Source: Flavihumibacter soli | GTDB lineage: Bacteria > Bacteroidota > Bacteroidia > Sphingobacteriales > Sphingobacteriaceae | NCBI RefSeq assembly: GCF_010692725.1 | Contig: NZ_JAAFZB010000095.1 | Location: forward strand, 496,001 to 560,000 | Length of the DNA: 64,000 nucleotides | Direction: 5' to 3' | In this document: one piece after another, positions 1 through 64,000 of the stretch | Numbering within the stretch: the stretch's first letter is position 1 | Layout: each line of letters begins with the position of its first letter | The notes under the pieces: model-generated | Databases searched by the model: none | The model's input: the letters and a program-made list of their open reading frames with translations, nothing else | Told to the model about the DNA's origin: nothing | Position numbers and translations under genes: made by a program

Positions 1-779
1 TTTATTACGACCAGCGGAAAGGCTATTTCGACCCGCCAAGCTATTTCGCGAGTATTACTGAGACCTATTATAATTACCATAACCTCACTTATCAGCGCCT
101 GCGAGAGATCCATGATCTCAGATCGCGTGAGATGCAGAACCTGGATCAGAACTGGATCGTTTCATCATTGGATTACGAGCGTGCTGGCGATAACCTGGTG
201 GTAACTTACTGGAATAAAGTAAGCTATTTTAAGCCCGACTGGGGTAAGCAGGAATCGGCTGATGTGAAAAATGAAATGATTATTAATCCTGAAGGCAAGA
301 TCATTTCACTGCGCGAGCTTGAACAGAAGAATTTCTCATCCTACACTGTTGTTCCAACGGAAGATACAGCCTGGGAAGACACGGGCTACGACGGTCCGGG
401 TGCAGAGCCGGTTGCCGAAAGCGGCACAGTAAACACCGAGGCTATATATGAAGGCAAGCTGTTTGACCTTGGGACTGTTCAGGTAGCTCCGGAATATCCC
501 GGGGGTCAAAAGGCCTTCGGCAAGTTCCTGGGATCGAACATTAAATATCCTGTCAATGCCCGCGAAAACAATATCCAGGGTAAGGTTTATATCGGCTTTA
601 TTGTTGAGAAAACCGGGGAGCTGAGCGACCTGAAAATCATCAAGGGAATCGGAGGCGGTTGCGACGAAGAAGCACTCCGGGTACTAAAAACAAGTCCCCC
701 ATGGAAACCGGGCATGGTCGAGGGAAAGCCTGTTCGAACAGCCTACACCTTTCCGGTTACCTTCCAGATAGCTAATTAA
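1..779 (+). CDS. TonB C-terminal domain protein, 5' end missing
   Basis: The frame is open from base 3, so this is the 3' part of a longer gene cut by the window edge; the internal ATG at 132 need not be the start. Roughly the last 95 residues form a TonB C-terminal domain, with the PEYPGG entry, an IKYPVNARE stretch, the GELSDLKIIKG strand, a CDEEAL helix and the PPWKPG turn. In TonB systems this domain contacts the TonB box of outer-membrane receptors. The visible N-terminal part is Tyr-rich and matches nothing I know; the usual membrane helix and proline-rich linker are not in view. Many Bacteroidota proteins carry this domain without being true energy transducers, so the role is inferred. 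Its stop overlaps the 3' end of the convergent mfd gene by 8 bases. Confidence 0.8.
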   Translation, partial: YYDQRKGYFDPPSYFASITETYYNYHNLTYQRLREIHDLRSREMQNLDQNWIVSSLDYERAGDNLVVTYWNKVSYFKPDWGKQESADVKNEMIINPEGKIISLRELEQKNFSSYTVVPTEDTAWEDTGYDGPGAEPVAESGTVNTEAIYEGKLFDLGTVQVAPEYPGGQKAFGKFLGSNIKYPVNARENNIQGKVYIGFIVEKTGELSDLKIIKGIGGGCDEEALRVLKTSPPWKPGMVEGKPVRTAYTFPVTFQIAN

Positions 780-3700
780 CAGCCACCGGCTGAGCGATCT
801 CCTGCAAGATATCGATAGCACTCTCTACCGAGCCTACATGCTCGATTGCAATCCTGAGGGTCTTCTTAACCTCCTTCAGATTACAGATCCGGGGGTGTGC
901 CTGTACAAACTGCAGAACGCGGTTAAATTGTTCCGTCTCGAAGTATGGGGATTGCTGGTTTGTGATGAAATAGCCTTTGAGAGTATTTTTCTTCAGGGAA
1001 ATTTTTTCGAATCCGATCATCTTTCCAAGCCACTGCAATCGCCAGGTGTTCAGAAGCTCTCTTACAGCAGGTGGTATAGGGCCGAAACGGTCAACAAGCT
1101 GCTGCTCGAACTGTTCAAGCTGCGCTTCATCCTCCAGCTTTGAGAGTTCGGTATAGAGGTTATACCTTTCGCCGATGTTGGTTACATATTCATCCGGGAT
1201 TAGTACCTCAAGATCGGTATCAACCTGGGTAAAATTGATGAACGGCCTGGGTTTTTCATCAGTGAAAAGATCCTTGAACTCGTCATCCTTCAGTTCCTGT
1301 ATAGCTTCATCCAGGATCTTATGATACATCTCAAAACCTATCTCAGCAATAAAGCCGCTTTGTTCTGCCCCCAAAAGGTTTCCACTTCCCCGGATATCCA
1401 GGTCCCGCATGGCCACATTAAAGCCGCTTCCGAGGTCTGAGAATTCCTCGATGGCACTAAGCCGCTTTCGCGCCTCGCTTGTTAGTGTTGATAAGGGAGG
1501 ACTTAACAGGTAACAGAAAGCCTTCTTGTTTGACCGGCCAACCCTGCCCCGCATCTGGTGCAGGTCGCTTAAGCCGAACATATGAGCATGGTTGATGAGG
1601 ATGGTGTTGGCGTTGGCAATATCCAGGCCGGCCTCAATAATGGTGGTGGCCACCAGTACATCGTAGTCGCCGCTCACAAACTTCATCATCACATCTTCCA
1701 GCGCGTCGCCCTCCAGTTGCCCGTGAGCAATCCCGATGCGGGCCTTCGGAACCAGCTTTTGTATCAGGCCGCCCAACTGCATCAGGTCCTGAACGCGGTT
1801 ATGGATAAAAAACACCTGCCCGCCGCGGTCCACCTCAAATTCCACTGACTCCTTGATTAGCTTTTCGTTGAAGACATGCAGCTCGGTTACTACCGGCTGG
1901 CGGTTTGGAGGAGGAGTGCTGATAATGCTGAGATCGCGGGCACCCATCAACGAAAAATGAAGCGTTCGCGGAATAGGGGTAGCTGTGAGGGTAAGTGTAT
2001 CTACGTTTACCCGGAACTGCTTTAGCTTTTCCTTAACGCTTACACCAAATTTCTGCTCCTCATCGATGATCAGTAAGCCCAGGTCCTTAAACTTCACATC
2101 CTTGCTGACTATCCGGTGTGTCCCGATAATAATATCGACTTTTCCTTCAGCAAGCTTCTGCAGTGTTTCTTTTATCTGCTTGCTCGACTTAAAACGGTTG
2201 ATATAGTCAATATTGCAGGGGAAGTCAGCTAAACGGGACGAGAATGTTTTAAAATGCTGTAAGGCCAGGATGGTTGTTGGCACCAGGATGGCAACCTGCT
2301 TACTATCTGCAACGGCCTTGAAGGCTGCGCGGATGGCAATTTCGGTTTTTCCGAAGCCAACGTCCCCGCATACCAGCCGGTCCATCGGGTGAGGTGCCTC
2401 CATGTCTCTTTTTACATCTGCAGTAGCCTTTACCTGGTCAGGCGTATCTTCATAGATGAAGGAAGCTTCCAACTCCGTCTGAAGGTATGTATCCGGGTAG
2501 AAGGCATTCCCGGTCTGCGACTTGCGCTTGGCATATAGCTTGATCAGGTCGCGGGCAATGTCTTTAACTTTTTTTTTAGTTGTTTTTTTTAACTTTTCCC
2601 AGGCGTCTGTTCCCAGCTTATTCATTTTGGGAATAGCCCCGTCCTTACCTGAATACTTTGAGATTCGGTTCAGCGAGTTAATATTGACATAGAGCAGGTC
2701 ATTGTCGGCATAAACCAGGCGGATCATTTCCTGCGTCTTGCCATTAACCTCAACCTTTTCCAGGCCGGCATACTTTCCGATTCCATGGTCTATATGCGTA
2801 ATGTAATCCCCGGGCTTAAGGTCCCTGAGCTCCTTCAGGGTTATAGCCTGGGAGCGGACATAGCCTTTTTTCAGCTTGTATTTGTAATAGCGGTCGAAGA
2901 TCTGGTGATCGGTATAGCAGGCTAGCTTCTGTCCGTAATCCACAAAGCCCTCGCGCAGGGACAGATGCACCGGAGTAAATTTTACCGTCTTATCAATGTC
3001 CTCGAAGATGCTGTAGAGTCGTTCTATCTGTTTTGTTGAATCGGTGAAGATGTAGTTTTCTAATCCTTGTTCCTCATTCTGCTTGATGTTGTGGATTAGC
3101 AAATTAAAATCTTTATTGAATGAGGGCTGCGGCTTAATATCAAACGCGATCACCTCATTGGGCTGGTAGAAAAACTGCTTACCAAATTCAAGCACAGCAA
3201 AATCGCTGAGCTGGTCCGCCAGAAGCTTCTGATCAGAAAAGTTGAATCTGGGATCAACCCAATGCGGGTTCTGCTGCTTGTCCTCTTCAGGCAAGGCTTT
3301 CCAGTACTCCACCGCTTTTTTGTAGCCATCTTTTACGATGTCGAGGGAGAACTGTACATCTTTAAACCAGATAACGGTATCCGGCTCAATGTACTCCAGT
3401 AAGGAAATGTTGTTCTCGGTTAAAAATTTCGATTGTACGTTCGGTACAATGGTTACGCTTTTTACCGTATCAACTGAGAGCTGACTTTCGATCTCGAAGG
3501 TTCGGATGCTCTCTATAAAGTCGGCAAAGAATTCGACCCGGTAAGGCAGGTCGTGTGAGAATGAGAAGATATCAACAATACCTCCGCGAATAGAAAATTG
3601 CCCCGGCTCGTAAACGAAGTCGACTCTCTCAAAATCGTATTCGATAAGGAACTCGTTGATAAAATCAATATTAAGCTTGTTGCTCGTGGCAATTTCCAGG

Positions 3701-4128
3701 GTATTCTTTTCGAGTGCCTGCCTGTCAATTACTTTTTCAGCAAGGGCTTCCGGATAGGTTACAATTATTTGCCCAAACTCTGAAGTGTGGTTCAGCTCAT
3801 TTAATACCTCGGCCCGTTGCAGGACATTGCCGCTGTCTGTCAGCGTAAATTCAAACGATTTCCTGAAGGAGGAAGGGAAAAACAGTATCTCTTTATTTAA
3901 TAGGTTTTCAAGGTCACTCAAAAAATAGGCAGCCTCCTCACGGTCAGGCATCACGAAAACCATATGACGCTGCTGCAGGGCATAAAGTGCCGCGGCAATT
4001 AAGCCGTCACTCGATCCCACTAATCCCTTCAGATGGATACGTGGATTTTTACTGATGTTCAGAACTCTGGCCAGATTGTCAACCCTGCTGTCTGATTTAT
4101 ATAAAGTTATTAGATCGCGAATATTCAC
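772..4128 (-). CDS. mfd: Transcription-repair coupling factor Mfd
   Basis: Mfd removes RNA polymerase stalled at lesions and recruits UvrA. The product is 1118 residues, the normal family length. It has the N-terminal UvrB-like region, the RNAP-interaction domain (HIDHGIGKYAGLE), and RecG-like motor motifs: Walker A GDVGFGKTE, DEEQ box and TATPIPRT. The C-terminal TRCF domain follows. The frame stays open upstream to a TTG at 4170, but I chose GTG at 4128 because the protein then begins VNIRDLITLYKSD, as relatives do. A -7-like box (minus strand, 4153-4146) also lies between the two candidates. The 3' end overlaps the TonB-domain gene tail to tail. Confidence 0.96.
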   Translation of the reverse strand: MNIRDLITLYKSDSRVDNLARVLNISKNPRIHLKGLVGSSDGLIAAALYALQQRHMVFVMPDREEAAYFLSDLENLLNKEILFFPSSFRKSFEFTLTDSGNVLQRAEVLNELNHTSEFGQIIVTYPEALAEKVIDRQALEKNTLEIATSNKLNIDFINEFLIEYDFERVDFVYEPGQFSIRGGIVDIFSFSHDLPYRVEFFADFIESIRTFEIESQLSVDTVKSVTIVPNVQSKFLTENNISLLEYIEPDTVIWFKDVQFSLDIVKDGYKKAVEYWKALPEEDKQQNPHWVDPRFNFSDQKLLADQLSDFAVLEFGKQFFYQPNEVIAFDIKPQPSFNKDFNLLIHNIKQNEEQGLENYIFTDSTKQIERLYSIFEDIDKTVKFTPVHLSLREGFVDYGQKLACYTDHQIFDRYYKYKLKKGYVRSQAITLKELRDLKPGDYITHIDHGIGKYAGLEKVEVNGKTQEMIRLVYADNDLLYVNINSLNRISKYSGKDGAIPKMNKLGTDAWEKLKKTTKKKVKDIARDLIKLYAKRKSQTGNAFYPDTYLQTELEASFIYEDTPDQVKATADVKRDMEAPHPMDRLVCGDVGFGKTEIAIRAAFKAVADSKQVAILVPTTILALQHFKTFSSRLADFPCNIDYINRFKSSKQIKETLQKLAEGKVDIIIGTHRIVSKDVKFKDLGLLIIDEEQKFGVSVKEKLKQFRVNVDTLTLTATPIPRTLHFSLMGARDLSIISTPPPNRQPVVTELHVFNEKLIKESVEFEVDRGGQVFFIHNRVQDLMQLGGLIQKLVPKARIGIAHGQLEGDALEDVMMKFVSGDYDVLVATTIIEAGLDIANANTILINHAHMFGLSDLHQMRGRVGRSNKKAFCYLLSPPLSTLTSEARKRLSAIEEFSDLGSGFNVAMRDLDIRGSGNLLGAEQSGFIAEIGFEMYHKILDEAIQELKDDEFKDLFTDEKPRPFINFTQVDTDLEVLIPDEYVTNIGERYNLYTELSKLEDEAQLEQFEQQLVDRFGPIPPAVRELLNTWRLQWLGKMIGFEKISLKKNTLKGYFITNQQSPYFETEQFNRVLQFVQAHPRICNLKEVKKTLRIAIEHVGSVESAIDILQEIAQPVAVN

Positions 4129-4145
4129 TCTGCCAAATTTCGATT

Positions 4146-4153
4146 TAAATATA
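4146..4153 (-). promoter_or_regulatory. Possible mfd promoter -7 box
   Basis: On the minus strand this reads TATATTTA, one base from the Bacteroidota TAnnTTTG box. Transcription would then begin about 10 bases before the GTG at 4128, which supports that start over the TTG at 4170. Confidence 0.35.
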
Positions 4154-4286
4154 CAAGTAACCAAAATCAATACAGATTGTTAATTCTTAAGAAACCAGAA
4201 GCTTAATTAACTGTTGAAAATATTTAACTTTAATGTATCGCAACCAGCATTTTACAGGGTTAGATTACTAATTTTATTTCAAGCAG

Positions 4287-4697
4287 ATGAGAAACGCAAT
4301 TAAGTATGGCCTGCTTATAGGCATCGCCAGTGGTATTTGGATCCTGGTCTTACACTTTGCCGGAGTATACAGCGACGCACCCGAGCCGGGCACATTTTCA
4401 GCGCTGGAATATGCCTCGGGACTAATTCCCCTGACAGGTCTCTTCCTGGGGATCAAGAACTTTCGGGATCATGTTAACGGTGGCCGGATGGAGTTTTTCG
4501 AAGGATTGTTTGAAGGATTCAAGATCATGATCGTGGGCGGTATCATTGCCGCATTCTTCGCTGTAGTATATGTTCAGTATGCTCCGTCTGTTATGAATAC
4601 CGACTACATGGGCCGCATCGCAGGTGCAGGTATTTTAGGAGTACTTTTCAATCTCATCGTTTCGATCTCACTGATGAATAAGCAACGTCACTTATAA
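4287..4697 (+). CDS. DUF4199-type membrane protein
   Basis: A 136-residue protein with four predicted membrane helices and a short charged loop (FRDHVNGGRMEFFEG) after the second. The pattern, with the phrase LGIKNFRDHVNGG, is that of DUF4199 proteins, a Bacteroidota inner-membrane family of unknown function. Its TAA stop shares one base with the ATG of the next gene (TAATG), so the two are probably translationally coupled. The region upstream to mfd is AT-rich and contains TAACTTTA, a poor promoter-like match. Confidence 0.75.
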   Translation: MRNAIKYGLLIGIASGIWILVLHFAGVYSDAPEPGTFSALEYASGLIPLTGLFLGIKNFRDHVNGGRMEFFEGLFEGFKIMIVGGIIAAFFAVVYVQYAPSVMNTDYMGRIAGAGILGVLFNLIVSISLMNKQRHL

Positions 4698-4963
4698 TGA
4701 CCCGAAAATTGCCGCTGGAGTTGCTGGCCTGGATTTTTGCAATTGCAATCCTGGCGTTTTCGAATCCCGCAATGCGCCATTACACCTTATGTCCGTTCAA
4801 CTACCTTGGTATCTCATGGTGCCCCGGTTGTGGTATAGGCCGATCGATAAGTTCTTTACTTCATTTCAACCTTCAGGCTTCTCTGAACTATCACTGGTTC
4901 GGCATTCCGGCTTTTTTTATTCTGCTGCACCGCATTTGGCTATTATCTAAAAAAATCGTTTAA
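4697..4963 (+). CDS. DUF2752 small membrane protein
   Basis: An 88-residue protein with two hydrophobic segments. Between them is the DUF2752 signature: CPFNYLGISWCPGCGIGRS, with Cys residues spaced as in this family. Function is unknown; the conserved Cys/Gly loop hints at metal or redox chemistry, but that is inference. It overlaps the preceding DUF4199 gene by one base and lies 21 bases before a TM2-domain gene, forming a compact set of three small membrane proteins. Confidence 0.8.
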   Translation: MTRKLPLELLAWIFAIAILAFSNPAMRHYTLCPFNYLGISWCPGCGIGRSISSLLHFNLQASLNYHWFGIPAFFILLHRIWLLSKKIV

Positions 4964-4984
4964 ATTAGGGCAAAATCCAGACAG

Positions 4985-5353
4985 ATGTATCAAGACCTAA
5001 TCATGAATTTTAAGGGTATTACCCCGGACGAATATTTATACCTCGAGCAGGTAATGAAGAACATGAATCAGGAGCAAGCGCGGAGTTTTCTTTCTTATTA
5101 TGCAACTAAAAGGAAAGATCCGCAGGATATTCTGCTTTTAACTCTTCTGGGATTTGTTGTGATCGCCGGCGTGCAGCGTTTTATTCTTGGTCAGATCGGA
5201 ATGGGTATTCTATACTTACTTACCGGTGGTCTTTGCCTGATCGGTACAATTGTCGACCTAATCAATTACAAGTCCCTGACCTCGGAGTATAACCAGAAGA
5301 TGGCTTACGAGTGTGCTCAGATGATCCACTCGATGAATTCCTATCCGAGGTAG
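4985..5353 (+). CDS. TM2 domain-containing membrane protein
   Basis: A 122-residue protein. The first ~50 residues are soluble and helical, ending in a KRKDP stretch. Two hydrophobic helices (about residues 52-95) are joined by a short Gly turn (GQIGMGILYLLTGG), which is the TM2 pattern, with the D-x-x-N end typical of the family (IVDLINY). TM2 proteins have no defined bacterial role. It sits between the DUF2752 gene and the Nif3-family gene, on the same strand. Confidence 0.75.
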   Translation: MYQDLIMNFKGITPDEYLYLEQVMKNMNQEQARSFLSYYATKRKDPQDILLLTLLGFVVIAGVQRFILGQIGMGILYLLTGGLCLIGTIVDLINYKSLTSEYNQKMAYECAQMIHSMNSYPR

Positions 5354-5381
5354 TGCTGGCAAAAACCCTTCATTATTTTTG

Positions 5382-6479
5382 ATGCAAATAAAAGAATTAA
5401 CGGCTTATCTCGAATCGATAGCTCCCTTATCCTATCAGGAAGATTACGACAATTCAGGCCTTATCGTAGGCGACCCTCAGACGGAGGTCACATCTGCTTT
5501 GATTTCACTTGATTGTACTGAGGAGGTCATCGATGAAGCGATCAGCAGAGGATGCAACCTCGTCATTTCGCATCACCCGATTGTCTTCCGCGGCTTAAAG
5601 CGGTTTAACGGGAAGACTTACGTCGAACGTGCCGTGATGAAGGCTATAAAAAACTCTGTCGCGTTGTATGCTATCCATACAAATTTCGATAACGTTTTAA
5701 CCGGAGTGAACGCCAAGCTTTGTGAAGTTATAGGACTAAGTAGCCTGAGCATTCTGTCGCCGAAACACGCCCTGTTAAAAAAACTGGTCACCTACGTTCC
5801 CAATGCGCAGGCAGAAGAAGTTCGTAACGCGCTGTTTAGTGCCGGAGCAGGCAACATCGGGAATTACTCCGAATGCAGTTTCAGTACCGGCGGCGAAGGT
5901 ACCTTTAAAGCCGGCGAGGATACAAATGCTTACATCGGTGAAAAGGGCAGGCGACATACGGAGCCGGAAATGCGCATCGAGGTCATCTATCCGGCAACAC
6001 AGGAAAAAGCGGTTTTGGTAGCCCTGCATATGGCCCATCCTTACGAAGAAGTAGCATACGACATATACAGCCTCAGCAACACCTACCAGGAAGTAGGCTC
6101 AGGCATGATCGGCACGCTTCCGGAAGAGGTTGACGAACTCGAATTCCTGAAACAGGTTAAAGCCAGGCTGGGCTCGGCCGTTATCCGGCATACAGCGCTA
6201 AGGGATAAGAAAGTGAAAAGGGTAGCTGTATGTGGCGGCGCCGGGGGCTTCCTGCTGCAGCAGGCGATCAATGCAGGTGCCGATGTTTTCATCACCTCGG
6301 ACTATAAGTATCATGAATTTTTTGATGCCGATAAAAAAATCGTTATAGCCGATGTCGGGCACTTTGAGAGTGAGCAATTTACGCAACAGCTATTGTTAGA
6401 GTTAATTACGAAAAAATTTCCTAACTTTGCACTCCATTTAACAACACAAAGTACAAACCCCATAAATTATTTGATTTAA
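5382..6479 (+). CDS. Nif3-like dinuclear metal centre protein
   Basis: A 365-residue Nif3/YqfO family protein (GTP cyclohydrolase I type 2-like). These form hexameric toroids with a two-metal site; the cellular substrate is unsettled. The metal-binding HHP motif (VISHHPIVFRG, near residue 65) and the later HFESE motif are visible. The length and middle section fit the YqfO subtype with an inserted PII/CutA-like domain. I placed the start at ATG 5382 (MQIKELTAYLE) rather than TTG 5379. The stop shares a base with the ATG of the zinc-ribbon gene (TAATG), a pairing common in this phylum. Confidence 0.93.
   Translation: MQIKELTAYLESIAPLSYQEDYDNSGLIVGDPQTEVTSALISLDCTEEVIDEAISRGCNLVISHHPIVFRGLKRFNGKTYVERAVMKAIKNSVALYAIHTNFDNVLTGVNAKLCEVIGLSSLSILSPKHALLKKLVTYVPNAQAEEVRNALFSAGAGNIGNYSECSFSTGGEGTFKAGEDTNAYIGEKGRRHTEPEMRIEVIYPATQEKAVLVALHMAHPYEEVAYDIYSLSNTYQEVGSGMIGTLPEEVDELEFLKQVKARLGSAVIRHTALRDKKVKRVAVCGGAGGFLLQQAINAGADVFITSDYKYHEFFDADKKIVIADVGHFESEQFTQQLLLELITKKFPNFALHLTTQSTNPINYLI
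6422..6429 (+). promoter_or_regulatory. Internal promoter -7 box for the zinc-ribbon gene
   Basis: TAACTTTG followed by CAC is an exact match to the Bacteroidota TAnnTTTG box. It lies inside the 3' end of the Nif3 gene, about 50 bases before the next ATG. No convincing -33 TTTG is seen at the usual spacing, so this is moderate. Confidence 0.5.
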
Positions 6480-7237
6480 TGGAACAAACTGTAGAACAAA
6501 AATTAAGAGCTTTATACGAGCTTCAGACCATTCATACCCAAATTGATAAAATCCGCCAGATCCGCGGTGATCTTCCCATGGAAGTATCCGACCTGGAAGA
6601 TGAAGTTGCCGGTCTGGAAACCCGGATCCAAAAAATAAAAGCGGAACTGGATGAATTGGAAGATTCAATTGTTAACCGCAAAAACTCGATCAAAGAGGCT
6701 ACCGCTGCTATCAAAAAGTATGAAGGTCAGCTTAATGACGTAAAGAACAACCGCGAGTTCGACGCGATTAATAAAGAGATCGAGATCCAGAACCTGGATA
6801 TTCAGGTGTCTGAGAAAAAGATCAAAGAACACACTTTTGAGATCGGCAACCGTACTGAAGGATATGAAAAAACCCTTGCAGAACTTGCTGAGCGTAAAAA
6901 AGATCTGGAAAACAAGAAAGCGGAGTTAGATACTATCACTGCAGAAACTGAGAAAGAAGAAGCTGTTCTTCAGGAAAAAGCAGAAGTTGCTGCTAAGAAT
7001 TCAGATGAGCGCTTGCTGATTGCCTACAACCGTTTGCGTGATAACTCCAAGAATGGACTTGCAGTGGTAACTATTCAGCGTGATTCATGCTCAGGATGTT
7101 TTAACCAGATCCCCCCGCAAAGACAGCTTGATATCCGTCAGCGTAAAAAGATCATTGTTTGCGAGCATTGCGGACGTATCCTTGTTGACGAAGGCTTTGC
7201 CTTGAGTGAGCAGGAACAAGAGCAGCCAAGCCTTTAA
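6479..7237 (+). CDS. Coiled-coil zinc-ribbon protein (C4 type)
   Basis: A 252-residue protein. Residues ~5-175 are a long charged coiled coil rich in Glu and Lys; the C-terminal ~60 residues carry a four-Cys zinc ribbon, CSGC then CEHC about 26 residues later. This is the zf-RING_7/CdsZ-like family, which in characterised members has been linked to nucleic-acid binding and translation or ribosome-related functions. It is coupled to the Nif3 gene upstream and followed by a strong terminator, so the pair may end here as a unit. Confidence 0.88.
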   Translation: MEQTVEQKLRALYELQTIHTQIDKIRQIRGDLPMEVSDLEDEVAGLETRIQKIKAELDELEDSIVNRKNSIKEATAAIKKYEGQLNDVKNNREFDAINKEIEIQNLDIQVSEKKIKEHTFEIGNRTEGYEKTLAELAERKKDLENKKAELDTITAETEKEEAVLQEKAEVAAKNSDERLLIAYNRLRDNSKNGLAVVTIQRDSCSGCFNQIPPQRQLDIRQRKKIIVCEHCGRILVDEGFALSEQEQEQPSL

Positions 7238-7262
7238 TAGCCTGCTTCTTAAATAAGATATA

Positions 7263-7296
7263 AACCGTATCGAATTTATTCGGTACGGTTTTTTTA
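7263..7296 (+). terminator. Rho-independent terminator after the zinc-ribbon gene
   Basis: A 12-bp stem (one G-T wobble) with a TTTA loop spans 7263-7290 and runs directly into seven T. It lies 25 bases after the stop codon. Confidence 0.9.
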
Positions 7297-7337
7297 TGCC
7301 TGTTAATTCTGCGCCGCCTTTATACGATGTGGCTGAA

Positions 7338-7408
7338 GTCTGGTATAGAACAAAGAGGACTCATGTTAAGGTCATGTCCATGAATACATGGACTTGACCC
7401 GAACCAGG
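7338..7408. repeat. Dispersed palindromic repeat, copy 1
   Basis: The core is an inverted repeat, GTCCATG (7376-7382) and CATGGAC (7387-7393), with a four-base loop. The right flank shares CATGGACTTGACCCGAACC exactly with copy 3 (53356-53405). The left flank shares GTCTGGTA and a GTTAAGG block with copy 2 (32662-32708). It lies between two convergent genes. Confidence 0.7.
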
Positions 7409-7454
7409 CCTAAGCAAGTCCTAAGCAAAGTGGTCAGGGTTTGGCTGGCCGTTT

Positions 7455-7492
7455 AAAAAAACAATCCCGATAAAAAAGATTCTTATCGGGAT
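7455..7492 (-). terminator. Terminator for the KAS III-like gene
   Basis: A perfect 10-bp stem, ATCCCGATAA (7464-7473) with TTATCGGGAT (7483-7492). Read on the minus strand it is followed by ATTG and seven T, 25 bases beyond the stop of the gene ending at 7517. Confidence 0.85.
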
Positions 7493-7516
7493 CGTTTTAT
7501 AAGGAAAACTGGAATT

Positions 7517-8590
7517 TTAGAACTGGTATACCATCGCGTTGATATTCATTCCCGCACCTACGGAGGTGAATACAACCACATCTCCTTCATGTATTTCCTG
7601 CCCGTCGAGTTGCTTTTTCAACAGGAGGTCGAGTAATGTGGGGATAGTGGCCACGGAACTGTTACCGAACTTAGCGATTGTCATGGGCATAACGCCTGCA
7701 GGTGGTGTGGCTATACCGTAAAGCTTAAACAGGCGCTTCAGGATAGCTTCATCCATCTTGCCGTTTGCCTGGTGCACGAGGACCTTTTTAACATCATTGA
7801 TCGACTTGCCGGATTTTTCTAAGGCCTGCTTGATCACCAGGGGAACATTTGTAAGCGCATACTCGTAGATCTTGCGGCCTTCCATTTTGATGAAAAGGTC
7901 ATCGCTTTCAAATTCAGGATTGCTTGACTGTCCTGAGAACAGGAAATAGGCTTCGGAAGAGGTATGGGATTGCGTCTTGTGTGTCAGGATCCCCTTCCCG
8001 CCCGTTTGTCCTTCCAGAATGGTCGCACCTGCACCGTCAGCGTAGATCATACTGTCGCGGTCGTGCGGGTCAGTCACTCTGGACAAGGTTTCCGTGCCAA
8101 TCACCAGGATTCTTTTCGCATCGCCGGAGCGGATAAAATAGTCTGCCTGAATGATCCCCTGCAACCAGCCCGGGCATCCGAAAGGGATGTCGTAGGCAAC
8201 ACAATCCGGGTTCTTAATTTCCAGACGGTGTTTAATACGTGCAGCAAGCGTTGGGATGACCTTATTGCGGGTATCGCCGTGAGGGATATCGCCGAAATTA
8301 TGAGCAACGACGATATAGTCCAGAGTCTCGGGGTCGATGCCCGAAGAGCTTATTGCGTCCTGTGCCGCAAAGTAACCCAGGTCAGAAGCGGTGTGGTCAT
8401 TATCGGCATAACGGCGTTCGGCGATCTCGGTTATATCCTGGAATTTGGAGATCACTTCCGCGTTCTCCCTTAGGATAGGCCGGCCGTCGGTTTCGTAGAA
8501 TCTATGTTGTAGGAATTGGTCGTTAGGAACTATGTTTTCCGGTACAAAGCAGCCGGTTCCAATGATAACAGATTTGATTTCAGAGCTCAT
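7517..8590 (-). CDS. 3-oxoacyl-ACP synthase III family protein
   Basis: A 357-residue thiolase-fold enzyme of the FabH/KAS III family, which condenses an acyl-CoA with malonyl-ACP. The catalytic triad is visible: Cys in PFGCPGW, His in VHQANGK and Asn in KFGNSSVAT. It is longer than housekeeping FabH (~320-330) and lies outside a fab cluster, so it may be a specialised paralogue that starts a branched or polyunsaturated chain, or an OleA/HMG-synthase-like variant; this is inference. It is monocistronic: its own terminator follows, and the radical SAM gene next to it ends 75 bases upstream. Confidence 0.85.
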   Translation of the reverse strand: MSSEIKSVIIGTGCFVPENIVPNDQFLQHRFYETDGRPILRENAEVISKFQDITEIAERRYADNDHTASDLGYFAAQDAISSSGIDPETLDYIVVAHNFGDIPHGDTRNKVIPTLAARIKHRLEIKNPDCVAYDIPFGCPGWLQGIIQADYFIRSGDAKRILVIGTETLSRVTDPHDRDSMIYADGAGATILEGQTGGKGILTHKTQSHTSSEAYFLFSGQSSNPEFESDDLFIKMEGRKIYEYALTNVPLVIKQALEKSGKSINDVKKVLVHQANGKMDEAILKRLFKLYGIATPPAGVMPMTIAKFGNSSVATIPTLLDLLLKKQLDGQEIHEGDVVVFTSVGAGMNINAMVYQF

Positions 8591-8665
8591 TCAATGATTT
8601 TGTACTAAATACTATAATGGTTTATCGTATAAATATACAGGAATTTTTATTTCAGTGCAAACAGG

Positions 8666-9739
8666 TCAAATAAACATATTCAGCTGTTTGCCCGATGCGG
8701 GACGAAAGTGCCGGAGGTTTAAAGGCCTCAAACCGCGACCGGAAAGATAGCGATTTACGGAAATTTTGAATAACTGCTGAATACTTTCTGCGATCTTTCC
8801 GTCCCCCTTCATCCGGGCACCCCAGCGGCTGTCATTCAGTTTTCCGTCGTGGCATTCTGCGATCATGTGCAGCACTTTTTCGGCCCGGTCAGGAAATGCC
8901 TTATATATCCAGTCTGTGAATATCTCAGCAATGGATCCGTTCAGCCTGACCATGGTAAAGGCAGCCCCTCCGGCTCCTGCATCGGCGGCCGCTTTAATGA
9001 CCGTAGGGATCTCATCACTGTTCAACCCCGGAATGACCGGGGCCACCATTACTAATACGGGAATGTTCTCTTCAGCCAGACGTTCTATCAGCTTCAGGCG
9101 GCTTTTCCCGGTCACCGTCCTTGGCTCCAGCTTTAATCGCAGGTCCTCATTAAGAGAGTTCAGTGTGACCGCTACATGAACCAGGTCTAACGCGGCAAGC
9201 TCCTTCAAAAGGTCCAGGTCGCGCAGCATCAGGTTATTCTTACTGATAATGCTTACCGGATGCTGGTATTGCAGGAAAACTTTAAGCAGTGAGCGGGTGA
9301 TCTTCAGCTTTCGCTCGATGGGCTGGTAGCAGTCCGTATTTCCCGACATCATAATATTAGCGGGAGTGTAATTCTTTTTATTGAAATAGCTTTCAAGCAG
9401 CTCGGCGGCATTATGTTTCACGATGATCTTGCGCTCGAAATCCAGTCCTGCACTGAAGCCATAGTATTCGTGGGCGTTCCGGGCGTAACAGTAGAGACAG
9501 CCGTGCTCGCATCCCTGGTAAGGATTGATGGAATGCATAAAAGAAAGGTCCGGGCTGTTAGAAACGCTGACGATTTTTTTGGCCTTTTCCTTAAATATCT
9601 GTGTTTTTGAATCCTCCAGCATCGGCTCATCGATCCCCTCCTCGTGCTCTGCCACGTAACGGTTTTTCAGGAATTTATTATCGGTGTTGACCTGGGCGCC
9701 CCTTCCCTTAAAATATTCATTGTTCTCGTAGTGACCCAT
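8666..9739 (-). CDS. PA0069-family radical SAM protein (SplB-like)
   Basis: A 357-residue radical SAM protein. The [4Fe-4S] motif is CEHGCLYC (C-x3-C-x2-C), inside the NPYQGCEHGC context typical of the PA0069/Rv2578c group, which is distantly related to spore photoproduct lyase. The N-terminal KGRGAQ and later RWGARMKGDG stretches also fit this group. The substrate is unknown. The frame opens at a TTG (9745) but ATG 9739 gives MGHYENNEYFKGRG and is the likelier start. The gene faces away from the unknown plus-strand genes at 9933. Confidence 0.88.
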   Translation of the reverse strand: MGHYENNEYFKGRGAQVNTDNKFLKNRYVAEHEEGIDEPMLEDSKTQIFKEKAKKIVSVSNSPDLSFMHSINPYQGCEHGCLYCYARNAHEYYGFSAGLDFERKIIVKHNAAELLESYFNKKNYTPANIMMSGNTDCYQPIERKLKITRSLLKVFLQYQHPVSIISKNNLMLRDLDLLKELAALDLVHVAVTLNSLNEDLRLKLEPRTVTGKSRLKLIERLAEENIPVLVMVAPVIPGLNSDEIPTVIKAAADAGAGGAAFTMVRLNGSIAEIFTDWIYKAFPDRAEKVLHMIAECHDGKLNDSRWGARMKGDGKIAESIQQLFKISVNRYLSGRGLRPLNLRHFRPASGKQLNMFI

Positions 9740-9932
9740 ATGCAAAATTGCTAATTATATTAGTAATTATGCAATTATTTTTTGAATCGATTAGCAGCAT
9801 GCCGCTAGTTTCAATTTTGCCTTTACCAGGCCAAGTCCTTTATTCTCAGATAACTAATTAAAATTTATTTTCGACGATTGTTGTTGTTATGGCTTTAGTT
9901 AATTAAATTTAATTAACACTAAAATCGTACCC

Positions 9933-10298
9933 ATGGTAAATAAACGTGAACTCGAATCCAGAGTCGGAGATGTTTTAGCAGAGGCTGAAAACACCGATGA
10001 TAAAATTGTACAGTTCTCACTGATCTGGGAGGGAACAGTGAAACCGGCTTTGAGCCTGGTAAAGCTGATAACCGGCCCGAAAGTGGATGAGCGCCTGGAC
10101 AAACTGACTGACGCCGCCGATGGCTTGACGGGTGGTGGCGAAGACGGGATTAATAAGTTTGCGATTGTGTGGAACACCTTCCAGATCAGGCCCCTGTTGA
10201 AAACGGTCCAAATCTTTACCGGACCCAAGGTAGATAAGGCACTTAATAAATTTATCCTGATTGCCGATTCAATAAGCGGGAATGATGACGAAATGTAG
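9933..10298 (+). CDS. Unknown protein with internal duplication
   Basis: A 121-residue soluble protein that I do not recognise. It contains two copies of a ~45-residue unit: residues ~24-70 and ~74-118 both read F-x-I/L-x-W...KP or RPLL...ITGPKVDE or FTGPKVDK followed by an L-x-K-x-x-x-x-AD helix and an acidic end. There is no signal peptide. It is first of three plus-strand genes (9933-11913) converging on the eight-gene GMC-oxidoreductase operon. Codon use looks like its neighbours. No function is proposed. Confidence 0.6.
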   Translation: MVNKRELESRVGDVLAEAENTDDKIVQFSLIWEGTVKPALSLVKLITGPKVDERLDKLTDAADGLTGGGEDGINKFAIVWNTFQIRPLLKTVQIFTGPKVDKALNKFILIADSISGNDDEM

Positions 10299-10351
10299 TT
10301 ATTAGTGCTGCCTGTTAATTCTTAAACTTCGCAGCATCAAATTCTTGAAGG

Positions 10352-10756
10352 ATGGATTCATATAAAGCAGGTTCAGGCCAATTACAAATCCTACTAAGTA
10401 CGGATATTACGACCATTGGCCTGGCCGGCTCAAGGGCCACGGTATTTGTACCCGGGTCGGGGAATCCCAGTGTTCCTGTTGCGCATTCGGTTGACGCCAC
10501 CGGCGATATTCCTATTTCAGCGATCGGGCTGCCTTCATCTCTGAAAGGTAAACGGATCTCAATCATGTCGAAGATCGATCTGAGCATCGTCGGTGACCAG
10601 GAAGCAAGGGAAAAGGAGTTTAATAAATTGGTTGCACGGTATTTCCTTGACGGCGGTCCGGAACATCTTAAGAAATTCGAAGCGAACTTCCAGGAAGTAA
10701 CCCACTCTGATGATTTTAATACAGTCCTGATATTTAAGGCCATCAATATTGTTTAA
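10352..10756 (+). CDS. Unknown soluble protein
   Basis: A 134-residue protein with no signal peptide or membrane segment. It has a Gly/Ser/Val-rich N-terminal half with several short beta-strand-like segments and a charged helical segment in the second half (GDQEAREKEFNKLVARYFLD). I do not recognise the family. It ends 5 bases before the next gene, an exported protein, and is probably in one transcript with it. Confidence 0.6.
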   Translation: MDSYKAGSGQLQILLSTDITTIGLAGSRATVFVPGSGNPSVPVAHSVDATGDIPISAIGLPSSLKGKRISIMSKIDLSIVGDQEAREKEFNKLVARYFLDGGPEHLKKFEANFQEVTHSDDFNTVLIFKAINIV

Positions 10757-10761
10757 AAGCT

Positions 10762-11913
10762 ATGAGGAGGTTGTTTTATACCCTGGCAATAATAGCAGCT
10801 CTTCACTCCGGTGCCTACGCTCAAAAAACCGAAAAAAGTGCTGAGCTGAATGAGCTTGCGGCTCCGAACTCCCCGGCTTTTATGCTCCTTGATGTTTCAC
10901 CCAGCTTGGTGGAATCGCCTTCTACGCCAAAGGAGTTCACCTTTGCAGCGCTGCAGGCCTTTGCAGAGGGGCAGGGTTTTCCGCAAAACTTTGCGGTAGA
11001 ATTTACACCTTACTGGTGGCTCAGACCATCCGGCAGAGACGTTTATGCCTTTGCTGGATTGGACAGGAATGATATTTCAAAACAGAAACCATTCTCCGGT
11101 TTAAAGTTCAGCAGTATTTCGATGGCTTTTGTCAATAAGGACCTTATCCCTGACCAGATTGACCAGGAGCAGAAGATCTTCTCCGTAGGCTTCCACTCGA
11201 ATATCATTAAGATCCAGCAGCCGGGGTACGCTAAAGCACTGACCGGCGAAATCAGCAAGTGGCATAAGACCGTACAGGGCGAACTTGCGGTTATGCAGGA
11301 AGCGATTAACCAGGAGAATGATCCGGTCAAGCAGAGAAAACTGCAGCAGGAGCTAACTGACAAGGTGTGGCCGGTGAGTAAAAACATTGCTTCCAATATC
11401 AACAGGATCATTAACCAAAAACCACTTTTTAGCTGGAATGTGTCGGCGGCCTACTCCGTTTACGGGATTGATAACAACAGATTTGAAACAGGCCGCACCG
11501 GTGTGTGGACCACCCTGGCTACTTTTGTACCTTTTGGCAAGCGCCTGGATGAGATCCCTGTGAATTACCTGAACCTGCTCGTTTACTCCCGGTATATGCA
11601 AGATGAATTTATGCTTGGTGCGGACAACCTGGTGACCAGTTCAAATAGTATAGACCTGGGCGGGAAGATAGGGTTTCAGATAAGCAGGGTTTCGCTCGCC
11701 TGGGAATATATAGAACGCGATTACCGGAAAGCAACCCTCGGCTCGTCAAACAGGAATGTGGGCATTGTCAGCTACCGGCTGAACAATAACCTGTATATCA
11801 ACGGCACATTTGGCGAAGACTTCGGCCCTGTCGAAAAGATCGTGACACTATTCGGGATCAACTGGGGCTTTGGAGAAGAAAAAGTAGATCTGCCCTCGCC
11901 CAACCTGCAATAG
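10762..11913 (+). CDS. Exported, probable outer-membrane protein
   Basis: A 383-residue protein with a clear signal peptide (MRRLFYTLAIIAALHSGAYA, then Q). The mature part begins with a stretch common in Bacteroidota surface proteins (APNSPAFMLLDVSPSLVESP) and ends in alternating aromatic/polar strands (NNNLYINGTFGEDF, FGINWGFGEE) that suggest a small beta barrel. No family name can be given with confidence. It follows the unknown 10352 gene by 5 bases and converges on the GMC oxidoreductase with only 23 bases between stops. Confidence 0.65.
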   Translation: MRRLFYTLAIIAALHSGAYAQKTEKSAELNELAAPNSPAFMLLDVSPSLVESPSTPKEFTFAALQAFAEGQGFPQNFAVEFTPYWWLRPSGRDVYAFAGLDRNDISKQKPFSGLKFSSISMAFVNKDLIPDQIDQEQKIFSVGFHSNIIKIQQPGYAKALTGEISKWHKTVQGELAVMQEAINQENDPVKQRKLQQELTDKVWPVSKNIASNINRIINQKPLFSWNVSAAYSVYGIDNNRFETGRTGVWTTLATFVPFGKRLDEIPVNYLNLLVYSRYMQDEFMLGADNLVTSSNSIDLGGKIGFQISRVSLAWEYIERDYRKATLGSSNRNVGIVSYRLNNNLYINGTFGEDFGPVEKIVTLFGINWGFGEEKVDLPSPNLQ

Positions 11914-11936
11914 TGCTCATCTGCACATTCTTGATT

Positions 11937-14291
11937 CTAGTCGTTGTTAAAGAACTTACTGAAATAGGTTTCAACCACATTATTACTGAAGAAGGTGGAA
12001 AAGGCTTTTATAGCCAGCAGCGATTGCAGCTTGCTTTTAGTATGCAGGGCTTTAATGGTTCCCATCTGTGTAGCAAAATCAATCGGTATGATCTTTAGAA
12101 TTCCCCTGCCCAGGACAGGAGCCGAATTATCACTGCCATCAAAAACGGTTATGTAAAGCACGGTTGTATCCTTCCAGAGGTCGAAGGCTTTATCATGCTC
12201 AACTTGCTTATACGCGTAAAAATAATACTGGCGGCCGTCGTAGGTATTTAGCTGCATACTATACTTCATTTTTTTATGCGTCGGATCATCAGGGTCTTGA
12301 ACAAACAGGTTGAATATGCCCTTGCTGATGGTCAATGGTTTTTGGGACAAAGCCGGTGCGATGACTGTTCCAGCCATAAAGCCGGTATGGGTTTCATCGT
12401 TCACAAAGTTGTCGATATCTTCAGCCTGGACCGTCAGTGTGAACATAAAGGGCGAGCAGGTCTCTTTTCCCTTTTTATATCCGCTTTCGAAGTCCTCTTT
12501 CTCATCTGTGCTGAAATAACCCCGCATGGTTTCGGTAAACTGGACTGTAGGTTTAGGCTGAAATTCTTTCGCAATTACCACGGGCAGGTCGTAGGTGATC
12601 TCCCGGTTCATTCTCTGGAGGATGAGCTTGCAGGCGCGTTCGGTTAGGGCTGAGATCGTCAGGAGCGGGTTTGTTCCCAGCGGTCTTGGAAGGATAGCCC
12701 CATCAAGAACATGGAGGCCGGGATGCGTCGCTGTGCCGCTCTCTCCGAAGAATACGTTCCCGGTGTCATCAGTAACGCCGCTTGCAGCATCCTCGGCCAT
12801 ACAGCATCCGCCGAGGGGGTGGACTGTTATGAGATCGTAGTTCATCAGCTTATTCCAAACCAGGTTTTTTATGTATTTGCCGCCTAGGGCGGTAGTGGCT
12901 TTGAGCATGGTATCGCTAACCTTCTGAAATATAGGTTGTTTGCCAACATCAGGCCAGTCAATGTTCAGCCGCCCGTTCTTGAGGTTTAACCGGCCCTGTC
13001 CATCATCATGCGACATGACCAGGAAGGTTTCCATCCTGTTGGTTGCCCCATGGTAAGGACCGCGTATCAAACTTTCGGCTTCTTCACTGCATTCCTTTAA
13101 CCAGTCTGAAAATCCCCCGTCTGTATCAATTCCTATTGATCCTGCCAGCGACAGCATGCTCGTGTTAATAGCGTTGGCAATGGGCCCGGGAATACTGCCT
13201 TCTTCGAAGGTCATTCCGTCTTCGAGCTTATCCTGGTTGCGAAGGTCAATGATGGTCGTAATGCAGGGCCCCACCGGCGCGATCGGCTTATAATGCTCTT
13301 CATTGCAAAGCTTACCAAGTCCGATTCCGTTGATCTCATCTTCGCAATTATAAGCGAAGCCTAATACATCCCCGTTTCCTGTGAAGCGCTGACCCAGTGT
13401 TGGCGAGATCTCCAGCCCTTCCTGCTTTGAGCGAAGCAGGATCTCGGTACTTCCCAGTGCGCCGCCGGCAACGATAACCGTGGCTGCCCTTACAAACATG
13501 TACGGCGCCTTGAAGTCTTCCCGGCTGGTATTAAAGACCTCGAAATTTACAACCCACTTCCCGCCGGAGCGTTCCACATGCTTGACATCGATATTGCAGA
13601 AGATCTCCGCATCATGGTTAACTGCATCCGGAAGGTAGTTCATGATCAGCGTATTCTTTGCGTGATGATTGCAGCCAGTCACGCAGTCGCCACAGTTGAT
13701 GCACTGATGCTGATACACCCCGACATGATTGATACCCGTCTCGAAGCAGACGTTGATATCGGCATACCGGAAAGGCTGATTATTCTTCTCGGCGGCAAGG
13801 CGCATCGCGCGTGCCTTCGCGAGTTCGGGGTAACCGTTTTTATTTACCGGGTATGGCATTGGTCTGAGCATCTCTTTCGCGCGTTCAAAGCCTTCGTTCA
13901 GGCTCTGCCGGTCATTACGGATAGCGGCAGGCCACCGTTCGTCGAGAAGGACCCGCTCCTCGGGTTCGATGGAAACGTTGGCATTAACCAGTGATGTGCC
14001 GCCCAGGCCGCAGCCTTTGAACACGGAGATATTCTCGCTGATATGGAGGTCGTATAAGCCGTTCTTCCTCGCTTCACGCTGATCGGCATTGATCTGCATT
14101 TCCTTCTCGGCTTCTCCCATGGTCGCAGGGTAATCGCCGGGTTGAAACTCTTTCCCCTTTTCCAGTAAACAGACCTTCAGGCCGGCCCTTGAAAAGCGGC
14201 TGGCGGCAATGCTTCCGCCATAGCCGCTGCCAATTACTACTACGTCGTACTCCGGTTTTAAATTGGTGATGGGCCGTGATAACTTGTTCAT
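11937..14291 (-). CDS. Cholesterol-oxidase-like GMC oxidoreductase
   Basis: A 784-residue FAD enzyme. The Rossmann dinucleotide motif is at residues 16-40 (VVVIGSGYGGSIAASRF). The second FAD signature and the HPLGGC motif with the following LHVLDGAILPRPLGTNP block are those of cholesterol-oxidase-type GMC enzymes, which oxidise hydroxyl groups on sterols and other alcohols. Residues 197-207 hold C-x2-C-x2-C-x3-C, a ferredoxin-like cysteine cluster seen in some relatives. After the GMC core (to about 560) there is an extra ~220-residue C-terminal domain without an obvious family. There is no signal peptide. It is the last gene of an eight-gene operon, 5 bases after the metallophosphoesterase. 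The substrate is unknown; a sterol or lipid is inferred from the neighbours. Confidence 0.88.
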   Translation of the reverse strand: MNKLSRPITNLKPEYDVVVIGSGYGGSIAASRFSRAGLKVCLLEKGKEFQPGDYPATMGEAEKEMQINADQREARKNGLYDLHISENISVFKGCGLGGTSLVNANVSIEPEERVLLDERWPAAIRNDRQSLNEGFERAKEMLRPMPYPVNKNGYPELAKARAMRLAAEKNNQPFRYADINVCFETGINHVGVYQHQCINCGDCVTGCNHHAKNTLIMNYLPDAVNHDAEIFCNIDVKHVERSGGKWVVNFEVFNTSREDFKAPYMFVRAATVIVAGGALGSTEILLRSKQEGLEISPTLGQRFTGNGDVLGFAYNCEDEINGIGLGKLCNEEHYKPIAPVGPCITTIIDLRNQDKLEDGMTFEEGSIPGPIANAINTSMLSLAGSIGIDTDGGFSDWLKECSEEAESLIRGPYHGATNRMETFLVMSHDDGQGRLNLKNGRLNIDWPDVGKQPIFQKVSDTMLKATTALGGKYIKNLVWNKLMNYDLITVHPLGGCCMAEDAASGVTDDTGNVFFGESGTATHPGLHVLDGAILPRPLGTNPLLTISALTERACKLILQRMNREITYDLPVVIAKEFQPKPTVQFTETMRGYFSTDEKEDFESGYKKGKETCSPFMFTLTVQAEDIDNFVNDETHTGFMAGTVIAPALSQKPLTISKGIFNLFVQDPDDPTHKKMKYSMQLNTYDGRQYYFYAYKQVEHDKAFDLWKDTTVLYITVFDGSDNSAPVLGRGILKIIPIDFATQMGTIKALHTKSKLQSLLAIKAFSTFFSNNVVETYFSKFFNND

Positions 14292-14296
14292 AGCTT

Positions 14297-16027
14297 TTAC
14301 TTTTTAATGAATATGGGATTTTCGATCATTTCGTATTCCGGGAGATCACCGTTAAAACGGATGTCTTTGCCATTCTCGGTTTGATTCCAGCGGGTCGTTA
14401 CTTTTCTGATTCCAATGGGATATATGGTCAGACCCTTGTCGTTTATGCTCATGCGTAAGAAGTTCTTATAATTCTCGGAAGCCAGCGACGATGAAGATTC
14501 ATCAATGTGAATCCCGAAGAGCAGGTTCGAAAGCAGCAGGTAAAGGCCCATGAGGAGTCCGCCAATGAAGCTTCCCGCAATAAGTAATTCGAGGAGGAAT
14601 ATGAATTGCCAGTTGTAAAGGTGCATACTCTGATAAGTGCTTGTACCTATAAGCCAGATCAGCGAATAGATCAGCATGCATTGCAGAAGACCGTGGATTA
14701 GCCCGATGAGCCAGATCCCCCGGATACCGGTCTTAATATCGGTGAATTTGGTAAAGCCGTATATTAGCAACACAGAAAAAAGACTTAGTACCGGGTTGGA
14801 AAGCAGGATAAGACCAGTTTCACAGAGATATTTGCCAAAAGAGATGCTATCCAGATGTTCGAGATAATTGCCCTTATCATTAAAGGAAAAACGGCTGAGC
14901 AGCAGCCAGTAGAACAGCAGGTGGAGAAACCCCAGCAGAATAGAGAAGTAGTAGTTCTTAACGGGAAATATCAGGTTGCCAAACAGGAGCCGTAGCGATT
15001 TCTGTTTGTCAGGAAAGGCTTTCTGGAGGGTAATTCCCTTTTCTTTCAGCTTTTCCAGCTTTGGTGGAAGATTGTGGGTCAGATGCAGGAAGCCACCGCC
15101 ACCGCCGGCTCCGATATAGTGATTGGCCTCACCTTTCTCGTCTTTAAAACAGTAATGGGAGTAATGGTGAAGATCGCCGGTCAGCACCGTGGCAAGTTCA
15201 AATTTCTTCCCGATACATTCGGCCTTATCCTCGGTGATATATGTATCGATGAAGTAACGCAGCCTGTCGTAGGACTTGTCTTTGGCATAAAGCTGTTTAT
15301 AAATCCAGGCAGGTTCGGCCGTGCATAGAATTACCCTGTCGCCCGCCTGCATTTTATTCCGGGCAACATCCGTAAAGTAGTTAAGCTGGGGTTTGTCGAT
15401 ATCCTCATTCAGCTGGATGTCGGTCGCCCAGATCCAGTAATTATGTGGGAGTTTAAGCGCGAAGTAGCTGCGGGTCTGCATGGTTTTCCAGTTACCTATC
15501 CAGCGCTGCTGACAGAACACCTTCATGAAACTTCCAAGCCCGTCATACCAGTCGTGGTTACCCGGGATGGCATACATATGCGGGTAGTTCTCGTCCCCTT
15601 CTACTTCCGGAAGAGCCGCCTCAAACGGGACCTTAAATTTATTTTCGTAAATATCCCCCGTTGGTGTGGGATAGATCTGATCTCCGCCAAGGACAAGCAC
15701 CTTCGCCCGCGGAAGTACTCTTTCTTCACCCTTCACTTTTACCTTCAGAGAAGGTTGTGCTGCGGTAAGTGCGATCGAGTAGGTCGGATTGAAGCCGTCG
15801 CCGGTATCGCTGATGAAGTCGATCCAGATCTCTTCCATGGCAGTATATTCGGCGATCTCCCGACTGATGACACTTCCGGGTGCGGGAACGTCAAGGGCAG
15901 CCTCCATTTCCCGGCGGTCAGCGTAGTTCCCAAAAAGTCCGGAGATCACTGATTTAAGCCCTGTTTGAAGGAGTATAGCCGGCTCAAACCAGTTCACCAT
16001 CCCGGATTGCTTGTATTTGTACTTCAT
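14297..16027 (-). CDS. Metallophosphoesterase with C-terminal membrane domain
   Basis: A 576-residue protein in two parts. The N-terminal ~330 residues have calcineurin-like phosphoesterase motifs: SDTGDG, GGDQIYP, GNHDWYDG and GDLHHYSHY, giving the Asp, Asn and His ligands of a two-metal site. Residues ~350-520 contain about five hydrophobic segments, and the last ~55 residues are soluble. Such enzymes cleave phosphomonoesters or diesters; with a membrane anchor and a patatin neighbour, a phospholipid headgroup is plausible but inferred. It starts with a four-base ATGA overlap with the patatin gene. Confidence 0.85.
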   Translation of the reverse strand: MKYKYKQSGMVNWFEPAILLQTGLKSVISGLFGNYADRREMEAALDVPAPGSVISREIAEYTAMEEIWIDFISDTGDGFNPTYSIALTAAQPSLKVKVKGEERVLPRAKVLVLGGDQIYPTPTGDIYENKFKVPFEAALPEVEGDENYPHMYAIPGNHDWYDGLGSFMKVFCQQRWIGNWKTMQTRSYFALKLPHNYWIWATDIQLNEDIDKPQLNYFTDVARNKMQAGDRVILCTAEPAWIYKQLYAKDKSYDRLRYFIDTYITEDKAECIGKKFELATVLTGDLHHYSHYCFKDEKGEANHYIGAGGGGGFLHLTHNLPPKLEKLKEKGITLQKAFPDKQKSLRLLFGNLIFPVKNYYFSILLGFLHLLFYWLLLSRFSFNDKGNYLEHLDSISFGKYLCETGLILLSNPVLSLFSVLLIYGFTKFTDIKTGIRGIWLIGLIHGLLQCMLIYSLIWLIGTSTYQSMHLYNWQFIFLLELLIAGSFIGGLLMGLYLLLSNLLFGIHIDESSSSLASENYKNFLRMSINDKGLTIYPIGIRKVTTRWNQTENGKDIRFNGDLPEYEMIENPIFIKK

Positions 16028-17412
16028 GCCTTCTCGAAAAAACTGTTCAGTATCCTTAGTTTAGATTTCCTTCTGCCGGACCACCCTGTTCCGGCTTTGG
16101 TATATAGATAAAACGCGTTCTTTATGCGGTGGAAAGCAGGCTGGTAAAGCTGGTAAGGACCGGATTCAGAGCCGCCCTCGGTTAAATAGGCCAGACCAGT
16201 TTTGCACTCAAGTCCCAGTAAAAAGTCAGTAACGTTATTCACCCTGATCCGGAGCCTCAGACGATGCTCTTTATTCCTAAATTTAAACATAAATGCCGGC
16301 TCTACGCCCCCCTTTTCTGTTGTTATCCTGTTCTCGAAACCGGATATAAAATTTTCCTTATCGAAAGAAACAGAAGAATAGAGCTGACGTGTAAGCTGCC
16401 CGTTTATCTCCCTGATGAAGAAAGCAAGGTGCACAGAGCATAACAGGTTCTCACCGTTTACTACAACCTCACCCTGGAACTGCTGCCTGAAATGGACGGT
16501 AATTCCCGGGTCTTTCATAGTCGTTGTTTCATTTACAGGACTGTTGAGATCAAAGGGCTGTCGTGCCGCAAGCATGTCCCGGGTATCTGAATAACCCATG
16601 TTAATCAATGTGTCGGCATCGATCCTGTTCAGGAAGAAATCCGGATCAAGAGGCAAGGGATATTCCGGTTTAATGATGTATAATTTCACAGGTTCCTCCC
16701 CGCCAGCTGACGTAGAAGCATTTGCTGAACGAAGCAGTTCTATTTCACTATACAAGCCACCGCAGGCGCTCATTTCGATCATATGGACATACTGGTTCAG
16801 GGTTCCGTTCAGGTATTCCCGGGTATTCCCGATACACCAGACCAGCCATACTTCCTTTGCGCCACGTCGGAGGGCTTCCGTCAGGTTAGCATCCTTTATC
16901 CACACGGCATCAGTATACCAGTCCTTGCCGATCCTCACAGCCGGCATGAACATAGGCAGGGACATCCCGGCTATAAGATGATCTTCAGTGATCTCTGAGT
17001 GGTGAATAGCCTCAATGCTTTTATCAGAGAATTTGCAGACGTTGAAGGTCGCATCGAAGGCTGTATTAGACCGGATCTTATCAACATGGATTCCCAGGGC
17101 AGGAAAGATCTTTCTCCTTATGCCGGAAGCGCTGCCCATGGCTGAGAGCCTGTGCATTCCCAGATAATTGCTGAAAGGCAAGGCACGCATAAAGCCCTGA
17201 AGGTTGAGCTTTCGCCATCGCATGGCTGACTCTTCGGGGCTCAATCCCGAAGCCATCATCGCGGTTCCGAAAATGCCTCCTGAAGTGCCATCCACATGAT
17301 TGAAAGAAATTCCGTCTTCTTTGAGTGCCTGGAGGACACCGGCATGGTAAGCCAGCCGAAGCCCGCCCCCAGCGAGAACCAATGAACGTTTTATGGACTT
17401 CCCGTTCTTCAT
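16024..17412 (-). CDS. Patatin-like phospholipase
   Basis: A 462-residue patatin-fold lipid acyl hydrolase. The oxyanion motif GGGLRLAYHAG is near residue 16, the nucleophile elbow GTSGG near residue 43, and the catalytic Asp is probably in WYTDAVW (a DG[AG]-type position, here DA). Patatins use this Ser-Asp dyad to remove acyl chains from phospholipids or esters. The last ~170 residues form an additional beta-rich region with no family I can name. ATGA overlaps join it to the small membrane gene before and the phosphoesterase after it, so it is firmly inside the operon. Confidence 0.88.
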   Translation of the reverse strand: MKNGKSIKRSLVLAGGGLRLAYHAGVLQALKEDGISFNHVDGTSGGIFGTAMMASGLSPEESAMRWRKLNLQGFMRALPFSNYLGMHRLSAMGSASGIRRKIFPALGIHVDKIRSNTAFDATFNVCKFSDKSIEAIHHSEITEDHLIAGMSLPMFMPAVRIGKDWYTDAVWIKDANLTEALRRGAKEVWLVWCIGNTREYLNGTLNQYVHMIEMSACGGLYSEIELLRSANASTSAGGEEPVKLYIIKPEYPLPLDPDFFLNRIDADTLINMGYSDTRDMLAARQPFDLNSPVNETTTMKDPGITVHFRQQFQGEVVVNGENLLCSVHLAFFIREINGQLTRQLYSSVSFDKENFISGFENRITTEKGGVEPAFMFKFRNKEHRLRLRIRVNNVTDFLLGLECKTGLAYLTEGGSESGPYQLYQPAFHRIKNAFYLYTKAGTGWSGRRKSKLRILNSFFEKA

Positions 17413-17834
17413 CTGTCAGGAGCTAAGGCTTGCAGCTTATGACCTCTCGTATAGAGGTAGATAATGATCCACCCGATGAGCTCATAGCCCATGAAAAATA
17501 ATGCCAGGAAGTTCGGGATGCCATCAGCCACAATAGATACAAGCCTCGCCATTATTCCGGATCCCATGATCAGCAGGAAAAGCAAATTAAATCGCGGGTG
17601 ACTAAAGATCTCTTTCTTAAAAAGGAGGGCGAAGATGCCGAACCCGAGTTCCAGTGCTCTCAGGAAACGGTACTGGCTGAGCAGGTTGATCCTGTGGGTA
17701 TCCTGAAGACTATTAATATCCATCCCGAACAATAACCGGAAATCAAAATAAGGATTGATGAAGGCACCCCAGAATCCCGCAGCTACTACCAGCCCGATGT
17801 AAGTATAAAAGAAGAAGTGGCTGGCCGGTCTCAT
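17409..17834 (-). CDS. Small four-helix membrane protein
   Basis: A 141-residue membrane protein with four hydrophobic segments and a basic C-terminus. I do not recognise a family. The frame opens at 17861, but ATG 17834 overlaps the preceding stop as ATGA, the same coupling seen at the next two junctions, so it is the better start. It begins MRPASHFFFYTYIGL. The position suggests a membrane partner for the operon's enzymes. Confidence 0.7.
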   Translation of the reverse strand: MRPASHFFFYTYIGLVVAAGFWGAFINPYFDFRLLFGMDINSLQDTHRINLLSQYRFLRALELGFGIFALLFKKEIFSHPRFNLLFLLIMGSGIMARLVSIVADGIPNFLALFFMGYELIGWIIIYLYTRGHKLQALAPDR

Positions 17835-18208
17835 ATGAACTGAATTGTGCGGTAATACCATATGAAGATCAGCCCGGAGACAAGGTCAAACACGGCGACC
17901 CCTAAAGCCAGCTCGTTGAAGATTCCCAGGTAGATACCTATACCGACTGCTATGGCGGCACCAAGTTTCTGAAACGAGGCCCATAGAACTGCTGCATCAT
18001 TTTTCTGAACGCTGTAAAGTGCATGAAGCATCATTCCGCCGAACAGCGTCATGAACATCCCAACGATGGCGAAAAAGTATTTACTGGCAAGGCTGATCTC
18101 AGCGCCTACTATATTGAGAACAAAGCCCGGTGAAACCATCTGCGTGATGCCGGAACAAGCGGTGGCAATCGAGATAATAATGATAATAAGCCTGAGGTAT
18201 CGTTTCAT
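17831..18208 (-). CDS. Small membrane protein
   Basis: A 125-residue protein with four predicted membrane helices; the first is very hydrophobic (LIIIIISIATACSG). It resembles in layout the DoxX/DUF4345-like small membrane proteins, but I cannot assign it. It ends in an ATGA overlap with the next membrane gene. The 40-base gap before it is the largest inside this operon. Confidence 0.65.
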   Translation of the reverse strand: MKRYLRLIIIIISIATACSGITQMVSPGFVLNIVGAEISLASKYFFAIVGMFMTLFGGMMLHALYSVQKNDAAVLWASFQKLGAAIAVGIGIYLGIFNELALGVAVFDLVSGLIFIWYYRTIQFI

Positions 18209-18248
18209 CTGCGGACTGTGGTTAAGTTTAAATCGTCTTGCTAATACC

Positions 18249-18746
18249 TTAACGCCTCAGGTTTCTTTGGCGGGCCTTGGCAATAAAGAAGTACATTGTT
18301 ATCAGCCACATGATGGTCAGGATGATCCAGCGAACGTCGTTGAGGAACATCCACTCCTTTAACAGCTTCTGAAGCACCGCCGGGTCGGTCACACCGGCCT
18401 TAAACTGGTTGTTGATATCCTCAATATATCTTTGCTGCACAATGACGGGTATCAGCAGGCCGGGTATCCAGGCAATGGGTACCCAGCGAAGCCTGCTTTT
18501 CCACTCCGTTATGAGCATGACAACCAATGCTACAGCCATGATCGGGATGGTGACAAAGAAAAACTTAGTAGCCAGGTTGGTTTGCGGAATTATCGCATCA
18601 TAGTAATTGGAGATGTTCAGGGTTTTCGGGTAATTCGGGAACCAGAATAGATGCAGGGACCAGAACATGCCCAGGTAGATCGAAGCACAAAAGAAAATGT
18701 AGGCATTGTTGATGTCAACCAGTGTTTGTTTCGCGTTACTCATCAT
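18249..18746 (-). CDS. Membrane protein, possibly DUF1772/DUF2269-like
   Basis: A 165-residue membrane protein with about four hydrophobic helices and an aromatic-rich region (FWSLHLFWFPNY). The middle holds a basic loop (EWKSRLRWVP) and a charged segment before the last helix. I cannot assign it firmly; DUF1772-like proteins share this layout. Two Met codons start the frame. It lies 15 bases after the acetoacetate-decarboxylase-like gene. Confidence 0.65.
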   Translation of the reverse strand: MMSNAKQTLVDINNAYIFFCASIYLGMFWSLHLFWFPNYPKTLNISNYYDAIIPQTNLATKFFFVTIPIMAVALVVMLITEWKSRLRWVPIAWIPGLLIPVIVQQRYIEDINNQFKAGVTDPAVLQKLLKEWMFLNDVRWIILTIMWLITMYFFIAKARQRNLRR

Positions 18747-18761
18747 TTGCTGGGTTTAATA

Positions 18762-19652
18762 TTAAATCCTGAATTTTTGATAGTCGGTGAACGAAGGGGC
18801 TGGCAACCACTCTTCATCAAGCGTAAGGTCAGCGACGCTTTCAAAGCCTTCCGGGGTAACGCTTGCTGGCTTGTCCGGATAGGTCATAAACCAACATTCA
18901 AAATGGTCATCTAAAACCCCGATTGCGGCAGGGGTATAAAAAGTGAAGAATGGCTTGCTTTCAATATTCAGCTCACGCATGAATTGGGTTCTCGGGTGAT
19001 CGCCAATGAAGAGGGTGCCTTTAGCACTATTACCTAAACGGATGCCTGCCTTGGCATCGATATAGATGTAAGAAGCAATCAGCATATTCCGGAAATGGCT
19101 GTAGTTCACCGAGCCTACCTTAACAGGCAGGTTGCACTTGGCTGGCTTCTCGATCTCAATACGAAAGGCAAATTGACCGTCCTTTTCATATTGTGCGGAA
19201 ACCATTTTGTCCGTTATGAGAAAATCGAGGCTGGCCTTGTGTTTGGGCATCCCCCAGATTCCCTTACCCCCTTTCACCGATATTTCGGAACTTACCGGCA
19301 GGTCCAGGATGAACTGACCAGTATGATAGTGTTTCATGAAGATCACCGGAAGCATTTTAGGAGCAGGGCTTCTGCCTCGTGTACAGGCTATTGCAATACT
19401 GTATTCAATATACTTACCTATACTCGTTTCCCGGTAATCAATGACCGTGACCATAAAGATCGCCTTTCCGTTGAGATACCGGACGGGATGAATCTCATTG
19501 CCCGGGAGGAGCGCGGCCGCTTTATCATAGTCACAGAAGAATCCGGCCATCAGTGCCGGCGAGTTCCTGGCCTGAACGGGAAGTGTGAACGGTATCCCGT
19601 CGACCAGGGCAAATCTTTCGGAATAGTTCTTAATTCGTAAGGGTACTCCCAT
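18762..19652 (-). CDS. Acetoacetate decarboxylase family protein
   Basis: A 296-residue protein of the acetoacetate decarboxylase (ADC) fold. The stretch GGKGIWGMPKHKASLDF corresponds to the region around the Schiff-base lysine of ADC (family form G-x-PKK). Classical ADC removes CO2 from 3-keto acids; many family members act instead on other keto or aldol substrates. A beta-keto acid from sterol or fatty-acid breakdown would fit the neighbours, but this is inference. It lies 12 bases after the alpha/beta hydrolase. Confidence 0.8.
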   Translation of the reverse strand: MGVPLRIKNYSERFALVDGIPFTLPVQARNSPALMAGFFCDYDKAAALLPGNEIHPVRYLNGKAIFMVTVIDYRETSIGKYIEYSIAIACTRGRSPAPKMLPVIFMKHYHTGQFILDLPVSSEISVKGGKGIWGMPKHKASLDFLITDKMVSAQYEKDGQFAFRIEIEKPAKCNLPVKVGSVNYSHFRNMLIASYIYIDAKAGIRLGNSAKGTLFIGDHPRTQFMRELNIESKPFFTFYTPAAIGVLDDHFECWFMTYPDKPASVTPEGFESVADLTLDEEWLPAPSFTDYQKFRI

Positions 19653-19664
19653 AGCGACGGGGTT

Positions 19665-20678
19665 TTAATTGTTCAACTCTTCCAGTATGGTCGGAAAAAT
19701 GTCGTTGATCGCATTTTTTCCGAGAAATATATCAAGGTGGCTGTAGTTATTGAATTTGTACAGGTGGTGATATCCCGGCCTGAGTTTATCAAAGTACCGG
19801 AAGGTGTTTTCCTGGCTTCTGCTGCAGAAGCATTTATTCAGCTTCCCGGTTAGGAACACGAAACGTGCATCAGTTCTGGGAATGAAAGAAGTATAGTCGA
19901 TCTTCCCGTTTGCCGAAACCAGCGCACCCTTTTTAACGCATTTTTTAATATGATCGAAGAAAGAAAGGGGTACATTTCCGAACTCATTCCGAATCCATTC
20001 TTTTGTATCTGTGTTCAGATTAGCGAGTTCCCATAGGGCGGGGAAGCCCGTACCATAAGTAAAACTCACAAACTTGCCCACATCCGTATCCTCTTCGTGA
20101 TGAGTTAGTCTGACAAGTGTCCGGAACGCCTTAGCCTTCAGGTCGGGGGCGTCATCGGCCCACTGGGGGTTAAGATACTTGGTAATTGGTTTAACGATCG
20201 GAACGATGTAGTTGAGTTTGAACGCCGAAAACTCGGGAACTACCGGGTGAAGGGAGACTGCATTGGATATCACAGTCTTCACCTGTGGAACGAGACCCTG
20301 AACCGCAGATATCATGAAGCTGGTCGAGCCCTGGCAATGAATGATGGCATTCATCTCTTCAACCCCGGTTATTCTGCAGATTTCCTGGACCGCTGCTGGA
20401 TGATCATTAATGGCAACCTGGTCGAGGTTCCATTCGTTCTTGCGGCATTCCGTGCTCCCGCGCCAGTTCTCCAGCCAGACATCATATCCTGCGCCGGCAA
20501 GAATATTAAGCAGATTTTTTCGGTTCGGCGGATTGAAGATGTTACTTCTTACACCGGCACCGTGCACCAGCATAACAACTCCTTTATCTTTGCGGTGGTC
20601 ACCTTTTAGCCGCCATAAGTTGCAGTTAAAACCATCAAGTGCTTTAAACGGGAATACATCAAAAGAATGATCCGGCAT
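19665..20678 (-). CDS. Alpha/beta hydrolase with Cys at the nucleophile elbow
   Basis: A 337-residue alpha/beta hydrolase and the first gene of the operon. The oxyanion loop is LVHGAG (residues 38-42), and NWRGSTE fits the usual region after strand 4. At the nucleophile elbow the sequence is HCQGS (residues 114-118): Cys115 stands where most relatives have Ser (GHSMG). A late YSHLDIF supplies a likely catalytic His. Cys nucleophiles are known in dienelactone hydrolase. I recall the HC-x-GS form in hydrolases linked to or fused with GMC oxidoreductases, which would match the last gene here, but I could not check this. Confidence 0.82.
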   Translation of the reverse strand: MPDHSFDVFPFKALDGFNCNLWRLKGDHRKDKGVVMLVHGAGVRSNIFNPPNRKNLLNILAGAGYDVWLENWRGSTECRKNEWNLDQVAINDHPAAVQEICRITGVEEMNAIIHCQGSTSFMISAVQGLVPQVKTVISNAVSLHPVVPEFSAFKLNYIVPIVKPITKYLNPQWADDAPDLKAKAFRTLVRLTHHEEDTDVGKFVSFTYGTGFPALWELANLNTDTKEWIRNEFGNVPLSFFDHIKKCVKKGALVSANGKIDYTSFIPRTDARFVFLTGKLNKCFCSRSQENTFRYFDKLRPGYHHLYKFNNYSHLDIFLGKNAINDIFPTILEELNN

Positions 20679-20873
20679 GATAAATATGGACAGTTAAACC
20701 GCTTAATTAATTATGCTGCAAAACCTGTAACCTATCTTTTGACTATCTGAATGGATTTATCGTAGCATGCTATGTTAACCGGGATGTGGATAAGTATCAG
20801 GAAGAATTTAATTCCTAATTTAATATAAAGCAATTAGTTGGTATTATCAATAGCGAGAGCGGTGAGCACCCTT

Positions 20874-21509
20874 TCAAAGATCTACCAGTTTGTGCTTGAT
20901 GGCATAAAGCACCAGCCCTACACGGCTCTTTGTATTCAACTTTTCGAATAGTTGATCGCGGTAACCATCCACTGTCCGGGGACTTACATTCATCCGGTCG
21001 GCAATTTCCTTATAGGTCAGCTCTGTGGCTGCGAGTTTGAGGAACTCTATCTCGCGCGGATTTAAATTCGGCTGTCCGTCAGGTTCCGTAAAGTTTTTGA
21101 CCAGGTGACGGGTGACAAACGGCGGAAAATATGTTCCCGAATCGCTGACCTGGTCTAAGGCCTTGATGAACTCCGTTTCATCGGCGTCTTTAAGGATGTA
21201 GCCTTTAACCCCCAGGCTGATCATGGAAAGGACCTTGTCCGCATCGTCGAACATACTCAGGACTATGATAGCCACATCCGGATAATTTTCTTTCATCCAG
21301 GCTGCTGTGGCCGGCCCGTCCATCAGGGGCATATTGATGTCCAGCAGTACTATTCGAGGCTCAAGCTTTTTACTGATCTTATTGGTGAAGTCTTTCCCGT
21401 TGTCGGCTACGAACAGGACGTTGTAGCGCGGATACGCATTGACCGTTCGGGCAAGTCCGTCTCTGAACATGCGGTGATCATCAACCAGGGCCACTTGGAT
21501 TTTCGCCAT
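20874..21509 (-). CDS. NarL-family response regulator
   Basis: A 211-residue regulator. Its receiver domain (residues 1-120) has the acidic pair VDDH, the phospho-acceptor Asp in VLLDINMP and the Lys in YILKDAD. The C-terminal LuxR-type helix-turn-helix (LNPREIEFLKLAATELTYKEIA..SPRTVDGY) binds DNA. ATG 21509 is preferred over the TTG three bases before it. It overlaps the histidine kinase by 29 bases and lies 195 bases before the eight-gene operon on the same strand, making that operon a natural but unproven target. Confidence 0.93.
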   Translation of the reverse strand: MAKIQVALVDDHRMFRDGLARTVNAYPRYNVLFVADNGKDFTNKISKKLEPRIVLLDINMPLMDGPATAAWMKENYPDVAIIVLSMFDDADKVLSMISLGVKGYILKDADETEFIKALDQVSDSGTYFPPFVTRHLVKNFTEPDGQPNLNPREIEFLKLAATELTYKEIADRMNVSPRTVDGYRDQLFEKLNTKSRVGLVLYAIKHKLVDL

Positions 21510-22314
21510 CAAAGTTCAGATCCCTTGCTATGGGTAGATTGACATTGATTATACAACCTTTGCCCGGTGAACTGGTGATAGATAGGGTTGCGCCAATGAG
21601 TTTAGCCCTGCTTTTCATGTTTCTCAGCCCTGAGCCTTCAGGAGTGTCGACGTTTCCAGGGGAAAAACCTATTCCATCATCGTGAATCTTTAAATTAAAC
21701 ATTTCAGGGGAATAGTCCAAATTGATTTTCAGTCGATTAGCCTCAGAGTGCTTGAGGATATTTTGCATGGACTCCTGGAAGATCCGGAAAATAACCAGCT
21801 CGCGTTTCTGGCCCAGCGGGAAGTTATTTCCGGAAATGTCGAATTCAATAATATAGTTCCCAGACCTGTTAATCCGCTCCAATTCGGCTTGCAGGGTTGT
21901 AACAAGTCCTTTTGCCGCGACAGTTTCATAACTCAGGCTTTTCGAAAGGTCGCGAAGGTCGTTGATCACATGCGAGATCAAATCTCTACTTTCCTCTATG
22001 CGTACCTGCTTCTCATTATCCGAAAGGTCCTTTGTAGCTCCCAGGCTGAGCTTGACAAATGACAGTACCTGCCCGATATTATCATGTATCTCCCGCGACA
22101 CGTGATTCAGAGTCGACTCCTGTATCTCAAGTTCTGACCTCAGCAGTTCCTTGTCATAATGCGCCTTAATGGCCTCTTTTTCCCTTTGATTCTTTAGTTG
22201 CTTGCTGCGGTATAAAAAAATGAAATAAATGATAAATCCCGCAAGGCATATAAATAGTGCTGCGCCTGAGAATAGTAAAATATAAACATCTAAATTCTCA
22301 TTGTTTCTGCTCAT
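21481..22314 (-). CDS. HisKA_3-type sensor histidine kinase
   Basis: A 277-residue kinase with one N-terminal membrane helix (about residues 10-34), a coiled linker, the HisKA_3 phospho-acceptor motif REIHDNIGQ (His about residue 77) and a HATPase domain with DDGIGF and GSGLRNM motifs. There is no extracytoplasmic sensor domain, so the signal may come from the adjacent membrane protein or lipoprotein. Its ATG follows the upstream stop directly, and its end overlaps the response regulator gene. Confidence 0.92.
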   Translation of the reverse strand: MSRNNENLDVYILLFSGAALFICLAGFIIYFIFLYRSKQLKNQREKEAIKAHYDKELLRSELEIQESTLNHVSREIHDNIGQVLSFVKLSLGATKDLSDNEKQVRIEESRDLISHVINDLRDLSKSLSYETVAAKGLVTTLQAELERINRSGNYIIEFDISGNNFPLGQKRELVIFRIFQESMQNILKHSEANRLKINLDYSPEMFNLKIHDDGIGFSPGNVDTPEGSGLRNMKSRAKLIGATLSITSSPGKGCIINVNLPIARDLNFDGENPSGPG

Positions 22315-22959
22315 TTATGAAGGTCTCCTTATGTTGGCTTGTTCAGTATATAATGCTATCCCCAGAATTGTATAAAAGAGGATATTCGTATAGTAGATCA
22401 TATGATTGAGAGGTTCCAAATTCAGTTGGTTGCGCTTAAAATAATTTTGAAGGCCGAAGCTTAAAAATACAGCTGATGAAAACAGCAAGTAGCCGCCGGC
22501 AACCCAGAATTCGCTCTGCCTGAAAAGATTCCGCGCAATGGGTTCTTCCAGCATCTGCTTGAATAACAGCAATGACAGGATAAGAAAAATACCATGCGAC
22601 AGCAGCAGGATATTTGAAGGAAAGGTTCTTATATCCTGCAGGAAAACGGAATTCATGATCCCGAGAACTGCTACCGGGATGATTGAATAGATGACGAGTT
22701 TCTTAGTTCGGGATGACCTAAGTAAACCATGGAAAACTAAGGCAGTTCCGGCGTATTCAATACAGGATAGCAGATGGTAAACCGCCATATTATTATAGCC
22801 GCGTGAGTTAAGGAAGCCGCTGGCAGCTTCACTTACCAATGTAATCCCTACCACCACACAGAGAATCTTAAACGGCAGGCTTAAAGTTCGCAGATTAAGC
22901 AGGCCGAACAAGAAAACTGCCGCCAGCAGGCTCAGGTATAGAATAAACCGGGTTGCCAT
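22315..22959 (-). CDS. Seven-helix-like membrane protein
   Basis: A 214-residue membrane protein with six or seven hydrophobic helices. I do not recognise the family; 7TM-like proteins of this size sit beside HisKA_3 kinases in several Bacteroidota. ATG 22959 (MATRFILYLS) is preferred to the TTG at 23007, which would overlap the lipoprotein gene. The stop is directly followed by the kinase ATG, suggesting joint expression and perhaps a sensory role. Confidence 0.7.
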   Translation of the reverse strand: MATRFILYLSLLAAVFLFGLLNLRTLSLPFKILCVVVGITLVSEAASGFLNSRGYNNMAVYHLLSCIEYAGTALVFHGLLRSSRTKKLVIYSIIPVAVLGIMNSVFLQDIRTFPSNILLLSHGIFLILSLLLFKQMLEEPIARNLFRQSEFWVAGGYLLFSSAVFLSFGLQNYFKRNQLNLEPLNHMIYYTNILFYTILGIALYTEQANIRRPS

Positions 22960-22963
22960 TGTC

Positions 22964-23470
22964 TTAATTTCCTGGAACCGGCGGAACGTAGTCTTTAATT
23001 CTGCCAATCATAACCTTGTCGCCGAAAGGAAGGTTGACCGGATCTTTTTCACTGTAATAATAAATTGCATACGTCCGGGGTCGGTGTTGAGCGGAACTAA
23101 TAATAGGAGTGCCTAAACGGATCGTTATTCCTTTTGACCCGGGCTCGTTTAAGAGTGTCATTATATTTTCCTTTGAAAGAAATAAGCCTGACACCACTTT
23201 ATCTGAAGAGGTTTTGACGGCTCCAGGTTTACCCTTTTCGAAGTCGATGTAAGCCTGCATCGCCGGTATTGCCAAGGCAGGGTCCACGTCATCTGTGGTA
23301 GATCCGGGAGGTTTATCTGATTTTACCAGGACAATATGGTTCGGCACCAAACCCGCGGTGTCGGATGTGTCGGCAATAGTGCTGGTATCTCCCGTCTCTG
23401 TTGTGATCTTTGTATTTGTGCAGGCTGCCAGCCAGGCTAAGCAGAACATTACTGCGAAAAGTCTTTTCAT
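22964..23470 (-). CDS. Lipoprotein of unknown function
   Basis: A 168-residue protein with a lipoprotein signal: MKRLFAVMFCLAWLAAC, lipidated Cys at 17. The early mature region is Thr/Asp-rich. The rest has no family I recognise, though segments such as RPRTYAIYYYSEKDPV look like a folded domain. It starts the four-gene set that ends with the NarL-type regulator. Confidence 0.72.
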   Translation of the reverse strand: MKRLFAVMFCLAWLAACTNTKITTETGDTSTIADTSDTAGLVPNHIVLVKSDKPPGSTTDDVDPALAIPAMQAYIDFEKGKPGAVKTSSDKVVSGLFLSKENIMTLLNEPGSKGITIRLGTPIISSAQHRPRTYAIYYYSEKDPVNLPFGDKVMIGRIKDYVPPVPGN

Positions 23471-23653
23471 CGCTTTTTAGATTACAAGTTTAACAATCAG
23501 TTAACTCCCACTAATTTACAGCGGACTTCCGTTGTTCCCACCCCGTGTTTTAACCCTATTTCCCGGCGTCAAAACCCATGTTCTTTTGGGTTATCCTCCC
23601 GTGGTGCCGCATGTCCCGGGGGCAGAACTTTGACATCATCAATCACCCTAAAA

Positions 23654-23971
23654 ATGAAAGCCATGAAAACGAATCACTACCGGATAATAAACGGCACCAA
23701 ACTAGGATTTGGAAGGGCAATAACCTTTGATCATGACAAGCGCTTCGTGAGCGTGATCCTGGTGGCCTTATCAGCCGATGAATTGAAGAAATTTCCTGAA
23801 GCGATGAAAAGCACATATGCATTACCTGCAGCACTCGGCTTGCCGGAAATGCCTCCTTCTTTCCCGCTAATGCTTCGGCTGATGGAGCAGATACTGCCTG
23901 ATCCCCTGCCCGCAGCTCTCCGCGAACTTAGTTATGCCGGCTGCCTGCAACGGGAGATCTATCTCAGTTAG
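23654..23971 (+). CDS. Small unknown protein
   Basis: About 105 residues, with no signal peptide or membrane segment. It starts MKAMKTNHYRIINGTKLGFGRA; ATG 23663 is an equally good start, and the upstream TTG (23630) is unlikely. The second half is rich in Pro, Leu and Met (LPEMPPSFPLMLRLMEQ). I do not recognise it. It lies 50 bases before the exported PepSY-like gene and may share its transcript. Confidence 0.5.
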   Translation: MKAMKTNHYRIINGTKLGFGRAITFDHDKRFVSVILVALSADELKKFPEAMKSTYALPAALGLPEMPPSFPLMLRLMEQILPDPLPAALRELSYAGCLQREIYLS

Positions 23972-24021
23972 GCTATATCAAGTAATTAACCCCTCTTTAT
24001 AAATCTTTAATTAACAAAACC

Positions 24022-24555
24022 ATGAAAACACAAATCATTTCAGCAATCGGCGCATGCCTTTTTCCCGTGATGCTTGTAAGCAACGCGTCTGCACAGGAAC
24101 CTAAAGTAAGGGAACTACCTTCTGTAACCATTAATCCGACCAATGTGGACGTTCCAGTTCGGGCTCAAAAGTCTTTTAATCGGACCTTCCCCGATGCCGA
24201 AGATGTAAATTGGTCACTGCTTAATAATCGCTTTATGGTGAAGTTCAACCAGGATAATATGAACCACCATGCCATATATCTTAAAAGCGGGTTCCAGGTG
24301 TACCACATAGGCTATGGCTTTGAACAGCACCTGCCTGCTAAGATCAGGAGTATGGTAAAGTCAAGCTATGGTGAGTACACCATAACCAGGAGCTTCGTTG
24401 TTGATCAGGATAACCGGAACATATGGATAGTTAACCTGCAGTCACCTGATAAATACGTTATGGCTGGTATTGAAGACGGTCGCATTACCGAGATAAAACG
24501 TTTCGACGATTTTCAGTCTTCCGAGCCAGTAACATCCATGATCAAACGGAAATAG
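24022..24555 (+). CDS. Exported PepSY-like (DUF2874) protein
   Basis: A 177-residue protein with a signal peptide (about 1-24, ending NASA). The pattern FNRTFPDAEDVNWSLLNNRFMVKF is typical of the PepSY-like/BLIP-fold periplasmic proteins of Bacteroidota, where a Phe-x-x-x-Phe-Pro-x-A motif precedes a W strand. Such proteins are often under two-component control and of unknown function. A strong terminator follows. Confidence 0.75.
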   Translation: MKTQIISAIGACLFPVMLVSNASAQEPKVRELPSVTINPTNVDVPVRAQKSFNRTFPDAEDVNWSLLNNRFMVKFNQDNMNHHAIYLKSGFQVYHIGYGFEQHLPAKIRSMVKSSYGEYTITRSFVVDQDNRNIWIVNLQSPDKYVMAGIEDGRITEIKRFDDFQSSEPVTSMIKRK

Positions 24556-24574
24556 TCAAGCCGATCCTTATTTT

Positions 24575-24608
24575 ATGCCTGAAGCAGCATTGCTTCAGGC
24601 ATTTTTTA
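24575..24608 (+). terminator. Rho-independent terminator
   Basis: A perfect 12-bp stem (24575-24586 with 24591-24602), a four-base loop and a run of T. It lies 20 bases after the PepSY-like gene and also faces the end of the convergent LUD gene. Confidence 0.92.
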
Positions 24609-24655
24609 TTTAGCAGCTCTGATCCTGTCAGTTCGTGTATCTCTGACTAGATAAC

Positions 24656-24703
24656 TTATCTGATTAGCAAATTGTCGAATTATCTCATTAGCAAATTATT
24701 AGC
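24656..24703. repeat. Tandem 24-base duplication
   Basis: Two adjacent, slightly diverged copies of a 24-base unit beginning TTATCT and containing ATTAGCAAATT. The second copy overlaps the 3' end of the LUD-domain gene. It resembles the other short-period intergenic arrays in this window. Confidence 0.55.
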
Positions 24704-25334
24704 CGTCTATCAAAAACACATAAAGTTCCTTCGGCCCGTGTGCCCCGATAACGAGAGTTTTCTCGATATCCGCCGTGCGGCTTGGGCCGGTAATGTTTGA
24801 GATCATTGACGGCAGCTGTTCGCCGTATTTTTCTTTCAGTAAGGCAAAGCCATCTTTCAGATCCATGACCAGCTGGGACGTGTAAGCCAGAACAATATGG
24901 ATATTCGGATAGATGCTTAAACGGCGACCGGCAGCGCTGGCGTTAGAAACCATGATACTGCCGTTGCGGGCAATGAGGGCTTCGCAGAGGGTGATGCCTA
25001 CGTCGGCCTGCATGAAATCGGTGTCGGTACTGTAAAAAGGATACTCGTAGGTGCTGAGCAGTTCCTGTAAGGGAGTTTCCCAGCAGTAAATTTTGCGAAG
25101 TTGTTTTTCGTCGGCAAGCTGCAGCAGGTTTTCTATGAACTGGATCTCATCCGCACAGTAGATGAACTGACCGGCAATAGCGGTGAGCTGCTCGGCGAAC
25201 ATGACTTCCAGGAACTCATCCGATTCTTTATAAAGCGGTGTGTCTTCCAGGTTAGGATATGGGTTATCACGTTTCTCAAGCAGAGCCTTACGGATCTTCT
25301 TAAGCATCTTCTCCTTGGATGTAGTTTCTTTCAT
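24699..25334 (-). CDS. LUD domain protein (LutC/YkgG family)
   Basis: A 211-residue LUD-domain protein. The C-terminal ITGPSRTADIEKTLVIGAHGP block is the family signature. LutC is part of the iron-sulfur lactate oxidation complex in Bacillus, but no lutA or lutB lies here, so the role is uncertain. It is downstream of ftsH with an 84-base gap, an order found in related genomes. The final residues are encoded by the tandem 24-base repeat. Confidence 0.85.
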   Translation of the reverse strand: MKETTSKEKMLKKIRKALLEKRDNPYPNLEDTPLYKESDEFLEVMFAEQLTAIAGQFIYCADEIQFIENLLQLADEKQLRKIYCWETPLQELLSTYEYPFYSTDTDFMQADVGITLCEALIARNGSIMVSNASAAGRRLSIYPNIHIVLAYTSQLVMDLKDGFALLKEKYGEQLPSMISNITGPSRTADIEKTLVIGAHGPKELYVFLIDG

Positions 25335-25418
25335 TTAAATCCTGCCTGATATGAAAATTGGGAATCCAAAGATAGTATATCTTCAAATTCCCAATTTCCG
25401 TCTTGTTAAATTAAATAT

Positions 25419-27509
25419 TTAATCCTGTGTTGAGCGGTTCTCCGGAAGATCCATATTATGATCGATCACCCCTTCGTGCTCGAGGTTCTCTCTCACATCA
25501 TCTCCGGCTTCCGGTACGCCGTTCACAAACTCATCGTAAGTCGTACGGTTATCGAACGGTCGCTTGCCAAGGATCTCCTCCAGGTCAGATTGGAACAGGA
25601 TCTCTTTTTCAAGTAACTTATGAGCCAGTTTTTCAAGGCCTTCACGTTTTTCGTTCAGAAGATTCTTTGTACGCTGGTAAGCGCGGTCGATCTGGTTTCT
25701 AACCTCGATATCGATGATCTCGGAAGTCTTCTCAGAATACGGCTTGTTGAACTGGTACTCACCCTGCGTATCATTGAAGGAAACATTCCCGACCTTATCA
25801 TTCATACCATAGATAGTTACCATCGCATAAGATAATTTGGTGATTCTTTCCAGGTCATTCTGAGCTCCGGTAGAGATCTTGCCAAATACAAGGTCTTCAG
25901 CCACACGACCTCCAAGGGTCATACACATACCGTCAAGCAATTGCTCAGTCGTATACAGAAACTGCTCTTTCGGCAGATACTGCGCATAACCCAGCGCCGC
26001 TACTCCACGCGGAACGATAGAGACTTTTACCAACGGATCGGCATGCTCCAGGAACCAGCCTGCAATAGCATGCCCGGCTTCGTGATAAGCAACGATCCTT
26101 TTCTCTTCGGGAGATATGATCTTGTTCTTTTTCTCAAGTCCGCCGATCACGCGGTCGATCGCGTCCTGGAAATCATGCATGTCAACAGCTTCCTTATCAC
26201 GGCGTGCCGCAATTAGAGCCGCTTCGTTACAAACGTTTGCGATCTCCGCTCCTGCGAATCCCGGAGTCTGTGCCGACAATTTCTTGGCATCTACTTCACC
26301 GGCAAGTTTCAAAGGCTTTAAGTGAACTTTAAAGATCTGCTCACGGCCTACCAGGTCGGGCTTATCAATAGAGATCTGCCTGTCGAATCTTCCCGGACGC
26401 AGCAAGGCCGAGTCAAGTACATCCGGACGGTTCGTTGCGGCAAGAATAATAATTCCGGAATCAGTACCGAAACCATCCATCTCTACCAGCAACTGGTTCA
26501 GCGTATTCTCACGTTCATCGTTTCCGCCTACAATATTGTTCTTACCACGGGCACGTCCGATAGCATCGATCTCATCAATGAAGATGATACACGGAGCCTT
26601 GTCTTTAGCCTGCTTGAAAAGGTCACGGACACGGGAAGCTCCCACACCCACGAACATCTCCACAAAGTCAGATCCTGAAAGGGAGAAGAAAGGCACCTGC
26701 GCTTCACCGGCTACGGCTTTTGCCATCAGGGTCTTACCTGTTCCCGGAGCACCTACCAGTAAGGCACCCTTAGGGATCTTACCTCCCAGGTTAGTATATT
26801 TCTTTGGATTCTTCAGGAAATCAACAATCTCCATTACTTCCTGCTTAGCCTCTTCGAGACCAGCTACGTCGTTAAAAGTGATCGAAACCTGTGTTTCTTT
26901 ATCAAAAAGGGTCGCTTTTGATTTGCCGATATTGAAGATCTGGCCACCGCCGCCACCTCCGGCACCACCGCCCATACGGCGCATGATGAATACCCAGAAA
27001 CCGATCAGCAATAAGATCGGCAGGATGAATGACATGAACCAGCCAGCCCATGGACTTTCACGGCTTTCGATGTTCAGCGGAGTGTGCTGTTCTGTCGGGA
27101 TGTCTTTCTCAGCTTCTTTCAGCTTCGCCTGCAAACCATCGAATGATCCGTCAGTAAAAACGAACTGCGGATTAGTGGCTGACATGTTGAAGTTGCTTTT
27201 CGTCCGCACGGCATCGTACTTAGGCTGATTAAGCCTGTCTTTTTTGATATAAACCTCCACGGCGATGAGGTCATTGCTCTTATAGGCAACCAGCTTCTCC
27301 ACATCGCGTGGTTTCAGCATCTCATTCTCAAATTTCTGGTAAGTGATGGTTTTGGCGTTATTGCCGCTGAACATGTATTGTACTGCGAAAAGACCGATGA
27401 TGATCGCCGCATACAGCCACATAATATTAAATTTGGGTGTATTGGGCATAATCTTTTTACCGGGTATCTTCTTAATCGGTTTTCTCTTATCTATTTTATT
27501 ATCTTTCAT
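25419..27509 (-). CDS. ftsH: ATP-dependent zinc metalloprotease FtsH
   Basis: A 696-residue membrane-anchored AAA+ protease that degrades damaged membrane proteins and regulatory proteins. It has an N-terminal membrane helix, a periplasmic domain, a second helix near residue 160 followed by a Gly-rich segment, Walker A GAPGTGKT, Walker B IIFIDEID, the second region of homology ([12 protein letters not shown]), and the zinc site HEAGH with a downstream Glu/Asp ligand. The C-terminus is an acidic tail common in this phylum. It is the middle gene of rsfS-ftsH-LUD on the minus strand. Confidence 0.98.
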
Positions 27510-27562
27510 TTGTCTTCTTCAATAAAGAATGTGTTATGTCTATAAACGCAGCATCAATTGCT

Positions 27563-27937
27563 TTATGCGCTTTTATAAGACTGCATTTCTGCATCCCCCC
27601 ACAATTCTTCAATACCATAAAATTCGCGTTTATCGGTTTTAAAGATATGGACTATTACGTCGATGTAGTCCAAAAGTATCCATTCACCATGTTGTAACCC
27701 TTCCTTACGGCGGGGTTCAATCTTAAGCGCCTTAAATATCTCTTCCTCTACGCTGTTAGCAATGGCCTTAACCTGGGTAGTAGAATCGGCGTGGCTTACA
27801 ATAAAATAATCAGCCACCGAACTATGTATATTTCTAAGATCTAACCGTACGATATCATTTCCCTTTTTTTCCTGGATGCCATGGACGGCAATTTCGGAAA
27901 TGGATGTGGACTCCAAAGCAATTTTGTTTTTTACCAT
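27563..27937 (-). CDS. rsfS: Ribosome silencing factor RsfS
   Basis: A 124-residue RsfS/Iojap protein that binds uL14 and blocks subunit joining when nutrients are scarce. The family core DYFIVSHADSTTQVKAIA and the C-terminal GEWILLDYIDVIVHIF with REFY are intact. It is divergent from birA with 43 bases between starts, so their promoters must overlap. It precedes ftsH by 53 bases. Confidence 0.95.
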   Translation of the reverse strand: MVKNKIALESTSISEIAVHGIQEKKGNDIVRLDLRNIHSSVADYFIVSHADSTTQVKAIANSVEEEIFKALKIEPRRKEGLQHGEWILLDYIDVIVHIFKTDKREFYGIEELWGDAEMQSYKSA

Positions 27938-27980
27938 TAAAAAGATTTAGTTTTGATAGATTCTTATGTGCTTCTAAACT

Positions 27981-28754
27981 TTGCAAAATAACATTTTTTT
28001 AGGACTATTCGTTGGACATAATACTGTCACATTAAAGGCAGTAGATTCTACGAACTCCTGGTTAAAGCAAGCTGTGTCAAAATCTGCGCCACTACCTGAG
28101 GGCACTGTAATTATGGCAGAATCTCAGTTTGCCGGCCGGGGGCAAAGTCAAAATACCTGGCACAGCGAACCGGGCAAAAACCTTACTTTCAGCATTCTTT
28201 TAAATCCCCGGTTCCTTCCTATCCAGAACCAGTTTGATCTGAATATGGCTGTAAGCCTCGCTGTAAACGATGTTTTAAAGATTTATTTCGGAGAAGATGC
28301 TTACATCAAGTGGCCGAACGACAGCTACATCGGGAAAAACAAGATCGGGGGGATTCTTATTGAGAACATTCTGCAGGGAACCCAGCTAAAACATGCCATT
28401 ATTGGTATAGGGATCAACGTGAATCAGGATGATTTCCCTCCTGAAGTAAAAAATGTTACCTCTTTCCGGAAAATCTTACATACTTATTATGATTTGAACC
28501 AGCTAAAGAACGAGATTTGCAGGTCGGTTGAAGCAAGGTACCTTCAGCTGAAGGCGGGGAAAAAAGAATCCCTGCGAAAGGACTATTTGGATAACTTGTA
28601 CCTTTTAAATCAACAGGCTTCGTACATCTTCCGGGACCGTGAAGTAGAGGGAAGAATAACCGGCATAAGCCCGGAAGGCTTTCTGCTTCTGGAAACAGCT
28701 GAAGGTGTGGAACAGTTCGGGCTTAAGGAGATTGAATTCAAGCGGGAAGACTGA
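27981..28754 (+). CDS. birA: Biotin--[acetyl-CoA-carboxylase] ligase
   Basis: A 257-residue biotin protein ligase without the DNA-binding domain of E. coli BirA. The catalytic loop reads AGRGQSQNTWHSEPGKNL (GRG-x-x-x-x-x-W type), followed by KWPNDSYIGKNKIGGILIE with the catalytic Lys. The C-terminal beta domain is present. I start it at TTG 27981 because the product then begins QNNIFLGLFVG as in relatives and no ATG lies nearby. An AAACTTTG box overlaps this codon and confuses the promoter picture. Confidence 0.93.
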   Translation: MQNNIFLGLFVGHNTVTLKAVDSTNSWLKQAVSKSAPLPEGTVIMAESQFAGRGQSQNTWHSEPGKNLTFSILLNPRFLPIQNQFDLNMAVSLAVNDVLKIYFGEDAYIKWPNDSYIGKNKIGGILIENILQGTQLKHAIIGIGINVNQDDFPPEVKNVTSFRKILHTYYDLNQLKNEICRSVEARYLQLKAGKKESLRKDYLDNLYLLNQQASYIFRDREVEGRITGISPEGFLLLETAEGVEQFGLKEIEFKRED

Positions 28755-28843
28755 TTGAGGGGGAAGGTTGAAGGATGGAGGACGGAAGGGTCACACTACC
28801 CCTGCTTAAAAATCTGATCCCGGTAACCTGCAGCGAATAAAAA

Positions 28844-28885
28844 TTACGAATACTAAATACTACATACTAAGTACTAGCTACTACA
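28844..28885. repeat. Seven-base period degenerate array
   Basis: Six adjacent units of exactly seven bases, five of them of the form TACTAnn, end 9 bases before the dsbD ATG. No open frame crosses it. Confidence 0.7.
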
Positions 28886-28894
28886 AAAAACTAG

Positions 28895-30961
28895 ATGAAA
28901 AAACTACTTTCTCTCCTACTAACTCTCATCCTTTACACAACAACGCAGGCACAAATTCTCGATCCGGTTAAATGGAGCTTTTCATCTAAAAAAGTTAACG
29001 ATAAGGAAGCCGACCTGCTGATAACCGCGAAGATTGAGCCGGGGTGGCATGTTTATTCCCAGTTCATCGAGGAAGGTGGTCCAATACCGACGTCCATTAA
29101 ATTTAAACCCTCTTCTGACTTCGCCGTTTCGGGTAAAGTATCTGAAACGCCGAAAGCCGTTTCCGCATTTGATAAGAACTTTGATATGCAGATAGCCTGG
29201 CATGCAACGCAGGTGGTCTTCAAGCAGCGGATCAAATTAAACAAGCCAAAAACCACCGTTAGCGGCACACTGGAATTCATGGTCTGCGACGACAAGCGCT
29301 GTCTGCCCCCGGCAGAGGTGGAATTCAGCATCCCGGTCGACCTGGGCTCCGCTGCCCCGGTGACAGAAACCGTTGCTTCGCAGGTAACGGAATCGACGGC
29401 AGCTGCAGGTGCCGGAATTGATACCACCACCTCATTGCCTGCCCCGGTTATCCCAGGCGATTCTTTCAAAACTGTAACTGATTCTGCCTCCTTATCTGTA
29501 AAGAGCATGGCGGCCAGCGGGTCGGAAGGCGGTTCCTTATGGGGAATCTTCATCGCAGGTTTCATTGGCGGACTTGCTGCATTCTTCATGCCCTGTATTT
29601 ACCCGATGATACCGCTGACCGTTTCCTTTTTTACCAAGAAAGCCGGGTCAAGGGCTAAGGGAATTGAAAGCGCTGTGGTTTACGGACTTTCCATTATTGT
29701 CATATACGTGGCCCTCGGCCTCATCATCACCCTCATCTTCGGAGCTTCCGCATTAAATGAAGCTGCCAGTAGCGCCATCTTCAACCTGCTGTTCTTCGCG
29801 ATGCTGATCATCTTCGCGGTTTCTTTTCTCGGTGCCTTCGAGATAACCCTGCCTTCCTCGCTGGTGAATAAGATGGACGAAAAATCAAATCGGGGTGGTT
29901 TCATCGGCCTGTTCTTCATGGCCTTTACACTGGCACTGGTTTCCTTCTCCTGCACCGGTCCCATCATCGGAACCTTGCTGGTAGATGCCGTATCTAAAGG
30001 CTCCTACTTAGGGCCGGCTACCGGCATGCTGGGCTTCTCCGCCGCTTTGGCTATTCCTTTTACACTTTTTGCCATCTTTCCTTCATGGCTCAAAGAGATG
30101 CCGAAATCCGGCGGCTGGTTAAACACCGTGAAGGTTTCATTAGGATTCCTCGAACTGGCCCTTGCCTTTAAGTTTCTTTCAAACGTCGACCTGGCCTATC
30201 ACTGGGGCGTTTTCGACCGCGACGTATTCCTGGTTATCTGGATCATCATTTTCGCTGTCTGGGGTTTCTATCTCTTGGGAAAGATCCGTCTGTCGCACGA
30301 TTCCGAGATCGCCTTCCTTTCCCTGCCGCGCCTGTTCTTCTCCATGCTCGTGCTTGGATTTACGCTGTATATGGTTCCCGGACTTTGGGGAGCGCCGCTG
30401 AAGGCTATCAGCGCCTGGCTGCCACCACAACCGACCCAGGATTTCGATCTGTATACCAACCAGGCTTCACCTGCTGGGGCTAAGCCCGCAACGGCAAAAA
30501 AGTACGCCAATCTATTCCATGCACCTCATAACCTCGATGCTTTTTATGATTACGAAGAAGGACTGGCCTATGCTAAGCAGGTGAATAAACCCGTCCTTAT
30601 TGATTTTACCGGATGGAGTTGTGTCAACTGTCGCAAGATGGAAGCCAGCGTTTGGTCGGACAAAGAAGTACTCCGTCTGTTGAAAGATGAGTACGTGCTG
30701 ATCTCCCTTTATGTGGATGATAAGACCGAGCTGGCCGAAGCCGAAAAATACACCTCTGCCTTCAGCAACAAGAAGATAAAAACTGTTGGCAATAAATGGA
30801 ATGACTTTCAGGCGACAAAATTTGGAACCAATTCCCAGCCATATTACGTAATAGTGGACCATAATGGTCAATCGCTGGTTCCGCCGCAGGCGTTCAACCT
30901 CGATATTAATAACTACATTGAATTTTTAAATAGCGGCAAACAAGTATTCAGCCGTCCATAA
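28895..30961 (+). CDS. dsbD: Thiol:disulfide interchange protein DsbD
   Basis: A 688-residue three-part reductant transporter. The signal peptide (1-19) is followed by a DsbD-alpha-like domain with its CysX5Cys pair (CDDKRC), a Ser/Thr/Val-rich linker, a CcdA-type membrane domain (about residues 210-505) with the redox Cys in FMPCIYPMIPL and FSCTGPIIG, and a C-terminal thioredoxin domain with CVNC. It passes electrons from cytoplasmic thioredoxin to periplasmic partners. It lies 2 bases before pfkA, so the three genes dsbD-pfkA-gmhA are probably one transcript. Confidence 0.93.
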   Translation: MKKLLSLLLTLILYTTTQAQILDPVKWSFSSKKVNDKEADLLITAKIEPGWHVYSQFIEEGGPIPTSIKFKPSSDFAVSGKVSETPKAVSAFDKNFDMQIAWHATQVVFKQRIKLNKPKTTVSGTLEFMVCDDKRCLPPAEVEFSIPVDLGSAAPVTETVASQVTESTAAAGAGIDTTTSLPAPVIPGDSFKTVTDSASLSVKSMAASGSEGGSLWGIFIAGFIGGLAAFFMPCIYPMIPLTVSFFTKKAGSRAKGIESAVVYGLSIIVIYVALGLIITLIFGASALNEAASSAIFNLLFFAMLIIFAVSFLGAFEITLPSSLVNKMDEKSNRGGFIGLFFMAFTLALVSFSCTGPIIGTLLVDAVSKGSYLGPATGMLGFSAALAIPFTLFAIFPSWLKEMPKSGGWLNTVKVSLGFLELALAFKFLSNVDLAYHWGVFDRDVFLVIWIIIFAVWGFYLLGKIRLSHDSEIAFLSLPRLFFSMLVLGFTLYMVPGLWGAPLKAISAWLPPQPTQDFDLYTNQASPAGAKPATAKKYANLFHAPHNLDAFYDYEEGLAYAKQVNKPVLIDFTGWSCVNCRKMEASVWSDKEVLRLLKDEYVLISLYVDDKTELAEAEKYTSAFSNKKIKTVGNKWNDFQATKFGTNSQPYYVIVDHNGQSLVPPQAFNLDINNYIEFLNSGKQVFSRP

Positions 30962-30963
30962 TT

Positions 30964-31941
30964 ATGAGTGAAATTAAACACATTGGCGTTTTCACCTCCG
31001 GGGGTGACTCACCCGGAATGAACGCAGCGATCCGCGCCGTAGTGCGTACCGGATTATATTACGACATAAAGATCAGTGGTATCGTACGTGGTTATGATGG
31101 CATGATCAGTGGGGAGATTATCCCGATGGATGCCAAGTCGGTGGCCAACATCATCCAGCGGGGTGGTACGGTATTAAAGACCGCCCGCAGCGACGAGTTC
31201 CGCACGCCGGAAGGCCGGATAAAGGCTTATGAGCAATTAAAGAAATGCAATATCGATGCCCTGGTAGCTATCGGTGGTGACGGTACCTTTACCGGCGCCG
31301 ATATTTTTACCAAAGAGCATGATATCCCGGTTATCGGCCTGCCCGGCACCATTGACAATGACCTTGTCGGTACTGATTTTACTATCGGTTATGATACCGC
31401 CATCAATACGGTGGTGGATGCCGTGGATAAGATCCGCGATACGGCCGAGTCGCACGACCGCCTGTTCATTGTGGAAGTGATGGGCCGTGATTCAGGCCTG
31501 ATCGCCCTTCGAAGCGGAATCGGTGCGGGTGCTGAATCCATCCTGATCCCCGAAACCAAGACCGATGTGCAGGCATTGCTGTGCCGCCTTGGCGAGGGCC
31601 GCCGTGAGAAGGCCTCCAAGATTATTATCGTGGCCGAAGGCGATGACGCCGGCGGTGCTTTCGAGATAGCTGCAGCGGTGAAAAATAAGTTCCCGGGTAT
31701 TGATACGCGGGTGTCAATACTTGGTCACATTCAGCGTGGCGGACCGCCATCCTGTATGGACCGCGTGCTGGCAAGCAGGCTGGGTGTTGCGGCAGTGGAA
31801 GCCCTGCGAGAAGGCCATACCCGCCAGATGGTCGGCGTGGTGAACGGCAAGATCCACTTTACCCCATTTAAGCATGCTATCAAGCATATTTCGGAAGCCA
31901 GTCCCGAACTGGTTAAAATAGTTGAGATACTTTCACGATAA
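30964..31941 (+). CDS. pfkA: 6-phosphofructokinase
   Basis: A 325-residue ATP-dependent phosphofructokinase, the committed step of glycolysis. Motifs run in order: [15 protein letters not shown] (ATP), [19 protein letters not shown] with the catalytic Asp, [17 protein letters not shown] and LGHIQRGG. The Gly after GGDG is the sign of an ATP- rather than PPi-dependent enzyme. Length is normal. It follows dsbD by 2 bases and precedes gmhA by 17. Confidence 0.97.
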
Positions 31942-31958
31942 GCCCATTATATCCCTTT

Positions 31959-32531
31959 ATGGATCAGATCAAAGCGCATTTCCGGGAGGCGGAATCAGTG
32001 CTCCAAGCGTTCCTGGCCGACGAAAATAACTTTAAGGCCATCGAATCAGCCGGGAACATCCTGGTGGAAGCCATCCGCAATGGCGGCAAGATCCTGTCAT
32101 GCGGCAATGGGGGCTCCATGTGTGATGCCATGCATTTCGCCGAAGAGCTTTCCGGCCGTTACCGAAACGACCGTAAGGCTTTGCCGGCCCTCGCCATCTC
32201 CGATGCCAGCCACATGAGCTGCGTAGCAAATGACTATGGCTATGAATCTGTCTTTTCGAGGATGGTGGAAGCTATGGGCCGCCAGGGAGACGTGCTCTTT
32301 GCCATCAGCACCAGCGGCAATTCAGACAATGTGCTGAAGGCCATCGACACTGCGCGCAGGCAGGGCATGAAAGTGATCGGCCTGACCGGCAAGGACGGCG
32401 GCAAGATGGCATACATCTGCGACGTCGAGATTCGCGCACCGCATACCGAATACGCCGACCGCGCCCAGGAGATTCACATCAAGGTGATCCACTCACTGAT
32501 TGATTATATTGAGCGAAGCCTCGAGCTTTAG
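31959..32531 (+). CDS. gmhA: D-sedoheptulose-7-phosphate isomerase
   Basis: A 190-residue SIS-domain isomerase that begins ADP-heptose synthesis for lipopolysaccharide. It lines up with E. coli GmhA through its length: [23 protein letters not shown], the ISTSGNS phosphate loop and [10 protein letters not shown]. Active-site Glu and His fall in AEELSGRY and the [14 protein letters not shown] helix. The other heptose genes are not in the window. It is last in the dsbD-pfkA-gmhA set; a repeat-rich gap follows. Confidence 0.95.
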
Positions 32532-32538
32532 TAGGATT

Positions 32539-32631
32539 AAGAACAAGGAACAAAGAGCAAGGAATAAGGAAAGGGGAAGCATCTCAAGTCCTTGTTCTTT
32601 GCTCTTTTTTCTTTTATCCCTTTTATCTTTT
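32539..32631. repeat. Paired seven-base arrays in opposite orientation
   Basis: Five purine-rich units of the type AGGAACA/AAGAGCA (32539-32573) are followed by six pyrimidine-rich units of the type CCTTGTT/CTTTGCT (32590-32631). The second array is the approximate reverse complement of the first, so an RNA copy could fold. It lies just after gmhA. Confidence 0.7.
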
Positions 32632-32661
32632 CCGCGAAAGTCCAGCTCACCCCTTCCTTAT

Positions 32662-32708
32662 GTCTGGTAGAGGACTGGTTAAGGTTAAGTCCATTAAAAC
32701 ATGGACTT
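32662..32708. repeat. Dispersed palindromic repeat, copy 2
   Basis: A perfect 8-bp inverted repeat, AAGTCCAT (32687-32694) and ATGGACTT (32701-32708), with left-flank GTCTGGTA and GGTTAAGG blocks shared with copy 1. The right flank has diverged. It lies between gmhA and nudK. Confidence 0.65.
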
Positions 32709-32798
32709 GAGTCGAAGATGGTATGAAGGAGAATGCTGGAAGGAATAGTCAAAATATCTATCTTACAAGTCTAAATACTGCCAATTCAATTAACGCAA

Positions 32799-33377
32799 AT
32801 GATCAACGACGTAAAGATCTTATCCACTGAAATTCTTTCAGACAACTGGTATACCCTGAGGAAACTCACCTACGAATATCAAAAGAAAGACGGTACCCGA
32901 CTGACTCAAACCCGGGAAGCATACGACCGGGGAAACGGCGCGGTGATCCTGCTTTACAATAAAGAGCAGCAAACAGTGATCCTGACCCGGCAGTTCCGGC
33001 TGCCGACGTTTATCAACGGCAATGAGTCCGGCATGATGATCGAGGCCTGTGCGGGATTGCTGGACAAAGACAACCCGGAAGATTGTATCCGGCGGGAGAC
33101 GGAAGAGGAAACGGGTTACAAGGTTTCGGATGTCCGCAAGGTATTTGAAGCATATATGTCGCCGGGCTCGGTAACGGAGATCCTTTATTTCTTCATTGCG
33201 GAATATTCCAAAGAAATGAAAGTGGGCGATGGCGGCGGTGTTGAGCACGAAGAGGAAAATATCGAAGTGCTTGAAATGAGCATTGATGAAGCGCTGCGGT
33301 TGGTTGACGAAGGTGAGATCAAAGACGCCAAAACGATTATGCTCTTGCAGTATGTAAGGCTGCACGGGATAATGTAA
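32799..33377 (+). CDS. nudK: GDP-mannose pyrophosphatase-like NUDIX hydrolase
   Basis: A 192-residue NUDIX enzyme very like E. coli NudK along its whole length: the [15 protein letters not shown] segment, the NUDIX box [23 protein letters not shown], and the [18 protein letters not shown] segment. NudK hydrolyses GDP-mannose and some other nucleoside diphosphate sugars. Residues E of REEE-type spacing (RRETEEETG) are intact. It is a single gene between a repeat-filled gap and the higBA pair. Confidence 0.92.
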
Positions 33378-33426
33378 CTGTGTATCAACGATGTTATCGG
33401 CTTTATATTCCAGGAGATATATTTTA

Positions 33427-33459
33427 TTGTTACCAAAATGGTAACGTTTATTATATTTG
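33427..33459 (+). promoter_or_regulatory. higBA promoter with operator
   Basis: TTG (33427-33429) and TATATTTG (33452-33459) form a Bacteroidota-type promoter. Between them GTTACC (33429-33434) and GGTAAC (33440-33445) make a perfect inverted repeat with a five-base spacer. The antitoxin probably binds here to repress its own operon. The higB ATG follows 9 bases after the box. Confidence 0.7.
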
Positions 33460-33468
33460 TCATAGGCA

Positions 33469-33780
33469 ATGAGAGTTATAGCTATAAAAACGTTAAAAGA
33501 CTATATCAACGAATTCAGATCTGCCGAACAATCGCTTTTAAGCTGGCATGATGAAGCTACGGCAGCTAATTGGGCTACTCCGAATGAATTAAAATCTCAA
33601 TATAAGAATGCTTCTATTTTAAGTGAGAAGCGAGTAGTATTTAACATCCACGGGAATAGCTATCGTTTAATTGTCGATATTGAATATCGTCTAAAGATTG
33701 TTTTCATCGTGTGGTTCGGAACGCATAAGCAGTACGATTCTATAAATGCTAAAACGATAAGTTATGTTAAAGCCAATTAA
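33469..33780 (+). CDS. higB: HigB-type mRNA-degrading toxin
   Basis: A 103-residue RelE-fold toxin of the HigB family, which cleaves ribosome-bound mRNA. The features are the KTLKDYINEF start, the RVVFNIHGNSYRLIVDIEY core, and the FVIWFGTHKQYD-type ending seen here as VWFGTHKQYDSI with the conserved His and Asp. It precedes the antitoxin, the usual order of HigBA, and overlaps it by 17 bases. The start is fixed by the promoter 9 bases upstream. Confidence 0.92.
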   Translation: MRVIAIKTLKDYINEFRSAEQSLLSWHDEATAANWATPNELKSQYKNASILSEKRVVFNIHGNSYRLIVDIEYRLKIVFIVWFGTHKQYDSINAKTISYVKAN

Positions 33781-34123
33781 AACAGAAGAGCAATATAATA
33801 GTGCATTGGCGCGGATTTATGAGTTGATGCAAACAGATATCAAAGAAGGATCGGCTTCTTCGGATGAATTGGAAATACTTAGCATTCTTGTCAAGGAATA
33901 TGAGGCAGTAAACTTCCCCCTGCCTTCTCCCTTGCCTTTAGAAGCGATAAAGTTCCGTATGGATCAAATGGGAATGTCTGAAAAAGAGTTGGGAGACATT
34001 CTTGGATACCGTTCACGTAAATCCGAAATTCTCTCTGGTAAGAGAAAACTCAGCTTATCTATGATCCGAAAACTGAATGAAGTTTTACATATTCCTGCGG
34101 ATGTGTTGATTCAGGTATATTAG
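33764..34123 (+). CDS. higA: HigA-type antitoxin
   Basis: A 119-residue antitoxin. The C-terminal half is an XRE helix-turn-helix (KFRMDQMGMSEKELGDILG..SRKSEILSGKRKLSL), the N-terminal half a toxin-binding segment with PIKTEEQYNSALARI typical of HigA. It overlaps higB by 17 bases, and an inverted-repeat operator lies between the promoter boxes upstream, so autoregulation is likely. Confidence 0.92.
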   Translation: MLKPIKTEEQYNSALARIYELMQTDIKEGSASSDELEILSILVKEYEAVNFPLPSPLPLEAIKFRMDQMGMSEKELGDILGYRSRKSEILSGKRKLSLSMIRKLNEVLHIPADVLIQVY

Positions 34124-34195
34124 AATCTTGTTGAGCAAATTGAGAAGGAAGCTAAAACCCTCCGTTTGTAATTATTCTGATAGTAGTTATAAAGT

Positions 34196-34660
34196 ATGAA
34201 TCATTCTACAGAAACACAGATGCAGATCAGGAAGCCGGCAGCGGAAGTGTTTAATGCCTTTATTGATCCGGCTATAACAACCAATTTCTGGTTTACAAAA
34301 AGCTCCGGGAAACTGGAGATTGGAAAAGATGTAAAGTGGGAATGGGAAATGTACAATGTATCGGCAACAGTAGCCACGAAAGAAATTGTACCCAACGAAA
34401 AGATCGTATTTGAATGGGGTGAACCGGAAAGGCGTACGGTTGAATTCAGCTTTAAGTCATTATCTGACGGGTCAACTTATGTCACGGCAAAAGAGTATGG
34501 CTACAGGGAAACCGGTGACGCACTGATCGCTGCGATAAAAGATTCGACTGGCGGGTTCACTACGGTGCTGGACGGTTTGAAGGCCTGGCTGGAACATGGA
34601 ATCAACCTGAACCTGATCGGAGACAAATTTCCAAAGGAAGTGATGCAGCATGGTAAATGA
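34196..34660 (+). CDS. SRPBCC (AHSA1-like) domain protein
   Basis: A 154-residue START/SRPBCC-fold protein of the AHSA1 or polyketide-cyclase-like type. It begins IRKPAAEVFNAFIDPAITTNFWFT and has VKWEWEMY, FEWGEPERRTVEFSF and the C-terminal helix GFTTVLDGLKAWLEHG. These proteins bind small hydrophobic ligands; the ligand is unknown. It is a lone gene after higBA. Confidence 0.82.
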   Translation: MNHSTETQMQIRKPAAEVFNAFIDPAITTNFWFTKSSGKLEIGKDVKWEWEMYNVSATVATKEIVPNEKIVFEWGEPERRTVEFSFKSLSDGSTYVTAKEYGYRETGDALIAAIKDSTGGFTTVLDGLKAWLEHGINLNLIGDKFPKEVMQHGK

Positions 34661-34820
34661 ATAATAATCCGGGGTCGGTCTTCGACTCTCCCGATAGATC
34701 GGGACAGGCCGTTCAGACTGACACGGTTACCTTAATGAAACTTACAAAATTAGGAAGCATGAAACGAACCGTACTTAACCCTTACTTCCTCGCTGTTATA
34801 TTTTCCACCTAAACCCTGTC

Positions 34821-36008
34821 ATGAAACCGGAAGCTGAATTACTCTTATTTGGACAACAATGGGACCGGGCTATGGAAGCCAATGATGCTGCCATAATAGG
34901 TGAATTCATGTCGGATGACTGGGTGATCGTAGGCACAGAGGGTGGGATCACGTCAAAAGCGGATTTCCTGGAGGCCATCAGCTCCGGCGATCTGACTCAC
35001 AACCGGATGGATTCGGATGAGACGAGAATAAAAGTATACGATAACACGGCAGTAGTGACCAGCCGTGGGACAAGTGCCGGTGAATACAAGGGCCAGCCTT
35101 TCCATCTCTATGAATGGTCGACAAGTATGTTCATTAAACAGGGGGAAAAGTGGAGCTGTGTCCTGACCATGTTAACTCCTGCCATCAACGGATCAGCAGA
35201 TATCGGTGATGCCCCAACGAATATTCAAAGCAACACTAAATTCAAAAGCGGCTATTCGAATGTGAACGGCCTGAAGATGTACTATGAGATCTATGGCCAG
35301 GGTAAACCACTTGTATTACTCCATGGCGGAGGCTCTACCATACAAACCACCTTCGGCAGAGTGATTCCGCAGCTTGCCAGGAACAGGCAGATCATTGGTG
35401 TTGAACTGCAGGCTCATGGTCGGACTAACGACCGGGATACTCCCCTCTCATTTGAGCAGGACGCCGACGATGTTGCCGCTCTTTTAAATGATCTGAAGAT
35501 CCCGAAGGCGGATTTCATGGGCTTCAGCAATGGCGGCACCACCGCCTTGCAGATAGCGATCCGTCACCCGCAGCTGGTTGATAAGCTCGTCCTGGCTTCG
35601 GCGCTGACCAGGCGTGGGGGCGCCCCTTCCCAATTCTGGGACTTTATGAAACAGGCCAGTCTCGACAATATGCCGCAGCAGCTAAAGGACGCCTACGGGG
35701 AAGTGGCTCCCACCGGCAATCTGCAGGTCATGCACGATAAATGCGCACAAAGAATGGTGGAATTTAATGATATCAGTGACGAACTGATAAGATCCGTTAA
35801 AGCGCCGACCCTTATCGTGATCGGCGATGCCGATGTCATGTCGCCCGAACATGCGGTGGAAATGCATCGGCTGATTCCGGGAAGTCAGCTGGCCATCATT
35901 CCGGGTGGTCACGGTAAATATATCGGTGAGATCATGACCATTGGCAGCAGCTGGAAGGAAAGCGATTTTATTGTTCCCATGATTGAAGAGTTTCTGGACA
36001 AAACGTAA
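34821..36008 (+). CDS. NTF2-like domain fused to alpha/beta hydrolase
   Basis: A 395-residue fusion. Residues 1-~125 are an NTF2/SnoaL-like domain (DUF4440 style: NDAAIIGEFMSDDWVIVGTEGG..FLEAISSGDL, then VVTSRGTSAG). Residues ~145-395 are an alpha/beta hydrolase: oxyanion LLHGGG, nucleophile elbow GFSNGGT (Ser), Asp in IVIGDADVM and His in PGGHGKY. It has no signal peptide. The two domains are normally separate proteins, so they may have been joined recently. The substrate is unknown. It precedes the reductase-like gene by 14 bases. Confidence 0.87.
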   Translation: MKPEAELLLFGQQWDRAMEANDAAIIGEFMSDDWVIVGTEGGITSKADFLEAISSGDLTHNRMDSDETRIKVYDNTAVVTSRGTSAGEYKGQPFHLYEWSTSMFIKQGEKWSCVLTMLTPAINGSADIGDAPTNIQSNTKFKSGYSNVNGLKMYYEIYGQGKPLVLLHGGGSTIQTTFGRVIPQLARNRQIIGVELQAHGRTNDRDTPLSFEQDADDVAALLNDLKIPKADFMGFSNGGTTALQIAIRHPQLVDKLVLASALTRRGGAPSQFWDFMKQASLDNMPQQLKDAYGEVAPTGNLQVMHDKCAQRMVEFNDISDELIRSVKAPTLIVIGDADVMSPEHAVEMHRLIPGSQLAIIPGGHGKYIGEIMTIGSSWKESDFIVPMIEEFLDKT

Positions 36009-36022
36009 TAAACTAACCGGTA

Positions 36023-36589
36023 ATGAGAAAGATCATCCTTGACCTGGCAGTAACGCTCGATGGCTTCATTGAGGGTCCTAACGGCGAGATAGACTGGTGT
36101 ATAATGGATAGTGAGGGCGAGGGGGACTTCACTGAGTTCCTGGATGATATTGATACGATCTTTTACGGCCGGGTCAGCTATGACCTGTGGGGAAATTATC
36201 AGCCCGGGGAAAGCGACAGCCCGGTGATTAAGAATTTATATCAATCGATCCACAGTAAGACAAAATATGTTTTTACTTCTTCGGCCACGGCAGGCGACGG
36301 GAAAGCTGTTTTCATCAGTTCTGATACCACTGACAGGGTAAATGAGATCCGCGATCAGCCCGGGAAAGATATCTGGCTTTACGGCGGCGCCAAGCTGATC
36401 ACCACGTTCATCAACCTCGGACTTGTGGATATTTACCGGCTGGCCGTTCACCCGGTCATCTTAGGAGCGGGTAAGCCGCTTTTTAATGACATACAGGATC
36501 CCGTGGGTTTAAAACTGATCGAAGCGAAAGGTTCTGCGTCAGGTGTCGTATTGCTGAGCTATGCTTCCTCCCAAATTGAACGGGCTTAA
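36023..36589 (+). CDS. Dihydrofolate reductase-family (RibD C-terminal-like) protein
   Basis: A 188-residue protein with the RibD C-terminal/YyaP fold: IILDLAVTLDGFIEGPNGEIDW at the start, YGRVSYDL, and the WLYGGAKLITTFINLGLVD..HPVILGAGKPLF ending. These bind NADPH; physiological substrates are mostly unknown, and it is not a true FolA. It starts 14 bases after the hydrolase fusion and probably shares its transcript. Confidence 0.88.
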   Translation: MRKIILDLAVTLDGFIEGPNGEIDWCIMDSEGEGDFTEFLDDIDTIFYGRVSYDLWGNYQPGESDSPVIKNLYQSIHSKTKYVFTSSATAGDGKAVFISSDTTDRVNEIRDQPGKDIWLYGGAKLITTFINLGLVDIYRLAVHPVILGAGKPLFNDIQDPVGLKLIEAKGSASGVVLLSYASSQIERA

Positions 36590-36643
36590 ATTAAATAGAC
36601 TTATAGATCATGATACAGTTAAACGTCTGGTAAATTGAACGAT

Positions 36644-37618
36644 ATGAAGGTTAGTATAGGTAAACAGCTTATTTGCGCGGTGATCATTTCCATTTTTTGT
36701 GCATGCAGCAGTGCGAAGAAAGTGCCTGATAAAGCAGGGAATGAATTGGCAATAGCCTATAACATTGCCGTAAAGGACAGCTCCGGGAAAAGTAATTATG
36801 AAATTTTTACAATGAACCTGGATGGTTCAAATCCGCAGAATATTACAAAGAATGCCGATGTTGCCTGGACCTATCGTGCATATAAAAAAGACCTTTATTT
36901 TGTGAGCGACCGGGATACCTGCCGGCGCTGTTACTTTCTTTATAAAACAGATGTGAGCGGAAACGAGGTTCGAAAGATCAGTGAGCTGCAGCTGGAAGAC
37001 AGCTGGATGGATACCCGGAACAATGGCAAGGAGATCATCGTAACCGGGAGAATTGGTAAAGACATACGTCACCAGCTATTCATTATTAATTCTGAAACGG
37101 GTTCATTCCGCCAGCTGACAAATGACACGATCGCCTCGTACAGAGATCCTGCTTTTTCGCCTGACGGCAAGCAGATAGCTTTCGTATACCGGAAAAATAA
37201 GCGGGACAAAACGATGAACGATGAATTGTTTGTGATGGATGCAGACGGGACAAACCCAAGGCAGCTCACTAACTATCCCGCCGACGATAGCAATAAGAAT
37301 AACAATGGTTACAAGGCCGGAGCAACACACTGGCACCCGTCCGGTGATTTTATTACCTACATCTCCATGCAAAACGGGAGGCACAATATTTTTGCCGTCA
37401 GTCCCGACGGGAAAAAGCAATGGCGGCTAACAGCTAATGATTATTCGGAAGGCTGGCACGACTGGAGTGCGGACGGGAAGTGGCTGACTTTTGACATGGC
37501 CAACCAGGATGAGTCGCAGTATCATATTATGCTGATGAACTGGCAAACCAAAGAGGTCAGGCAGTTAACGGACGCAAAATATAAATATCAGCAGTCGCCT
37601 GTTTTTGTTTTGAAATAG
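36644..37618 (+). CDS. TolB-like PD40 beta-propeller lipoprotein
   Basis: A 324-residue lipoprotein. The signal ends in the lipobox FCAC, with lipidation near residue 21. The mature part holds several PD40/WD40-like blades: YEIFTMNLDGSNPQNIT, FSPDGKQIAFVYRK, ELFVMDADGTNPRQLT, HWHPSGDFITYIS and WSADGKWLTF. TolB-like propellers bind protein or carbohydrate partners; the role is unknown. ATG 36644 is preferred over the TTG at 36635. Confidence 0.85.
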   Translation: MKVSIGKQLICAVIISIFCACSSAKKVPDKAGNELAIAYNIAVKDSSGKSNYEIFTMNLDGSNPQNITKNADVAWTYRAYKKDLYFVSDRDTCRRCYFLYKTDVSGNEVRKISELQLEDSWMDTRNNGKEIIVTGRIGKDIRHQLFIINSETGSFRQLTNDTIASYRDPAFSPDGKQIAFVYRKNKRDKTMNDELFVMDADGTNPRQLTNYPADDSNKNNNGYKAGATHWHPSGDFITYISMQNGRHNIFAVSPDGKKQWRLTANDYSEGWHDWSADGKWLTFDMANQDESQYHIMLMNWQTKEVRQLTDAKYKYQQSPVFVLK

Positions 37619-37741
37619 CAATTCAGACCTTAAGGCAGGAACTTAGACTTAACACACTTCCTAAAAAAATCATTGCCTGTGATTTTTACGAATGTCATGC
37701 GAATAATTGACCAATAAGTTTACACTGATCAAAATCGCATT

Positions 37742-38317
37742 ATGAACCGTTTAGAAAGCGCAGAGAACATCGCAGGTGATTCAAATTCATATACGACCGG
37801 TCTTCAATTAATGAACGAGCAAGAAAAGCGACGCCGTTTTCAGGAACTCATTGCGCAGAATAAGGGAATCCTGTTTAAGGTTGCGCGCACGTACTGCCGG
37901 GATAAGGAGGATATTCCGGATCTGATGCAGGAGATCAGCATACAGGTCTGGCGCTCGGTTGAAAAGTATGATGAGCGATATAAGGTATCGACCTGGCTAT
38001 ACCGCATAGCCCTGAATGTGGCGATCTCATTCTATCGGAAAAACGTAAAGCGTCAGGAGCACATCATTCCCCTGAACGATGACATTTCACCTGCCGGCGA
38101 AACTGAAAGCACGGACAACGAACAGCAGCTCACCTTGCTGGAGCAGTTCATCAGCGAATTGGGCGATCTGGATAAGGCACTGATGCTGCTTTACCTCGAG
38201 GACAGAAGCCATAGTGAGATAGCAGACATCATGGGTATTTCCAAAAGCAATGTCGGTACAAGAATAGGTCGCATCAAGGAGAAGTTAAGAACCAGGTTTT
38301 CACAATCAAATCTTTAA
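37742..38317 (+). CDS. ECF-type RNA polymerase sigma factor
   Basis: A 191-residue sigma-70 family protein of the ECF group. Region 2 is seen in DIPDLMQEISIQVWRS and VSTWLYRIALNVAISFYRK; region 4 in DKALMLLYLEDRSHSEIADIMGISKSNVGTRIGRIKEKLR. ATG 37811 is an alternative start that would remove 23 residues outside the conserved regions. The membrane-protein gene 4 bases downstream is its probable partner or anti-sigma factor. Confidence 0.93.
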   Translation: MNRLESAENIAGDSNSYTTGLQLMNEQEKRRRFQELIAQNKGILFKVARTYCRDKEDIPDLMQEISIQVWRSVEKYDERYKVSTWLYRIALNVAISFYRKNVKRQEHIIPLNDDISPAGETESTDNEQQLTLLEQFISELGDLDKALMLLYLEDRSHSEIADIMGISKSNVGTRIGRIKEKLRTRFSQSNL

Positions 38318-38321
38318 GACA

Positions 38322-38990
38322 ATGAATGAGATGGAATTAAAACAGCTTTGGCAAACCTCCGGCGAGAGGTTGGAGAAGAGCATTGATCTGATAAACCAGC
38401 AACAAGAAGACATCGCCCATTTGAAGGTGCAGAACTTGGTTTCCTCAATGAAGCCCATTAAAATATTCACCATAGTGGCTTGTATTTTATGGGTTGGGAT
38501 TGTCGGGAAAACAGTGCTGAGCCTGATGATTTATGCTCCTTCGGAGGTGAGTGTTTTTTTTATTGTTTCAGCTGCCGCCCAGGTGGGTTTAACAGCCCTT
38601 GCATTGATCGTCTACCTGTATCAACTGATCACCATCTGGCAGGTGGATATCACAGAATCTTTGTTAAGGACGCAGGAAAGATTGGCGGGCTTGAGAGCTT
38701 CAACCTTATGGGCGACCCGTATCGGGTTTTTACAACTGCCTTTCTGGACAACTTTCTACTGGAGTGAAAGCATGATTAAGAACGGAAATCTGGCTTTATG
38801 GATCATCCAGGTGTTGTTAACGCTCCTGTTCACTTATGCCGCTCTATGGCTTTTCGTCAATATAAGGTATGAGAACAAAGACAAAAAGTGGTTTCAACTG
38901 CTATTCAGTGGCCATGAATGGGATCCGGTGATCAAGTCGATGGATCTGCTGGAACAGATCGGAGAGTATAAAAGAGAAAAGAATAGCTAA
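38322..38990 (+). CDS. Membrane protein, candidate sigma-factor partner
   Basis: A 222-residue protein with a soluble charged N-terminus (MNEMELKQLWQTSGERLEKS, about 45 residues) followed by four membrane helices and a short soluble tail (IRYENKDKKWF...). The layout, with a short cytoplasmic start and a gene directly after an ECF sigma gene, fits an anti-sigma factor, but it lacks an HxxxCxxC zinc motif. It could equally be an unrelated membrane protein. Confidence 0.7.
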   Translation: MNEMELKQLWQTSGERLEKSIDLINQQQEDIAHLKVQNLVSSMKPIKIFTIVACILWVGIVGKTVLSLMIYAPSEVSVFFIVSAAAQVGLTALALIVYLYQLITIWQVDITESLLRTQERLAGLRASTLWATRIGFLQLPFWTTFYWSESMIKNGNLALWIIQVLLTLLFTYAALWLFVNIRYENKDKKWFQLLFSGHEWDPVIKSMDLLEQIGEYKREKNS

Positions 38991-39041
38991 ATCATCCGGT
39001 TCAGAATTCAGTTAAAATAGTTATAAAATTCACGGCGGATA

Positions 39042-39494
39042 ATGCATCTTTATGAGATGAATCCGATCCTTAGAAACATTTTAGCAGTCATTGCCGGTAT
39101 CGTTGTTGGAAGCTGCGTCAACATGGGAATTATCATGATCAGCGGGTCTGTAATCCCTCCGCCGGCAGGAGCTGATGTAACAACTACGGAAGGCCTCAAG
39201 GCGGCAATGCACCTGTTCGAGCCGAAGCATTTTCTTATGCCTTTCCTGGCCCATGCGCTGGGAACGCTGGCTGGCGCACTGGTAGCCGCCACTGTGGCCG
39301 CCACTCATAAAATGAAATTCGCCATGGCGATCGCTGTCTTCTTCCTGGCAGGCGGAATTGCCAGTGTGTTTATGCTGCCTTCGCCGATTTGGTACACAGT
39401 TGTGGATCTTGTACTTGCATACCTCCCGATGGGATATCTTGCCGGAAAATTAGCTGGCGGAAAACAATTGAATGCAAGTTACAGCAATGGCTGA
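39042..39494 (+). CDS. Four-helix membrane protein of unknown function
   Basis: A 150-residue membrane protein. The four helices are rich in Gly and Ala (ILAVIAGIVVGSCVNMGII, ALGTLAGALVAATVAATH). I do not know a characterised relative. Its stop shares one base with the start of the DUF6157 gene (TGATG), so the two are coupled. Confidence 0.72.
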   Translation: MHLYEMNPILRNILAVIAGIVVGSCVNMGIIMISGSVIPPPAGADVTTTEGLKAAMHLFEPKHFLMPFLAHALGTLAGALVAATVAATHKMKFAMAIAVFFLAGGIASVFMLPSPIWYTVVDLVLAYLPMGYLAGKLAGGKQLNASYSNG

Positions 39495-39904
39495 TGAAAC
39501 CGCACACGACAAATTATATCAATACCTTTATTGAAGTGGCAGTGGATTGTCCTGCGAGCAAGGGCGAAGTCCCGCCGTTGAAAGGCGGTAAGGAAACCAT
39601 TGCCACGATACAGTTCGAGTTGTCTAAAGATCCTTACCGTTTCACTTCGGACGAGATCCTGTTCAAGATTTATGCCCTCCGGAATGATCTGACGGAGGCT
39701 GAGCTTGATGAGGCGAGGGTGCAATTCTTTTCTAAGGGACAACCCTGTTTCAGAACTTCACCCCTAACCAAGCGTTATGGCTGGGGAGTTCACCATGATA
39801 AAAATGGGAAAATCGCCCTGTACGGTTGCGAAACGGAAGAATACAGGAAGTTCGTAGCTGATAAAACGCTGGAGGTGGTCAGGGCCATGAGAACCGGGAA
39901 ATAA
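39494..39904 (+). CDS. DUF6157 family protein
   Basis: A 136-residue soluble protein. The start at ATG 39494 gives MKPHTTNYINTFIEVAVDCP, the signature opening of DUF6157, followed by the family blocks FTSDEILFKIYALRNDL and KRYGWGVHHDKNGKIALYG. The frame stays open upstream to 39389, but that part overlaps the previous gene and is not conserved in character. Function is unknown. Confidence 0.82.
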   Translation: MKPHTTNYINTFIEVAVDCPASKGEVPPLKGGKETIATIQFELSKDPYRFTSDEILFKIYALRNDLTEAELDEARVQFFSKGQPCFRTSPLTKRYGWGVHHDKNGKIALYGCETEEYRKFVADKTLEVVRAMRTGK

Positions 39905-39942
39905 GAATTACAAACTATCCGGACGGAGCCCACAGTCACGAG

Positions 39943-39959
39943 ACCCTTTTTTCAAGGGT
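39943..39959. terminator. Small hairpin between convergent genes
   Basis: ACCCTT (39943-39948) pairs with AAGGGT (39954-39959) around a five-base loop, between the stops of the DUF6157 and acyltransferase genes. There is no long T run, so terminator function is uncertain. Confidence 0.3.
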
Positions 39960-39968
39960 GCCCGCAAT

Positions 39969-41048
39969 TTATTGTTGTTTACGCCAGTTTGTTAAGTATC
40001 GTCTGACTGGAATGTCATACAGAGCCATGGCTAGCCAGGCAATGCCGATCAATAGAATGGTGCCGGTTATAATGATCAGCGTTAATTCAAGTGTTGCCGG
40101 CTTGAATTTCGTGTAGTAGGCGCCAAAGATCCATATTGCCGCATAGTGAGTCATGTAAAGCGGGTAGGAAATATTCCCAGAGAACACGCACAGCCTTTTT
40201 AAGCCCGGTGCAAGTGCGGTTCCGGCTCCCAATGAAACGATCAATGGAAAATAGAATAAGACCACCAGGGGCTCTGTCACCCAGTTCCAATCAGTCCAGG
40301 GCATGATAAACGCCAAGGTCAACAGTATGGCCAGGCCAATAAAACCAATCCGGTTTTTGATGATCCAGTTATATCGGTAGATCAACAGGCCGGCTAAAAA
40401 CGAATAGGAAATTCGGGCGCCGCCATGCCAGAAGGTTTCGCCATTCCATCCCCCCAGGAGATTTCCCGCATCATAACTCACCATACAAAGTGCCGCGGCT
40501 GCCAGGACAGCTAATGGAATCAAGTAGCGACGTGCTATTCTGTAAAGAACAAAGGCATATACCAGGTTAGCTGCGTATTCCCAAAAGAGTGACCAGGCAG
40601 GCGCATTAAAACCGAACAGGTTAAAAGCACGCTCTTCCATAGTTGGAAAGGGAATCAGGAAAATGGAGGAAAGAAAGATCAAAAATATTCTGCCGGTATT
40701 ATATGCTTCAGTTGGGCCTCCAAACGGATCGAAGAGGAATGCCGCTAAGCCCAATATAGAGCCAAGGATAATCATAGGGTGTAGCCTGATAAGCCTTGAC
40801 TTGAAGAATTCGAGAACACCCATTTTTTCTATCCGATCGTCATAGGCATATCCAATTACAAAGCCTGACAGGCAGAAGAAGAAGTCGACCGCAAGGAAAC
40901 CATGGCCTATAAAATTTTTACTGAAGTCTGAGTATGCCCATTCCATAAAATGAAAAATGACGATTGCCACTGCGGCTATTCCGCGTAATCCGTCGAGAAC
41001 TTCAAAATGGGATTTAGTCTTTAAAATGCTTGCGCTAGGGTTATTCAT
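39969..41048 (-). CDS. Acyltransferase 3 family membrane protein
   Basis: A 359-residue integral membrane acyltransferase with about ten helices. The N-terminal motif FEVLDGLRGIAAVAIVIFHF and the later FFCLSGFVIGYAYDDR and KSRLIRLHPM are diagnostic of the AT3/OafA family, which acetylates or otherwise acylates sugars of surface polysaccharides. ATG 41048 is preferred to the upstream Met at 41126. It is a solitary minus-strand gene. Confidence 0.9.
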   Translation of the reverse strand: MNNPSASILKTKSHFEVLDGLRGIAAVAIVIFHFMEWAYSDFSKNFIGHGFLAVDFFFCLSGFVIGYAYDDRIEKMGVLEFFKSRLIRLHPMIILGSILGLAAFLFDPFGGPTEAYNTGRIFLIFLSSIFLIPFPTMEERAFNLFGFNAPAWSLFWEYAANLVYAFVLYRIARRYLIPLAVLAAAALCMVSYDAGNLLGGWNGETFWHGGARISYSFLAGLLIYRYNWIIKNRIGFIGLAILLTLAFIMPWTDWNWVTEPLVVLFYFPLIVSLGAGTALAPGLKRLCVFSGNISYPLYMTHYAAIWIFGAYYTKFKPATLELTLIIITGTILLIGIAWLAMALYDIPVRRYLTNWRKQQ

Positions 41049-41220
41049 ATGTTTGTTTTCTATCCTATCAGGATACCGGGATTGAATAGTATTGGGTAGG
41101 ATTTCAAATGGCGCAAGATTACACATATTACCGGTCTATCAGAAATTTTGCCTGTTAATTTCAGTACCGCGATCTGAATCCATGGGTGGCATGCGAAGCA
41201 TCCAACGCTATCTGCATTGT

Positions 41221-41250
41221 TTTGCTGTTCAAATAATTAAATTAGTTTTG
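41221..41250 (+). promoter_or_regulatory. Promoter for the DUF1579 gene
   Basis: TTTG (41221-41224) and TAGTTTTG (41243-41250) are separated by 18 bases and match the Bacteroidota -33/-7 consensus. The ATG is only 3 bases after the -7 box, so the transcript should begin at or just within the start codon. Confidence 0.6.
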
Positions 41251-41253
41251 AGA

Positions 41254-41769
41254 ATGAGCGAAAAATTTGAAACATCCAAGGCTACAGGGCCGCATCATCA
41301 ACTAAGCAGGCTGGCAGGTAAATGGGAAGGAACCACAAAAACCTGGTTTGAACCGGATAAGCTGGCAGATGAATCGCCTGTAAGCGGGGAGATGAAGCCT
41401 GTGCTCGACGGGCTCTTCATCATGCATGAGTATAAGGGGAGCCTGCAGGGGAAACCTTTTTCCGGGATAGCGATATATGGTTATCACCTGGCCTTAGGAA
41501 AATTCCAGAGCGCATGGATTGATAGCTTTCATAACGGCTCAGCAATGATGTTCTCGGAAGGAAAGCGGGGCACACAGGATTTCGACATGATGGGCAGCTA
41601 TGCCTGGGTTACACCGGAACTTGAGCAGCACTGGGGCTGGCGTACAGAGATCAATATCGTAAGTGACGATGAGGTCGTGATCACGGCTTATAACGTGACA
41701 CCGGAAGGTGTAGAGGCGAAGGCCACAGAAACGATTTATAAAAGGGTCGGATTGGCAACACTGTATTAG
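41254..41769 (+). CDS. DUF1579 family protein
   Basis: A 171-residue soluble protein. ATG 41254 begins MSEKFETSKATGPHHQLSRLAGKWEGTTKTW, the DUF1579 signature; the GEMKPVLDGLFIMHEYKGSLQGKPF segment follows. These small proteins are thought to have a lipocalin-like barrel and no known function. A good promoter precedes it. The frame also opens far upstream at 41092 without support. The metallo-beta-lactamase gene follows by 39 bases. Confidence 0.85.
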   Translation: MSEKFETSKATGPHHQLSRLAGKWEGTTKTWFEPDKLADESPVSGEMKPVLDGLFIMHEYKGSLQGKPFSGIAIYGYHLALGKFQSAWIDSFHNGSAMMFSEGKRGTQDFDMMGSYAWVTPELEQHWGWRTEINIVSDDEVVITAYNVTPEGVEAKATETIYKRVGLATLY

Positions 41770-41808
41770 GAGTGTAACATAACGATACGTCAACCGTTAT
41801 TTTAACCT

Positions 41809-42546
41809 ATGCGAACACTACTGAACGTAACCCTACTCCTGCTTGTCTTTACCGGCAGCTTTGCGCAGGATATTAAGAAACTCGAGATCAACCATCTCAG
41901 CGGCAACTTTTATGTTTATACCACCTACAAGTCATGGGGCGGGCAGCCATTCCCGGCAAACGCGATGTATCTTGTAACAGATAAAGGGGTGGTTCTTTTT
42001 GATTCGCCCTGGGATTCAACTCAAAACCAGCCTTTGCTTGACAGTATTAAAGCCCGGCATCAGAAAGATGTGGTGATGTGTATTGCAACGCATTCGCATG
42101 AGGACCGTACAGGGGGGCTTGACTTCCTGAAGAAGAAAGGTGTGAAGACCTACACCACGAAACTCACCGATGAGATCAGTAAGGTTAAAGGGGAGCCACG
42201 AGCAGAGTTTCTAATGGAGAGCGATACGGTATTTACTGTCGGGCAGCATAAGTTTCAAACGTATTATGCCGGCGCAGGTCATACGCCGGATAATATTGTG
42301 ATCTGGTCAGAGAAGGAAAAAGTACTTTATGGCGGATGCCTGATCAAAAGTACGGAAGCAAAGGATCTGGGCAACCTGGCAGATGCAAGTTTGAGGGACT
42401 GGCCAGGGACGATCAGGTCGATACAGCAGAAATTCAGAACACCAAGGTATGTGATACCCGGGCATCAGGGCTGGTCTGATAAAAGCTCTTTAGATCATAC
42501 TTTAAAACTGCTGATCCGTCACTCAACAGATCACTCAGATCAGTAG
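41809..42546 (+). CDS. Subclass B1 metallo-beta-lactamase
   Basis: A 245-residue periplasmic zinc enzyme. The signal peptide is about 1-19 (ending SFAQ). All B1 zinc ligands are present: His95, His97 and Asp99 in THSHED, His158 in GAGHTPDN, Cys177 in GGCLIKS, and His219 in PGHQGW. The overall sequence resembles the BlaB/IND group of Flavobacteriia and PEDO-type enzymes of Pedobacter. Members hydrolyse carbapenems and other beta-lactams; the substrate range of this one is inferred. There are no mobile-element signs next to it, so it looks like an intrinsic chromosomal gene. Confidence 0.9.
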   Translation: MRTLLNVTLLLLVFTGSFAQDIKKLEINHLSGNFYVYTTYKSWGGQPFPANAMYLVTDKGVVLFDSPWDSTQNQPLLDSIKARHQKDVVMCIATHSHEDRTGGLDFLKKKGVKTYTTKLTDEISKVKGEPRAEFLMESDTVFTVGQHKFQTYYAGAGHTPDNIVIWSEKEKVLYGGCLIKSTEAKDLGNLADASLRDWPGTIRSIQQKFRTPRYVIPGHQGWSDKSSLDHTLKLLIRHSTDHSDQ

Positions 42547-42655
42547 GGTTATGGGGATTATTAGTTTACAACTTTAGCCTACGTATCTGTAACGAAAGAA
42601 TGTTAAGATCGTCAGATATATGAATATATAAACCAATTCTAAATCAATCACAGCC

Positions 42656-42979
42656 ATGCTAGTCACTACCACCAACAACATCGAAGGAAAACGGGTAACC
42701 CGTTACATTGGCATTGTATCCGGCGAAGCGATTATCGGAGCCAATATCGTGAAGGATTTCTTTGCGGGTATCCGTGATATCGTAGGCGGCAGGTCCGGCG
42801 CGTACGAGGAAGGTTTGCGGGAAGCGAAGGACATCGCATTGCGGGAGATGGAGCAGCAAGCCGCCGCCTTAGGTGCAAACGCTATTCTGGCCGTCGACCT
42901 TGATTATGAAACCCTCGGAAGCAGCAGCAGTATGCTAATGGTTAGTGCCAGCGGTACAGCGGTGGTGATTGAGGAATAG
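42656..42979 (+). CDS. YbjQ/UPF0145 family protein
   Basis: A 107-residue protein that assembles as a pentamer in relatives. It has the [13 protein letters not shown] start and [25 protein letters not shown] block of the YbjQ family, and the [25 protein letters not shown] helix/strand region. It has been called a heavy-metal-binding domain but the function is not settled. It stands alone with a repeat-rich tail region after it. Confidence 0.9.
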
Positions 42980-43016
42980 ACAACTCATTACCACAGATTC
43001 TTAGGCTATTTATTTC

Positions 43017-43056
43017 ACGCAAAGGTCGCTGAGATTAAGACGCAGAGGTCGCAAAG
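43017..43056. repeat. Diverged direct repeat after ybjQ
   Basis: Two related blocks, ACGCAAAGGTCGC and ACGCAGAGGTCGCAAAG, sit about 24 bases apart. Sequences of this type are common in intergenic DNA of several phyla. No open frame covers them. Confidence 0.4.
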
Positions 43057-43122
43057 TTTAGTATCAGACTCATTGATTTTCGAAGGAGGGTGGAGGGTTA
43101 GGCTTTAGTTGTGCCCCAACCA

Positions 43123-43157
43123 CTCATATCTCATATCTCAAATCTCATATCTCTCAA
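43123..43157. repeat. CTCATAT seven-base array
   Basis: Four units of CTCATAT or a one-base variant, then a weaker one, in exact seven-base register. The array ends on the stop codon of the minus-strand nucleotidase gene. Confidence 0.7.
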
Positions 43158-43687
43158 AGCAGTTTCTCCGCTACTTCCTGCCAGTTATTCACGCGCTCGT
43201 AGTTGGTCACCAGTTCATTGTGCGGTGACGTAAAGAGCAGCTTCCGGCCTTCGAAGTCTGTAAAGTTCTTGATCCGGTCGTCGATCATGATATCCGTGTT
43301 CACTATCTTATCGCCACAGAAGATAATATGTGTCCAGCTGATAAAGGGAAAGTGATCAGCCAGCCAGTCGTACTTATCTTCCATCGAGTTCCTGAACTCC
43401 ATGGCCGCCGAAACAATATATACTTCATATTTATCCTGCAGGGCCTTCATCACTTCCTGGGCACCGGGGATGACGGGCAGTTCGCGGAAGAAACCTTTCT
43501 CATTGATATAATCAAACCAGGCCATGTTGGCATGCTCGGGAACATGGTGATGAATTTCGTTTCCGGGAAGGATCTTCAGGTCGAGCGGAACACCATAATC
43601 GCGGTTATAGAGAGCTATAAATTTGGAAAGAGGATCTGCCAGCACTTCATCCATGTCAACCGCAATTTTTAGTTTCTTTTGCTTCAT
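43154..43687 (-). CDS. 5'(3')-deoxyribonucleotidase-like protein
   Basis: A 177-residue HAD-superfamily phosphatase of the NT5C type, which removes phosphate from deoxyribonucleotides. HAD motif I is IAVDMDEVLAD (nucleophile and acid Asp), motif II is IVSAA, and the acidic loop is DIMIDDR. The frame opens at a TTG 6 bases earlier, but ATG 43687 is preferred. Its promoter box lies 3 bases before this ATG. It is divergent from rpsP, with about 100 bases between the starts. Confidence 0.85.
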   Translation of the reverse strand: MKQKKLKIAVDMDEVLADPLSKFIALYNRDYGVPLDLKILPGNEIHHHVPEHANMAWFDYINEKGFFRELPVIPGAQEVMKALQDKYEVYIVSAAMEFRNSMEDKYDWLADHFPFISWTHIIFCGDKIVNTDIMIDDRIKNFTDFEGRKLLFTSPHNELVTNYERVNNWQEVAEKLL

Positions 43688-43690
43688 GCT

Positions 43691-43698
43691 CAAAAATA
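43691..43698 (-). promoter_or_regulatory. Nucleotidase promoter -7 box
   Basis: On the minus strand this reads TATTTTTG, an exact TAnnTTTG box, 3 bases before the ATG at 43687. A transcript starting from it would have virtually no leader. Confidence 0.45.
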
Positions 43699-43730
43699 GG
43701 ACATTAGGTAAAATAAATAAGATTTATTTA

Positions 43731-43738
43731 TATCTTTG
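43731..43738 (+). promoter_or_regulatory. rpsP promoter -7 box
   Basis: TATCTTTG followed by CAGCCCC is a strong Bacteroidota -7 box, about 53 bases before the rpsP ATG. It is the natural main promoter for rpsP-rimM. Confidence 0.65.
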
Positions 43739-43791
43739 CAGCCCCGCAGAATAGACTCCGGGAAATATGTTGAATACATAAACTTTAGAAC

Positions 43792-44340
43792 ATGGCAACC
43801 AAAATCAGATTGCAGAGATTCGGTAAAAAGGGTAAACCTTTTTATCACGTAGTGGTAGCAGACTCACGCTCACCAAGAGATGGTAAATTCATCGAACGTT
43901 TAGGTTCTTATAACCCGAACACCAACCCGGCAACTATCGACATCGATTTCGATAAAACTTTAGACTGGGTTAACAAAGGCGCACAGCCAACAGACACTTG
44001 CCGTGCAATCCTTTCTTACAAAGGTATTTTGTACAAAAAACACCTTGAAGGTGGTATCAAAAAAGGCGCATTAACTACTGAACAAGCGGAAGCTAAATTT
44101 GCTGAGTGGTTACAAAGCAAAGAAGGTAAGATTGAAGGCAAAAAAGAAAGCTTAACAAAATCGAAAGAAGAACTTAAGAAAGCTGCCTTAGCTGCTGAAG
44201 CGAAGAAAAAAGAGGAAATAGCAGCTGCTATTGCCGCTAAAAACACTCCTCCTGTAGAAGAGGTTGAGGAAACTGTTGCAGAAGAAGCCGCAGAAGCTCC
44301 TGCAGCTGAAGAAACTTCAGAAGAAACAGCAGCAGAATAA
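43792..44340 (+). CDS. rpsP: 30S ribosomal protein bS16
   Basis: A 182-residue S16 with the conserved core (residues ~1-85: [39 protein letters not shown]). The core is followed by a ~95-residue tail of Lys/Glu/Ala-rich coiled coil and an acidic [15 protein letters not shown] end. bS16 is normally 80-90 residues; long charged tails are typical of Bacteroidota. It begins the S16-RimM-TrmD-L19 order and is separated from rimM by 91 bases that contain a strong hairpin. Confidence 0.98.
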
Positions 44341-44371
44341 TATTATCATTATTTAAACCTCTCGGGGTTTG

Positions 44372-44413
44372 CAATAGCGAAGAATCTCTCAAAGCAGGTG
44401 ATCTTCGCTATTG
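44372..44413 (+). promoter_or_regulatory. Twelve-bp inverted repeat between rpsP and rimM
   Basis: CAATAGCGAAGA (44372-44383) pairs perfectly with TCTTCGCTATTG (44402-44413) around an 18-base loop. The 3' arm ends 18 bases before the rimM ATG. Only a short TTGTTT follows, so it could be a leaky terminator, an RNA processing site or a stabiliser. Confidence 0.6.
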
Positions 44414-44431
44414 TTGTTTAAATCCATTGCT

Positions 44432-44959
44432 ATGAAGATCGACGATTGCTTTTATATAGGTTACATCACCAAAACCAAAGGGCTGAAGGGGGAAGTGCAG
44501 GTATTCTTTGAATATGAAGAACCGGAGGACCTGACCCTGAAAACGGTTTTTGCCGATATCAACGGCAAGCTGATCCCCTATTTTATATCATCTTATAAAT
44601 TACAGAACAACCAGACGGGACTTTTTTATTTCGATGATGTGGATCATATCGATAGAGCCGAGAAGCTTGTCCGGAAAAAACTATACCTCCCTAATACCGA
44701 AAAGCCGGTACGCGATGAGAACGAATTTCTCATCACTGACCTGAAAGGATTCATCGTTCATGATAAGACAGCCGGAGAACTTGGTGAGATCATCGAGATC
44801 CATGAATACCCGCAGCAATTCGTAGCGGTTGTACCCTATAAGTTTCGCGAGATCATGTTCCCGCTGAATGATGACCTGATCGTGGAGATCGATGAAGAAG
44901 CCGGGATAGTCAATGTAGATCTGCCTGACGGATTAATAGACCTCTATATCAACGAATAA
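44432..44959 (+). CDS. rimM: Ribosome maturation factor RimM
   Basis: A 175-residue 30S assembly factor that helps process 16S rRNA around S19. It has the N-terminal RimM barrel (FYIGYITKTKGLKGEVQVF) and the C-terminal PRC-barrel (LITDLKGFIVHD...LGEIIEIHEYPQQ). ATG 44432 is chosen over the TTG codons overlapping the hairpin at 44411. A frameshifted regulator remnant separates it from trmD, which usually follows closely. Confidence 0.97.
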   Translation: MKIDDCFYIGYITKTKGLKGEVQVFFEYEEPEDLTLKTVFADINGKLIPYFISSYKLQNNQTGLFYFDDVDHIDRAEKLVRKKLYLPNTEKPVRDENEFLITDLKGFIVHDKTAGELGEIIEIHEYPQQFVAVVPYKFREIMFPLNDDLIVEIDEEAGIVNVDLPDGLIDLYINE

Positions 44960-44980
44960 TAGTTAGTTAAAGGGATTTGA

Positions 44981-45135
44981 CATTTTTTCGCGGCAGAGAT
45001 GACAGGCGTAATGCGTCAAACCATCAACACTATTAAGTCAGACGTTACGTTCCCTCTGCAGTGCTCGCGCTGAAGATCAGCAGGGTCTTTGATAAACCGG
45101 TTAACGAACTCTTCGAGCTGGAAGATACTGATTAG
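44981..45135 (+). pseudogene. Frameshifted remnant of an XRE-family regulator
   Basis: One frame from about 44990 reads AAEMTGVMRQTINTIKSD, the recognition helix of a Cro/C1-type helix-turn-helix, then meets a TGA. One base shifted, the next frame reads [30 protein letters not shown] to a TAG at 45133-45135, the usual end of these small regulators. A single base loss between the two would explain the break. The N-terminal half of the gene is missing. Both frames together match the compact XRE proteins (about 65-70 residues) that often sit beside small membrane-protein genes. It is clearly dead. Confidence 0.82.
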
Positions 45136-45146
45136 CTTATCTTATA

Positions 45147-45188
45147 AGTCCCTACTCCAAACTCATAACTCATATCTCATAACTCAAC
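45147..45188 (+). repeat. ACTCATA seven-base array leading into the trmD promoter
   Basis: Six units in seven-base register, the best being ACTCATA, ACTCATA and TCTCATA. The array ends 2 bases before the -7 box TATCTTTG of trmD. It is related in type to the CTCATAT array at 43123-43157. Confidence 0.7.
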
Positions 45189-45190
45189 TC

Positions 45191-45198
45191 TATCTTTG
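45191..45198 (+). promoter_or_regulatory. trmD promoter -7 box
   Basis: TATCTTTG, an exact Bacteroidota box, begins 12 bases before the ATG at 45203. With usual spacing, transcription would start at the ATG itself. No -33 TTTG is seen upstream; the heptad array occupies that position. Confidence 0.55.
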
Positions 45199-45202
45199 CA
45201 TC

Positions 45203-45877
45203 ATGCGTTTTGATATCATTACCGTTCTTCCCGCCTTACTTGATAGCCCTTTTGCCCATTCCATCCTGCAGCGGGCTCAGAAAAAAGGCCTGGCAGAAAT
45301 CGTTGTTCACAACCTTCGGGATTACAGTACCCATAAGCAGAAAAGTGTGGATGACTACCCTTACGGTGGCGGCAGCGGCATGGTGATGAGTATAGAGCCT
45401 TTCGCGGCCTGCATCGAAAAGCTGAAATCTGAAAGGGAGTACGAAGAGATCATTTTCTTAACTCCCGATGGTGAAACCCTGAAACAGACGATAGCTAATG
45501 AGCTGTCCTCCAAGACAAATGTCATCCTCCTTTGCGGGCACTATAAAGGAATAGACCAGCGAATCCGCGATCTGTTTGTAACGCGCGAGATCTCCATCGG
45601 CGATTACGTGCTTTCAGGCGGCGAATTGCCGGCAGCGGTGCTGGTAGATGCAGTGGTGAGACTTCTGCCCGGCGTATTGAATGATGAAACCTCCGCCCTG
45701 TCTGATTCCTTCCAGGGGGAGTTGCTTGATGCGCCCGTATATACACGTCCGGCTGACTGGAAAGGCCACAAAGTGCCTGATGTCCTCCTGAGCGGTCATG
45801 AAGCGAAGATCGCTGAATGGCGGCATGACGAAGCGCTGAGCAGAACAAAAAAGCGCCGGCCCGACTTATTAGAATAA
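45203..45877 (+). CDS. trmD: tRNA (guanine(37)-N1)-methyltransferase
   Basis: A 224-residue SPOUT methyltransferase that makes m1G37 to prevent frameshifting. It begins [17 protein letters not shown]; the active-site loops [23 protein letters not shown] and [14 protein letters not shown] form the trefoil knot. The ATG at 45203 is fixed by homologue character; the frame opens upstream only because of the repeat. It has its own promoter and is isolated from rimM by a pseudogene. Confidence 0.97.
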
Positions 45878-45920
45878 ACAAGCCAATGATCGGGGTAATC
45901 GGAGCTTTAAATCCTTTAAA

Positions 45921-47984
45921 ATGAATACAACTTTTATCGAGCATATATCGCATGCGTTTAAATTACCTCTAAGCAATCCGGTCCTTGTTTTTTCACTCAT
46001 CCTCTTTATTATACTCCTGACACCCCTGTTACTGAGTAGAATAAAAATTCCTGCCATTATTGGCCTGATCATATCCGGCATCGTGATCGGTCCCTATGGA
46101 TTGAACATCCTGAGTAAAAATTCAGCTATTGACCTGTTTTCAACCATCGGCCTGCTTTATATTATGTTCATCGCAGGGCTTGAACTGGAGCTGGATGAGT
46201 TCAAGAAAAGAAAATACAAAAGTCTCGGCTTTGCCTTCTATACCTTTGCTATACCGATCAGCATTGGATTTCCGGTCTGTTATTACCTTCTGGGCTACCC
46301 CTTAAACACTTCTTTACTGACCGCCAGCATGTTTGCCACACATACGCTGGTCGCCTATCCCATAGTCAGCAAATTTGGTATCGCGAAGAATGAGGCAGTA
46401 GCCATTGCTGTCGGGGGCACGATCCTGACAGACACCGTGGTTCTGATCATACTGGCAGTGATCATGGGATCTGAAAATGGGGGACTTACCTCGCAGTTCT
46501 GGGTCAGGCTGATCACGTCGCTGGCTATTTTCACAGCGATCATGTTTCTTGTCATCCCGAGGATCTCCAAGTGGTTCTTTACCAAGCTCGAAAGCGAGAA
46601 GAGCTCGCACTATGTATTCGTGCTTTCGGTTGTGTTCTTTGCAGCATTCCTTGCGGAGATGGCCGGTATCGAACCAATAATCGGTGCCTTCGTTGCCGGA
46701 CTGGCATTGAATCGGTTGATACCCCATTCATCTGCCTTAATGAACAGGATCGAATTCGTCGGAAATGCGATCTTCATCCCCTTTTTCCTGATCAGTGTCG
46801 GGATGTATGTAGACGTTCGGGTGCTTCTTGGCGGGCCGCAGGCTCTGATCGTGGCTGCGGTATTAACCTTTGTTGCAGTCTTCAGTAAAGGAGTTGCCGC
46901 CTTTTTTACTCAACAAACATATGGTTATTCCAAAGACCAGGGTCTTTTGATCTTCGGATTGAGCAGCGCACATGCAGCAGCCACCCTGGCTATAATACTT
47001 GTGGGCTATCGGGCGGGTATCCTGGATGAGAATATCCTGAACGGAACTATTGTGCTGATCTTATTTACCTGTATTATTTCTTCATTCTATACTCAGAAGG
47101 CCGCGCAGCGCATCATTCTTCATGAAGATGAAGAGGCCGAAAGTGTAAATGTAGATTCGAAGGCGGAAAGCATCCTGATCCCGCTCGCAAATTTCAAGAA
47201 CATGGAATCCATGCTTGACCTGGCCGTGTTGCTGAAAGATAAAAAGTCGTCTGAGCCGATCCATCTTTTGTCGGTTGTCCCAAACAACCAGGATGCGGAG
47301 CTGAATCTGAAAAAGGCGAGAAAGGAGCTAAGTGAATCTGCCCGCTACGCCTCAGCAAGTGATACGGCTATTGAGGTCTTTGCAACGATCGATCACAATA
47401 TTCCCAGCGGGATTATCAGGGCATCGAAGGAAAAGGACGTGTCCATTATTATGACCGGCTGGCCGCACAAGCTCAGGTTCATCGATAAGTTCCTGGGCGA
47501 TAAAACGGATGCGATCATTGACGATACGGACAAGAATCTGTTTATCTGCCATATAACCCGGCCCCTGGTGTCTCATGGAAGAGTGATCCTGGTATGTCCG
47601 CCCTATGCCGAGTATGAAGCTGAATTCGAAATATGGCTTTCCAAAATAACCCGTCTAAGCAAGGAGCTATCCTTAAGCATTGACGTTTTCTGCAATGAAG
47701 GTACGGAAGCCGATATCCGGAATTATATGCACAGACAGAAGCTCAGCAATACGATCTCATTTGCTTTTATGAAGGGTCTGCAAGACATTGGTCAACTGGC
47801 AGAAGAAATTAAGGCTACGGATATTCTGGCGGTTGTATGTGCGCGTAAAGGTGCGGTATCCTATCAGACTTCTTTCGAACACATTCAGAAACAGCTGGAG
47901 AGGTTGTTTCCCGAAACAACCAGAATCATGATCTATCCCGGTACTACCAGTGAGGTAAGCAATATTAATGAGATAGAGATTTAA
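45921..47984 (+). CDS. CPA2-type cation/proton antiporter with USP-like tail
   Basis: A 687-residue protein. The first ~400 residues form a 12-13-helix CPA2 antiporter (ITPLLLSRIKIPAIIGLIISGIVIGPYGLN; FIAGLELELDEFKK; IEPIIGAFVAGLALNRLIP). The last ~270 residues are soluble, with two universal-stress-protein-like alpha/beta regions (SILIPLANFKNMESMLDLAVLL; IIMTGWPHKL). Such tails sense nucleotides or stress. It exchanges Na+ or K+ for H+, ion unknown. It is convergent with the repeat-rich histidine kinase and sits where rplS would usually follow trmD. Confidence 0.88.
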   Translation: MNTTFIEHISHAFKLPLSNPVLVFSLILFIILLTPLLLSRIKIPAIIGLIISGIVIGPYGLNILSKNSAIDLFSTIGLLYIMFIAGLELELDEFKKRKYKSLGFAFYTFAIPISIGFPVCYYLLGYPLNTSLLTASMFATHTLVAYPIVSKFGIAKNEAVAIAVGGTILTDTVVLIILAVIMGSENGGLTSQFWVRLITSLAIFTAIMFLVIPRISKWFFTKLESEKSSHYVFVLSVVFFAAFLAEMAGIEPIIGAFVAGLALNRLIPHSSALMNRIEFVGNAIFIPFFLISVGMYVDVRVLLGGPQALIVAAVLTFVAVFSKGVAAFFTQQTYGYSKDQGLLIFGLSSAHAAATLAIILVGYRAGILDENILNGTIVLILFTCIISSFYTQKAAQRIILHEDEEAESVNVDSKAESILIPLANFKNMESMLDLAVLLKDKKSSEPIHLLSVVPNNQDAELNLKKARKELSESARYASASDTAIEVFATIDHNIPSGIIRASKEKDVSIIMTGWPHKLRFIDKFLGDKTDAIIDDTDKNLFICHITRPLVSHGRVILVCPPYAEYEAEFEIWLSKITRLSKELSLSIDVFCNEGTEADIRNYMHRQKLSNTISFAFMKGLQDIGQLAEEIKATDILAVVCARKGAVSYQTSFEHIQKQLERLFPETTRIMIYPGTTSEVSNINEIEI

Positions 47985-47997
47985 GCCCAAGCCCGGC

Positions 47998-49284
47998 TCA
48001 GATTTTTTTGAAGTCTAACGGCAACCGAAAGCAGAAGCTGCTTCCTTTTCCGGGTTCGCTCTGAATGCTGAAATCACCTCCGTGCTTTTTGACTATTTCT
48101 GATGCAATATAAAGTCCCAGCCCCATGCCCTCATAAGCCATGGCGATTTCATTCACGCGGAAAAATCGATCAAACAACTGGTCGATATCTTTTTTTGCAA
48201 TTCCTATCCCAAAATCCTGCACACACACGACCAGGTAACCGGGTTCCGTTACAGCGGTTACTAAAACCTTATCTGCCTCAGGTGAATACTTTATTGCGTT
48301 CGTGAGGAGATTAACCATTACCTGTTCCAGCCGAAATTGATCGCCCTTGTAAAGGATGTTTGTAGAGTTTTGCAGAATGATCCGATGTTTTAAGGAGAGT
48401 TGCTGCACACTGGAAATGCTTTGCAGCAGCATATCACTGAAGGGGAATTCAGTAACGAGCAAACCTACATTGCCTGAATTGATCTTCGTGACATCCAGGA
48501 GATCTTCAATTAATCTTTCCAGGCGTTTTATATTATGATTCGCCTTTAAAATAAAAGGGTAGCTTTTCGTCGTCTTGTCGGTCGTCTTTTCAAGCAGCTG
48601 ATTGATGGCTTTAATATTCGTTAATGGAGTTTTGAGTTCATGGCTTACCATGTTAAAAAACTCATCTTTCTTCGCCTCAGCTTCCGCGCGCTTTTCTTTT
48701 TCCCGGTTTTGAAAGACCAGTTCTTTATTTGCGATAACCAGCTCAGCTGCCCTGATTTCCTTCTCAAGATTTTGAAAGACAAGCTCTTTGTTGGCAATGA
48801 TAAGTTCTGCAGCTCGTTTTTCTTTTTCCCGGTTTTGAAAGATCAGTTCTTCATTCGCAATGACCAACTCGGCTGCCCGTTTTTCTTTCTCTTCATTCTG
48901 AAAAAGTAGCTCTTTGTTGGCAATGATCAGTTCTGCAGCCCGTTTTTCTTTTTCGCTGATATGAAAAAGTAGTTCTTCGTTCGCAATAATCAACTCTGCT
49001 GCCCGCTTGCCTTTTTCTGCATTCTGAAAGTTAAGCTCGATGTTGGCCAGGACTAGCTCCGCGGCTCGCTTTTCCCGTTCTAATTCCTGAAAGTTAAGTT
49101 GAATGTTGGCAATCACCAGTTCGGCTGCACGTTTTTCCTTTTCACTATTTTGAAAAATAAGCTCGAAGCCAAGCTCCTGGTTAGCAATGAGCAGCTCGGC
49201 TGTACTTTGGCCTTTATCCTGATTTTGATAGACGAGCTCTCTGTTAACGATGAGCAACTCGTCCGCTTGGGTTTCTTTATCCAT
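47998..49284 (-). CDS. Soluble histidine kinase with nine 21-residue repeats
   Basis: A cytoplasmic sensor kinase of about 428 residues. Nearly the whole input half is nine tandem copies of a 21-residue unit, AELVIANKELVFQNREKEKR-like, corresponding to 48685-49266; three heptads per unit predict a long coiled coil. The HisKA motif VSHELKTPL and HATPase motifs NLLTNAIKYS, DFGIGI and GMGLGLYI follow. No membrane helix or PAS domain is seen. The frame is open to a TTG at 49353; ATG 49320 and ATG 49284 are both possible and I chose the latter. No regulator gene is adjacent. Confidence 0.88.
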   Translation of the reverse strand: MDKETQADELLIVNRELVYQNQDKGQSTAELLIANQELGFELIFQNSEKEKRAAELVIANIQLNFQELEREKRAAELVLANIELNFQNAEKGKRAAELIIANEELLFHISEKEKRAAELIIANKELLFQNEEKEKRAAELVIANEELIFQNREKEKRAAELIIANKELVFQNLEKEIRAAELVIANKELVFQNREKEKRAEAEAKKDEFFNMVSHELKTPLTNIKAINQLLEKTTDKTTKSYPFILKANHNIKRLERLIEDLLDVTKINSGNVGLLVTEFPFSDMLLQSISSVQQLSLKHRIILQNSTNILYKGDQFRLEQVMVNLLTNAIKYSPEADKVLVTAVTEPGYLVVCVQDFGIGIAKKDIDQLFDRFFRVNEIAMAYEGMGLGLYIASEIVKKHGGDFSIQSEPGKGSSFCFRLPLDFKKI

Positions 49285-49653
49285 ATATTGTCCCGATAAG
49301 GTTTTAAAAAAAACGAGCATATCAGAACTTTCCGCCCGTATAAAGGTAGTCAAAAGAAGGGTGTAATTATTCGGTGGTCAAAGGCCTTACAATCAGCCGA
49401 TTGAAGGATAATGTCTCAGATCCGGGATATCGACTTCCTAAAGATACTCTTAATCGGGTAGGCAGGTTTGTGGTAGCATCTGTGCCTTCCGAAACAATTG
49501 AATGCCAGGCCATATCATTAAATTGGTCCCTTAAATGTTGATTCTGGATAAAATGTGGAAAAAAATCATTGTTCCTTTTTTAAATTAAAAATTATACCTA
49601 ATATTGCAATCCGATTTTTAGGGTATAGAAATTGGCATTAAGAGCTTAAAATC
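49285..49653. other. Gap with possible short frame before rplS
   Basis: This 369-base gap separates the kinase from rplS. On the minus strand 49367-49513 is an open frame of 48 codons starting at ATG, and the same frame is open back to about 49580; a plus-strand frame over the same bases is also open for ~55 codons. Neither is recognised, so a real gene fragment or chance are both possible. The right part is AT-rich and contains the rplS promoter. Confidence 0.3.
49599..49606 (+). promoter_or_regulatory. Possible rplS promoter -7 box
   Basis: TAATATTG, one base from TAnnTTTG, followed by CAATCC and 48 bases before the ATG. This suggests rplS has its own promoter, which it needs since it no longer follows trmD. 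Confidence 0.4.
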
Positions 49654-50001
49654 ATGGATTTAGTAAAATTTGTAGAAGAGCAGGCGGTAGCTAAAAAGAC
49701 GGTTCCTGCATTCAAAGCCGGAGATACCGTTAGCGTTCACTATAAGATTAGAGAAGGAAATAAAGAGCGTATCCAGATTTATCAGGGTGTGGTTATCCAG
49801 CGTAACAGTACAGGCGTTAACGAAACGTTCACTGTACGTAAAATGTCTAACGGCGTTGGCGTTGAGCGTATCTTCCCTTTAAATTCTCCGAACATTGACA
49901 AAATTGAAGTAAACAGCTTCGGTAAAGTACGTAGAGCTAAATTGTTCTACCTGCGTGAACTTACCGGTAAAGCTGCCCGTATCAAAACAAGAAGAGTATA
50001 A
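49654..50001 (+). CDS. rplS: 50S ribosomal protein bL19
   Basis: A 115-residue L19, standard length. The [26 protein letters not shown] and [19 protein letters not shown] blocks and the C-terminal [10 protein letters not shown] are conserved. bL19 sits at the 30S-50S interface. It is normally next to trmD; here it stands alone with its own promoter and terminator, about 3.8 kb away. Confidence 0.98.
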
Positions 50002-50020
50002 TTTTCAATCATACTTATTG

Positions 50021-50053
50021 AACCTCCCTGAGATTTTCCGGGGAGGTTTTTTT
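50021..50053 (+). terminator. rplS terminator
   Basis: AACCTCCC (50021-50028) pairs with GGGAGGTT (50041-50048) and a run of T follows, 20 bases after the rplS stop. Confidence 0.9.
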
Positions 50054-50078
50054 GTTTCCAAACTAATCGCATTGTCGC

Positions 50079-50106
50079 AATACTAAATCCCACATCTCAA
50101 TACTAA
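50079..50106. repeat. Degenerate seven-base array before the dehydrogenase gene
   Basis: Four weakly matching units, of the type AATACTA/AATCCCA/CATCTCA, ending 2 bases before the ATG at 50109. It is less regular than the other arrays. Confidence 0.45.
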
Positions 50107-50108
50107 TC

Positions 50109-51335
50109 ATGAAAGAACTGCTAAAACGATTCGAAGAAAAACGACCTGAAATTGTATTTGAATGGAAGGATTCGGAGACGGATGCCGAAGGTTGGGTAGT
50201 GATCAATTCCCTGCGGGGTGGTGCTGCCGGCGGCGGTACCCGTATGCGGAAAGGACTTGATAAGCGGGAAGTTGAATCCCTTGCCAAGACGATGGAAGTG
50301 AAGTTCACGGTTTCGGGACCTCCTATCGGCGGCGCCAAGTCCGGTATCAACTTCGATCCTGCAGACCCCCGGAAAAAGGGAGTCCTGGAACGCTGGTATA
50401 AAGCAGTGATGCCGCTTCTTAAGAACTACTATGGCACGGGTGGTGATCTTAATGTGGATGAGATAAATGAAGTGATCCCGATCACCGAAAATTACGGCCT
50501 ATGGCATCCGCAGGAGGGCGTTATAGCCGGGCATTACCACGCCCGTGAAAACGAACGGATCCACCAGATCGGCCAGCTCCGCTATGGCGTTTCAAAAGTT
50601 CTGGAAGATATGGACTTCTCGCCGGATGTAAAACGTAAATATGTAGTTGCTGATATGATCACCGGCTACGGTGTTTCTGAGTCGATCAGGCATTATTACA
50701 ATACCTTCGGCGGAAATGTATCGGAAAAGCGTGCCCTAATACAAGGATGGGGCAATGTGGGAGCCGCAGCCGCATTTTACCTCGCACAGCAGGGAGTTAA
50801 GATAGTGGGTATAATTGACCGCGTAGGCGGTCTGTTAAAGCCTGAAGGATTTTCTTTCGAAGAGGTTCGCAGCTTATTTCTCAACCGTCAGCACAATACC
50901 CTGGTTGCGGAGAACCTGATTCCTTTTGATCAGATCAATGAGCAGATATGGAAGACTGAGGCCGAAATATTTGTGCCCGCCGCCGCCTCCCGTTTAGTTT
51001 ATGAAAACCAGGTAAAAAGCCTCATAGGCGCCGGACTTGAAGTTATAGCTTCAGGCGCGAACGTTCCCTTCGCTGATAAGGAGATATTTTTCGGTCCTAT
51101 CATGGAGCATGCTGATCAGAGCGTGGCTGTCATCCCTGACTTTATATCCAATTGTGGCATGGCGCGCGTATTCGCCTACCTCATGGAGCGAAATATTGAA
51201 ATAAGCGATGCCGCTATTTTCAGTGATGCTTCGGAAGTGATCCGCGTGGCCATCGAAAAGATCCATCAAAAATCACCTCGCAAAACGGAATTGTCAAAAA
51301 CTGCGTTTGAAATAGCATTGGAACAATTAGTCTGA
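50109..51335 (+). CDS. Glu/Leu/Phe/Val dehydrogenase family protein
   Basis: A 408-residue amino acid dehydrogenase with the catalytic region GPPIGGAKSGINF (Lys in AKSG) and GTGGDLNVDEINEVIP, and the Rossmann motif QGWGNVGAAAAFYL. Such enzymes interconvert an amino acid and its 2-oxo acid with NAD(P). The specificity is unclear; the short N-terminus and length place it nearer to the Leu/Phe type than to hexameric glutamate dehydrogenases (~445). It precedes the MscS gene by 7 bases. Confidence 0.9.
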   Translation: MKELLKRFEEKRPEIVFEWKDSETDAEGWVVINSLRGGAAGGGTRMRKGLDKREVESLAKTMEVKFTVSGPPIGGAKSGINFDPADPRKKGVLERWYKAVMPLLKNYYGTGGDLNVDEINEVIPITENYGLWHPQEGVIAGHYHARENERIHQIGQLRYGVSKVLEDMDFSPDVKRKYVVADMITGYGVSESIRHYYNTFGGNVSEKRALIQGWGNVGAAAAFYLAQQGVKIVGIIDRVGGLLKPEGFSFEEVRSLFLNRQHNTLVAENLIPFDQINEQIWKTEAEIFVPAAASRLVYENQVKSLIGAGLEVIASGANVPFADKEIFFGPIMEHADQSVAVIPDFISNCGMARVFAYLMERNIEISDAAIFSDASEVIRVAIEKIHQKSPRKTELSKTAFEIALEQLV

Positions 51336-51342
51336 CAGCAAA

Positions 51343-52497
51343 ATGGATTATTCAATACTTAACCAGGTCTTTTTAGGGAACACGGTAAAAAACTACCTGC
51401 TCATTGCCGGTATACTTTTCTTCGGACTGCTGTTTAAACGAATATTCTCGAAGCTGTTCAGTAAACTGCTGTTTAAACTGTTCGGCCGCCTGGTCGATAA
51501 TGCAGACCCGAAGATGTTTGTTGCCCTGCTTGTCAGACCGGTTGAATTATTGATCCTGTTTTTCGTGATCTACCTGGCAATCAACCAGCTTCATTTCCCG
51601 CTGCAGGAAGTCATTTTTACAAGGGAAAATATGGAAGGCAAGGTTAAAACGCTGTACCAGCTGCGATTGATACACGTTGTAGACAAGATCTTCCTCTTCC
51701 TCTTTATCTTTTCGGGATTTTGGATAATCCTCAGGATCATCGATTTTATCGCCCATGTTTTTGCTTACAAAGCATCACTGACCGATTCCAAGTCAGACGA
51801 CCAGATGGTTCCTTTCGTTAAGGAACTGACTAAGATCATCACGATCATCTTTGCGATATTCGTCGTCATGGGCTCTGTCTTCGAGCTCAATGTAGCGACT
51901 ATTATTGCCGGTTTGGGTATCGGCGGTATCGCGGTAGCCCTGGCTGCACAGGATACCCTCCAGAACCTGCTGGGATCCTTCACCATTTTTGCAGACCGCC
52001 CCTTTGTTGTTGGCGACCTGGTGCGTATAGATAAATATGAGGGAACGATCGAGAAGGTTGGCTTCCGCAGTACGCTGCTTCGCACGCTGGATAAGACCAT
52101 GGTCATAATACCCAATAAAAAGATGGTAGACAGTCCGCTGGAGAATCTGAGCCTGCGGAATCTACGCCGGATGAAGTTTAATGTGGCCCTGAAATATACT
52201 ACCCAGGCCCCGGTTATGCTCAGGATCTCCAAAGAGATTGAGGAGTATGTGAATAAACATGAAGGTACCGGCAACGATGCCCTGGTGACCTTTGACTCAT
52301 TCGGTGAGTTCGCATTGAATTTGCAGGTGCTTTATTTCATCGAGGTAGTCGATTACAATGAGTACATGAAGATTCGGCAGGAACTTAATTACGGGATCAT
52401 GGATATCATAACGCGTAATGGAGCCGAATTCGCATTCCCTTCCCAAACAGTTTATCACCAGTACCCGGAAGGAAAGCCTGAAGCTGCCAGAGAATAA
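51343..52497 (+). CDS. MscS-family mechanosensitive channel
   Basis: A 384-residue channel with four or five membrane helices and the soluble MscS barrel. The pore-lining helix and beta domain start read GLGIGGIAVALAAQDTLQNLLGSFTIFADRPFVVGDLVRI, the family core. It opens under hypo-osmotic tension. It is co-transcribed with the dehydrogenase and convergent with the unknown gene ending at 52544. Confidence 0.93.
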   Translation: MDYSILNQVFLGNTVKNYLLIAGILFFGLLFKRIFSKLFSKLLFKLFGRLVDNADPKMFVALLVRPVELLILFFVIYLAINQLHFPLQEVIFTRENMEGKVKTLYQLRLIHVVDKIFLFLFIFSGFWIILRIIDFIAHVFAYKASLTDSKSDDQMVPFVKELTKIITIIFAIFVVMGSVFELNVATIIAGLGIGGIAVALAAQDTLQNLLGSFTIFADRPFVVGDLVRIDKYEGTIEKVGFRSTLLRTLDKTMVIIPNKKMVDSPLENLSLRNLRRMKFNVALKYTTQAPVMLRISKEIEEYVNKHEGTGNDALVTFDSFGEFALNLQVLYFIEVVDYNEYMKIRQELNYGIMDIITRNGAEFAFPSQTVYHQYPEGKPEAARE

Positions 52498-52543
52498 GAT
52501 TCAACTTTAGGCACTATCACACTGTAGAAAAACCTATTTACCC

Positions 52544-53263
52544 TTAGGCAAGACTGCCCTCCCTCCCGCGCTTGTAAACTGCCATAACTTCCACCGGTTG
52601 ATAAGCACCTCCAGTCATGCGATTGCTGTCTTTCCAGTAACTTAAAGCAGCGACAATCATTAAAACACCAGGCTCATCACCGGGATCTTCCAGATCTAAA
52701 ACGCGTGGCGGTTCAAGGGCCTCTGTAAAAGCAATATTGAGAGTCGCAAATTCACTGCGGAACGCCTGCATATCATCGAAGCTGAAACGAGCGATCGTGA
52801 AATCAACCTGCACCCGTGTCGTACCTGCCGGAGCCACTATGGTGCTTTGCGGATCGAAGGCGGCTATCTCGATCTTTATTTTAGTGCTATCCTCAGGAAA
52901 AATCCGGATCGGGAATTTGATGCCTTCAGATAACGGTAAGCTGTCGTTGAAGCTAAATCCTTTTAAAGGATGCGTGGCTGTGGATTCAGCCTCTTCATTT
53001 GAGCGGGATAAAGCAGCGATCAGTGCATTCCTCAGGCGCGAGTGTAAGATCTTGTCATTGGGGTCGGTCAAAGCCGGCGCTAACAGTTGACGGATGATCT
53101 TTGACCGCGATGAAGCGATCCCGAATACTTTTGCTGCCCTTTTAGTTGCTTCCGATTGGCGCATTTGTTTCGGAGTCGTCCGGATGCAATACTTATCCAT
53201 CCACTTGTAATAGATCAGGTTGTCAATTGTGCCGATAAATTCAGTTTCTTTTTGTATAGCCAT
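52544..53263 (-). CDS. Conserved unknown protein (MAIQKETEFIGTIDN type)
   Basis: A 239-residue soluble protein. The N-terminus reads MAIQKETEFIGTIDNLIYYKWMDKYCIRTTPKQM, and QSEATKRAAKVFGIASSRSKIIRQLL follows. This opening is one I have seen in Bacteroidota hypothetical proteins, superficially like DUF6266, whose role is unknown. The frame is open upstream to 53524 but that part is the repeat-bearing gap; ATG 53263 is the start. Beta-rich segments fill the C-terminal half. Confidence 0.75.
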   Translation of the reverse strand: MAIQKETEFIGTIDNLIYYKWMDKYCIRTTPKQMRQSEATKRAAKVFGIASSRSKIIRQLLAPALTDPNDKILHSRLRNALIAALSRSNEEAESTATHPLKGFSFNDSLPLSEGIKFPIRIFPEDSTKIKIEIAAFDPQSTIVAPAGTTRVQVDFTIARFSFDDMQAFRSEFATLNIAFTEALEPPRVLDLEDPGDEPGVLMIVAALSYWKDSNRMTGGAYQPVEVMAVYKRGREGSLA

Positions 53264-53355
53264 AATCTTAGTAAATACTCCACTGAAGTTAATAAATTGT
53301 TGTTTAACATTAAAAATATTTAGTTTAAGAGTGGTTAAAAATTGGCCTGAAAAAG

Positions 53356-53405
53356 GTCTTCTAGAGCTCATGTCCATAGATGCATGGACTTGACCCGAAC
53401 CTGAC
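53356..53405. repeat. Dispersed palindromic repeat, copy 3
   Basis: GTCCAT (53372-53377) and ATGGAC (53384-53389) form the core; 53383-53401 is identical to copy 1 over 19 bases. It lies between two divergent genes, upstream of both starts. Confidence 0.7.
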
Positions 53406-53502
53406 CCCTCCCAAACATAAGCCCGGCATTTAATGTGTTCTTGTTTGAATGACAGACTTCTATTATTCTTGCCAAAAATGCTAACTTCCAAAAAATTAAA
53501 CG

Positions 53503-53862
53503 ATGAAAACCTCCCGTGGTACAACCTGGGTCATCTTTCTTTTTATCGGTGTCCTATTGGCAACGTTTACCATCGGATGCAAAAAGGACAGGCTAAAAGT
53601 AGATCGGATAAAGGAATATATAGATATGAAGCATGTGCCGGCTCATTTTTTGGACGGCCCAATGCACTTAATACTACGCCCGGACGGAACGGCATCTTTT
53701 AATCCTCGTGGAGATGTTATGTCTCCCAGTTCCTATAATATTAGTGGTTCGACGATAAAGGTCCATGGTCAACAAATTACTGACGTTATTGAATTCAGGA
53801 TCATTTCGGAAACTGAAATTAAACACAAGACATCCGGAATTATTTTAACCTATTATAAATGA
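53503..53862 (+). CDS. Small lipoprotein, lipocalin-like
   Basis: A 119-residue exported protein. The hydrophobic start ends in the lipobox TIGC, so lipidation at about residue 26 is likely. The mature part has regular beta strands (HLILRPDGTASFNPRGD, YNISGSTIKVHGQQI) as in small lipocalin-like Bacteroidota lipoproteins. Its TGA overlaps the next ATG (ATGA). Confidence 0.7.
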   Translation: MKTSRGTTWVIFLFIGVLLATFTIGCKKDRLKVDRIKEYIDMKHVPAHFLDGPMHLILRPDGTASFNPRGDVMSPSSYNISGSTIKVHGQQITDVIEFRIISETEIKHKTSGIILTYYK

Positions 53863-54707
53863 GCATGAATAAGATACTTTGTCTTTGTTTTCTGGTGTTA
53901 AGTATGAGTTGCAGCGCCCAAAAAGATCTCCCTAAAAAAGGCTGGATCAGTCTTTTTAATGGTAAGGACCTGAAAGATTGGAACATTAAGATCAAAGGGC
54001 ACGACCTGAATGAAAATTTTGCCAATACTTTCCGCGTTGAAGATGGCATAATGAAGGTTGATTACAGCGGTTACAAAGACTGGAATGAACAGTACGGACA
54101 TATATTTCACAAGAATAAGTACTCGGCCTACCTGCTGGTAGTGGAATACCGCTTCACCGGCGAACAGATCGCGGGCGGGCCGGGATGGGCATGGCGGAAC
54201 AGCGGTGCCATGCTGCATTCGCAGGCACCGGAAAGCATGTTAAAGGACCAGGATTTCCCCATTTCCCTCGAAGCCCAGTTTTTAGGAGGCAATGGAAAAG
54301 AGGAACGTAGCACACTGAATCTATGCACCCCGGGCACAAATGTCTTCCTGGACGGCAAGCTTTTCACAACGCACTGCGTCAACTCTTCCTCGAAGACCTA
54401 CGACGGCGATCAGTGGGTCAGGGTAGAGATGCTGGTGCTAGGCGATTCGATAAAGCATATCATAGACGGGAAAACTGTCCTGGAATATACCAATACACAG
54501 ATCGGCGGCGGCAATGTTGAGCCATTTGATCCTAAAGTCAAGGTTGATGGCAAGCCTTTGAAGGAAGGGTATATCGCCTTTCAGAGTGAAAGCCACCCTG
54601 TGGAGTTTCGCAGGATCGATCTTTTTAACCTGGAAAAATATATGTCAGACCAGGATAAACTGCGGGGGGTTGTAGCTGACTTATTAGCGCCTGGTGCGGG
54701 TCGTTAG
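53859..54707 (+). CDS. DUF1080 (3-keto-disaccharide hydrolase-like) lipoprotein
   Basis: A 282-residue lipoprotein. The signal MNKILCLCFLVLSMSC ends at a lipobox Cys. The DUF1080 fold follows: GWISLFNGKDLKDWNIKIKGHDL, YGHIFHKNKYSAYLLVVEYRF, NSGAMLHSQAPESM and PISLEAQFLGG. Family members cleave 3-keto-glycosides; a Bacteroidota partner would be a glycoside 3-dehydrogenase, not present here. Starts at 53859 or 53865 are equivalent. Confidence 0.88.
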   Translation: MSMNKILCLCFLVLSMSCSAQKDLPKKGWISLFNGKDLKDWNIKIKGHDLNENFANTFRVEDGIMKVDYSGYKDWNEQYGHIFHKNKYSAYLLVVEYRFTGEQIAGGPGWAWRNSGAMLHSQAPESMLKDQDFPISLEAQFLGGNGKEERSTLNLCTPGTNVFLDGKLFTTHCVNSSSKTYDGDQWVRVEMLVLGDSIKHIIDGKTVLEYTNTQIGGGNVEPFDPKVKVDGKPLKEGYIAFQSESHPVEFRRIDLFNLEKYMSDQDKLRGVVADLLAPGAGR

Positions 54708-54792
54708 CAGGGAAACTTTCCGTGTCCCTGCAGGATGCCAAATTCTTTTATTAAAATAATTCTAAAAATTCATGTTCGCTTCATCTTGCCGG

Positions 54793-54804
54793 TACAAATT
54801 TGTA
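54793..54804. promoter_or_regulatory. Palindrome TACAAATTTGTA upstream of the Lys-rich gene
   Basis: A perfect 12-base palindrome about 45 bases before the ATG at 54849. It overlaps a TTTG that could be part of a promoter. Operator function is a guess. Confidence 0.3.
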
Positions 54805-54848
54805 TCAGTGAATAACGACAAATTGAGCAGAACCTAAGAATTAGAATT

Positions 54849-55460
54849 ATGAAAACAAGACTATTAGTAGCCGCAGCTTTATTGTTTAGTGCTTCCTCAT
54901 TTGCACAAACAACCGAAAAGAAAAATGAGCAGGGTGCCAAGGTAAGTGCCGAAGCGAAATCAAAAACCAGTGTAGGTAGTCACGGAGAAGCAGTTAGCGA
55001 AGTAGCCTCGTTAAAGTCAGAAGCTTCCGTAAAGGGAAAGAGCAGAACTGCTGATGAGCGGGCTGCGGATAAAGCGGTACGTAAAGCTGCCCGTGATGAG
55101 CGTAAGCACGATCAGAAGGAACTTGTTGCCGGGATCAAGTCGGATGCTGACGTACGGAAAGAAGAAAGATCAGTTGAATTAAAGTCAGAGATCGAAGCAC
55201 GGAAGGAATTATTCCGCGACAGTAAAGAGCAAGCGAAGGAAGCCAGGGAAGAAGCGAAGTCAGAAAGAAAGAACGCCGATGATGCCATCCTGAAAGCAGA
55301 AGTAAAAAGTAAATCTAAAGTTGAAAAGAAGAACAGGAAAGCAGACCGCCCGGCGAAAGTAAAAACCGGCGTGAAAGCGGGTACTGACGTTAAATTACGC
55401 GGCCCGCGTGTAGGGGCAAAAGTGCAGGGTTCAGCCGGCCTTGGACTTGGAATACTGTAA
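54849..55460 (+). CDS. Exported Ala/Lys/Glu-rich low-complexity protein
   Basis: A 203-residue protein with a signal peptide (MKTRLLVAAALLFSASSFAQ). The mature part is almost all charged or small residues, with long Lys/Glu/Ala/Ser helices (RADERAADKAVRKAARDE type) and a basic Gly/Val end. It looks like a stress or extracellular-matrix protein, or an intrinsically helical scaffold; no family is known to me. A terminator hairpin follows. Confidence 0.7.
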   Translation: MKTRLLVAAALLFSASSFAQTTEKKNEQGAKVSAEAKSKTSVGSHGEAVSEVASLKSEASVKGKSRTADERAADKAVRKAARDERKHDQKELVAGIKSDADVRKEERSVELKSEIEARKELFRDSKEQAKEAREEAKSERKNADDAILKAEVKSKSKVEKKNRKADRPAKVKTGVKAGTDVKLRGPRVGAKVQGSAGLGLGIL

Positions 55461-55492
55461 ACGGCTTCCACATATAATTATAATAGTTTGAA

Positions 55493-55530
55493 GGAGATTG
55501 CCGCTATCGCGGTAATCTTCTTTAGTTTTG
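55493..55530 (+). terminator. Terminator after the Ala/Lys-rich gene
   Basis: AGATTGCCGC (55495-55504) pairs with GCGGTAATCT (55509-55518) with one G-T pair and a TATC loop; wobble and Watson-Crick pairs extend it by two. TCTTTAGTTTT follows. Confidence 0.7.
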
Positions 55531-55538
55531 ATTTGAGA

Positions 55539-55883
55539 ATGAAAAATAAACTCTTTTACTGTCTCCTTTTTTTATTTGCGACTGCCTTTATTGGGGCACC
55601 GCTTCAAGCTGATGCAGAAATTGCTTTACAAAAAGATGTTCCTTTGCTTGCAGCGGCCGTGAGTATGCCGCGCTCTGTTGTCACCAATCACTCGTTTGAT
55701 CAGGATGATAAACAGGATAAAACTAAAAAGGGGAATCAAAAGCCTGACGTAAAAGAAGTACCTAAATCCCGGCGGCAGCCAAAGCCGGCGGCGGTTAAAT
55801 CAAAGGTCAAGATCAAGACGCCGGTTAAAAAGATCAAGCCGGTGATAAAAAAACCACTGCGGCTGGTTCATAAAAACCTTTGA
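55539..55883 (+). CDS. Exported Lys/Pro-rich basic protein
   Basis: A 114-residue protein with a signal peptide (MKNKLFYCLLFLFATAFIG..). The C-terminal half is very basic, with KVKIKTPVKKIKPVIKKPLR-like repeats of Lys, Pro and Val. I chose ATG 55539 over the TTG at 55488, which lies in the terminator hairpin. No family is recognised; a polyanion- or DNA-binding surface role would fit its charge but is a guess. Confidence 0.65.
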   Translation: MKNKLFYCLLFLFATAFIGAPLQADAEIALQKDVPLLAAAVSMPRSVVTNHSFDQDDKQDKTKKGNQKPDVKEVPKSRRQPKPAAVKSKVKIKTPVKKIKPVIKKPLRLVHKNL

Positions 55884-55909
55884 GCATAATTTTACTTTAG
55901 AATACTTAT

Positions 55910-56734
55910 ATGAAGTACTTATATACGATGTTGCTGTGTTGCATACTTGCCTTACCCGGACAGGCTCAGCAGGACTCAACAGCAAAATCCTCATTAATGC
56001 TGGCGGCGATCTATGGGAGTACGGCAAATTATTTTGGCCAGACAACCACCGAGAGACTTCCTTATGTGATGTCTTACGGCGCATACAGGCTTAAAGGGGG
56101 TTTGTATTTTGCCGCATCCGCATTAACATTACTAAACGATGCCAGCGGTGTCGCAGCAATCGATCTTTCTGCCGGTTATGGTTTCTCCCCAGTTAAAAAT
56201 CTGGAAGGAAATTTTAGTTATACCCGTTCTTTTTACCAGGAGAATGTACCCCTTCTGCAGGCTTCGAATGAAAATAATGTCAACGGTGAACTGGCGTTTA
56301 CCCACTTTCTGAAAAGCAGCGTAAGCGCGGATTACGCTTTCGGGACACTGGCAGATGTATTTGTTTCGTTTACCAATTCGAAGCTTATCAGCCTGGGCAG
56401 TTTCGGTGCGAATGATCTTATATCCATTGAACCCGCCTTTAGTGTTATCGGGGGAACGCAGCACTTTTACCAGACCTACACCACAGAAAAAAATCGAAAG
56501 GCGAAATTCCTTGATCCTTTATTTCCGGGAAACAAGCCTGAGCCTGAGACTACGACGGTGGAATCGACAAAATTCGATCTGCTGGCATATACCCTGGCCA
56601 TTCCCGTCTCTTATAACCGTTCCAACTATGGTATAGAAGCCGCTTACCAGGCCACTGTTGCCGGTAAGGAACTGGAAGGCCGATCGGATAAGCCTGTATC
56701 GATATTTAACCTGAGCATTTATTACATGTTTTGA
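55910..56734 (+). CDS. Probable outer-membrane beta-barrel protein
   Basis: A 274-residue exported protein (signal about 1-19, ending GQAQ). The mature part consists of alternating amphipathic strands (MSYGAYRLKGGLYFAASAL, ATVAGKELEGR) and ends in SIYYMF, the terminal aromatic of outer-membrane barrels. It ends 9 bases before the response-regulator GTG and may share its transcript. Confidence 0.72.
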   Translation: MKYLYTMLLCCILALPGQAQQDSTAKSSLMLAAIYGSTANYFGQTTTERLPYVMSYGAYRLKGGLYFAASALTLLNDASGVAAIDLSAGYGFSPVKNLEGNFSYTRSFYQENVPLLQASNENNVNGELAFTHFLKSSVSADYAFGTLADVFVSFTNSKLISLGSFGANDLISIEPAFSVIGGTQHFYQTYTTEKNRKAKFLDPLFPGNKPEPETTTVESTKFDLLAYTLAIPVSYNRSNYGIEAAYQATVAGKELEGRSDKPVSIFNLSIYYMF

Positions 56735-56743
56735 TCCGGATCT

Positions 56744-57424
56744 GTGAAGGTACTTATTATAGAAGATGAAAAGACGCTCGCACTGGAGATCAGGGCTTTT
56801 TTAAATAAGGCCTTTTATCTCTGTGAGATGGCGCATACAGGTGCCAAAGCATTAGAAATGCTCGACCTGAACCTGTATGACTTTATTCTTCTGGACCTTG
56901 GTTTGCCGGATATGGACGGACTGCAATTGCTGGAAGAAGCGAAAAAGCTGCATGCGGACGCAGCCTATATTATACTGACTGCACGAGGTAATATAGAAGA
57001 TCGCATCAAAGGGTTGGACCAGGGCGCAGATGATTACCTGCCCAAGCCCTTCTCTCTGCATGAACTTCAGTCACGTATGCAGGCTATCTCCCGCAGAAAG
57101 TTCGGCATCAGGAACGAGCTGATCCCGATAGGCGATTTTCATGTGGATCTGCAGAACCGTAGTCTGTCAAGCGGAAGCGATCAGATAGACCTTACACGCA
57201 AAGAATTTGACCTGCTGAGCTACCTGCTTCTGCATAAGAACAGGGTGCTTACGCGAATGCAACTAAGTGAACATATTTGGGGTAGCTTTACGGATGATGA
57301 TTGCGATTCCAATTATATCGATGTACATATTAAGAACATCCGGAAAAAATTAGGCAACTATGCGCCCGTCGACTGGCTGGAAACAGTCCGCGGTGTGGGG
57401 TATAAGATTAAGAAACAGTCGTGA
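56744..57424 (+). CDS. OmpR-family response regulator
   Basis: A 226-residue regulator with a receiver domain (IIEDEK, phospho-Asp in FILLDLGLP, Lys in YLPKPF) and a winged-helix domain (LTRKEFDLLSYLLLH..NYIDVHIKNIRKKLG). It starts with GTG at 56744; no ATG is available. It overlaps the kinase start by four bases (GTGA). The likely targets are the neighbouring exported-protein genes, by position only. Confidence 0.94.
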   Translation: MKVLIIEDEKTLALEIRAFLNKAFYLCEMAHTGAKALEMLDLNLYDFILLDLGLPDMDGLQLLEEAKKLHADAAYIILTARGNIEDRIKGLDQGADDYLPKPFSLHELQSRMQAISRRKFGIRNELIPIGDFHVDLQNRSLSSGSDQIDLTRKEFDLLSYLLLHKNRVLTRMQLSEHIWGSFTDDDCDSNYIDVHIKNIRKKLGNYAPVDWLETVRGVGYKIKKQS

Positions 57425-58779
57425 AACTATTTTCTAAGCTTACACTTTTCATTACGTTGTCAAAGCTGGCAATAGTACTTCTTTTTGTACTGAGCCTGCC
57501 GTACCTGGTAGAGAACATCGCCTCAGAGTATACCAATAATTACCTGCGGCAGCAGTGCCAGAAAGTAAAAGAGGTGATTGCCCGCAAGGGAATTGATTTC
57601 TACCTTGAAGGGAGTGATTCCTATGGAAGTTACACACTGTTAAAAGAAGAGTATATAGCCCTTGAAGCGACTGATAAGAGTCGTATACTGGATACAATTG
57701 AAAATACGCAGCGTGTTATTGAAGCTGATACCCTTAATTACCGGGTGCTAACGCACTCGTTCGATGTGGGCGATAAGCACTACCTCCTGGAGATCGGGAA
57801 GACCACGTCAACCATCAGCCAATATAACAAGCCACTGCAGCGGATCGCTTCGTATGTGCTGGTCGGCCTGATCGTGCTGACACTGATCGCGGATCTTGTT
57901 TTTACAAGATTATTGCTCCGGCCACTCGGCCAGATCATCCGCACGAAGCTTAAGAACAGGAAATTTCCTTTTCGGGATGATATCCCGCCAGTTAAAACCT
58001 CCACTTCAGATTTCAAATATCTTGATGAGTCGCTTATCCTACTTATGGAGCAGGTGCATGACGCTTTTGAGAAGGAAAGGGAATTCACTGCAAATGCCTC
58101 CCACGAATTGATGACACCCATCAGTATCCTGCAGAATAAGATTGAGAACCTGATGGATGATTTTGACGTGGATGAAGGCTTACAGGAACGACTGGCAGAT
58201 ATGCAGCGAACCTTGAACCGCCTGAAAAAGATCGTACGATCCCTGCTGCTGATCTCCCGCATAGAAAATGAACAGTTTGTTCGTTCGGAAAGCTGGAACG
58301 TGAAAGAGCTCTTTGAAACGGTGAAGGAAGAGATCGGTCATCGTATGGAAGAGCGGTTCATCAGTATGGAACTGGATATTAGTGCCGGCACAGTCTGGCA
58401 TCATATAAACCGGGATCTTATCTTCCAGCTGGTTTACAACCTGATCAATAATTCAATTAAATACAATAAGGACCTGGGAACGATACGCGTCAGCGAGGTG
58501 CATAGGAGCGGCAAGCCTTATCGCCTGATTATCCAGGACTCCGGGGTCGGGATCTCGGAGACCGACCTGCCGGCCATTTTTAATCGGTTTCGCAAACTCA
58601 ATACCGGCGAAGGAAGTGGTTATGGCCTGGGCCTTTCTATTGTAAAAAGCATCGCAGATTACCACCAGATCACTATCTCGGTAGATTCTGTTCCGGCTGA
58701 AGGTACGCGCTTTCAGTTGACGTTCCCGAAAGAGGTGATCAGCAGCAGCGATCAGGTGAGGAACTTATCCGCATCCTGA
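57421..58779 (+). CDS. Membrane sensor histidine kinase
   Basis: A 452-residue kinase with two membrane helices (about residues 7-28 and 142-162) around a ~110-residue periplasmic domain. HAMP-like and HisKA (NASHELMTPISIL) and HATPase (NLINNSIKYN, DSGVGIS, GYGLGLSIV) motifs follow. The start is GTG 57421, overlapping the regulator stop. The 3' end overlaps the convergent isomerase-like gene by 28 bases. Confidence 0.94.
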   Translation: MKLFSKLTLFITLSKLAIVLLFVLSLPYLVENIASEYTNNYLRQQCQKVKEVIARKGIDFYLEGSDSYGSYTLLKEEYIALEATDKSRILDTIENTQRVIEADTLNYRVLTHSFDVGDKHYLLEIGKTTSTISQYNKPLQRIASYVLVGLIVLTLIADLVFTRLLLRPLGQIIRTKLKNRKFPFRDDIPPVKTSTSDFKYLDESLILLMEQVHDAFEKEREFTANASHELMTPISILQNKIENLMDDFDVDEGLQERLADMQRTLNRLKKIVRSLLLISRIENEQFVRSESWNVKELFETVKEEIGHRMEERFISMELDISAGTVWHHINRDLIFQLVYNLINNSIKYNKDLGTIRVSEVHRSGKPYRLIIQDSGVGISETDLPAIFNRFRKLNTGEGSGYGLGLSIVKSIADYHQITISVDSVPAEGTRFQLTFPKEVISSSDQVRNLSAS

Positions 58780-59663
58780 TAAGATTTGATCAGCAGCTGT
58801 TCGCCCGCTTTTCCATCACCGGATTTGCCATGTTCCATTCCCAGTACTCCCTTATAGCCCTTGTTGTAGAGGTGCCTGAAGATATTTCCGTAATTGATCT
58901 CCCCTGTTCCCGGTTCATTCCTTCCCGGATTATCGCCAATCTGAACATAGGCTATCTCATCCCAGCAGAGATCGATATTATTGATCAGGTTTCCTTCATT
59001 ACGCTGCATATGATAGATATCAAACAGTATTTTACAGGAAGGACTCTTCACGGATTTGCAGATCATATGCGTCTGATGTGAATGCCTCAGGAACAATTCG
59101 GGAGTGTCACTGAGCGGTTCGAGAACCATGACCAGTCCGTGCGGTTCAAATATTTCAGCTCCGATCCTCAGTGCATCGATCACATGGCCGGTTTGAATAT
59201 CCAGGGGTAACTTCCGTTCGAAGAACCCGGGTACCACGGTTACCCACTTAGCCTGGCAGCGTTTGGCGGTGTCGACAGAACGGCGGCAGGCATCTGCAAA
59301 GCGGTCCTTGAATTCCTTTTTCCCGGTGGTCAGCGACGTTTTCCAGTTATCCCCAGCATCAACGACAAACACACCCATCTGCATCTGAAGCTTATCAAGC
59401 AATTTTCCGATCTGTTCCTGTTCGGCAACGGGCCGGAGGAGCATACCGTTATCTTCAATTGCCCGGAAGCCCTGGTCATGCATATACTGTATCTGATCCA
59501 GGAAGCTTTTTCCGGCATGATTGCTAAACTGTCCTTCATGCGGTGCATAGTTCATTTTAAACTTCAGGCCTTGCGGTTTGAGATCTTGAGCGAAAGCCAG
59601 CGGAGCAGCGGCAAGACTCAGGCCGGCAAGCATGCTGCTTTGAATGAAGGAACTTCTTTTCAT
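58752..59663 (-). CDS. Hydroxypyruvate-isomerase-like TIM-barrel protein
   Basis: A 303-residue exported sugar-isomerase-like protein (AP endonuclease family 2 / Hyi type). The signal MKRSSFIQSSMLAGLSLAAAPLAFA begins with a basic pair but lacks an RR twin-arginine motif. The TIM barrel carries metal ligands in MVLEPLSDTP (Glu), KILFDIYHMQ (Asp and His) and LGMEHGKSGDG (Glu). The upstream Met codon at 59717 falls in the promoter region, so ATG 59663 is used. Sugar-keto or inositol substrates are possible. Confidence 0.87.
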   Translation of the reverse strand: MKRSSFIQSSMLAGLSLAAAPLAFAQDLKPQGLKFKMNYAPHEGQFSNHAGKSFLDQIQYMHDQGFRAIEDNGMLLRPVAEQEQIGKLLDKLQMQMGVFVVDAGDNWKTSLTTGKKEFKDRFADACRRSVDTAKRCQAKWVTVVPGFFERKLPLDIQTGHVIDALRIGAEIFEPHGLVMVLEPLSDTPELFLRHSHQTHMICKSVKSPSCKILFDIYHMQRNEGNLINNIDLCWDEIAYVQIGDNPGRNEPGTGEINYGNIFRHLYNKGYKGVLGMEHGKSGDGKAGEQLLIKSYQDADKFLT

Positions 59664-59715
59664 GTCAGGGTGGAATTGTAATTTTTCTAAGTTAAAAAAT
59701 GTATTTACAATTGGC

Positions 59716-59749
59716 ATAAAAAAGCCCCGTTCGTTTCCGGACAGGGCTT
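59716..59749 (-). terminator. Terminator for the 63-residue protein gene
   Basis: AAGCCC/GGGCTT and GTTCG/CGGAC form a two-part stem with one mismatch and a TTTC loop. On the minus strand it ends in six T, 20 bases after the stop at 59769. Confidence 0.85.
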
Positions 59750-59768
59750 CATTGTTATATATTATTGG

Positions 59769-59960
59769 TTAGTTTTTCTTGGGAGCTTTGCTTTTAGTGT
59801 CAGCAGAGGCAGTTTTTTCTTTACTTTCCTTACTGCAGCACTTATCGCCTTTTTTACATTCTTTCTTCGTTTCGGCCTTTACATCTGCTTTAGGTGAAGT
59901 TTGTGCAGTAGCCAGGCTTACACAAGCCGCAAAAGCTAAAAGAGTGAATAATTTTTTCAT
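59769..59960 (-). CDS. Small exported Cys/Lys-rich protein
   Basis: A 63-residue protein with a signal peptide (MKKLFTLLAFAACVSLATAQ). The mature ~43 residues are Lys-rich with KKECKKGDKCCSKE: three Cys close together in a basic context. Such proteins occur across Bacteroidota without a known role; metal binding is conceivable. The start lies 24 bases after psd, and a terminator follows it, so it ends a minus-strand transcript. Confidence 0.75.
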   Translation of the reverse strand: MKKLFTLLAFAACVSLATAQTSPKADVKAETKKECKKGDKCCSKESKEKTASADTKSKAPKKN

Positions 59961-59984
59961 GAGCTTATAATAATATGGTTAATA

Positions 59985-60647
59985 CTATGCTTTTAAATCA
60001 GCTAAAACGGTTATGCCGCCTTTGACAGTCTCGCCCAATTTAACATTTATTTTGGTATCAAGAGGTAAAAATACATCAACTCTTGATCCAAATTTAATAA
60101 AGCCGAATTGCCCACCCTGCTCGGCGGTGTCACCCTCCTTAGAATAACAAACGATACGACGGGCCATAGCACCCGCAATTTGCCTGAACAATACCGCAAT
60201 ACCGCGATCGTTTTCAACTACAACGGTAGTCCGCTCGTTCTCTGTAGAGGACTTAGGATGCCAGGCCACGAGGAATTTCCCGGGATGATATTTGAAATAC
60301 TTAACAATACCGCCAATTGGATAGCGGTTCACATGCACATTGATAGGCGACATAAAAATGGAAAGCTGGATGCGGCGATCTTTTAAAAACTCGGTTTCTT
60401 CCGTCTCTTCAATCACAACCACCTTGCCGTCTGCGGGGCAGATAACGTGTGAATCGTGCGTTGATACTTCAATGCCGGGGCTCCGGAAGAACTGTAAAAT
60501 GATAATAAAAAGAGCGAAGGAAATGATATATGCAACCCAGTGTGCCCAGGTTGTATCCGGCAGAAAGAATTGCACCAGTGCATTTAAAACGAATATGAAT
60601 AAAATGCATAATGCGATAGAGGTATAGCCTTCTTTGTGAATGGTCAT
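59985..60647 (-). CDS. psd: Phosphatidylserine decarboxylase (short, archaeal type)
   Basis: A 220-residue PSD that makes phosphatidylethanolamine. It has two N-terminal membrane helices and the short form without the E. coli extension. The FMSPINVHVNRYPIGG and FGFIKFGSRVDVFLP blocks are typical; the GS in KFGSRV is the self-cleavage site whose Ser becomes the pyruvoyl group. It lies between hpt and the small exported-protein gene on the minus strand. Confidence 0.93.
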   Translation of the reverse strand: MTIHKEGYTSIALCILFIFVLNALVQFFLPDTTWAHWVAYIISFALFIIILQFFRSPGIEVSTHDSHVICPADGKVVVIEETEETEFLKDRRIQLSIFMSPINVHVNRYPIGGIVKYFKYHPGKFLVAWHPKSSTENERTTVVVENDRGIAVLFRQIAGAMARRIVCYSKEGDTAEQGGQFGFIKFGSRVDVFLPLDTKINVKLGETVKGGITVLADLKA

Positions 60648-60788
60648 TATTTAATATGGGGTTATTGTTTGTCTATATTTGAAGAGTGTTCTACTCTGAA
60701 GTGGATTAAATAGTTTCGCTTCCTGCCTTGCGCATTCTACATTTGGCGTAAAATTACTGTTTTGCAGGCTCTTTTTAAGCGTTTAAGT

Positions 60789-61340
60789 TCAGGTTTCTGT
60801 CGGAACGTAACGGGCGCGGTAAATGTCTTTAAGATTACGGCCCAATCCATTATAGTCCAGCCCATAGCCGACGACGAATTCATCAGGTATCTCGAAGCCA
60901 ACATAGGTGATCTCCTGGATATCCTCTTTAAGGGATTTAGGCTTCAATAAAAGAGTGCAGACGCAGATTGAGGCGGGGCTTTGTTCGTGGATAAGATCAA
61001 TAAGATAACGAAGTGTGGCGCCCGTGTCGACGATATCTTCCACAATGATAACATCCCGATCTTTGAGATCCATTTGCAGTCCTATCCCCTTTTTGATCTC
61101 GCCGGTATTCATATCCCCATCATAGGAAGACACTTTAACGAAAGTTACTTCTGACGAGATGCTCACTTCCTTCATCAGATCAGCAAGGAAGATAAAACTG
61201 CCGTTCAGTACCCCTATAAATACCGGAACGCGGTTATCGTAATCAACGTTCAGTTGTATGCCGATCAGCCGGATACGTTTTTTAATCTGGTCGTATTCGA
61301 GCAGTAAATCGAAGTCCTTGTCGTCTATCTGAATATGCAT
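60789..61340 (-). CDS. hpt: Hypoxanthine phosphoribosyltransferase
   Basis: A 183-residue purine salvage enzyme. The PRPP loop VIIVEDIVDTGATLRYL is complete, as are the substrate loop (VKVSSYDGD) and the C-terminal FVVGYGLDYNGLGRNLKDIY. It converts hypoxanthine and guanine to nucleotides. It starts 11 bases after the transglycosylase gene, so the two are co-transcribed. Confidence 0.96.
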   Translation of the reverse strand: MHIQIDDKDFDLLLEYDQIKKRIRLIGIQLNVDYDNRVPVFIGVLNGSFIFLADLMKEVSISSEVTFVKVSSYDGDMNTGEIKKGIGLQMDLKDRDVIIVEDIVDTGATLRYLIDLIHEQSPASICVCTLLLKPKSLKEDIQEITYVGFEIPDEFVVGYGLDYNGLGRNLKDIYRARYVPTET

Positions 61341-61351
61341 TTTTTCGTTCT

Positions 61352-63487
61352 TTACAGTCCATCGTTTTTCTTCTTTTCACGCTCAAGCCTTCGCTGGTCC
61401 CGTTTTTCTTTCCGGATTTCAGCAGGAGACTTAGGCTTGTTTACCGGACTGGGGATCTGGTCAGTCGGCTTCGTAGCAAGGGTATCCGGTTTGCGTTTGC
61501 CAAAGATCTGGTCTAAAATATCAGCCACCTCGCTCTGATCCTCCCCAAACTCTGCCAGGCTATCCGTCATCAGCGAGTCAGTTACCGGTGTGCCCCGTCG
61601 CAGGCTTTCTTTCAGTCTTACAGCGTAAAAACCATAAACGTTGGAGTCCGGCTGGGCAAGTCCTCTTCTGGCCATCAATCCGCCGATGAGTCTGAAATAG
61701 CCTCTCAAACCCGTTCGTAAACTGCCATCGCCCTCAAAGAAATTTAAGCCTGATTTGGGTCTCGGAACAATGCTGGCCAGGTAGATGCTCTCGCCGAGGC
61801 TTAGCTCTGAAGGGTGCTTGTTAAAATAAAAGCGGGAAGCCTCACCAATGCCATAGATATTACGACCCCACTCTATCAGGTTCAGGTAGACTTCAAACAT
61901 CCGCTGTTTACTAGACATGTGGCTGTTTTCAATAATCCAGACAATCAGTATCTCTTCAATTTTGCGGGCGAGAGTTTTCTGCCTGTTTAGGTAAACATTT
62001 TTTACCAGCTGCATTGAAATCGTGCTTCCACCCCGTTTAAAAGCCTTTTCCTTAAAATTAGTAGCGATTGACTTACGGATAGATTCTTCGACAAAGCCAT
62101 TATGTGAATAGAAGGATGGATCTTCAGCAGTTAAAACCGCGTTCCTTAATAGTGGAGAGATCTGCTGGATCGGTGTATAGTCCGGGTTTTCCTGTCCGAT
62201 CGTAATATTGCGCATCGGCTTGCCATATTCATATGGAGTATAGACAAAAGGTCCGTTAATCTTCCTGAAATTATTTTTCCCCCAACTAATCACCCGAAAC
62301 TCTTTATTCGTTAAGCGTGACTCAAACACCACTTTGTCAGGGTGTTTTGAATTAAGGTGAAAATTCATGTCGTATTGCAGTTTGCCGGCAACCTGCATAC
62401 CTTCGAGTGACTCAAACAGGCCTGTTGGAAAAGAGTTGAACAGCTGCTGCGCGTCCAGTTCGTTGGTGTGGAGTTTAAGTTCGTAGATCTTTTCCGGACT
62501 CAGGGTGTATTTGATGAAGGGATTAGCCTGGATATTTTTAATATGGATCACAGAGCTGCTGTCGATTGCAATAAAATTCCGACCAAAGACCATGTCGGCG
62601 TCAATAGATCCTTCGGGAAGCACAATATCATTGGCAGCAATCCGGGGATGATTGATCAGCAGGTTCTTAATCGCCCAGGAGCCTGAGATCCGGAAGTCGT
62701 CGCCGTCCCTTGTCACCCTTTTCATCTCGGTGCTGATGGTGTCAAAGTTCAGTTTGAGTCCGTATTGTTTTTCAATAAAAGGCAGTTCAACTTTTTTCCC
62801 ATCGGCGAACAGGCTCAGCTTAAGCTGCTTGTCGTCCGGGTAAACTTCACCATCCACATGCCAGACCGATTCTTTTCCGTTCACATTTATCGTCGACTTA
62901 ACGGCGCCGTCGACAATCGTAGCGGTGGGGGTATACAGGCTGAAAGAGGTCGTGTCGTTAGTGAATTTTATCTCCAGATCCTTTACATCCATATCATCCG
63001 GGATCTTATAGAGCATCTGGTTGAGAAGATTATTGGCCAGTTCACCGAGGTTGACCTGGCGGGTGCTGCGGGTTGTATCGGCACTTTTCTTTCGAAACAG
63101 GAAGTCATAGTTGCGAATGCTGTCTTTGCGGGTCAGGTGGATCCAGGCATTGCTCGTTGTGACTTCCGCGAGCTTGATGTCGCCCAGAATAAGTGGAAGG
63201 AGTTTTATACCCACCCTGAATTTCTCAATATACATAAGACTGTCGCGGTTTTCCGGAACAACGGATATATTTTCGAGGTTAACGGTGCGGATTCCGGCAA
63301 AGCTGGCGCTACCGACTTTTAGGTCAAGATGATAATCTCTTTTAGCTTTTTTGATAGCGCGTTCTACTCCGGCCTTTAAAAGCGATTCCCTTTTATTGTA
63401 AGCGATCACTCCTCCTATTAAAAGCAAAATCAGGATGCTTGCTGTAACGATTCCGGTAATTTTAAGGTATTTGGAAGGGATATGCAT
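61352..63487 (-). CDS. GT51 peptidoglycan transglycosylase with AsmA-like N-terminus
   Basis: A 711-residue membrane-anchored protein. After one N-terminal helix (residues ~10-30) is a ~350-residue beta-rich region with an AsmA/DUF-like layout. The GT51 domain (about residues 440-610) polymerises lipid II; motifs are EDPSFYSHNGF (catalytic Glu), RGGSTISMQLVKN, RKIEEILIVWIIE and FEVYLNLIEWG. There is no transpeptidase domain, so it is a monofunctional enzyme. The C-terminus is disordered and very basic (KRDQRRLEREKKK). Confidence 0.92.
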   Translation of the reverse strand: MHIPSKYLKITGIVTASILILLLIGGVIAYNKRESLLKAGVERAIKKAKRDYHLDLKVGSASFAGIRTVNLENISVVPENRDSLMYIEKFRVGIKLLPLILGDIKLAEVTTSNAWIHLTRKDSIRNYDFLFRKKSADTTRSTRQVNLGELANNLLNQMLYKIPDDMDVKDLEIKFTNDTTSFSLYTPTATIVDGAVKSTINVNGKESVWHVDGEVYPDDKQLKLSLFADGKKVELPFIEKQYGLKLNFDTISTEMKRVTRDGDDFRISGSWAIKNLLINHPRIAANDIVLPEGSIDADMVFGRNFIAIDSSSVIHIKNIQANPFIKYTLSPEKIYELKLHTNELDAQQLFNSFPTGLFESLEGMQVAGKLQYDMNFHLNSKHPDKVVFESRLTNKEFRVISWGKNNFRKINGPFVYTPYEYGKPMRNITIGQENPDYTPIQQISPLLRNAVLTAEDPSFYSHNGFVEESIRKSIATNFKEKAFKRGGSTISMQLVKNVYLNRQKTLARKIEEILIVWIIENSHMSSKQRMFEVYLNLIEWGRNIYGIGEASRFYFNKHPSELSLGESIYLASIVPRPKSGLNFFEGDGSLRTGLRGYFRLIGGLMARRGLAQPDSNVYGFYAVRLKESLRRGTPVTDSLMTDSLAEFGEDQSEVADILDQIFGKRKPDTLATKPTDQIPSPVNKPKSPAEIRKEKRDQRRLEREKKKNDGL

Positions 63488-63604
63488 ACAAGGCTGATTA
63501 CATACTATAAAGTCTGAACGCTTTAAATCGTTTTTTAAATCGATGATTGATGGTCAAATATCTGTAAAAAGCTCAAGTTAACAAGTTTTGCGTTGCCTGT
63601 TTAG

Positions 63605-63612
63605 TACTTTTG
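63605..63612 (+). promoter_or_regulatory. Promoter -7 box for the ApbC/Mrp gene
   Basis: TACTTTTG is an exact TAnnTTTG match, 29 bases before the ATG. A TTTG at 63587-63590 is close but the spacing is shorter than usual. Confidence 0.5.
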
Positions 63613-63641
63613 CCGGATATTATAGCCCCCCTGCACCTAAC

Positions 63642-64000
63642 ATGATCAGCACCGAACAGGTTTTAAGCGCATTACGATATGTTGAGGACCCCGATCTGAA
63701 AAAAGATCTGGTAACCTTAAACATGATTGAAGATATCAGAATTGACGGAAATAAGTTAAGCTTTTCAGTTGTTTTAACTACTCCTGCATGTCCGATGAAA
63801 GATATGCTTGAAAATGCCTGCCGGAATGCGATCGGTCATTTTATCAGCAAGGATATTGAGGTAAAGATCAATATGACATCCCGGGTGACAAGCCGGCCGA
63901 GTCCTACATTAAGCAATATCAAGAATATAATAGCGGTTGCTTCAGGCAAGGGCGGTGTTGGGAAATCAACTGTTGCAGTAAACCTGGCTCTGGGGCTTGC
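63642..64000 (+). CDS. apbC: ApbC/Mrp-family Fe-S carrier ATPase, 3' end missing
   Basis: The first 119 residues of an iron-sulfur cluster carrier. Residues ~1-75 are the MIP18/DUF59-type N-terminal domain (ALRYVEDPDLKKDLVTLNMI; TTPACPMKDMLE with its Cys). The deviant Walker A motif ASGKGGVGKST then begins the ATPase domain at about residue 102. The gene runs off the right edge. It is divergent from the transglycosylase, with a clear promoter. Confidence 0.95.
   Translation, partial: MISTEQVLSALRYVEDPDLKKDLVTLNMIEDIRIDGNKLSFSVVLTTPACPMKDMLENACRNAIGHFISKDIEVKINMTSRVTSRPSPTLSNIKNIIAVASGKGGVGKSTVAVNLALGL

What the first reader, a model, noticed from the sequence alone, without database searches (positions are those of the whole stretch)
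11937..20678. Eight-gene operon joining GMC oxidoreductase, ADC-like, patatin, phosphoesterase and hydrolase
Seen: eight same-strand genes, three junctions with ATGA overlaps and others 5-40 bases apart. They encode a Cys-elbow alpha/beta hydrolase, an acetoacetate-decarboxylase-like protein, three small membrane proteins, a patatin, a metallophosphoesterase with membrane helices and a cholesterol-oxidase-like GMC enzyme. Known: these families act on esters, beta-keto acids, acyl chains, phosphate esters and ring hydroxyls. Inference: together they could take up or remodel a lipid or sterol at the inner membrane. I know no described pathway with this set.
Basis: partly seen in the sequence, partly recalled or inferred. 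Interest (0 to 1): 0.78.

Follow-up and report, generated by a model that had tools for sequence, protein, structure and literature searches.

The report
Conserved eight-gene lipid-enzyme cassette
Eight bacterial genes of known enzyme families travel together as one rare block in distant bacteria, most likely to strip and oxidise a greasy, sterol-like ester, though nobody has yet tested what they act on.

Summary
In detail: eight same-strand genes at 11937-20678, with three ATGA overlaps (D-E, E-F, F-G) once E starts at its conserved internal Met.

The set is conserved beyond the window. In all 11 B-bearing loci read, A (hydrolase) and B (ADC-like) are neighbours and H (GMC) lies within 5 kb. 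These span four named Bacteroidota families and an Arthrobacter plasmid (Actinomycetota). In the host's family, B and H occur in the same 5 of 399 genomes. The block sits in a variable site; 6 of 6 congeners read there lack it.

A's only solved relatives at E <= 0.001 are gastric lipase and lysosomal acid lipase/cholesteryl ester hydrolase, but A has Cys for Ser. H's closest are cholesterol oxidases. In 7 other loci (three phyla) A and H are one protein, joined through Hc, a predicted beta-barrel.

Best reading: A and H take consecutive steps on one hydrophobic ester (acyl release or transfer, then oxidation of the hydroxyl to a ketone), and B uses the carbonyl through a Schiff-base lysine. 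Substrate and direction are unknown. A PHA synthase domain was absent in 8 of 8 operon genomes and a sterol/hopanoid cyclase domain in 5 of 8.

The parts
19665..20678 (-). Gene A: alpha/beta hydrolase related to acid lipases, with Cys115 in place of the catalytic Ser; His314 in the YxHLD motif
   Evidence: PDB relatives gastric lipase and lysosomal acid lipase/cholesteryl ester hydrolase; HCxG[SA] in 19 of 19 A proteins incl. window
20334..20336 (-). Codon of A Cys115, the putative nucleophile
   Evidence: Aligned with the Ser of GHSQGT in gastric lipase
18762..19652 (-). Gene B: acetoacetate-decarboxylase-superfamily protein, putative Schiff-base Lys137 in SVKGGKGIWGMPKH
   Evidence: PF06314 51.2 bits vs cut-off 29.8; motif invariant in 11 of 11; a low-confidence model still ranks ADC-family structures 1-14
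18249..18746 (-). Gene C: small membrane protein, anthrone-oxygenase-like
   Evidence: PF08592 matches 5 of 8 C proteins at E <= 0.01, best 2.2e-6, not the window's own at that level; hydropathy
17831..18208 (-). Gene D: small protein with four predicted membrane helices
   Evidence: present in 8 of 11 B-bearing loci incl. window
17409..17834 (-). Gene E: DUF4345 membrane protein; start taken at conserved Met10 of the longer ORF 17861-17409
   Evidence: PF14248 39.9 bits; ATGA overlap with D
16024..17412 (-). Gene F: patatin-like acyl hydrolase, Ser44 and Asp168; in 2 of 8 F proteins fused to the Hc barrel
   Evidence: PF01734 71.2 bits; alignment; fusions L027, L031
14297..16027 (-). Gene G: metallophosphoesterase with C-terminal membrane helices
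   Evidence: PF00149; GGD, GNHD and GD[LM]H kept in 9 of 9 aligned (L026 G not in that alignment); hydropathy
11937..14291 (-). Gene H: cholesterol-oxidase-like GMC flavoprotein, catalytic pair His491/Asn541, CxxCxxCxxxC cluster, C-terminal barrel
13671..13703 (-). H cysteine cluster C197-x2-C200-x2-C203-x3-C207, possible Fe-S site
   Evidence: Four Cys in 18 of 20 H proteins incl. window, three in the other two; no Cys in the aligned stretch of cholesterol oxidase 4u2l
11937..12611 (-). Hc domain of H (residues 561-784): predicted beta-barrel plus C-terminal helix, no Pfam family
20679..20873 (-). 195-bp gap upstream of A, likely promoter region of the operon
   Evidence: one weak sigma-70-type match at 20850-20822, and fewer such matches in the region than in shuffles

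Best explanation
The eight genes are one accessory lipid-processing cassette, gained or lost as a unit. SHOWN by comparison: A, B and H are inherited together; A and H are physically fused in other phyla, so they very probably act on the same molecule. INFERRED: A, an acid-lipase-like hydrolase with a Cys nucleophile, releases (or transfers) an acyl group at a hydroxyl of a hydrophobic alcohol such as a sterol, triterpenoid or long-chain alcohol; H, a cholesterol-oxidase-like flavoprotein, oxidises that hydroxyl to a carbonyl, perhaps passing electrons out through a Cys-ligated Fe-S site; B forms a Schiff base with the new carbonyl through Lys137 and decarboxylates or rearranges it (a beta-keto acid would be the natural substrate). 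F and G remove a further acyl and a phosphate group, and C, D, E and the membrane half of G hold the work at the inner membrane. The Hc barrel, carried by H, by the fused proteins or, in two loci, by F, would bind the lipid. Direction (breakdown versus making a modified lipid) is open; I favour breakdown or remodelling of an acquired ester.
For: Co-occurrence: B and H in the same 5 of 399 family genomes; in a phylum draw of 296, the 3 genomes with B all carry H close by. Neighbourhood: window, L023, L024, L025, L026, L027, L031, L036, L037, L038, L039 all hold A next to B with H within 5 kb; L039 is an Arthrobacter plasmid with H-G-A-B-C-D-F. Fusion H-Hc-A in 7 loci: L029 (G092), L040 Bernardetia, L041 Leptospira, L042 Rhizobium, L043 Azospirillum, L045 Persicobacter, L046 Variovorax. 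Hc moves between partners: in L031 it is on F and not on H; in L027 on both. Chemistry: A's profile finds only acid lipases at E <= 0.001; H finds cholesterol oxidases first with the His and Asn columns kept in 20 of 20; B is over the ADC cut-off. G is directly upstream of the fusion in L029 and L043; another metallophosphoesterase stands there in L046 and after H in L037. Distance matrices of A, B, D, F, G, H correlate at r 0.71-0.95 over 7-12 loci (no correction for species relatedness).
Against: No activity or lipid is known. H fails the curated cholesterol oxidase model (162 bits, cut-off 850). A lacks the Ser of lipases, and where I expect the catalytic acid it has Asn (position by recalled motif), so ester hydrolysis is not certain. 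No 3-oxosteroid 1-dehydrogenase over its cut-off in 8 of 8 operon genomes and no cyclase domain in 5 of 8, so neither steroid catabolism nor endogenous sterols is supported. B was not found near the 7 fused genes, nor elsewhere on the six plasmids that carry them or in G092, so H and A can work without B. L037 and L038 keep only A-B-H, so C-F and G are not essential. C does not co-vary with the others (r 0.25-0.44); A-H is 0.78 and F-H 0.77. In the stretches read, L031 has no G or E, and L030 has the flavin part of H with only a weak A-like match (E 3e-4) and no Hc or B.
Confidence: 0.42

Rival explanations
1. Biosynthesis: the cassette makes an unusual membrane lipid. A, with its Cys, acts as an acyltransferase, H makes a ketone or aldehyde on a long-chain or terpenoid alcohol, B decarboxylates a beta-keto intermediate, and G and F trim phosphate and acyl groups during assembly.
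For: A has Cys where its lipase relatives have Ser, as acyl-transferring PHA synthases do (recalled), and weak PHA-synthase similarity was seen (E 0.001, far below cut-off). Small membrane proteins and a membrane phosphoesterase fit assembly at the membrane. Of 20 flanking proteins scanned, few look like transport or regulation (MFS and HTH in L039, an AraC-type protein in L036).
Against: None of A to H is a ketosynthase, ligase, methyltransferase or carrier by Pfam; the FabH-like gene at 7517-8590 stays in place in 6 of 6 operon-free congeners read, so it is not part of the cassette. A lone alcohol-oxidising flavoprotein plus hydrolases suits breakdown better.
Confidence: 0.28
2. Catabolism of a beta-hydroxy compound: H turns a secondary alcohol into a beta-dicarbonyl, A cleaves the C-C or ester bond of it (as oxidised polyvinyl alcohol hydrolase does), and B decarboxylates the beta-keto acid. 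Not sterol-like at all.
For: Unites GMC, Cys-hydrolase and ADC chemistry; B is strongly conserved (50% identity window to Arthrobacter), implying a fixed substrate motif.
Against: A's solved relatives are acid lipases, not C-C hydrolases; PHA synthase domain absent in 8 of 8 operon genomes, so no native poly-beta-hydroxy acid store by that route. The polyvinyl alcohol analogy is recalled; I saw only a search listing.
Confidence: 0.12
3. Anti-phage or stress island: a patatin, a phosphoesterase and membrane proteins in a variable genomic site could be a defence system.
For: The cassette occupies a variable site between conserved genes, and patatins occur in defence systems (recalled).
Against: No PADLOC model matched any of the 8 proteins at E <= 0.01; A, B, F, G and H keep the residues expected of working enzymes.
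Confidence: 0.03

Closest known systems
Cholesterol oxidase, GMC type (PDB 4u2l, 1b4v, 1coy)
   Same: Best solved relatives of H; FAD motif and the catalytic His and Asn columns kept
   Different: H is 784 aa with an extra C-terminal barrel and a 4-Cys cluster, and scores 162 bits against a cut-off of 850 for the curated cholesterol oxidase model
Acid lipases: gastric lipase and lysosomal acid lipase/cholesteryl ester hydrolase (PDB 1hlg, 1k8q, 6v7n)
   Same: The only solved relatives of A's profile at E <= 0.001; shared GYDVWL, H[SC]QG and YxHLD stretches
   Different: Ser nucleophile replaced by Cys in 19 of 19; only about 90-120 residues align well; no hydrophobic leader seen in A
Acetoacetate decarboxylase superfamily (ADC; aldolase-dehydratase; MppR)
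   Same: PF06314 over cut-off; fold search of a poor model ranks these structures 1-14; GxPK stretch shared with a Moraxella ADC-family protein
   Different: No ADC chain found by sequence in the PDB even at E <= 10; PF06314 covers only residues 27-168; His follows the Lys
FAD glucose dehydrogenase catalytic subunit of Burkholderia cepacia (PMC6719666, passages read)
   Same: A GMC flavoprotein with a Cys-ligated 3Fe-4S cluster near FAD and a His/Asn pair: a precedent for H's cysteines carrying electrons
   Different: Sugar substrate, hitchhiker and cytochrome subunits, different Cys spacing (212, 213, 218, 222); not named among H's PDB hits at E <= 1e-5
Patatin-like phospholipases (PlpD and relatives)
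   Same: F over the Pfam cut-off; PlpD is F's best PDB hit, 9.8e-7 over 56 residues; Ser44/Asp168 invariant in 8 of 8
   Different: DAV or DSV instead of the usual DG[GA] at the Asp (recalled motif); extra C-terminal part, which in L027 and L031 is Hc

Membership tests
GMC oxidoreductases | GMC_oxred_N and GMC_oxred_C domains over cut-off | tested here: met
   55/23 and 39.2/24.6 bits
GMC oxidoreductases | Catalytic His with His/Asn partner | tested here: met
   His491 and Asn541 align with cholesterol oxidase HPLGGC and GVNP; both residues kept in 20 of 20
Cholesterol oxidase (NF058674) | Score over the curated cut-off of 850 bits | tested here: not met
   162.3 bits
Cholesterol oxidase (NF058674) | Activity on a 3-beta-hydroxysterol | not testable with these tools
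   Needs an enzyme assay
Acid lipase family | Sequence similarity to solved acid lipases | tested here: met
   1hlg 6.5e-10, 1k8q 8.8e-9, 6v7n 1.1e-8; no other chain at E <= 0.001
Acid lipase family | Ser nucleophile in GxSxG | tested here: not met
   Cys in 19 of 19
Acid lipase family | Catalytic His in the C-terminal YxHLD motif | tested here: inconclusive
   The motif aligns with gastric lipase but with a very low domain score
Acetoacetate decarboxylase superfamily | PF06314 over cut-off | tested here: met
   51.2/29.8 bits
Acetoacetate decarboxylase superfamily | Schiff-base lysine at the active site | tested here: inconclusive
   PK invariant in 11 of 11 and aligned with GYPK of a Moraxella ADC-family protein; that this is the catalytic Lys of the Clostridium enzyme is recalled, not tested
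Patatin | GxSxG Ser and Asp dyad | tested here: met
   Ser44 and Asp168 invariant in 8 of 8
Fe-S binding in H | Fer4-type model over cut-off | tested here: inconclusive
   Fer4_9, Fer4_18, Fer4_6 and others touch the Cys stretch at E 0.006-0.03, all below cut-off
PHA synthase | TIGR01838/TIGR01836 over cut-off for A | tested here: not met
   17.7 and 17.2 bits against 622.65 and 365.3
Known anti-phage defence systems | PADLOC-DB model match | tested here: not met
   0 of 8 proteins at E <= 0.01

The most novel reading that the evidence does not exclude
A previously undescribed bacterial route for hydrophobic (sterol- or terpenoid-like) esters: a Cys-nucleophile relative of cholesteryl ester hydrolase and an Fe-S-bearing relative of cholesterol oxidase, joined by a lipid-binding barrel and fused into one enzyme in several phyla, turn an acylated alcohol directly into a ketone. 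A Schiff-base enzyme of the acetoacetate decarboxylase superfamily then decarboxylates the product, an analogue of C4 demethylation in sterols.
Probability: 0.17. Interest if true: 0.85.

Novelty: new variant of a known kind. Interest (0 to 1): 0.56.

Why it matters
Gene sets kept together across phyla, fused in some lineages and present all-or-nothing in others are a strong sign of a real pathway. Here the members point to a hydrophobic ester being opened and oxidised, by a lipase-fold enzyme that swapped Ser for Cys and an oxidase with a possible Fe-S exit wire. The fused A-H proteins, labelled 'alpha/beta fold hydrolase' or 'GMC oxidoreductase' where the plasmid records annotate them, can now be tested with a specific question: which acylated alcohol is the substrate?

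Tried and rejected

Idea that all F proteins carry a degenerate Hc: profile comparison gave E 0.18 over 20 columns, rejected; only the F proteins of L027 and L031 clearly carry it. Idea that D and E, or C and E, are duplicates: not supported.

PHA metabolism: rejected on absence of PhaC_N in 8 of 8 operon genomes. Endogenous hopanoid/sterol: cyclase C-domain found in 3 of 8 (G092, G576, G624), absent in G000, G428, G676, G266, G179. Steroid ring degradation: no 3-oxosteroid 1-dehydrogenase over cut-off in 8 of 8; below the cut-off all 14 control genomes also ring, so that test is blunt. Phage defence: no PADLOC match. The flanking two-component genes (20874-22314) as cassette regulator: they flank it in L023 but relatives also occur without it in L068, so unproven. 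A suberin metaproteome (PMC5158114, passages) and a Collimonas study (PMC12542777, passages) gave nothing on this set. That the set is not in print rests, in a library that lacks most subscription papers. The Schiff-base paper search was badly worded and returned chemistry papers. Two searches for B's relatives in the PDB gave only unrelated chains or none, as did a search with the Moraxella ADC-family protein.
Full report
Observation. The D-E junction is a 31-base overlap if E starts at its first ATG, but Met10 of E is an invariant column among five aligned E proteins, the window's own included, and starting there gives an ATGA overlap. Downstream the next gene is convergent (10762-11913, plus strand); upstream there are 195 bases before a response-regulator gene. 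Consensus promoter and terminator scans found fewer matches than shuffles and are not used.

Families. Pfam puts A in Abhydrolase_1 (just over its cut-off), B in ADC, E in DUF4345, F in Patatin, G in Metallophos and H in GMC oxidoreductases. C belongs with the anthrone-oxygenase-like membrane proteins when its relatives are scanned (5 of 8 members at E <= 0.01, best 2.2e-6; the window member had none at that level). D remains without a family (one of 8 members touches DUF4345 at E 0.0036).

Conservation. In the host's family, H (E <= 1e-40) and B (E <= 1e-20) were found in exactly the same 5 of 399 genomes (G000, G428, G576, G624, G676); by chance, ignoring shared ancestry, that is about 1e-11. 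In a phylum-wide draw of 296 genomes, H-like matches at E <= 1e-20 occur in 19, of which 5 are strong (E <= 1e-60: G000, G266, G092, G283, G179) and the other 14 are weaker GMC matches, best 2.0e-33. B occurs in 3 of the 296 (G000, G266, G179), all with H close by. So in this draw B implies H (3 of 3), while strong H occurs without B in G092 (fused form) and G283. A draw of 395 genomes gave the same three B genomes. The cassette is therefore rare and patchy.

Which loci were read. From I read the stretches of the window's genome and the four other strong genomes; the 14 weaker ones were not read. From I read all five. From the genome-contig scan I read all four (L023 is the G428 record by its coordinates, so G428 is counted once). 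From the plasmid search, 94 records matched and 10 covered at least 80% of H; I fetched 8 of these 10 (H1-H3, H5-H9) and left H4 and H10, which show the same scores as H3 and H9. That makes 20 loci, the window included, carrying H or its flavin part.

Gene order. Eleven of the 20 hold B, and in all eleven A is next to B and H lies within 5 kb: window and L023 (Pedobacter MAG; all eight genes), L024 (Ilyomonas limi, Chitinophagaceae; no E), L025 (Prolixibacteraceae; all eight), L026 (Lunatimonas salinarum, Cyclobacteriaceae; A-B-G-H), L027 (G266; all eight, order G-H-A-B-C-E-D-F), L031 (G179; H-A-B-C-D-F), L036 (G676; all eight), L037 and L038 (G576, G624; A-B-H only) and L039 (Arthrobacter sp. 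StoSoilB13 plasmid; H-G-A-B-C-D-F) (families). C, D, F and G each occur in 8 of the 11, E in 5 of 11. In L037 and L038 a 425-aa ORF follows H; in L037 it is a metallophosphoesterase by Pfam with no BLAST match to G at E <= 1, suggesting replacement; the L038 one was not scanned.

Fusion. Seven further loci have H, its C-terminal domain (Hc) and A in one ORF of 1,134-1,251 aa: L029 (G092), L040 (Bernardetia), L041 (Leptospira), L042 (Rhizobium), L043 (Azospirillum), L045 (Persicobacter), L046 (Variovorax). None has B in the stretch read; B was also not found in the rest of G092 (E <= 1e-20) or on the six plasmids (E <= 1e-5), while their chromosomes were not searched. G lies directly upstream in L029 and L043, and a Metallophos protein in L046. 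The remaining two loci are L044 (Pseudonocardia: A, the flavin part of H and Hc as separate neighbours, no B) and L030 (G283: flavin part only, with a weak A-like match, E 3e-4, beside other hydrolases). Hc is also fused to the patatin F in L027 and L031, and in L031 it is missing from H. A domain that moves between oxidase, oxidase-hydrolase fusion and patatin suggests a common substrate or docking site.

Active sites. A: HC[QFVY]G[SA] in 19 of 19 proteins. Against the solved structures A's profile finds only three chains at E <= 0.001: gastric lipases 1hlg and 1k8q, and lysosomal acid lipase/cholesteryl ester hydrolase 6v7n. A single-sequence search to E 0.1 adds two phosphatase regulatory chains at 0.017-0.023, which I take as chance. 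The Cys aligns with the catalytic Ser. Where I expect the catalytic acid A reads Asn281, conserved in the alignment; that assignment rests on recalled motif position. B: SVKGGKGIWGMPKH is invariant in 11 of 11; a low-confidence model ranks ADC-family structures 1 to 14, and BLAST aligns the GMPK stretch with GYPK of a Moraxella ADC-family protein. F: Ser44 and Asp168 in 8 of 8. G: GGD, GNHD and GD[LM]H in 9 of 9 aligned (the L026 protein was left out by my ORF script). H: GSG[YF]GG FAD motif, His491 and Asn541 kept in 20 of 20, aligned with cholesterol oxidase 4u2l. H also has CxxCxxCxxxC in 18 of 20; in L039 and L044 (Actinomycetota) the second Cys is lost. Cholesterol oxidase has no cysteines in the aligned stretch. 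A GMC dehydrogenase with a 3Fe-4S cluster near FAD has been solved (PMC6719666, passages read), so the idea has a precedent, but the spacing differs and Fer4 models stay below cut-off.

Genomic site. In the same genus I searched 17 genomes for the neighbouring gene 8666-9745; 10 had it at E <= 1e-60. Two of these carry the cassette (G000, G428). Of the 8 others I fetched 6; the two left out had the gene only in pieces. In 6 of 6 the conserved blocks on either side of the cassette (5379-9745 and 24699-31941) sit together with none of A to H between them at E <= 1e-15: 58 bases apart in L066, 0.6-0.7 kb in L067, L069, L071, and with other genes between them in L068 and L070. The cassette sits in a variable site.

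Substrate. No PHA synthase domain in 8 of 8 operon genomes, no sterol/hopanoid cyclase domain in 5 of 8 including the window's genome, no 3-oxosteroid dehydrogenase over cut-off in 8 of 8. These results count against PHA, against home-made sterols in most of these carriers and, bluntly, against ordinary steroid catabolism. They leave acquired or non-sterol hydrophobic esters.

Co-evolution. Pairwise distance matrices correlate among A, B, D, F, G, H (r 0.71-0.95, 7-12 loci per pair, no correction for species relatedness; E not tested) but poorly with C (r 0.25-0.44), which comes in at least two kinds: the window's C is 76% identical to that of Prolixibacteraceae L025 but 38% to that of same-family L036. 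C is thus the exchangeable member.

Conclusion. Shown: a real, conserved, accessory operon whose core is A-B-H, with A and H fused elsewhere. Inferred: sequential acyl removal (or transfer), oxidation and Schiff-base chemistry on one hydrophobic ester at the inner membrane. Unknown: the substrate and direction. No paper describing the set came up.

Noticed in passing
window 9746-24698: Variable insertion site between two blocks (5379-9745 and 24699-31941) that are kept together in 6 of 6 operon-free congeners read.
   Followed up: partly
window 18249-18746: Gene C is 76% identical to the C of a Prolixibacteraceae MAG (L025) but only 38% to that of a same-family genome (L036), unlike A, B, F, G and H: exchangeable kinds of C.
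   Followed up: partly
L037:15548-16825 and L038:15722-16999: Where G is missing, an ORF of 425 aa follows H; in L037 it is a metallophosphoesterase without BLAST similarity to G, so a phosphoesterase may be needed in the pathway. The L038 ORF was not scanned.
   Followed up: partly
L031:7419-8969 and 12057-13862: In G179 the Hc domain is on the patatin F and missing from H, the reverse of the window.
   Followed up: partly
L041:9105-10523: A second GMC-like ORF (27% identity to H's flavin part) directly follows the fused H-Hc-A gene on a Leptospira plasmid.
   Followed up: no
window 20874-22314; L068:4360-5759: LuxR-type response regulator and histidine kinase upstream of the operon; conserved beside it in L023, but relatives also sit in the same variable site without the operon in L068.
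   Followed up: partly
window 9933-11913 and 22315-24555: Six proteins beside the operon (121, 134, 383, 230, 168, 177 aa) have no Pfam family at E <= 0.01.
   Followed up: no
L063/L065 (G398:C12:106755-107818): The neighbouring gene (relative of window 8666-9745) is found as two overlapping matches in separate ORFs in this congener.
   Followed up: no
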